The notes below the pieces were generated by a model. That model was not told the origin of the DNA. It worked only from the letters and a program-made list of their open reading frames with translations, and did not search any database. Source: a virus. Taken from it: DNA of 25,748 nt. Positions 1-25,748 of this stretch are shown here, in pieces (position 1 is the stretch's first letter; every line of letters begins with the position of its first letter). The DNA lies in the IMG/VR virus record IMGVR_UViG_3300047481_000260, positions 1 to 25,748 of that record; one strand, given 5' to 3'. Position numbers and translations under genes: made by a program.

Positions 1-159
1 CCTACGGAGACAGCGAAGAAGTTGGAGACCCCAGAGCCGATCAAAGCTAAGAGCGGTTCTGAAGGAGTGCGTATTAAAGCTAGAGGTCGTGGTGGGTTGC
101 GTATTGACAATGAGCAAACTCGTGTTGCTCGTGGATACAATATCCCTACGGACAATTAA
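1..159 (+). CDS. C-terminal end of an unidentified phage protein (5' truncated)
   Basis: An open frame enters from the left edge and ends at TAA 157-159, leaving 52 residues. The tail is basic and Gly/Arg-rich (VRIKARGRGGLRI around residues 24-36) and ends in GYNIPTDN. An SD-like AAGGAG overlaps the stop and serves the next gene. T7 has the small tail-assembly protein gp7.3 just before its portal gene, and gp7.3 also ends in a basic Ser/Gly stretch closing with GGGINI. The position and the GGLRI motif make a gp7.3-like identity possible, but this is only inference from a fragment. Confidence 0.6.
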   Translation, partial: PTETAKKLETPEPIKAKSGSEGVRIKARGRGGLRIDNEQTRVARGYNIPTDN

Positions 160-168
160 GGAGTATCA

Positions 169-450
169 ATGACATCACCAGCGATTTATTCGCATCTTGG
201 GCAGTACGGAGCAAAAGTGATTATTGGAGACGGAACAACGGCGGTGACTCCCGATGCTGGATTTGCATTTGGGACGATCTACTTTGTTGAGTCTGGTCAT
301 CTACACAGCCTAACGGCTCGTGGATGGACAGGCGACTCTATCGCCAACAAATCTTTTGCGGCTGATGCACGGATTCACGGCTATTTTACAAGCGTGACTG
401 TGCAGAGCAACAAAACTGTTATTGCCTATAACATCCCTGCCAAGACCTAA
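169..450 (+). CDS. Small hypothetical phage protein upstream of the portal gene
   Basis: A 93-aa protein with no charged clusters or membrane segment. It is rich in Gly, Thr and beta-prone residues. Its C-terminal half (IHGYFTSVTVQSNKTVIAY, about residues 69-87) matches a pattern I recognise from small, usually unnamed phage proteins near head genes, where an 'IYGxFTSVTLxSGxVIAY' ending is common. Function is unknown; a minor structural or decoration role would fit the neighbourhood. The ATG has a good SD (AAGGAG at 158-163). The gene ends 4 nt before the portal start, so it may lead a coupled head operon. Confidence 0.75.
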   Translation: MTSPAIYSHLGQYGAKVIIGDGTTAVTPDAGFAFGTIYFVESGHLHSLTARGWTGDSIANKSFAADARIHGYFTSVTVQSNKTVIAYNIPAKT

Positions 451-454
451 TTAA

Positions 455-2026
455 ATGGTCGAGAACGCAAAAGCGGCTTACTTAGAGCTAGCTTCTCAAC
501 GCCTTAGTTTTTTACAAAGGGCTAGGGACTGCGCTGAGTTGACGATACCGACCCTCGTTCCACCCGAAGGTCATAGTTACGCCACTAGATATTACACCCC
601 CTTTCAAGGGGTGGGTGCTAGGGGTGTAAACAATTTGTCTTCTAAGTTGTTGCTTGCTTTGCTTCCCCCTAATCAGCCGTTTTTTAGAATGGCTGTTGAT
701 ACCTACTTGCTAAAGAAGCAGGGTGGAGACGATACTCTTAAGACAGAGCTAGAAAAAGCCCTTGGAGAAGTTGAAAGGGCGATTATGACGGAAGTGGAAA
801 CGTCTTCCATCCGTGTGGGGGCGTTTGAAGCTCTTAAACAACTGATTGTTTCTGGAAACTCCCTTATCTACGTCCCAGATCGGGGCGGTATGCGTGTGTT
901 TAAGATGGACAGCTACGTTGTGAAACGTGATCCGTCTGGTTCAGTTTTGTATTTGGTAACTAAAGAAACTATTTCGCCAGTTACTCTTCCTAAAGAAATT
1001 CGTGCCATTACTAAAAGCGGCGATACTACCAAGGAAAAAACTTTGGAATTGTATACTGCCGTGTGCCGTGAAGAAGATGGCTGGTATGTGTTCCAAGAAA
1101 TAAATGGAATTAAAATTCCAGGCACGATTGGAAAATACGCTTTAGACAAAAACCCCTACATTCCTCTTCGGTACAATCGAGTTGACGGAGAGGATTATGG
1201 ACGTGGGTTTGTTGAAGAATACTTTGGGGATTTGCGTTCTCTGGAAGCGTTGACTAAAGCCATTGTTGAAGGTTCAGCGGCGGCTTCTAAAGTATTGTTT
1301 TTGGTTAACCCCAATGGTGCTACTAGGGCTAAAATCCTTGCTGAAACTCCTAATGGCGGGTTTGCGGCTGGTAATGCCGCTGATGTCACGACTTTGCAGT
1401 TGCAGAAGTTTAATGATTTTAGGGTGGCTCAAGATACAGCCAATCAGATTACCCAACGCCTTTCGTTTGCTTTCTTGCTTAATAGCTCAGTCCAGCGTGA
1501 TGCAGAGCGAGTAACTGCTGAAGAAGTGCGATTTATGGCTCAAGAGTTGGAAGCGGCTTTGGGCGGTGCTTACTCGGTAATGTCCCAAGAGTTTCAGCTA
1601 CCCCTAGTTAATCGTCTTATGGACAGGATGGCTAAGAAAGGTCGTTTGCCTAAATTACCTAAAGATATTGTAAATCCTATGATAGTTACAGGTGTTGAGG
1701 CTCTTGGTAGAGGTAACGATTTGAATAAGCTGGATATGTTTGTTGGCGGTGTTGGTCAGATTCTTGGACCAGATATTCTTAGCCAGTTTGTTAATATAGG
1801 TGACTACCTAAAACGTAGGGCTACCGCTATTGGTATTAATACTGATGGTCTGATTAAGACTGAGGAAGAAATTGCTCAATCAGCCCAGCAAAATCAAATG
1901 ATGGGTATGATGGAAAGCCTTGGACCTCAAGGAATTAAAGCTGTTTCAGATAATTTAGTTGCATCTCAGAAGACAGGTGCGCTACAACAAGCTATGCAAC
2001 AGGCGCAAGCCCAAGCACAGCAGTAA
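455..2026 (+). CDS. Portal (head-to-tail connector) protein, T7 gp8-like
   Basis: A 523-aa protein of the T7-type head-tail connector family, close to T7 gp8 in length (about 536 aa). The portal forms the dodecameric ring at one capsid vertex through which DNA is packaged and ejected. The family block YTPFQGVGARGVNNLSSKLL lies at residues 47-66 and is followed by LALLPPNQPFFRM. The C-terminus is Met/Gln-rich and ends in a run of QAQ residues, as in relatives. The ATG has no clear SD and lies 4 nt after the preceding stop, so translational coupling is likely. Identification is strong from sequence pattern and from its place before the scaffold gene. Confidence 0.97.
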   Translation: MVENAKAAYLELASQRLSFLQRARDCAELTIPTLVPPEGHSYATRYYTPFQGVGARGVNNLSSKLLLALLPPNQPFFRMAVDTYLLKKQGGDDTLKTELEKALGEVERAIMTEVETSSIRVGAFEALKQLIVSGNSLIYVPDRGGMRVFKMDSYVVKRDPSGSVLYLVTKETISPVTLPKEIRAITKSGDTTKEKTLELYTAVCREEDGWYVFQEINGIKIPGTIGKYALDKNPYIPLRYNRVDGEDYGRGFVEEYFGDLRSLEALTKAIVEGSAAASKVLFLVNPNGATRAKILAETPNGGFAAGNAADVTTLQLQKFNDFRVAQDTANQITQRLSFAFLLNSSVQRDAERVTAEEVRFMAQELEAALGGAYSVMSQEFQLPLVNRLMDRMAKKGRLPKLPKDIVNPMIVTGVEALGRGNDLNKLDMFVGGVGQILGPDILSQFVNIGDYLKRRATAIGINTDGLIKTEEEIAQSAQQNQMMGMMESLGPQGIKAVSDNLVASQKTGALQQAMQQAQAQAQQ

Positions 2027-2050
2027 ACAAAAAACAAAGGAGTATAAAAA

Positions 2051-2776
2051 ATGAATGAAGGTCAAGTAGTCATTACTAGTCCCGAAAGTGGTGCTGTTGC
2101 ACCCGAACCCACTAACCCTCAATCGGTTGTCCCCTCTGATAATACTACTGAGCGGCCAGCTTGGTTGCCTCAAAAATTTCAAAATACAGAAGAGTTAGCT
2201 AGGGCTTATTCCGAACTTGAAAGTAAGTTAGGTAATCGGGGTACACCCGAAGAACAGCTTCAAGAAAGCCTACCTAACGAACAACTTCCCCCAGATTTTT
2301 CAAAATTTGGGTCTGAATACCTCCAGAATGGAAGGTTAAGCGATCAGAGTTATGATGAACTTGCTTCTAGGGGTATTCCTCGTGAAGTGGTGGACGCTTA
2401 CATCTCTGGTCAACAGGCCGTTCAAGAGCGTGAAGTCAATACAGTTATGACTGATATTGGCGGTAAAGAGAATTTTGACGCTCTTTCTAAGTGGGCGGCA
2501 AGTAACCTCAGTCAAGATGAATTGGACGCTTATAACGCTATGGTTATGGGCGGCAATCTACAGCAAGCTCGTATGGCCGTTAAAGGGCTGTATGCTCAGT
2601 ATCTATCTGGTAGCTCTGAGCCTAGCTTGCTAGGTGGCAGTACTGGACGATATTCTGGTGATGGCTTCCGCTCTACGGCAGAAGTTATTCAAGCTATGAA
2701 AGACCCTCGTTACCAGAATGACGAAGCTTACCGAAAAGACGTTCAAAACCGCTTGTCGGTTTCTGAAATCATCTAA
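2051..2776 (+). CDS. Capsid assembly scaffolding protein, T7 gp9-like
   Basis: A 241-aa acidic, largely helical protein. Scaffolding proteins guide procapsid assembly and leave before DNA fills the head. The N-terminal segment is Pro/Thr/Ser-rich and disordered-looking. It is followed by the family signature PAWLPQKFQNTEELARAYSE at about residues 36-55. The rest is Gln/Glu-rich helix. The start has a strong SD (AAAGGAG at 2037-2043). It sits between portal and capsid genes as in T7. Positions 2119-2146, in the N-terminal coding part, are nearly identical to a non-coding stretch at 24825-24852. Confidence 0.95.
   Translation: MNEGQVVITSPESGAVAPEPTNPQSVVPSDNTTERPAWLPQKFQNTEELARAYSELESKLGNRGTPEEQLQESLPNEQLPPDFSKFGSEYLQNGRLSDQSYDELASRGIPREVVDAYISGQQAVQEREVNTVMTDIGGKENFDALSKWAASNLSQDELDAYNAMVMGGNLQQARMAVKGLYAQYLSGSSEPSLLGGSTGRYSGDGFRSTAEVIQAMKDPRYQNDEAYRKDVQNRLSVSEII
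2119..2146. repeat. 28-nt dispersed repeat, copy 1 (inside scaffold gene)
   Basis: Matches 24825-24852 at 27 of 28 positions in the same orientation, including an exact 22-nt block at 2125-2146 that begins GGTTGTCCCCTCTGATAATA. Here it encodes a stretch of the variable N-terminus of the scaffold protein. No third full copy was found by eye. Confidence 0.9.
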
Positions 2777-2790
2777 AGGAGGATAAAACT

Positions 2791-2958
2791 ATGACCTGGA
2801 TTACTGAAAACTTTGCTAACATTATGGCAATCATTGGTGCGGTGATTGTGGTTGCTCGGCTTGTTGTAAAGCTGACTCCTAGCCCAGCCGATGACAGCGT
2901 TCTTGAGAAAATTGTTAACGTTCTCAAGGCTGTTGGCCTTCACATTAACGACAAATAA
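2791..2958 (+). CDS. Small single-span membrane protein, holin-like
   Basis: A 55-aa protein starting MTWITENFANIMAIIGAV, with one hydrophobic segment at about residues 9-28 and a charged amphipathic tail (SVLEKIVNVLKAVGLHI). The start has a strong SD (AAAGGAGG at 2775-2782), and the stop overlaps the next ATG (TAATG at 2956-2960). Proteins with this MTW...AIIGAV...KLTP pattern recur in tailed phages, often beside spanin-like genes, and are usually unnamed or called holin-like. A pinholin or holin role is inferred from size, single span and the two following genes. Not in the T7 holin position. Confidence 0.7.
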   Translation: MTWITENFANIMAIIGAVIVVARLVVKLTPSPADDSVLEKIVNVLKAVGLHINDK

Positions 2959-3161
2959 TGTTTACGTGGCTAATTGAGTTAATCATAGCCATCTTAAAGT
3001 TCTTTGTAGTAGAAAATGTGCGGGAACAAGGCAAACCTACCAAAGCTGAAGATGCCGCTCCTTTGCCTCCTTACTTGCGTAGCCGTTTTATTGACAGGAT
3101 GCGCCAGTACGATAGAGAGCAAAAAAGTGGTGTTTCTCGACCCTCAGACATCAATCATTAG
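2958..3161 (+). CDS. Small inner-membrane-anchored protein, possible i-spanin
   Basis: A 67-aa protein with an N-terminal hydrophobic anchor (WLIELIIAILKFFVV, about residues 4-18), then a hydrophilic domain with KPTKAEDAAP and a basic helix (LRSRFIDRMRQYDREQK). The start overlaps the previous stop, indicating coupling. A lipoprotein gene overlaps it in the +1 frame from 3016, the same relative frame as lambda Rz1 in Rz. This architecture fits a short inner-membrane spanin subunit, but the periplasmic part is much shorter than in Rz, so the role is inferred. Both overlapping frames have protein-like features, which argues against either being a shadow. Confidence 0.6.
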   Translation: MFTWLIELIIAILKFFVVENVREQGKPTKAEDAAPLPPYLRSRFIDRMRQYDREQKSGVSRPSDINH

Positions 3162-3339
3162 GATTGGTCCGAATGTGAGGGGTAAGGTATACTTTTGGAA
3201 CGGAAAGGAGTGGGAATTATCTCATTCTGATGTCAATATACCAGAAGGATGGTATAGCGGGAACGTTCCAGACGAGGTTATGCCTCAACCAAAAAAAGAT
3301 TTGTCAGAAAAAACTCAAAACCCATCAACTCAGCGTTGA
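3016..3339 (+). CDS. Outer-membrane-type lipoprotein overlapping the previous gene, possible o-spanin
   Basis: A 107-aa protein with a textbook lipoprotein signal: basic n-region (K5, K10, K12), hydrophobic core, and lipobox LLTG-C29. Ala follows the cysteine, so the Lol rule predicts outer-membrane sorting. The mature part contains a recognisable phage pattern, RIGPNVRGKVYFWNGKEW followed by LPEGWY-like IPEGWYSG, then a Pro/Lys-rich tail. It overlaps the upstream gene by 146 nt in the +1 frame, as in Rz/Rz1-type gene pairs. ATG 3052 is an alternative start but would lose the positive n-region, so 3016 is preferred. No good SD is visible; coupling is likely. Confidence 0.65.
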   Translation: MCGNKANLPKLKMPLLCLLTCVAVLLTGCASTIESKKVVFLDPQTSIIRIGPNVRGKVYFWNGKEWELSHSDVNIPEGWYSGNVPDEVMPQPKKDLSEKTQNPSTQR

Positions 3340-3422
3340 CGGACTTACACAGACCCATCTGCGGGTGGACAATCTCGACTAAGGCGTACAAAGCGGTGAA
3401 AGGTTAGAGTTAACGCTACAAA

Positions 3423-3440
3423 CTTGCTAGCAATAGCAAG
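3423..3440 (+). promoter_or_regulatory. Perfect stem-loop with GCAA tetraloop in the capsid gene leader
   Basis: CTTGCTA pairs perfectly with TAGCAAG around a GCAA loop, a stable GNRA-type tetraloop. It lies about 45 nt before the major capsid ATG in a 147-nt gap that holds no gene. No T-run follows (the next bases are A/C-rich), so it is not a terminator. An mRNA 5' stabiliser or processing hairpin for the abundant capsid transcript is a reasonable guess. Confidence 0.6.
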
Positions 3441-3486
3441 AAACCAAAAAACAACCTAACAAAACAACAAAGAAAGGATTACTATT

Positions 3487-4467
3487 ATGGCTAATGGTAA
3501 TGCTACTCCTAACCGCCTTGGGCAGATCAATGCTACTGGCGATGCTTTTGCGTTGTTTCTTAAGACGTTTGCTGGTGAAGTGTTGACCACCTTTGAGACC
3601 CAGACGGTTTTCAAGGCTCTTCACACCATCCGTACGATTAAGAACGGCAAATCGGCACAGTTTCCTGTGACGGGCATCGCTTCTGCGGCGTATCACACCC
3701 CTGGCGAATCTATTGCTGACGCTGGCAACAGCTATCTCAGCACGATCAAACACGGCGAGCGGGTCATCAACATTGACAAGATGCTCCTCTCCTCGGCGTT
3801 TATCGCTAACCTCGATGAAGCTCAGAACCACTATGACGTTCGCTCGATCTATACGACCGAGATCGGACGTGCGCTGGCTCGTGAGTTTGATAAGACGATT
3901 GCACGAGTCATCGTTAAGGCGGCTCGTACGGCGGCTTATCTCGGACTTAACAACGCTGGTACTAAGCTGGCGAAAGGTGCTAGCGGCCTCGATACTGGTG
4001 CGGAAATTGCTTCCGCTATCTACGAAGCCGCAGAGGAACTTGATAAGAAGAACGTTCCAGACGATTCACGCTATTGCGTCCTTCGTCCTACGGAATACTA
4101 CAAGCTCGTTCGTGAGCTTGCAGAGCCTTCCAAGCCCTCGCCTGTCGGTAGCTACGTGGACGGAAGCGTTGCTCGTGTGGCGAACGTTACGATTGTGAAA
4201 TCGAACAACGTTCCCGCCGACAACTTCAGTTCTACCGCTAACCAGGCATCGAACGTGACGAACAACGATTACTCCGTTGATTTGACGGATACCGTTGGTC
4301 TCGTGTTCCACCCCGCCTCGGTGGGTACGGTGAAGCTCCTCGACCTTGCGGTTGAGAGCGAGTACCAGATCGAACGGCAGGGTACTTTGATGGTTGCCAA
4401 GTATGCTATGGGTCACGGAGTTCTCCGTCCCGAGTGTGCTGTTGAGCTATCGAAGGCGGCTAGCTAA
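3487..4467 (+). CDS. Major capsid protein, T7 gp10A-like
   Basis: A 326-aa protein, near T7 gp10A in length (345 aa). It forms the icosahedral shell. The family block GKSAQFPVTGIASAAYHTPG lies at about residues 55-74. It ends with a gp10-like domain containing LVFHPASVGTVKLLDLAVES and a QGTLMVAKYAMGHGVLRPE tail. SD AAAGGA precedes the ATG by about 8 nt. Its third codon positions are visibly richer in C and G than the AT-leaning neighbours, as expected for the most highly translated gene. It lies between scaffold and tail tube genes and is followed by a terminator. No -1 extension equivalent to T7 gp10B is supported. Confidence 0.97.
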   Translation: MANGNATPNRLGQINATGDAFALFLKTFAGEVLTTFETQTVFKALHTIRTIKNGKSAQFPVTGIASAAYHTPGESIADAGNSYLSTIKHGERVINIDKMLLSSAFIANLDEAQNHYDVRSIYTTEIGRALAREFDKTIARVIVKAARTAAYLGLNNAGTKLAKGASGLDTGAEIASAIYEAAEELDKKNVPDDSRYCVLRPTEYYKLVRELAEPSKPSPVGSYVDGSVARVANVTIVKSNNVPADNFSSTANQASNVTNNDYSVDLTDTVGLVFHPASVGTVKLLDLAVESEYQIERQGTLMVAKYAMGHGVLRPECAVELSKAAS

Positions 4468-4475
4468 TAGCTATT

Positions 4476-4493
4476 TAGGGGGTGTCACTCCTA
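4476..4493 (+). other. Short hairpin just after the capsid stop
   Basis: TAGGGG pairs with CTCCTA (one G.U) around a six-base loop, about 8 nt after the capsid TAA. No T-run follows. It may protect the 3' end of the capsid mRNA together with the terminator 65 nt further on. Weak on its own. Confidence 0.35.
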
Positions 4494-4558
4494 TGATTGG
4501 ATTTGTTGATCGTGTGGTTTTATTCATTTATCCCACGGCTCCTCTCAACAAGTCCCAT

Positions 4559-4581
4559 AGGGGTGGCATCCCCTTTTTTTT
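4559..4581 (+). terminator. Rho-independent terminator after the major capsid gene
   Basis: Stem AGGGG / CCCCT with a TGGCAT loop is followed immediately by eight T residues (4574-4581). It sits in the 151-nt gap between the capsid and tail tubular A genes, the same place as the T7 late terminator T-phi. In T7 that terminator lowers expression of the tail and core genes relative to capsid; the same use is inferred here. Confidence 0.88.
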
Positions 4582-4618
4582 GTTGTAATGTCCGTTTAAA
4601 GGCGTAAACAATACCTAT

Positions 4619-5200
4619 ATGGCTACATATTCTCATCGAATTTCTAAACTAGAAGCAGTTAACACGATGCTCACCTTGGTAGGTGATTCTCCTGTAAATA
4701 CACTTAGCGCAACGACTTCAAACGCTCAGATTGCTGAATTGATTTTGGACGAAGTTACCAAAGAATTTCAGTACCAAGGGTGGCATTTTAACACAGAAAA
4801 CAACGTTACGCTTCCAAGAGACAACACAAATAAGATTGAAATTCCAGATACCGCTTTGTCTGTGGACGTGGACGATAACGTGTACCCTAGTTTAGATGTC
4901 ATTATTCGTGGAAACTACTTGTACGATAAAGCCAACCATACGTATGAGTTTTCTTCTGATTTAAAAGCGGAAGTTATTTACTTTTTAACTTGGGATAATT
5001 TGCCAGAAATTGCAAAGCGTTTTGTTGTTCTTCGGGCTGGTCGAATCTTTTCTCAGAGGTTGATCGGGTCGGCTGAACAAAACTCAACTAACACTATTGA
5101 TGAGAACCAAGCTTTAAGGGAGCTTGTGTATTGGGATGAGCAGATGTCTGATTTAACGATTTGGGACAACTATTCAGTATCAAGAGTGTTGGACAGATAA
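4619..5200 (+). CDS. Tail tubular protein A (gatekeeper/adaptor), T7 gp11-like
   Basis: A 193-aa protein, the same size as T7 gp11 (196 aa). It forms the ring joining the portal to the nozzle and helps close the tail channel. The N-terminal signature SKLEAVNTMLTLVGDSPVNT (residues 9-28) and the C-terminal helix ending in SDLTIWDNYSVSRVLDR are typical of the family. No canonical SD lies close to the ATG; an AAAGG at 4598-4602 is about 16 nt upstream. It is the first gene after the capsid terminator and ends 12 nt before the nozzle gene. Confidence 0.95.
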   Translation: MATYSHRISKLEAVNTMLTLVGDSPVNTLSATTSNAQIAELILDEVTKEFQYQGWHFNTENNVTLPRDNTNKIEIPDTALSVDVDDNVYPSLDVIIRGNYLYDKANHTYEFSSDLKAEVIYFLTWDNLPEIAKRFVVLRAGRIFSQRLIGSAEQNSTNTIDENQALRELVYWDEQMSDLTIWDNYSVSRVLDR

Positions 5201-5212
5201 GGAGATTTTGTT

Positions 5213-8143
5213 GTGGCTCTGATTAACACGACCATACCTAATTTAATTAGTGGAGTAAGCCAGCAGTCTGATTCTCTTAGGTACGGATCACAGGCAAAAG
5301 AACAAGTTAACGCTTACTCTTCAGTTGTTGAAGGGTTAATTAAGCGTCCTCCTACAATTCATATTGCTAATTTACAAACCCCCGCTTCTGGTGGAGTATT
5401 TGTTCATATTATTAATCGTGATGTGACTGAACGTTACATTATGACTATTGAAAAAACAGGAAGAATTAAAATTTACGAAACAAGTGGAGTTGAAAGACAG
5501 GTTTATAACGCAAATACTACTGCTTATTCTGCTGGAAACTTAGGTGGCGGCTTTACTGCCGCAGAAGTTCCGTCTTTAGGAGCAGGTGTTGGGTATAACA
5601 CCAGTTTTCCTTATTATTTACAATGGCCTACTGCAAGTGCTGATCCTAACAATTATCTTCAAGCCATAACGATTGCTGACTTTACGTTTTTGTTAAATAA
5701 ATACACAAGCGTTACTATGAACGCCGCTCCTGCAAACGACAGGCCGTACGAAAACATAGTTTATGTGGCTCAAGGTGCTTATAATTCTAAATATATTGTT
5801 ACTCTTACTCAAGGAGCGACTACTCAAACTGTAACCTGTACTACAGGTGACGGAATTGTAACAAGCGGCTTTACTGTAAACGGAAAAGAAGCCGCTCAAA
5901 CTAACACGATTGCCGCCGCTCTTGCTGGATTAATTAATGCCGCTGGCTTAAGTGGTGTAACCAGAACAGTAATTGGTTCAAGCATTCGGTTTAATTCTAA
6001 CAGCCCATTTACGATTACTGTAGAAGATTCTGGTAGCGGAACGTTGTTAAAACAAGTTTTAGGATATCGAAATGGGTCTGTTCAGAATTTTCAAGATTTG
6101 CCGATTAATTGTGTTAACAATTTTATTGCTCAAGTTAACTCTGATCCCGAACAAGCTGGTGATGATTATTATGTTAAATTTTTGGCAGATAACGGCGTTA
6201 GTGGAAGCGGAAAATGGGAAGAAGCAGTAAGACCAGCTATTCCTACTTCATTTAATGCTGGAACTATGCCTCACGCTCTAATTAGAAAATTTGATTCTAA
6301 CGGAGTTCCGTTTTTTGTTTTTAAAAGGCTTATTTGGGACGAAAGACTAGCGGGAGATACAGCTACTAACCCAGACCCGACTTTTGTAGGAAACCCAATA
6401 AGAGGAATTACGTTTTTTAAAAACAGGCTTGGATTTTTAAGTGACGAAAATGTTATTTTTTCTGAAGCAAGCGAGTTTTTTAGCTTTTTTAGAACTACTG
6501 TAGCCCAACTTTTAGATTCGGATGTAATTGACGTTGCCACAACTTCTTCAAAAGTAAGTTATTTAAACTGGGCTATTCCTTTTAATGATAAATTGTTGCT
6601 TTTTTCGGATCAGACTCAATTTAAAGTAAGTAGCGGAGATATTTTTAGCGCAAAAACTGTTTCTATTTCTCAGACTACTGAATACGAAAACTCAATGTTT
6701 TCTTCACCAGTTACGTCTGGTAAAAATGTGTATTTTGCATTTCCAAGAGGCGAATACAGCGGTATTCAAGAATATTATGTTTCAACTGAAAACTTAAATT
6801 ATGTTGGAGTTGACATAACTTCAGCCGTTTCAAAATACATTGTTGGAAATGTAAAAAAGATTGCAACTTCTCAAAATGAACAGGTTTTGGCTGTAGTAAG
6901 CGATGGGTTTAAAAGTGGCGTTTACATTTACAAATATCTTTATCAAGGCGATCAAAAACTTCAATCGGCTTGGTTTAAATATGATTTTGGTGCTGATGTT
7001 GAAGTGTTAAATGCTGAGTTTTTAGATACTGATTTGTATTTAATTCTTCGTAGAAATAACTCTAATTTAGCCATTGAAACTGTTTATTTTGAGGCAGGGT
7101 TAAAAGACAAATACGCTCCGTTTATAACTTGTTTGGATAGAAGAATCTTTTCTAAAGACCTTCCAAATAATTATATGACTTACAATCCAGACACTAACTT
7201 AACTTCAATTCGGCTTCCTTATTTTGTGGGAAATCAAAAGAAATTTAGTGTAGCGACAGCGTATCTTGATCCAGACTCTTTGGATTTAGATTTTACTAAT
7301 ACAAATACAGCATCGGATTATAAGGAACTTCCTGGTGGCTATATTTTAAAACCAGCAGACAATCAAGCTCAAAAAGTTCAATGCGGTATTTGGAATAATT
7401 TTACAACGTATACCCCAGGAACTAAGGTTTTTTATAATGATGAAATTTGGCAAGCTAAGTCTTTGCCAGTTGGGACGGCTCCAAATACGATCAACTTAGC
7501 CAGAACACCAGGAATTACATATCAAATTACAGTAAACAACGTTTTACAAAGCTTTTCTTTTTGGGCTAATAACGTATCTGGAACAGGACCAGCCAGATAT
7601 TTTTCTACTGTTTTTTATAATCCTCCGTCTGGATCAATTAATATTTACGAGTTATTTACAACCTTATTGGATGATTATAAACCAGTATACACCGATCCTG
7701 TAACAAGTATTACTTACGTCCGCATTCAAGGAAATCACGTTGGTCGCCCTGTTTGGATTGGGTATCCCTATGATATGATGTACACAGTTTCTAGACCGAT
7801 GATTCGTGAAAACATTGGTCAAGGAAAGCAGTCTGTGGCTTCTGGAATCTATATGATGCGTACTGGTACTGTAATGTACGACAATACTAGATATTTTAGA
7901 GTTGAAGTTACTCCTCAATCCAGAGCCACCTACAAATACGTGTTTAACGGAACTGCTTTAAATACAGTAGATACCATTATGCCTAATAACCCGCTAAAAG
8001 ACGGAACCTTTAAGTTTCCCATTATGGCTAAAAATGACGAAGTTGAGATTAACCTACTTAACGATTCTCCCTTTCCTTCGGCTCTTATTAGTATGGATTT
8101 TGAAGGGTATTACCAAAACAGAGCAAATAGGTACAATGGTTAA
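5213..8143 (+). CDS. Tail tubular protein B (nozzle), T7 gp12-like, with a carbohydrate-binding-like insert
   Basis: A 976-aa protein that forms the tail nozzle. The N-terminus INTTIPNLISGVSQQSDSLR (about residues 4-23) is the family hallmark. The repeated beta-rich domains, including FFKNRLGFLSDENVIFSEAS, are also typical. GTG is the start, with AAGGAGA 8 nt upstream. It is longer than T7 gp12 (794 aa). Much of the excess lies around residues 724-835, where C724-G-I-W-N...YTPGTKVFYND-x-x-WQAK resembles the chitin- or sugar-binding ChtBD3/CBM5-12 pattern. Typical gp12 sequence (VGRPVWIGYPYDMMYTVSRP) resumes afterwards. Third positions are strongly A/T-rich. The last 8 nt overlap the next gene. 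Confidence 0.95.
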   Translation: MALINTTIPNLISGVSQQSDSLRYGSQAKEQVNAYSSVVEGLIKRPPTIHIANLQTPASGGVFVHIINRDVTERYIMTIEKTGRIKIYETSGVERQVYNANTTAYSAGNLGGGFTAAEVPSLGAGVGYNTSFPYYLQWPTASADPNNYLQAITIADFTFLLNKYTSVTMNAAPANDRPYENIVYVAQGAYNSKYIVTLTQGATTQTVTCTTGDGIVTSGFTVNGKEAAQTNTIAAALAGLINAAGLSGVTRTVIGSSIRFNSNSPFTITVEDSGSGTLLKQVLGYRNGSVQNFQDLPINCVNNFIAQVNSDPEQAGDDYYVKFLADNGVSGSGKWEEAVRPAIPTSFNAGTMPHALIRKFDSNGVPFFVFKRLIWDERLAGDTATNPDPTFVGNPIRGITFFKNRLGFLSDENVIFSEASEFFSFFRTTVAQLLDSDVIDVATTSSKVSYLNWAIPFNDKLLLFSDQTQFKVSSGDIFSAKTVSISQTTEYENSMFSSPVTSGKNVYFAFPRGEYSGIQEYYVSTENLNYVGVDITSAVSKYIVGNVKKIATSQNEQVLAVVSDGFKSGVYIYKYLYQGDQKLQSAWFKYDFGADVEVLNAEFLDTDLYLILRRNNSNLAIETVYFEAGLKDKYAPFITCLDRRIFSKDLPNNYMTYNPDTNLTSIRLPYFVGNQKKFSVATAYLDPDSLDLDFTNTNTASDYKELPGGYILKPADNQAQKVQCGIWNNFTTYTPGTKVFYNDEIWQAKSLPVGTAPNTINLARTPGITYQITVNNVLQSFSFWANNVSGTGPARYFSTVFYNPPSGSINIYELFTTLLDDYKPVYTDPVTSITYVRIQGNHVGRPVWIGYPYDMMYTVSRPMIRENIGQGKQSVASGIYMMRTGTVMYDNTRYFRVEVTPQSRATYKYVFNGTALNTVDTIMPNNPLKDGTFKFPIMAKNDEVEINLLNDSPFPSALISMDFEGYYQNRANRYNG

Positions 8144-8609
8144 AATACGCATAGCTGAAGAAAAAGACGCTTCAAACCTTGCTCCACGTCTTCGGGAAGA
8201 AGACAAGCTTGAAATTAGGTCTATTTTTACTGAATCTGAAAAAAGCACAGAAGAAGTCCTTTTGGATAGCATTAGGTCGTCTATTCCTTGCCTTTCTGTT
8301 GAAGAAAATGGGAATGTTATTATGGTCTTTGGGGCATCCGATTATGGGGACAAAGATTGCGGTTTGGTCTGGCTTTTAGGGTCAGATAGAATAAAAGAGC
8401 TATGGATACCCTTTTTACGTCAATCCCACTACTGGTCTGATGCGTTGTTCAATATCAGTAAGAAACGCTTGCTTTTTAACAGAGTTTGCTCCAAAAATGA
8501 CTTGCATATTAGATGGATTAAATGGCTGGGGTTTACCTTTGTTCAGAAATTGGACAACTACGGCCATTTAGGGCTATCTTTCTATGAGTTTTGTAAACTG
8601 AAAGGGTAA
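8136..8609 (+). CDS. Internal virion protein A, T7 gp13-like
   Basis: A 157-aa protein (T7 gp13 is 138 aa). The start is ATG 8136, which overlaps the nozzle stop; the frame stays open further upstream, but the protein-family N-terminus (VKIRIAEEKDASNLAPRLRE) begins here. Conserved family features include LVWLLGSD and the end block LLFNRVCSKNDLHIRWIKWL, which gives it the look of a diverged acetyltransferase fold. In T7, gp13 is needed to build the internal core but is scarce in mature virions. No catalytic claim is made. Confidence 0.88.
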   Translation: MVKIRIAEEKDASNLAPRLREEDKLEIRSIFTESEKSTEEVLLDSIRSSIPCLSVEENGNVIMVFGASDYGDKDCGLVWLLGSDRIKELWIPFLRQSHYWSDALFNISKKRLLFNRVCSKNDLHIRWIKWLGFTFVQKLDNYGHLGLSFYEFCKLKG

Positions 8610-8613
8610 GACG

Positions 8614-9207
8614 ATGTGCTTTGTACTACCATTGTTATTGCCGTTAGCTTCCTTCGCCATTGGAGCGGCGGGGCAAGTAATGGGCTTTATGAACCAGCAG
8701 TCTGCGGCCAATGCACAGGCTGAGTACCAAAGAAGGCTTTTAGACCAACAACGGCAACTGGCTGATCTTGAAACCAAGAAGTATATCCAAGAAGCGGAAG
8801 CGATGCGCTTCAAAGAAGCTCAAGAAAAAGAACAGCAGGGTAGGGAGATTTACAGCATCGCCCAGGAATCAAAAGCCGCTAAAGCTCGTGCCAAAACTGC
8901 CGCTGGTGAGGCTGGGGTGGCTGGTCCGTCTGTTGATGCTATTTTGGCTGATTTTACCAGACAAGAAACTGCGTATGCCGCCGCTCTTCGTAGGCAAAGC
9001 TTTTACACCGAAGCGGCTACCAGCCGTTCTATTGAAAATGCTCGGTTGGGTACGCAGTATAACATCGCCGCTATTCAAAGTCCGATGCCTCCGATTCAGC
9101 GTCCTAATATTTGGGCTACCGCCCTTCAGATTGGCCGAGAAGGTTTGGACTCCTTGGGTCAATTTGAACAATGGTCTCCATCAAAAAGTCCGTATAAGAG
9201 GGTCTAA
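8614..9207 (+). CDS. Internal virion protein B, T7 gp14-like
   Basis: A 197-aa protein (T7 gp14 is 196 aa). The N-terminal hydrophobic segment LPLLLPLASFAIGAAGQVMG (residues 5-24) leads into a long Gln/Glu/Ala-rich helix (residues 30-110) and GEAGVAGPSVDAILADF, all family-typical. In T7, gp14 is ejected first and forms an outer-membrane pore for DNA entry. Start ATG lies 4 nt after the previous stop, and TAATG overlap links it to the next gene, so the ejection genes are translated as a coupled unit. Confidence 0.93.
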   Translation: MCFVLPLLLPLASFAIGAAGQVMGFMNQQSAANAQAEYQRRLLDQQRQLADLETKKYIQEAEAMRFKEAQEKEQQGREIYSIAQESKAAKARAKTAAGEAGVAGPSVDAILADFTRQETAYAAALRRQSFYTEAATSRSIENARLGTQYNIAAIQSPMPPIQRPNIWATALQIGREGLDSLGQFEQWSPSKSPYKRV

Positions 9208-11615
9208 TGGCCGATAAACGTGTAATTGTTGAAGATTTGGAAGCCGCTCCTCGTGTGCGTACAAGGGAGATGCAGACATCTGATTTTCGTAGGCCAGCCG
9301 CTCCTATTAATCCAGTTCAAGGACAAAGCCAGCTTGGTCAGTTGGTGGAGTCTCTTGAGTCTTTTAATGCTGGCCTTCGTAATTTCAATCAGATTTATAT
9401 GCAGAAAAGCAACAGAGCGGCAGTTGATGACGCTTTGGTTGAATTTTATCAAAACCCAGACAAGTACCGAGAAGCGGCTAAAGGTGGTGTGGCTGAGATG
9501 GTGCGTAAGGGTGTCATTGACAGCAATCAAAACCCATACAAAGCCACTACTATTTTGGAGCTTACTGGACAAGATTTAGCAGATGGAAAATATAGTTCTG
9601 CTTTGGCTGAAAGCTTAAAGCAAGTAGGAGATTATACCCCAGAACAACTTGACGAACACATTGGTAAACTTCGGCAAAACTTTGTTAAAAATAACGTTGG
9701 AGACAGCTACTACACCAATTTGGGCTTTTCAAAACGAGCCTCAGACATTGAGCGTTCATTTAAGTCTCAAGCAAGAGAATTACGCCTTAAACGGCAAGAA
9801 GGACAAGCTCAAGAAAAGCTGGCTAATCTTTCAACTAGGATTTTTGACGATATGCTAGCTGGTGATTTTAATGACGATGCTTTTGTAACTGAACAGGTTA
9901 GTCGTTTAAGAGGAATCTTTAAAGAAGCACATTTGGGTACTATTTCTGAAGACCCGAATGGAATTACTTTAAAATCTTTAAAAGGCTGGGTGCAAGCAAA
10001 CTACCAAGACAACCCAGAAGAAGTAAGACAAGTGGTTGAAGCTGTTTTTGAGATAGACCCACGAGGAGACGGAAACAAACTTAAGAACATAAGCCCCGCT
10101 GAGTACGGACAACTTCAAGATTACCTAGACAACAACGAAAACGAGGTTTTGCAAAGGGCGTATCAAAGACAGCAGTTGTTAGATAATATTGCCCAAACAG
10201 AAGCACGAAAGTTTATTCGGACGTTTGCCGCAGAACGTAGGATGGAAACTGGACAAGCGGCGTTGTCTGATCGGGACAAAAGAGACTTGATTGTTGAGAT
10301 TCAAAAACAGCCTTGGTATAACAAGGAAAATTCTGGTGTTCTTCTGGATATTGCTGTTGGAGAAAACGGAATTGCTAATGAAGAATCTGCTGTTGGTACG
10401 CTTTCCAATTCAACAGAAGACTTTTCTCAGCAAAAAGGAAGGTTTGAAAGGGCGGCTAATGATCCTGTGCTGGCTCCCCAAGCCCTTGAAGACTTGCGTA
10501 ATCTTTATGATTCTGGGTCGGTGTCGCCAAAGGATTTTAAAGAATTGGAAGCTCGTTTGGAACAGGCGGCACAAAACAAGGATTTAACTGATAAATCTGA
10601 AATCTTTAATTTTAATAAAACGTCTTTGACAGAGTTTATTAACACACGTCTTCAGATTGACCCAGAGAACGTTGACGATGTTTCTAGGAAAGCGGCTTTG
10701 ATGGATGAAGGTCTGCGTATGTACCGAGAAGCCGTTTCCAGCAAGCTTTTGGCTGAACGTAACGCAGTAAGTGAGGAACCCGCAGAGACGTTTAATCGGC
10801 GCATTATTACCAGCCCTATTTACGGAGAAGCAAGGACTGAAGTACAAAAGCAGATTGAAAGTAAGCTACAAGCTGAAGAGCGTAGGCTTGAAAAACAGAA
10901 GCAAGTTCAAAAAGATATTGAATCAGCCACTCCTGTCGGGTCTCCAAGTTTCTTTGATAAGATTTTTAAGGGTAACTCAGCGTTGATTGACCAATACAAA
11001 GATGTTTCTTCAGCTATGGCTAGGGCTATATCTAAGAACCCAGCTTTGGATCGTCCAGAGTATCGTGAACAGCTAAAAGGCTACTACGCCGAAATTAAAA
11101 AGATGGCTGATGAAGATTTGGCTAAGTTTGGTGAAACTATTTTGGAAGGTGGTTATTACGTAACAGACAGACCTCGTGGCGGGGTTGAGCCAAATATTAG
11201 TCTTAATTATCTTACTACTGCACCTTGGAACAGGAAAACAAGGGCGTTTGGTTTACTCCCTGGTACTCCCGAAACCCCTGCTTATACAAAAACCTTTGTT
11301 CCGTATCCTGTTGAGAAAATGGAAGAAGTTAAAAAGAGCTTTTTGAGCAGGGTCACGGCTACTGGGACTACTTGGACTAATTTTGTTGACAGCCAGACAG
11401 GAAAGCCTAGAGAAAATGTTCGTCTTTATGGGGTTCCAGTTGATGCCAAAGCTGAACTTAACGGCCTAGCTGTTCCCCTATTTTCGAGCCGTGACGAATT
11501 TAATGATGTTTTTTCCAAGCCAGAGCTTGCTAAAAACCTTGCAGATTCCCTCGGCGTGGATATAAACCAACTTAAGGTTAACCAAGCTTTAAGACTTCTT
11601 GAGAGGGGACTATGA
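9207..11615 (+). CDS. Internal virion protein C, T7 gp15-like
   Basis: An 802-aa protein (T7 gp15 is 747 aa), mostly helical and charged. Opening pattern APINPVQGQSQLGQLVESLE (residues 32-51) and NAGLRNFNQIYMQ are those of the family. With the following gene product it should build the periplasmic channel that carries the genome across the cell wall. Start overlaps the previous stop by one base (TAATG), and its own end overlaps the next gene by 4 nt (ATGA). The C-terminus (LNGLAVPLFSSRDEFNDVFS, then LLERGL) is short and regular, with no sign of truncation. Confidence 0.93.
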   Translation: MADKRVIVEDLEAAPRVRTREMQTSDFRRPAAPINPVQGQSQLGQLVESLESFNAGLRNFNQIYMQKSNRAAVDDALVEFYQNPDKYREAAKGGVAEMVRKGVIDSNQNPYKATTILELTGQDLADGKYSSALAESLKQVGDYTPEQLDEHIGKLRQNFVKNNVGDSYYTNLGFSKRASDIERSFKSQARELRLKRQEGQAQEKLANLSTRIFDDMLAGDFNDDAFVTEQVSRLRGIFKEAHLGTISEDPNGITLKSLKGWVQANYQDNPEEVRQVVEAVFEIDPRGDGNKLKNISPAEYGQLQDYLDNNENEVLQRAYQRQQLLDNIAQTEARKFIRTFAAERRMETGQAALSDRDKRDLIVEIQKQPWYNKENSGVLLDIAVGENGIANEESAVGTLSNSTEDFSQQKGRFERAANDPVLAPQALEDLRNLYDSGSVSPKDFKELEARLEQAAQNKDLTDKSEIFNFNKTSLTEFINTRLQIDPENVDDVSRKAALMDEGLRMYREAVSSKLLAERNAVSEEPAETFNRRIITSPIYGEARTEVQKQIESKLQAEERRLEKQKQVQKDIESATPVGSPSFFDKIFKGNSALIDQYKDVSSAMARAISKNPALDRPEYREQLKGYYAEIKKMADEDLAKFGETILEGGYYVTDRPRGGVEPNISLNYLTTAPWNRKTRAFGLLPGTPETPAYTKTFVPYPVEKMEEVKKSFLSRVTATGTTWTNFVDSQTGKPRENVRLYGVPVDAKAELNGLAVPLFSSRDEFNDVFSKPELAKNLADSLGVDINQLKVNQALRLLERGL

Positions 11616-14600
11616 CACCATTTGATGAGGCATTACAGGAAGCCCAGTTGTCTGGGGGCTACCTTAATCAAGGAGCTTCGGTAACTGAGCCTATTCCAAC
11701 TTCTGCGCTTAAGATGTCAGAAATGTCGGCTACTGAAGAAGCCCCTCAGTTGTCCCTAAAGGACTACACTATTGACGCTATTTTGGCTCCGTTTCGTGGT
11801 GTCGTTTCTGCTGGCGGGTCAGCTTATGACCTTGTGGACACGCTGGCTGGTGACTTGTTGCCAGACCAAGAGTTTAAAAAAGTGGTTTTTGGAAAGTATG
11901 CGGACAGCGTTACGGCTCCTGGTGCAGTTATTGAGGGTATCTCCGATTTTGCAACTGGGTTTATTCCTGGTCTTGGCTTAGTTGGCAAAGCTGGAAAACT
12001 TGCCAAAGCTTCAAAATTGGGTGCGCTTGCTAAAGCTGGTGAGTTTGTCACAAAGCCTATTGTAAAAGGTGCTTTGGCTGGTGCGGTAAGCGATTTTGTT
12101 GCTTTTGATCCTCACGCTCAAAGGTTGTCAAATCTTCTACAAACTGTAGACAACCCACTTCTTAACAATGCTGTAACGAATTATCTTGCCGCTGACGAGA
12201 ATGATAGTCAGTTAGAGGGTAGGTTTAAAAATGCTGTTGAAGGTCTTGGCATTGGTGCGGTTGTGGACACCCTTTGGTATGGGCTTAAAGCTTACAAGGC
12301 TCGTAAGACAGCCGTTGAAGCTGGCAAGCCTATGGAAGAGGTGGAGCGTATAACAAGTGAAGCGGTCAAACCAGAAGAACTTAAAAAGCTGTTGCCAAGC
12401 TCCGACATTGAACCAAAGCCTAGTCTTACCGAAACACCTACACTTACCCCAGACACAGCGGCTCAGTCGAAAGCTGTCTCGCCTAGCCCTGCTATCGAAT
12501 CCCAACCCAAGGTAGCTACAGAGGGTATCTACACTAAAGAACAGGAAGATTCTCTCAAAGGCATAGTTAAGAAAACTGCTGATAATTACTTGCGGCCAGA
12601 AAACAACGCCGCCAAAGCCGAAAGGCTGTCTGGTTTGGAATCAGACGAATTTAACAGGGTTGTTCCAGTTCAGATTGAAGAAATGAAGAAAATCTTCAAT
12701 TACACTACGTATCGGGACGGAAACGATAGGATTCTTATGTCGTTTATGGAAGCGGCCAAGGAAAAGCTGGGCTATAAGCCGATGACTGACCAGCAACGCT
12801 ATGATATAGCAACTCCTTTGGCTAGGGCGATTGGTCAAGAGCCAGAGGAATTTATGAAGCGGCTGACTGCCAAAGCTGATGCTGTTAAGGATTTAGATAT
12901 TACAGTTTTAACCGCTAGAATGGCTTTTGATTCGTCTATGAGCCTGTTTAAGAAGTCTTTGGAAGCCGCCAAAACAGGGGATACCAAAGCATTAAATGAT
13001 TTCATTGAGTATGGGGCTGTAATGGCCGATATGGGTCTTAAGATTCGTGGAATCCTAAGTTCTGCTGGAAAGACTCTCCGTTCTGGACAAGAACTACGTA
13101 GATTTTTGCAGTCTGTTAACTTAAATGCTTCTGGTCTTCGTAAGGGGTTGTTGGGGCGTAGCATCTCTGATTTGACAATTCCTGGTGCTAGGGAGCTTGT
13201 GGAACGCAGAATTAAAGAACTAGGCGGTAGGGACGCTCTTGTTCGCAACGCTGATCGCTTGGCTATGGCTTTTGAATCTGGAAACATTAAGGCGGTCAAT
13301 GCTCTCCTTCGTGAAGGGCGGTGGATAAATGCTCATAATGAGTTTTGGATCAACTCTCTGCTGTCTGGTCCGAAAACAGCGATGGTAAACGCTATTGGAA
13401 ACACTTTTACAACCCTGTACCTCCCATTGGAAGGAGCCGTGGGAGCGGCCAGAAAAGGTAACTTTGGTTTAGCGAAGGAGTTTATTTCTCGATATGGCTA
13501 TATGATTGAAGCTATCCAAGACGCTTACAAAATTGCTAAGTTAGCTTGGAAAACCAACGAGCCTAAGTTCATTTCAGATACCTTTACAGACCCAGGGATG
13601 AACCGAAACGCCATCTCTGCTTCCAATTTTGACGATTTGATTACAAATCAAGAAGGAAGTTTGGCTAATTTTATTAACGGAATTGGTAATTTTGTAAACC
13701 TTCCTACTCGCTTTTTAATGACAGGTGACGAGTTCTTTAAGCAGATCAACGCTCGTTCTGTATCCAAAGCCAGATTAATGAGCGAGGCTATGGACTTCTT
13801 TGCTGATAAAGGTCTGTCTCCCGATGCCTTGGCTCAAAGCGTTGGAAAGTACGTTAATGATCGTATGGAAGTCTTGTTTGACCAGACAGGTAGCTTGTTT
13901 AACAAATCTAAGCTTTATCAAGACGCTTACGCACAGGGAACTGAAGCTGGACTTAAGGGACAAGCGTTACAGGATTTTATGAAAGAATCAGTAGACCAAC
14001 AATGGTCTCGTATGGGTTCTTTAGGTAAGATTTCTGAGTACTCTGAAAAAGTAGCCAGAGAAGCCACATTTCAGACTGACCTTGTTCCTGGTACTATGGC
14101 TTATAGTGTTCAAAAGTTTGTTGCCGAACATCCGATTGCCAGACTTGCGATGCCGTTTACACGTACCCCGATTAATATTTTAAAGTTTTTTGGTCAGCGT
14201 ATGGGTGCGCTAGACGTGCCTGGACTCCGTAACGTTCACAAGCGTATGGTTCAAGACCTGTCTTCTGGTGATCCAAGGTTAATTGCTGAAGCAAGCGGAA
14301 GGTTCTGGATGGGTTCTGCAATTAGCTTTACTGCCGCTATGATGGGTCTTCGTGGGTTGATTACAGGAGGTGGACCAACTAACGAAGAAGAACGGAAAGT
14401 GCTGGAATCTACAGGATGGAGACCTTACAGCTTTAGGGTTGGTGACAATTATGTGTCGTTTCAGCGGTTAGACCCTTTTGCAACGTTTTTTGGTATGGCG
14501 GCAGACTTGGCTGATGCCAGCCGTAGGATGGATTCTGACGAGAATAACAAGATTGTTGCTGGTATGGCTGGTATGGCTTTGGCTTTGACTCAAAACGTGG

Positions 14601-15331
14601 TCAACAAGAGTTATATGACAGGGTTGGAGCGTTTTATGGAAGCAATTATGTCCCCAGAACGCTTTGTCCCGAAGCTTCTTAAAAGCCAGCTTGGTTCTTA
14701 TGTCCCATCCGTAATCGCTCAAGCCGTTCCGACCATTGACCCTTACGCTAGGGAAGCCAGAACGTTTATGGACGCTCTTTTACGCAGAACCCCAGGAATG
14801 ACAGGTTACGTTGACAAGAAACGCAATATTCTTGGAGAAGCCGTTGAGCTTCCTTTGGGTAGGATTCCTTTTGGAGTTGACTATTTAAGCCCGATGGTTG
14901 TTTCAAAGGATAAAAAAGACAAGGTTATGATGGAACTGGCTAACCTTCAATATGGTTTTTCAATGCCAAGAGCTAATTTAGGGGGTGGTTTAGATTTGCG
15001 AGAGATTTCTAATAAAAAGGGACAAACTGCCTATGATCGGTGGCTAGAGCTTCATCAGTCTGTCAAGGTCAATGGAAAGACCCTTCGCCAATCCTTGACA
15101 GGGCTGATAAATTCAACTAATTATAAAAGGTTGTCTGATAAGTCTACGGACAAGTACGACAGCCCTAGAATCCAAGCCGTAAGAAGGATAATCCGAAAAT
15201 ATCGTGACGAAGCCCTTAAAAAGACGCTAAAAGAGTTTAAAGATTTGAACCAAAACTACAATACAGTAAAACGGAACAAGATCGCCTTGAAGAAGGGGAT
15301 TAGTGTTGACGACCTAATGCCTCTTAAGTAA
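11612..15331 (+). CDS. Internal virion protein D, T7 gp16-like, without an obvious transglycosylase domain
   Basis: A 1239-aa protein (T7 gp16 is 1318 aa). It is the large core protein that spans the inner membrane during ejection. N-terminal part: DYTIDAILAPFRGVVSAGGSAYDLVDT. Middle signature: INSLLSGPKTAMVNAIGN (about residues 580-597), common in gp16 relatives. Several hydrophobic helices are visible, for example around MGSAISFTAAMMGL and AGMAGMALAL. I see no E-S/N-x-G...AxGLMQ pattern of the lytic transglycosylase domain that opens T7 gp16, so cell-wall cutting may rest on the separate hydrolase at 23342-24289. ATGA overlap with the previous gene. Confidence 0.93.
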   Translation: MTPFDEALQEAQLSGGYLNQGASVTEPIPTSALKMSEMSATEEAPQLSLKDYTIDAILAPFRGVVSAGGSAYDLVDTLAGDLLPDQEFKKVVFGKYADSVTAPGAVIEGISDFATGFIPGLGLVGKAGKLAKASKLGALAKAGEFVTKPIVKGALAGAVSDFVAFDPHAQRLSNLLQTVDNPLLNNAVTNYLAADENDSQLEGRFKNAVEGLGIGAVVDTLWYGLKAYKARKTAVEAGKPMEEVERITSEAVKPEELKKLLPSSDIEPKPSLTETPTLTPDTAAQSKAVSPSPAIESQPKVATEGIYTKEQEDSLKGIVKKTADNYLRPENNAAKAERLSGLESDEFNRVVPVQIEEMKKIFNYTTYRDGNDRILMSFMEAAKEKLGYKPMTDQQRYDIATPLARAIGQEPEEFMKRLTAKADAVKDLDITVLTARMAFDSSMSLFKKSLEAAKTGDTKALNDFIEYGAVMADMGLKIRGILSSAGKTLRSGQELRRFLQSVNLNASGLRKGLLGRSISDLTIPGARELVERRIKELGGRDALVRNADRLAMAFESGNIKAVNALLREGRWINAHNEFWINSLLSGPKTAMVNAIGNTFTTLYLPLEGAVGAARKGNFGLAKEFISRYGYMIEAIQDAYKIAKLAWKTNEPKFISDTFTDPGMNRNAISASNFDDLITNQEGSLANFINGIGNFVNLPTRFLMTGDEFFKQINARSVSKARLMSEAMDFFADKGLSPDALAQSVGKYVNDRMEVLFDQTGSLFNKSKLYQDAYAQGTEAGLKGQALQDFMKESVDQQWSRMGSLGKISEYSEKVAREATFQTDLVPGTMAYSVQKFVAEHPIARLAMPFTRTPINILKFFGQRMGALDVPGLRNVHKRMVQDLSSGDPRLIAEASGRFWMGSAISFTAAMMGLRGLITGGGPTNEEERKVLESTGWRPYSFRVGDNYVSFQRLDPFATFFGMAADLADASRRMDSDENNKIVAGMAGMALALTQNVVNKSYMTGLERFMEAIMSPERFVPKLLKSQLGSYVPSVIAQAVPTIDPYAREARTFMDALLRRTPGMTGYVDKKRNILGEAVELPLGRIPFGVDYLSPMVVSKDKKDKVMMELANLQYGFSMPRANLGGGLDLREISNKKGQTAYDRWLELHQSVKVNGKTLRQSLTGLINSTNYKRLSDKSTDKYDSPRIQAVRRIIRKYRDEALKKTLKEFKDLNQNYNTVKRNKIALKKGISVDDLMPLK

Positions 15332-15351
15332 ACCTATAAGGAGACCTACTT

Positions 15352-17967
15352 ATGCCTTTATCGTTTAACGAAAGCACAGCTACAGGAGTAACTACCCCAG
15401 GTTCTTCTCTTGGGACGGATTTTCCCATTTATTTTCCGTATTTGGCTAAAGCTCATATTAACGTTGATTTTAATAAAGTTCTTCAATCGCAAAACAATTT
15501 TGTGGTTTATGATGCCAACGAAGCGGTTGCTCCCGCTGGGGCGTTTGGGGCTAGTACAGCTTTTGTCCGCTTTACTACAGGATTTCCTACTGCTGGGGTT
15601 ACTATTCGTGTCCGCCGTATTACTGAAAAAGGCTTTCCTTTAGTTGATTTTCAAGACGGATCGGCTCTTACTGCCGATGACCAAGATTTAGCCTTTTTAC
15701 AGAATTTTTATCTTAATCAAGAGTCTGTTGAACAAGCTGACAATGCTCTTGGAAAAGTTGGGTTAGTTTTTTACGCAAACGGAGTTCGCATTACTGAAAT
15801 AGGTCAGCCAACCCAACCTAATGACGCTACAACTAAGCTGTATGTTGACACTCAAGACGCTCTTAAAGTCACCAAAGCTGGTGATTCTATGTCTGGTGCT
15901 TTGGCTATGGGTAACAACAAGATTACTGGTCTCGGTGCGCCTACTTCAAACAACGATGCCGCAACTAAAACTTATGTGGATACCGCCGATGCGTTAAAAG
16001 TCACCAAAGCTGGGGATACAATGTCGGGTGCGCTTGCGATGGGTAGTAATAAGATTACTAACCTTGGTACTCCGACTGTTTCAGATGATGCCACTACAAA
16101 AGCTTATGTTGATGCGGCTGACGCAACGCTTACCAGCGGTAAGGTTTCTAAAAGTGGAGATACAATGGCTGGGGCGTTGGCGATGGGTAATAATAAAATT
16201 ACTGGCCTTGGTACTCCAACCTCTAATAATGACGCTTCAACAAAAGCGTATGCAGATACTAAGCTTTCGCTATCTGGCGGTACTTTAACTGGGGAAGTTG
16301 ATTTTGGCGGGTTTAGGGTTACTGACGTTTCTGACCCAAGTGCATTTAACGATGCGGCCACAAAACAATACGTAGATTCTTCTATTCAACAGTACATAAC
16401 TACTGGCGGGGTTTCTGGAAACCCGACTCGTTGGCAGTTTACAGGGGATGGGTCTACTTTAGTTTATAATATTACAGGTGCTACAGTAATCTACCCAAAC
16501 AGCTATTTAGTTTCGATTGACGGCGTAGTTCAAGACCCAACTTACTCTTACAACGTTTCAGTTGGGGGGGCTTCTCAAACGCTCACATTTGACCAAGCAC
16601 CCGCAAACGAAACACGTATTGTTATTATTGCTCTTGGATATGCTCTTCCAACTATTAGTTCTATTCCAAACAATACTGTAAGTACTGGTGCTATTGTTGA
16701 TGACGCTGTAACTGCTGATAAACTTAAGGATAGCGTTTCTACTGATTTAGACAGAGCAGTTACTACTAATCATATTAGGGATTTGGCTATTACTACAGCT
16801 AAATTGGCTTCTAACGCTGTTACAGATGCTAAATTGAGTAGTGACGCAAGTGTAGATGCTAATAGAGCGGTTAATACGAATCATATCAAAGATTTAGCTG
16901 TTACTACGGCTAAAATAGCTGGCAACGCTGTTACAGATGCAAAGCTTAGTAGCGATGCAAGTGTAGATGCTAATAGAGCGGTTAATACCAATCATATTAA
17001 AGATTTAGCAGTTTCTACAGCTAAATTGGCCGCTAACGCTGTTACAGACACTAAACTTAGTAGTGACGCAAGTGTTGACGCAAACAGAGCAGTTAACACT
17101 AATCATATTAAGGATTTGGCTGTGACTAATGCTAAATTAGCAGGGTCTATTTCAGCCAATAAACTTACTAATAGCGGAGTTACTTCTGGGACGTACGGAA
17201 GCACAACTCAATCCCCTCAACTTACTGTAAATGCTCAAGGTTTAGTAACTTCTGTTTCTAATCAGAATATTGCTTTCCCTGTTCAAAAAGTTGTAAATGT
17301 TTATAGTAAAATTAAAAGAGATACATTTACTAATAATACTGGGTGGAGATATCAAAGTATTTCAGGCTTGCAAATTGGAACTCTTAATACCGCTCCTTAT
17401 ACTGGTGGAAATATAACTCTAGCTTCTGCTTCAAATCGGGTGCTTATTCAAGGAACAATTCATACAGGAGACAGTAATAATTACCTAACTTCATTACAAC
17501 TTATGAGGTGGCAAACAGGAACAGCACCTATAGCGGCTACGGCTATGGTTGTGGGTAATTATTATATGATAGTTATTACTGGAACAACAACTTTTACTTC
17601 GTTTGGGGCGCGAACTAACGCTGTTGGTGTTTACTTTAGAGCAAGTGCGGCTGGAACTGGAACTGGAACAGTTTTACCTGTAATAATGGTTGGTATGGGG
17701 GACCAAAACGGAACACGTACAAGGACTACTGCTGGTTGGCAAAGCAACGTAAATGCAAACACAATGCTTCCTGTTGTGCTAAACTTAATGGACGCTCCTG
17801 GTTTCACAAATGTATCTTATGATTTACTTCTTGGAGGTTATGGAAGTGGGACTACGTATGTAAACAGGAGTCAAACTTGGTCAAACCAACTTGGTAGCGG
17901 TTCGACATCCACCGCTTATGATCTTTGCCCAAGCTCTTCTGTAATTTTTACAGAACTTACACCTTAA
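15352..17967 (+). CDS. Tail fibre protein with T7 gp17-like N-terminus and repeat arrays
   Basis: An 871-aa tail fibre. Residues about 1-135 (FPIYFPYLAKAHINVDFN, then LTADDQDLAFLQNFYLNQES) form the virion-attachment domain shared with T7 gp17. Next come three to four degenerate copies of a segment KVTKAGDxMSGALAMGxNKITxLG (array 15865-16263). A domain with YLVSIDGVVQDP follows, then four 37-aa repeats (16720-17145). A beta-rich C-terminal head ends in SVIFTELTP and is probably receptor-binding. Around residues 732-777 a small module (VGNYYMIVITG...GTGTGTV) interrupts this head. SD AAGGAGA at 15339-15345. Very likely sets host range. Confidence 0.93.
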   Translation: MPLSFNESTATGVTTPGSSLGTDFPIYFPYLAKAHINVDFNKVLQSQNNFVVYDANEAVAPAGAFGASTAFVRFTTGFPTAGVTIRVRRITEKGFPLVDFQDGSALTADDQDLAFLQNFYLNQESVEQADNALGKVGLVFYANGVRITEIGQPTQPNDATTKLYVDTQDALKVTKAGDSMSGALAMGNNKITGLGAPTSNNDAATKTYVDTADALKVTKAGDTMSGALAMGSNKITNLGTPTVSDDATTKAYVDAADATLTSGKVSKSGDTMAGALAMGNNKITGLGTPTSNNDASTKAYADTKLSLSGGTLTGEVDFGGFRVTDVSDPSAFNDAATKQYVDSSIQQYITTGGVSGNPTRWQFTGDGSTLVYNITGATVIYPNSYLVSIDGVVQDPTYSYNVSVGGASQTLTFDQAPANETRIVIIALGYALPTISSIPNNTVSTGAIVDDAVTADKLKDSVSTDLDRAVTTNHIRDLAITTAKLASNAVTDAKLSSDASVDANRAVNTNHIKDLAVTTAKIAGNAVTDAKLSSDASVDANRAVNTNHIKDLAVSTAKLAANAVTDTKLSSDASVDANRAVNTNHIKDLAVTNAKLAGSISANKLTNSGVTSGTYGSTTQSPQLTVNAQGLVTSVSNQNIAFPVQKVVNVYSKIKRDTFTNNTGWRYQSISGLQIGTLNTAPYTGGNITLASASNRVLIQGTIHTGDSNNYLTSLQLMRWQTGTAPIAATAMVVGNYYMIVITGTTTFTSFGARTNAVGVYFRASAAGTGTGTVLPVIMVGMGDQNGTRTRTTAGWQSNVNANTMLPVVLNLMDAPGFTNVSYDLLLGGYGSGTTYVNRSQTWSNQLGSGSTSTAYDLCPSSSVIFTELTP
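15865..16263 (+). repeat. Tail fibre repeat array A (44-48 aa units)
   Basis: Units start at 15865, 15997 and 16141 (spacing 132 and 144 nt). Each encodes K(V)(T/S)K(A/S)GDxMxGALAMGxNKITxLGxPT...DAxTKxY. A fourth degenerate copy (LSLSGGTLTGEVDFGGFRVTD) follows to about 16380. Units of this type are common in phage fibre shafts. Synonymous differences between copies show they are not recent duplicates. Confidence 0.85.
16720..17145 (+). repeat. Tail fibre repeat array B (four 37-aa units)
   Basis: Period is 111 nt. The unit reads AKLSSDASVDANRAVNTN followed by HIKDLAVTTAKIAGNAVTD; the first copy is diverged (STDLDRAVTTNHIRDLAI). The last three copies are very similar at nucleotide level, so this array is younger or homogenised compared with array A and could change copy number by recombination. 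Confidence 0.9.
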
Positions 17968-17976
17968 GGAAAATAT

Positions 17977-18312
17977 ATGGATATTTCAAGAACTCTTCAA
18001 AAACTTTGTCCAAATTGTAGTTATTGTGTAAATGGCAATTCCTACGAAGGAATTATTTGGCAAGACGAAACTATTGAAAAACCAACATTACAAGAAATTG
18101 TAAATGCTTGGGATGCTATTAAAAATGATATTATTTGGGAAACAACAAGAAACCAAAGAAACAAGCTTTTACAAGAATGTGATTACACTCAATTACCAGA
18201 TTATACTAAATCAGATAAAGAAGATTGGGCAATTTATAGAAACAAATTGCGTGACATTCCTCAAACTTGGTTTAATCCAGATTTAGTTATTTGGCCTCAA
18301 AAACCAAATTAA
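17977..18312 (+). CDS. Tail assembly chaperone-domain protein
   Basis: A 111-aa protein. The C-terminal half RNQRNKLLQECDYTQLPDYT (residues 59-78), then DWAIYRNKLRDIPQTWFNPD and VIWPQKP, matches the Phage_tail_APC-type domain (RNxLLxxSDWTQLPD...YRQxLRDIP...WP). Such proteins sit next to fibre genes and probably help fibre folding or assembly. The N-terminal half has a CPNCSYC cluster that could bind a metal, but no second Cys/His cluster is evident. SD AAGGAAA 7 nt before the ATG. Base composition is notably A/T-rich. Lies between the two fibre-like genes. Confidence 0.85.
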   Translation: MDISRTLQKLCPNCSYCVNGNSYEGIIWQDETIEKPTLQEIVNAWDAIKNDIIWETTRNQRNKLLQECDYTQLPDYTKSDKEDWAIYRNKLRDIPQTWFNPDLVIWPQKPN

Positions 18313-18320
18313 GGAGTTAT

Positions 18321-19337
18321 ATGCCGTTAATTAAAGCAACTAATCGAGTCACAACGTTAATTCTCAGTACTTACGCTAATTATGCCGCTATTGCGGCTAC
18401 TACAGGCGAAACTAACAGAGCGTATGTTGCTTTAGATACTGGTAAAGTTTATGCTTGGACGCAAGCAACTGGATATGTAGAGGTTTCCCCAACTGAGTTA
18501 TCTCCTAGTTTTAATTCTTTGTCTGTCCTTGGAAATACAACTTTGGGAGACAGCGCAAGCGATGAAGTCATTGTAAACGCTGGTCCTGTTAAATTAGTAA
18601 ATGCTACTCAGCCATCTGATGCTTTAGAATTTGGAAGCGGAGCAAATTTAGCTAATCTTTACACTTCAGCTTCAGATACTTTAAAAACTGATGATAATTT
18701 TGTTGCTGGTGGTAACATTACTGGAAACAATTTAAAACAAACTTCACAAAATAGCGTTGGTCTTGGCTTGTCAACTCTGTTATCTACAACTGGCTTAGAT
18801 AATACGGCTGTTGGAAATAATGCTTTAAAAGACACTACTTCGGGAACTAACAACACCGCCGTTGGGGCAAATGCGCTTAAAAACAATACAATAGCTAGCC
18901 AAAACACCGCCGTTGGAACAAATGCGCTCTCGGCTAATCAAACAAGCTCCAACAATGCGGCTTTTGGTACTGCGGCTTTGGAAATATCAACAGGAGACTC
19001 CAATTCGGCATTTGGGCGAGAGGCTTTGTCCGGTAATACCACGGCCACAAACAATGTCGGCGTTGGAACTAACGCTGGCCGATTGCTGTCCACAGGCTCG
19101 AAAAACACAATCATAGGTTCTTTAGCCAACGCTGATGCAAACAATAGGTCGGGGTGCGTGGTGCTTGGTTATTCAGCAATTTCGCCAGCAGTAAACGGCT
19201 CTCTTGCCATTGGCGGAACTGGAGTAAATGCAATGGACGGACTTACTACTTCAACTGCCCCGACAGGTACTTCCACTTATCTGCGAATCTGGCTTAACGG
19301 AGAGGAGCATAGAATTGTGGCGGTTAAGGCAACGTAA
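18321..19337 (+). CDS. Second tail fibre or adhesin-like protein with YadA-type head repeats
   Basis: A 338-aa protein. ATG 18321 is chosen because AAGGAG lies 6 nt upstream and the sequence PLIKATNRVTTLILSTYANY resembles other appendage proteins; the frame stays open upstream into the previous gene. Residues about 165-270 hold six consecutive ~17-aa repeats of the NTAVGxNALxxxTxGxN type. These build left-handed beta-rolls in YadA-like trimeric adhesins and in many phage fibres. The C-terminus ends in TSTYLRIWLNGEEHRIVAVK, a short end block seen in related fibres. Probably a trimeric side fibre or fibre tip; it may bind a second receptor. Confidence 0.8.
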   Translation: MPLIKATNRVTTLILSTYANYAAIAATTGETNRAYVALDTGKVYAWTQATGYVEVSPTELSPSFNSLSVLGNTTLGDSASDEVIVNAGPVKLVNATQPSDALEFGSGANLANLYTSASDTLKTDDNFVAGGNITGNNLKQTSQNSVGLGLSTLLSTTGLDNTAVGNNALKDTTSGTNNTAVGANALKNNTIASQNTAVGTNALSANQTSSNNAAFGTAALEISTGDSNSAFGREALSGNTTATNNVGVGTNAGRLLSTGSKNTIIGSLANADANNRSGCVVLGYSAISPAVNGSLAIGGTGVNAMDGLTTSTAPTGTSTYLRIWLNGEEHRIVAVKAT

Positions 19338-19340
19338 TGT

Positions 19341-19562
19341 ATGACTGAAGAATTACACCGCTCCTTGGGTCGTTTGGAGGGTAAAATTGACCACGTTTTA
19401 AACAACCAATCAGAGTTTAAAGACACCTTTGAAAAGCACGATCAACGCCTTCGTCACCTTGAAAGCTGGCATTACCGAAGTCTGGGTGTAATTGCGGCTA
19501 TTACTTTCTTTTTTAGCCTTACGTGGGAATGGATTAAGGGAGCGTTTCTTAAACAACAATGA
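19341..19562 (+). CDS. Small coiled-coil plus C-terminal membrane segment protein, holin-like
   Basis: A 73-aa protein. Residues 1-47 are charged with heptad-like spacing (LHRSLGRLEGKIDHVL, then FEKHDQRLRHLESWHY). A single membrane segment (LGVIAAITFFFSLTWEWI) lies at about residues 48-65, followed by a short basic tail. This layout resembles XhlA-type accessory or holin proteins, and the position before the small terminase is that of T7 holin gene 17.5. A holin role is therefore favoured, though another candidate exists at 2791-2958. The stop overlaps the next ATG (ATGA). Confidence 0.7.
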   Translation: MTEELHRSLGRLEGKIDHVLNNQSEFKDTFEKHDQRLRHLESWHYRSLGVIAAITFFFSLTWEWIKGAFLKQQ

Positions 19563-19783
19563 GTGTTACAGACAGCCAACCCGCTTTAGAAGAGCTTCAT
19601 TCCGTTGTAGCAGAAGAGCTTCTGGCTCGAATTAAAAGCGGAGATGCCAAACCAGCAGATTTGGCGGTAGCTGTTAAGTTTTTAAAGGATAACGGAGTGG
19701 ATGCGTTGGCTAGCAACGATTCACCATTAAAAAGGCTTGCACAAGTCTTGCCGTTTGCCGAGACTGAGCTAAACCTAAACTAA
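19559..19783 (+). CDS. terS: Small terminase subunit, T7 gp18-like
   Basis: A 74-aa protein (T7 gp18 is 89 aa). The block LHSVVAEELLARIKSGDAKP (residues 13-32), then ADLAVAVKFLKDNGVD, is the recognised helical pattern of T7-type small terminases. They recognise concatemeric DNA and stimulate the large subunit. Overlaps the holin-like gene by 4 nt. The large subunit gene lies about 1.9 kb downstream, separated by five small genes, whereas T7 has only the 18.5/18.7 lysis genes between them. Confidence 0.85.
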   Translation: MSVTDSQPALEELHSVVAEELLARIKSGDAKPADLAVAVKFLKDNGVDALASNDSPLKRLAQVLPFAETELNLN

Positions 19784-19795
19784 AGGATAACAACA

Positions 19796-20404
19796 ATGGC
19801 AAATTACGGAAGAACATCTAACAGGCAAAATCGTACGCCTACAATTCAAACGCAAGTTACTTCAAAGCCAGGACAGGCGGCTATTGGAGACAGCGTTAGG
19901 GTTACTGAAAAACAAATGGGAAAACTGACTAACGGAGGAATTGGAAACGCAACGCATTGGGCAGGTCTTCCGATTACTGGGTTAGAACAACCAAGAACGT
20001 ATTTAACAGGTAGACCAGGTCAGCGTGGTCGCCAATGGGTTACAGAATACCCAAGAAACCCGATTCCCGAATACGGAAGCTATATTCAAGGTAGGCAAAT
20101 TGGAAGAGACAGCTACGGAACAATGATTACTCGTGAACTTGTCCGTGGAAAACCAGGTGTTGCCGCTGAAATAATTTTTAAACGAAAAAGTTTAGGAATA
20201 GATAAAGCCGAAACTGAAGGTAAGCAAGATTTAATTGACGAAGCCAACAAGCCTGTGCAGACAACTGCTGAAGACATTCTTAAACGCCGTTTAGCCCTAA
20301 TCCGTATGAAAGGCAGGGCTTCAATGCCTTCATCTTCGGCTTCTAAAGACGAGCCTACTGTGAATGTTAGCTCTGGTGGGGCTATTGGTCTTAACTTTGC
20401 TTAA
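19796..20404 (+). CDS. Hypothetical protein, first of a tandem pair sharing a C-terminal module
   Basis: A 202-aa basic protein of unknown function. Residues 1-140 are Gly/Arg/Thr-rich and do not resemble the next gene product. The last 46 residues (TAEDILKRRLALI, then DEPTVNVSSGGAIGLNFA) are 31/46 identical to the end of that product. The ending GLNFA preceded by a basic GR/Ser stretch resembles the ends of small phage tail-assembly or virion-associated proteins, but no function can be assigned. SD AAAGGA about 9 nt before the ATG. Lies between the terminase subunit genes. Confidence 0.8.
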   Translation: MANYGRTSNRQNRTPTIQTQVTSKPGQAAIGDSVRVTEKQMGKLTNGGIGNATHWAGLPITGLEQPRTYLTGRPGQRGRQWVTEYPRNPIPEYGSYIQGRQIGRDSYGTMITRELVRGKPGVAAEIIFKRKSLGIDKAETEGKQDLIDEANKPVQTTAEDILKRRLALIRMKGRASMPSSSASKDEPTVNVSSGGAIGLNFA

Positions 20405-20416
20405 AGGATTACACAA

Positions 20417-21025
20417 ATGAGTGAATCACGATCAAGCACAGGAAGAAAAAGTTATTCAACTAATTATTTAGCCGCTAGTCCAGGCCGTACTATAAAAACA
20501 GATAATTGGAAAAGAAGTGTTTATGAAAAAAAGTTTACTGTTACTACCCCGCATCAAGACGATCCTGGTGAAGAACAATGGGTTTATGCTAATACAGTTT
20601 CTATTCCAGCTTGGAGAGCCTCCCAATCAAAATGGGAAGCTGATTTAAAAGCAAAGCACGGAAAAAATGTAACAATTCAGCATCTTGGAAGCGGAAGTTA
20701 TGGAAACGGAGTTGGATATTCAAACACATACAAAGTTATTTTAGATGAAAATAGTCCAACCTATTCAAGCAAAGCTCCTACTTTAAAATCTTTTGACAAA
20801 GTTAATAGAGAAGGGTTGCTTATTACCAAAGACAAAGAAGGAAAATCAGTTTTTGTTAACGAAACAAACAAAGCAGAACAAGTAACAGCAGAAGACGTTC
20901 TTAAAAAACGTTTAAACCTATTAAGCCGTAAAGGGCGTATTACAATGCCTTCGGGGAGCGGTACTAGTGACGAGCCTACAATTAATATCAGTTCTGGTGG
21001 GGCTGTCGGACTTAATTTTGCGTAA
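20417..21025 (+). CDS. Hypothetical protein, second of a tandem pair sharing a C-terminal module
   Basis: A 202-aa protein, exactly as long as the preceding one. Its N-terminal 150 residues differ: Lys/Ser-rich, with RASQSKWEADLKAKHGKNVT and YGNGVGYSNTYKVILDEN. The C-terminus (TAEDVLKKRLNLLSRKGRIT, then DEPTINISSGGAVGLNFA) is shared. SD AAAGGA precedes the ATG. A conserved tail with unrelated bodies suggests the tail is a docking or targeting tag and that the pair arose by duplication followed by replacement of the N-terminal part. Function unknown. Confidence 0.8.
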   Translation: MSESRSSTGRKSYSTNYLAASPGRTIKTDNWKRSVYEKKFTVTTPHQDDPGEEQWVYANTVSIPAWRASQSKWEADLKAKHGKNVTIQHLGSGSYGNGVGYSNTYKVILDENSPTYSSKAPTLKSFDKVNREGLLITKDKEGKSVFVNETNKAEQVTAEDVLKKRLNLLSRKGRITMPSGSGTSDEPTINISSGGAVGLNFA

Positions 21026-21027
21026 AA

Positions 21028-21177
21028 ATGGCCGATGAATCCGAGCAATTTGCACAATGGAGCGAAGACGAGATTCTAAACGAGCTTCGCTACTTGCTTG
21101 CTGAAAATTTTATTAACGTTGTTGAAAGGAATGGAGATTATTATTTTGTAATAAATGACGAGGTAGACGAGGTATGA
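21028..21177 (+). CDS. 49-aa acidic hypothetical protein
   Basis: Starts 2 nt after the previous stop and ends with ATGA overlap into the next gene. Sequence MADESEQFAQWSEDEILNEL, then RYLLAENFINVVERNGDYYF and an acidic tail NDEVDEV. Helix-then-hairpin appearance with strong negative charge. No family recognised. Tight coupling on both sides supports a real gene. A partner for the basic proteins encoded just downstream is conceivable. Confidence 0.7.
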   Translation: MADESEQFAQWSEDEILNELRYLLAENFINVVERNGDYYFVINDEVDEV

Positions 21178-21392
21178 GAGATTACGCAAAAGAATACCGA
21201 GAATATCACAGCAAGCCCGACCAGGTTAAAAACAGGGCTATGCGAAACGCCGCTAGACGGCTTATGATTAAAAAGCACGGAAAGGAAGCCCTAAAAGGGA
21301 AAGACGTTGACCATTCTGACGGAAACCCAAGGAATAACGGAAGGGCTAACTTAAAGATTACTTCAATAAGCTACAATAGAGCTAAAAAATAA
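21174..21392 (+). CDS. Small HNH-like protein
   Basis: A 72-aa very basic protein. The C-terminal KDVDHSDGNPRNNGRANLKI (residues 43-62) then SYNRAKK fits the core HNH pattern D-H-x-D-G-N-x-x-N-N-x-x-x-N-L. The N-terminal half (REYHSKPDQVKNRAMRNAARRLMIKKHGK) is basic helix and could bind DNA. Small HNH proteins next to terminase genes are common in tailed phages and can take part in DNA packaging cleavage; others are homing-type nucleases. Only a single His-containing motif is present, so it may be a reduced or inactive version. Coupled to both neighbours. Confidence 0.75.
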   Translation: MRDYAKEYREYHSKPDQVKNRAMRNAARRLMIKKHGKEALKGKDVDHSDGNPRNNGRANLKITSISYNRAKK

Positions 21393-21541
21393 TGAAGTTT
21401 CACAAGTTTGGTAAGTGGAAAACAGCCCCTTACGGAAAAAAGGTAACTAAAGAGCAAGAAGAAGCCATTATTGCCAAATACGATTGGGATTACGCCATAA
21501 AAGCGGTAAAAGAAGGTCGAAAAAGAGCTAAAAAGCGGTAA
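21392..21541 (+). CDS. 49-aa basic hypothetical protein
   Basis: ATG overlaps the previous stop by one base (TAATG). The sequence opens MKFHKFGKWKTAPYGKK, has a central acidic helix (EQEEAIIAKYDWDYAIKAV) and closes with a strongly basic tail (KEGRKRAKKR). Probably binds nucleic acid, judged only from charge. No family recognised. Last gene before the structured leader of the large terminase gene. Confidence 0.65.
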   Translation: MKFHKFGKWKTAPYGKKVTKEQEEAIIAKYDWDYAIKAVKEGRKRAKKR

Positions 21542-21549
21542 AAACGCTG

Positions 21550-21595
21550 GTATTTTGAGTTATTTACAAAATACTCACATTGATTTTCAATAACT
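21550..21595 (+). promoter_or_regulatory. Possible H-type RNA pseudoknot in the large-terminase leader
   Basis: GTATTTTG (21550-21557) pairs with CAAAATAC (21567-21574), a perfect 8-bp stem with a 9-base loop. The first seven loop bases, AGTTATT (21558-21564), are perfectly complementary to AATAACT (21589-21595). The two helices with linkers of 0, 2 and 14 nt have the geometry of an H-type pseudoknot. The region is A/T-rich, so chance pairing is not negligible. Confidence 0.4.
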
Positions 21596-21668
21596 TACGT
21601 TTTGTTTACAGGTTTAATCCTATAAACATTGACCCTTTCGCACAATCGAGGCTAAATTTCTTACAAAA

Positions 21669-23345
21669 ATGGATATAGACCCCCGCCTAAAGGATTTTCG
21701 TAATTTTTTGTATATTGTCTGGAAGCATCTTCATTTACCAGACCCAACCCCTATTCAATACGATATTGCAAACAAAATTCAAAACGGACCAAAACGGCAA
21801 GTTGTAGAGGCGTTTCGAGGGGTGGGTAAAAGCTGGATTACTTCTGCCTTTGTTGTTCACCAGTTATTGCTAGACCCTACCCTTAACTTTCTTGTTGTGT
21901 CTGCCAGCAAAAACCGAGCAGACGATTTTTCAACATTTACCCTTCGGCTTATTCAAGAAATACCCATTCTTCAGCATCTTATCCCAAAAGAGACACAGCG
22001 TAGCTCCAAGATTGCTTTTGACGTTGGACCCGCCCCTGCCGCTCACGCCCCCAGCGTAAAGAGTGTCGGTATTACAGGACAGATTACTGGAAGCCGTGCA
22101 GACGTGGTTATTGCCGATGACGTGGAAAGCTTAAACAACTCCCTAACTCAAGGTATGCGGGACAGGTTGGGTGAAACCATCAAGGAGTTTGAGGCCGTTT
22201 TAAAGCCAAGCGGACGCATTCTTTTCTTAGGCACTCCGCAGACCGAGATGAGCATTTACAACCAGCTTCCAGAGCGAGGCTACGAAGTTCAAATATGGCC
22301 TTCGAGGTATCCAACAACTGCTCAGATGTCTGGGTATGGAAATCGGCTTGCTCCGACAATTTCAAAAAGTCTTGAGGATGATCCTTCATTGGCTGGTAAA
22401 CCTACTGATCCGTTGCGTTTCAATGAGGACGATCTGCTTGAACGTGAGCTTTCCTACGGCAAAACTGGGTTTGCCTTGCAGTTTATGTTGGATACTAGGT
22501 TATCTGACATAGATCGTTACCCATTAAAGTTATCCGATTTAATTGTAATGGCAATCAACCCCGAACTTGGACCAAGCAAAGTCGTATGGGCAACCAGCCC
22601 CGAACTGGCTTGGAACGACCTGCCTTGCGTTGGTTTGGCTGGGGACAGGTACTACAGACCGATGCAGACCATTGGTGAATGGACTCCCTACACAGGATCG
22701 GTGATGGCTATAGACCCATCTGGCCGAGGCAAGGATGAGACAGGGTATGCAGTTGTCAAGATGCTAAACGGCCAGTTGTTTTTGACGGCTTCTGGTGGTT
22801 TTCGGGAAGGCTACAAAACCGAGAATCTTGAGATTTTGGCAAACGTGGCAAAACAACACAAAGTTAACTACATCATTGTGGAAGCCAACTTTGGAGACGG
22901 AATGTTTAGCCAGTTGCTTAAGCCTGTATTGGGAAAAATCTACCCTTGCACGATTGAAGAGGTACGCCACAGCCAACAAAAGGAAAAGCGCATTATAGAC
23001 ACTTTAGAGCCTGTATTAAATCAACACAGGTTAATTATAGATGCCAAGGTCATAGATGCCGATTACAAGTCAACCGCAAGCCTAGCCAGCGAAATTAAAG
23101 CCCAGTATCAGCTATTTTATCAGCTTTCCAGACTCACCAGGGACAGAGGCTCCCTTAGTCGGGATGACCGCCTTGATGCCCTTTCTATGGCTGTGGGATA
23201 CTGGGTGGAGCAAATGGCTAGAGACGTGGATATGGCTGTAAAAGAAGCCTATGCCGAAAAACTGGAAAAGGAGCTAGATACTTTTATGGATTCCATTTTT
23301 AAGTTGCAAGGGGGCAAAAAGCAGACAACTTGGATGAAAGTATGA
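21669..23345 (+). CDS. terL: Large terminase subunit, T7 gp19-like
   Basis: A 558-aa packaging motor (T7 gp19 is 586 aa). ATPase: Walker A R50-GVGKS-55 in AFRGVGKSW, Walker B VVIADD at about 146-151, and a GTPQ coupling motif at about 188. Nuclease: AIDPSGRGKDETG with D349, VEANFGDG with E405, and RLDALSMAVGYW with D503 as likely metal ligands. The chain looks complete and active. No strong SD is visible before the ATG. The 127-nt leader is structured. The stop overlaps the hydrolase gene (ATGA). Confidence 0.97.
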   Translation: MDIDPRLKDFRNFLYIVWKHLHLPDPTPIQYDIANKIQNGPKRQVVEAFRGVGKSWITSAFVVHQLLLDPTLNFLVVSASKNRADDFSTFTLRLIQEIPILQHLIPKETQRSSKIAFDVGPAPAAHAPSVKSVGITGQITGSRADVVIADDVESLNNSLTQGMRDRLGETIKEFEAVLKPSGRILFLGTPQTEMSIYNQLPERGYEVQIWPSRYPTTAQMSGYGNRLAPTISKSLEDDPSLAGKPTDPLRFNEDDLLERELSYGKTGFALQFMLDTRLSDIDRYPLKLSDLIVMAINPELGPSKVVWATSPELAWNDLPCVGLAGDRYYRPMQTIGEWTPYTGSVMAIDPSGRGKDETGYAVVKMLNGQLFLTASGGFREGYKTENLEILANVAKQHKVNYIIVEANFGDGMFSQLLKPVLGKIYPCTIEEVRHSQQKEKRIIDTLEPVLNQHRLIIDAKVIDADYKSTASLASEIKAQYQLFYQLSRLTRDRGSLSRDDRLDALSMAVGYWVEQMARDVDMAVKEAYAEKLEKELDTFMDSIFKLQGGKKQTTWMKV

Positions 23346-24289
23346 GAACACAGGTAGGGGACATCGTACCAAACAGCCATCGGTCAGTTATGAACAATTT
23401 TGAGCAATACAGCACCAAACGCACCCCACGTAAGCGGGTAGAGCCTATGCCGCTACGCCAGCCTGTACAGCAACCTACCCAACCCCAGCAACTCACCCAG
23501 CCAGAACCCGATGCCAGCCTCTCTATTGAGGATCAAGAGCGTCAACTGGTGTTTAAGACTATGCTAGGGTCTGAAATTAAGAATGTGCTTGCCGAGGCTT
23601 TAAAAGGGGCAAATTTAGCGCAGGGAACAGTTCAAAACAGCGTTTCAACGGCTGGTAGTGTCCCCACAGCGACCCAAAGCGCATATACAGGCACAGACCC
23701 CCTTTATTTGCGAAATGCTCGCCTTCTGGCTGGAACCAACCAATCCTTAAGCCAGGAACAGCAATTTGCTATGCGTAAGTTCGTCCAGAACTACCAGACC
23801 AATAAAGCTCGCTATGAGGCCGTAGCCCAAAAAACCGATATGCCCCCAGAGCTTATTGCCGCCCTGCATTGGCGGGAAAGCACAGGCAACTTTGGCACAT
23901 ACCTTCACCAAGGCGACCCGCTAGGCCAACCCGCACGGCGTATCCCCAACAATATCCCTGTATTCAACGATTGGGAAAGTGCCGCCATCCACGCCATAAA
24001 CCTTAAAAAAGGCATTCAGCAACGTTTTGGTATTACCAAGGCCACAGGCCAAAGCGACCCTGCCGCCCTGTCCACTTACGCCGAGTACTACAACGGCAAA
24101 GGCTACTTTAACAAAAGCCGTCCCTCTCCCTACGTCTTTAGCGGTACTTCCAGCTACCAATCGGGCAAGTACGTGGCAGACGGCAAGTACGATCCAAATG
24201 CTGTTGACAGGCAACTTGGGGTTTATAGTATGCTAAGTGATCTGTGGAGCCTCAATAGCCCCAAACCAGCCGTTGCTGGCTCCCAGTAA
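23342..24289 (+). CDS. Lysozyme-like peptidoglycan hydrolase (probable endolysin or virion lysin)
   Basis: A 315-aa protein using ATG 23342 (ATGA overlap); ATG 23330 would add four residues. The first ~120 residues are Pro/Gln-rich (VQQPTQPQQLTQPEPD) and disordered-looking. The catalytic-type domain has PPELIAALHWRESTGNFGTY (about 168-187), then LHQGDPLG and DWESAAIHAINLKKG, the pattern of a phage lysozyme-like hydrolase family with catalytic Glu in H-W-R-E-S (E179 here). No signal peptide or transmembrane start, so export would need a holin or virion delivery. Codons end in C more often than in the structural genes. Confidence 0.8.
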   Translation: MRTQVGDIVPNSHRSVMNNFEQYSTKRTPRKRVEPMPLRQPVQQPTQPQQLTQPEPDASLSIEDQERQLVFKTMLGSEIKNVLAEALKGANLAQGTVQNSVSTAGSVPTATQSAYTGTDPLYLRNARLLAGTNQSLSQEQQFAMRKFVQNYQTNKARYEAVAQKTDMPPELIAALHWRESTGNFGTYLHQGDPLGQPARRIPNNIPVFNDWESAAIHAINLKKGIQQRFGITKATGQSDPAALSTYAEYYNGKGYFNKSRPSPYVFSGTSSYQSGKYVADGKYDPNAVDRQLGVYSMLSDLWSLNSPKPAVAGSQ

Positions 24290-24301
24290 AAGGAGCTAAA
24301 A

Positions 24302-24505
24302 ATGAAAAAGTATATTATATTGGCGGTACTGATGCTTACCCCCACCCTCAACGCACAGGAGACGATGCGAGCCAACTGGGTGGGGAACCTACAGGACGAA
24401 TCGGGTACAATTCGGTATTTTAAAGGTAGCATCCGAGGCGTGGGCTGGATTAGCGCAGACAATGTTAGCGGTATGGAAAAGTACACGCCTAACCCGCTTC
24501 GGTAA
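24302..24505 (+). CDS. Small exported protein of unknown function
   Basis: A 67-aa precursor with a clean Sec signal peptide (MKKYIILAVLMLTPTLNA, probable cleavage after A18) and a ~49-aa mature part containing WVGNLQDESGTIRYFKGSIR and GVGWISADN. No lipobox and no cysteine. SD AAAGGAG about 5 nt before the ATG. Its place right after the hydrolase suggests a periplasmic role in lysis or in blocking superinfection, but there is no family evidence for either. Confidence 0.7.
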   Translation: MKKYIILAVLMLTPTLNAQETMRANWVGNLQDESGTIRYFKGSIRGVGWISADNVSGMEKYTPNPLR

Positions 24506-24514
24506 GAAAGCCTG

Positions 24515-24790
24515 TTGAAATTTTCAGATAACTTTCAAGGTCGCTCTCGCGAACTGAAAGTCTACAACGGCAGGGTCAAGATATACGTGGACGGCATCGT
24601 TATGTTCACGTTTAACCAAATAGATTTTAAAGGCTGGTACGCCTATAAGGACGATCACTCCCTTTACGGAATAGACATTTACCTGGTCGAATCCAGCGGC
24701 GGGTCGGGCGGGTCAACCATTATGCAAATTTCCTTTAAGACTAAGGAGAATTGGCTAGGGGTTCTGGAGCTTTTAGACAGGTACTTATAA
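24515..24790 (+). CDS. 91-aa hypothetical protein with TTG start
   Basis: The only sensible start is TTG 24515, with AAGAAAG upstream as a weak SD; the next in-frame ATG (24602) would remove 29 residues. Sequence LKVYNGRVKIYVDGIVMFTF, then FKGWYAYKDDHSLYGIDIYL, alternates strand-forming residues, with a Gly/Ser hairpin (SSGGSGGS) and a C-terminal helix (NWLGVLELLDRYL). This is a compact PH- or split-barrel-like layout I have seen in unnamed phage proteins. No function assigned. Last gene before the non-coding right-end region. Confidence 0.65.
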   Translation: MKFSDNFQGRSRELKVYNGRVKIYVDGIVMFTFNQIDFKGWYAYKDDHSLYGIDIYLVESSGGSGGSTIMQISFKTKENWLGVLELLDRYL

Positions 24791-24797
24791 CCCCCAT

Positions 24798-24840
24798 TCC
24801 CCTTCGGGGAGACCGACAATCCAATCAATAGGTTGTCCCC
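24798..24840 (+). promoter_or_regulatory. Two mutually exclusive hairpins after the last late gene
   Basis: Hairpin 1: TCCCC (24798-24802) pairs with GGGGA (24806-24810); the CUUCGG element makes it stable. Hairpin 2: GACAA-(T)-CC (24815-24822) pairs with GGTTGTC (24831-24837) around an 8-base loop. Its base can extend by pairing the GGG of hairpin 1 with CCC at 24838-24840, which would break hairpin 1. No T-run follows either. The layout is that of an attenuator or switch, unproven. Confidence 0.45.
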
Positions 24841-24852
24841 TCTGATAATACT
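24825..24852. repeat. 28-nt dispersed repeat, copy 2 (non-coding right end)
   Basis: 27/28 identical to 2119-2146 (only position 24830 differs, A for C), with the exact block at 24831-24852. Same strand orientation. Its left part forms the 3' arm of hairpin 2 above. Confidence 0.9.
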
Positions 24853-24861
24853 TAAGGTATG

Positions 24862-24895
24862 CTTTGGGTATCCCAAGGTTGTTAATCCTTTTTAT
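24862..24895 (+). terminator. Probable late-transcript terminator
   Basis: CTTTGGG pairs with CCCAAGG (one G.U) around a TAT loop at 24862-24878, followed by the T-rich stretch TTGTTAATCCTTTTTATT. The tail is not a pure T-run, so efficiency is uncertain. Suitable position to end the late operon after the 91-aa gene. Confidence 0.55.
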
Positions 24896-24980
24896 TATCC
24901 TTTGTACTCTTTTGTGTCTTTTTACACCTAATTTAGTTTGTGAGGGAGGTCTAAATTTAGAGAGTCCAAGGAGGGAGGTT

Positions 24981-25045
24981 TTACCTTTAGCTTACCTTTA
25001 GATAGCTTTGTAAAAGGCTATTAAAGGATGTAAAGGAGTAAAGAA
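24981..25045. repeat. Array of CCTTTA / TAAAGG short repeats
   Basis: TTACCTTTAG occurs at 24981-24990 and again at 24992-25001 (11-nt spacing). TAAAGG or TAAAG then follows at 25022, 25031 and 25039. T7 carries arrays of a similar heptamer (CCTAAAG) beside its terminal repeats, so the motif type and place are suggestive. Confidence 0.5.
24995..25027 (+). promoter_or_regulatory. Strong 14-bp hairpin with GUAA tetraloop
   Basis: CCTTTA-(G)-ATAGCTTT pairs with AAGGCTATTAAAGG around GTAA (25010-25013): 14 pairs, one bulged G, one G.U. A long helix in an untranslated leader resembles phage RNase III processing sites. No T-run follows, so it is not a terminator. Confidence 0.65.
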
Positions 25046-25072
25046 ATAAGATAAACCTTAATTAAACTTTAA

Positions 25073-25089
25073 GTTATCCTTTCGATAAC
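25073..25089 (+). other. Small perfect hairpin
   Basis: GTTATC pairs with GATAAC around a CTTTC loop. A short stem in A/T-rich DNA, in the leader of the 59-aa gene. It could equally be a small operator-like inverted repeat. Confidence 0.35.
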
Positions 25090-25147
25090 CGACTAAATAG
25101 CCTCTAGCGGCTTGTAGGGGGTGTGGAAAGATAAGGCTTAATGAATG

Positions 25148-25165
25148 CTTTTTGTAACCAAAAGG
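25148..25165 (+). promoter_or_regulatory. Hairpin covering the Shine-Dalgarno of the 59-aa gene
   Basis: CTTTTTG (25148-25154) pairs with CAAAAGG (25159-25165) around TAAC: seven pairs, one G.U. The 3' arm contains most of the AAAAGGAG ribosome-binding site for ATG 25179. A weak, A/U-rich stem of this kind could tune or gate translation. Confidence 0.5.
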
Positions 25166-25178
25166 AGTAACTCATTAA

Positions 25179-25358
25179 ATGAAAAACAATGAAAGTATTG
25201 GGACAAAGGTTGCCGAATCAAATCGCCAGCTTATGCAAAGGGAAAAACTTAAGAAGCTTTTGGGTTTGTCCAAGCTTTATCCCGAAAAGGGCTGGGAAGA
25301 GGAAATTAGGAAACAACCAGTTTATACTACAGGTGTGTCTTTTAGCGGTGGCCAATAG
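25179..25358 (+). CDS. 59-aa hypothetical protein with a strong ribosome-binding site
   Basis: ATG 25179 follows AAAAGGAG (25160-25167) at good spacing; stop TAG 25356-25358. The sequence opens MKNNESIGTKVAESNRQLMQ, then REKLKKLLGLSKLYPEKGW, EEEIRKQPVYTTGVSFSGGQ. Mostly charged helix with a short extended tail and no membrane segment or signal. It stands alone after a ~390-nt leader full of structure, so it begins a new transcription unit. No family recognised. A small early host-interaction protein at the start of the next genome copy is one possibility, but that is inference. Confidence 0.7.
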   Translation: MKNNESIGTKVAESNRQLMQREKLKKLLGLSKLYPEKGWEEEIRKQPVYTTGVSFSGGQ

Positions 25359-25748
25359 TATCAATGTTTTCAATCTTTACACGTCTTAAACAACGTGTTA
25401 AAATTTCCCAAATATTTTGGCAAAAAAATCTGAGCGAGTGTACATCGTAGAATTTTCCTGGTTCCCCCCATACCCCCTTATTTGCTCCTAACTTTAACGA
25501 TAAAGCGGGGGTCGCCCCATTCACTATCTGACCTAACTCGTTGACATTCAACAACTAGAAACGGACTCCAAATCCCTTTTTCTCCGTTGCCTAAAACTTT
25601 ATTGGTTTATGTCTTTTACCCTCTGCAAAAAGACCAGACCCAGAGCAACTAGAAAAGCAGGGGCAACCCTCAAAACACGACCCAGACCGCCCACAACTAT
25701 CATCCGACTATCACCAAACCCAAACCCCCACGCAATCGAGCGGAAAAG
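25359..25748. other. 390-nt stretch without a convincing gene
   Basis: Holds several modest inverted repeats: ACACGT...ACGTGT (25379-25398), CCAAA-TAT-TTTGG (25408-25420), CTTTA-ACGA-TAAAG (25492-25505) and GGGG-GTCG-CCCC (25507-25518). A TTGACA box at 25541 has no matching -10 at normal spacing. From about 25620 the plus strand is rich in A and C and poor in G and T, unlike the coding regions. Frames open to the window edge on both strands are short and lack ribosome-binding sites. Confidence 0.5.

Follow-up and report, generated by a model that had tools for sequence, protein, structure and literature searches.

Why does one 28-nt sequence occur twice in a phage genome, once inside a structural gene and once far away at the right end? 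The element was observed in a window of 25,748 nt (the whole stretch of DNA analysed, IMG/VR record IMGVR_UViG_3300047481_000260), which is part of the genome of an uncultured T7-like phage, a virus of bacteria. Portal, scaffold, capsid and terminase genes of the T7-like type were identified in the window with Pfam (Table 1). The original prediction, made from the letters alone, had listed a promoter for a phage-encoded RNA polymerase, a packaging or replication signal, and a recombination scar of the scaffold gene as possible roles.

The repeat pair and its genomic setting

The predicted 28-nt near-perfect repeat in one orientation was confirmed, with 27 of 28 positions identical and the two copies 22.7 kb apart. 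The exact shared 22-mer occupied 2125-2146 and 24831-24852, and the sole mismatch was C2124 in the scaffold copy against A24830 at the right end. When at most 3 mismatches were allowed on both strands, the 22-mer was found at just these two places in the whole window, and no match occurred in any of 100 dinucleotide-shuffled windows. The chance of about 2 in 100,000 that had been quoted for an exact 22-mer is consistent with simple arithmetic.

Two relatives were used for comparison. The near-identical IMG/VR contig 3300042197_000592 (G1, 41,619 nt) held both copies, and in the stretches compared it showed 100% identity to the window over 1-8298 and 1 mismatch over 23271-25748. G1 runs 3.5 kb beyond the window end, and the 189-nt overlap between its two ends (1 mismatch) suggests a complete, permuted assembly; the right end here means the end of the window, which need not be the true DNA end. 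The left part of G1 encoded a tyrosine integrase as well as a single-subunit RNA polymerase of the T7 type, 803 residues long (Pfam RNA_pol, E 1.6e-96). The diverged relative 3300032225_000838 (G6, 40,681 nt) had a mean DNA identity of 72% to G1 over 30,266 nt aligned, and the two RNA polymerases were 73% identical (590/804). In a blind search for repeats on the same strand, at least 17 nt long and at least 500 nt apart, only this pair and the contig-end overlap were returned in G1, and likewise in G6; at a limit of 16 nt, two further pairs appeared in G6 and none in G1.

Some other features of the gene map were also observed. A 2OG-Fe(II) oxygenase-like gene (L098 7791-8345; Pfam PF13640, E 2.6e-9) was located among the replication genes. 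Past the window's right end, L001 2687-4516 held an amidoligase-like gene (PHROG 2443, E 9.4e-21) and after it a gene that matched PHROGs weakly, one match being named glutamine-fructose-6-phosphate aminotransferase. In-frame tandem repeats with a 111-nt period and about 132-144-nt spacing were present at 15865-17144 of the window (871-residue ORF, 15352-17967), and two adjacent 202-residue ORFs at 19796-21025 had a common 63-nt end that was 79% identical, the first of them giving no PHROGs match.

Table 1. Positions in the window of the element and of the features discussed with it.
Feature	Position	Strand	Evidence or remark
Scaffold (capsid assembly) gene, T7 gp9-like	2051-2776	+	Pfam PF05396, E 7.5e-22
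Scaffold-gene copy of the element	2119-2146	+	Repeat; proposed phi10-like promoter, putative +1 at G2138
Major capsid gene, T7 gp10-like	3487-4467	+	Pfam PF21703 (Gp10A-like), E 9.4e-72
Terminator-like element (GC hairpin with a T-run) after the capsid gene, before the next ORF	4556-4587	+	32 nt unchanged in G6
Terminase large subunit gene, T7 gp19-like	21669-23345	+	Pfam PF22530, E 8.7e-42
37-nt run identical in G6, containing the right-end copy	24814-24850	+	G1-G6 alignment
Weak hairpin, right-end copy only	24815-24837 (arms 24815-24822 and 24831-24837)	+	Sequence kept in L018
Right-end copy of the element	24825-24852	+	Repeat, kept in G6 and L018; proposed phiOR-like promoter, putative +1 at G24844

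Conservation of the two copies

G6 carries the element both in its scaffold gene and downstream of its terminase gene, each copy being 1 mismatch from the search pattern. In the scaffold ORF, the element was present in all six phage sequences compared (the window, L005, L002, L006, L007 and G6). Its conservation there went beyond the coding frame, as a freeze of synonymous sites: over the element's 10 codons, 112 of 120 same-residue codon pairs had the identical codon against 1582 of 2808 (56.3%) gene-wide, these pairs not being independent because some of the six sequences are closely related. When 237 ten-codon windows were ranked by conservation, the top eight all started at columns 22-31, which is the element. 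Variants were seen: L006 and L007 had A at -6 and C at -1 (numbered in the register proposed below), L005 had C at -8, and the scaffold copy of G6 had GATACT in place of GATAAT. The base that distinguishes the copies was kept, with A at -14 in the right copy of both phages and C in 6/6 scaffold copies.

The right-end copy lies about 1.5 kb after the terminase gene in G1, with other ORFs in between, in a mostly non-coding and diverged region where 262 of 409 alignment columns were identical between G1 and G6. A run as long as the 37 nt containing the copy was reached in none of 20,000 column shuffles (the longest was 30), and it shared fourth place by length among the 108 exact matches of at least 16 nt between G1 and G6. 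Whether relatives keep the right-end copy was a point on which the original prediction had turned, and the copy was present in diverged G6. Two descriptions of this region were borne out in part. The copy does overlap a hairpin arm, but the fold was no better than that of shuffled sequences (z -0.05, with 93 of 200 at least as good). The right end, which had been called non-coding, is mostly so, except for a 59-codon open frame after the repeat (25179-25358).

This ORF gave no PHROGs match; a ribosome-site-like AAAAGGAG was seen upstream of it, and a similar-looking ORF was noted by eye at the same place in G6. Conserved non-coding blocks of 21 nt (AGGAGGGAGGTTTTACCTTTA) and 13 nt (TGAGGGAGGTCTA) were present within 24940-25020 of the window, and a 25-nt block at 25415-25439, identical in G6, could be part of a DNA-end region. 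ORFs 24302-24505 and 24515-24790 are in one frame with a single TAA between them, and are possibly one gene with a stop.

Beyond these genomes, the exact 24-letter pattern was found in only 5 IMG/VR contigs, all of this group (7 stretches), and the right-end-specific pattern in IMG/VR was confined to G1 and G6. One GTDB match, from a Deltaproteobacteria bin, was rejected; it lay in a cyclase-like ORF without similarity to this phage, and about 4 matches were expected by chance. Two long pieces of the element were absent from the full text of the open-access literature searched.

Candidate roles of the element

Very probably, the two copies serve as promoters, phi10-like in the scaffold gene and phiOR-like at the right end, for the single-subunit (T7-type) RNA polymerase that the phage itself encodes. 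This option of the original prediction was supported by the encoded polymerase, by both copies being kept in G6 and by the codon-level freeze, and the element would most likely belong to a known class of signals while being new in sequence, with two sites of which the internal one falls within the scaffold frame. In both G1 and G6 the two near-identical sites were on the same strand and in the direction of the genes, one near the capsid gene and one after the terminase gene, comparable with the mapped phi7 and phi8 of LUZ100 and with the Syn5 sites. In the putative register, set by alignment of known promoters with the AAT and C(A/C)CC of the element, AATMGGTTGYCMCCTCY would occupy -17 to -1, and +1 would be a G in each copy. 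A T7-type promoter profile (-17 to +1) was also built from seven phages. It gave a weak score, with 2,579 of 83,202 G1 positions above the scaffold copy in the proposed register, and it also missed the Syn5 promoters. With this insensitive profile, the register was the local best in five of the six scaffold copies but in neither of the two right-end copies, and the best score for the G1 right-end copy fell on a minus-strand position 12 nt away. Because the known promoters of Syn5 are missed, the profile speaks neither for nor against the promoter reading.

Both promoters would point rightward and be read by the phage polymerase. From the copy in the 5' part of the scaffold gene, a strong late transcript would run over the capsid gene to a terminator after it, forming a phi10/Tphi-like unit, and would continue by read-through into the genes for tail, lysis and packaging. 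Three overlapping plus-strand matches at 4559-4575 were obtained in a terminator scan, and the fold of the 4556-4587 hairpin was just mildly stronger than shuffles (z -1.33). The right-end copy after the terminase gene would act like T7 phiOR and transcribe the right end, its transcript possibly crossing the concatemer joint into the left end of the next genome. Recognition by the polymerase, the start sites and the genes driven are all predicted from sequence.

In the polymerase, a 14-residue stretch aligned with the T7 specificity loop (VKSTLAGKVRYHKL) was identical in G1, L108, G6 and L110, while the aligned loop in full (22/30 between G1 and G6) did not exceed the complete enzyme (590/804) in conservation. 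Three changes in this stretch were found in L144. The sample that yielded L144 also yielded the promoter variants L006 and L007, although L144 may belong to another phage; the changes would fit a joint change of enzyme and promoter, though they are not proof of it.

Another DNA site, serving a replication origin, terminase recognition or concatemer processing, or recombination, and present a second time as the scaffold copy, is unlikely. The position of the right-end copy after the terminase gene would suit it, as T7-like phages carry end-processing signals there; so would the extension of the conserved run upstream into the hairpin arm at the right end only, and the tyrosine integrase of G1. 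However, a packaging signal does not fit two same-direction sites 22.7 kb apart, one of them in a structural gene, and the element does not form a clear palindrome. As for an integration site, G1 has its integrase gene some 12.6 kb upstream of the scaffold copy, and a tRNA scan of L098-L102 found none, which speaks against it. Promoter and end-region roles may overlap, because phiOR itself serves the end region in T7-like phages, and the element may have a second role in replication or end processing. An RNA-level element, either a structured RNA or an antisense RNA from the right end that pairs with the scaffold message, has a still smaller chance. The 21- and 13-nt conserved blocks of the right-end region agree with such a role, but the folds were no stronger than shuffles (z -0.05, -1.27 and -0.82), and no Rfam family matched in L098, L001 or L018. 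A minus-strand transcript of the right end would be complementary to the scaffold message at 27 of 28 bases. The plus-strand copies, however, are unable to base-pair with one another, and the sigma-70 search gave nothing on the minus strand at the element.

It is highly improbable that the pair is a selectively neutral scar of recombination or gene-fragment capture, even if one copy is coding and the other non-coding as such a scar might leave them. Both copies persist at 72% genome identity, each with its own distinguishing base, and the neutral sequence flanking the right copy has diverged; the scar of the scaffold gene proposed earlier is contradicted by the finding of both copies at the same two places in G6. 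Almost no weight is given to a host RNA polymerase promoter. The GATAAT of the element looks like a -10 box, but GATACT stands in the G6 scaffold copy, and the entire 21-28 nt are conserved rather than two boxes. No sigma-70-type site (-35 and -10 boxes with 16-18 nt spacing) was found at either copy, and one was found at 25376-25404.

For the favoured promoter pair, a wider scheme can be put forward tentatively, its chances being rated a little below even. The late programme of an integrase-bearing T7-like lineage would be run from just two promoters of an undescribed, non-TATA class. With one of them inside the scaffold frame, the phage-polymerase message would start downstream of the scaffold start codon, raising capsid over scaffold, and the DNA-replication genes would be served by the host polymerase or by transcription running through from the right-end promoter over concatemer joints. 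No copy was found near the polymerase or DNA-replication genes, unlike in T7 or LUZ100, which is a point against the promoter reading. If the promoter reading is true, the phage would offer a new candidate for an orthogonal pair of RNA polymerase and promoter, and its genome would be a second T7-like one with two promoters, next to Syn5. A promoter within the scaffold frame would then be a simple means to set the capsid-to-scaffold ratio, and a blind search for long-distance direct repeats could flag such promoters in uncultured phages even where a T7-type profile fails.

Comparison with known phage promoters

Besides G1 and G6, a promoter-like repeat 6-77 nt after the terminase gene was present in 6 of 14 genomes, namely Syn5, LUZ100, CRP-125, G15, Pasto and a Limnohabitans phage, and the repeats of the last four were judged to be promoters. 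It was absent in the other 8 of 14 (G9, G10, G11, G12, G13, G14, HTVC200P and CRP-361), among which the G9 contig stops 254 nt after the match, AT-rich repeats in G10 and G13 were not counted, and the repeats of CRP-361 lie elsewhere. These absences count against the promoter reading, as do the unexceptional conservation of the whole specificity loop and the distance of the right copy from the terminase gene, 1.5 kb in G1 compared with 6-77 nt in the six genomes.

The repeat of Roseobacter phage CRP-125 (TTAGGTTGCACCATAG) is like the element in having a copy 25 nt after the terminase gene, and AAT and GGTTG are common to both; it differs in having five copies, two of which flank the polymerase gene, and its GGTTG is one base off in the proposed register. 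The word "promoter" is absent from the main text of the CRP paper (PMC11092137). Repeated TTAGGTTGCACC motifs were observed beside the polymerase gene in CRP-125 and CRP-361, and in CRP-125 also after the terminase gene (L114 3391, 5928, 7552, 16904 and 36543; L135 4575, 7140 and 18157), and these are likely the polymerase promoters of the two phages.

Cyanophage Syn5 has only two promoters according to the passages cited (PMC3950665), and its promoter is given in the cited part of PMC6834552 as the first 15 letters of ATTGGGCACCCGTAAGCAAG. The blind search on Syn5 returned ATTGGGCACCCGTAAGCAAG twice, at 4929 within the polymerase gene and at 44797, which is 6 nt past the stop codon of terminase. 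The Syn5 promoters (ATTGGGCACCCGTAA) are like the element in being two sites only on the same strand, one intragenic and one right after the terminase gene. They are unlike it in sequence, and their internal site is in the RNA polymerase gene instead of the scaffold gene; the Syn5 polymerase has 25% identity to that of this phage.

Pseudomonas phage LUZ100 is, like this phage, an integrase-bearing T7-like phage. Eight phage-specific promoters are reported for it in the cited portion of PMC10134795, with a local phage promoter for the capsid gene and a strong terminator right downstream. Most of the mapped promoters were recovered by the blind search on LUZ100, including phi7 in the scaffold-capsid gap and phi8 just after the terminase gene, whose places at scaffold/capsid and after terminase correspond to those of the element. 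In that account LUZ100 differs by its eight promoters phi1-phi8, several of them around the polymerase and early genes, and by its motif AATTACCACACAG, and the polymerases are about 35-38% identical. Its layout, with a promoter before and a terminator after the capsid gene, is matched here by the terminator-like element.

T7 likewise has a promoter before and a terminator after the capsid gene. Going by the general knowledge of the T7 layout, phi10, Tphi and phiOR are at the same places relative to the capsid and terminase genes as the features described here. In contrast to this phage, T7 promoters are numerous and carry TATAGGG at the start, while in the element TCT or TCC would occupy -3 to -1 and ATA would follow +1.
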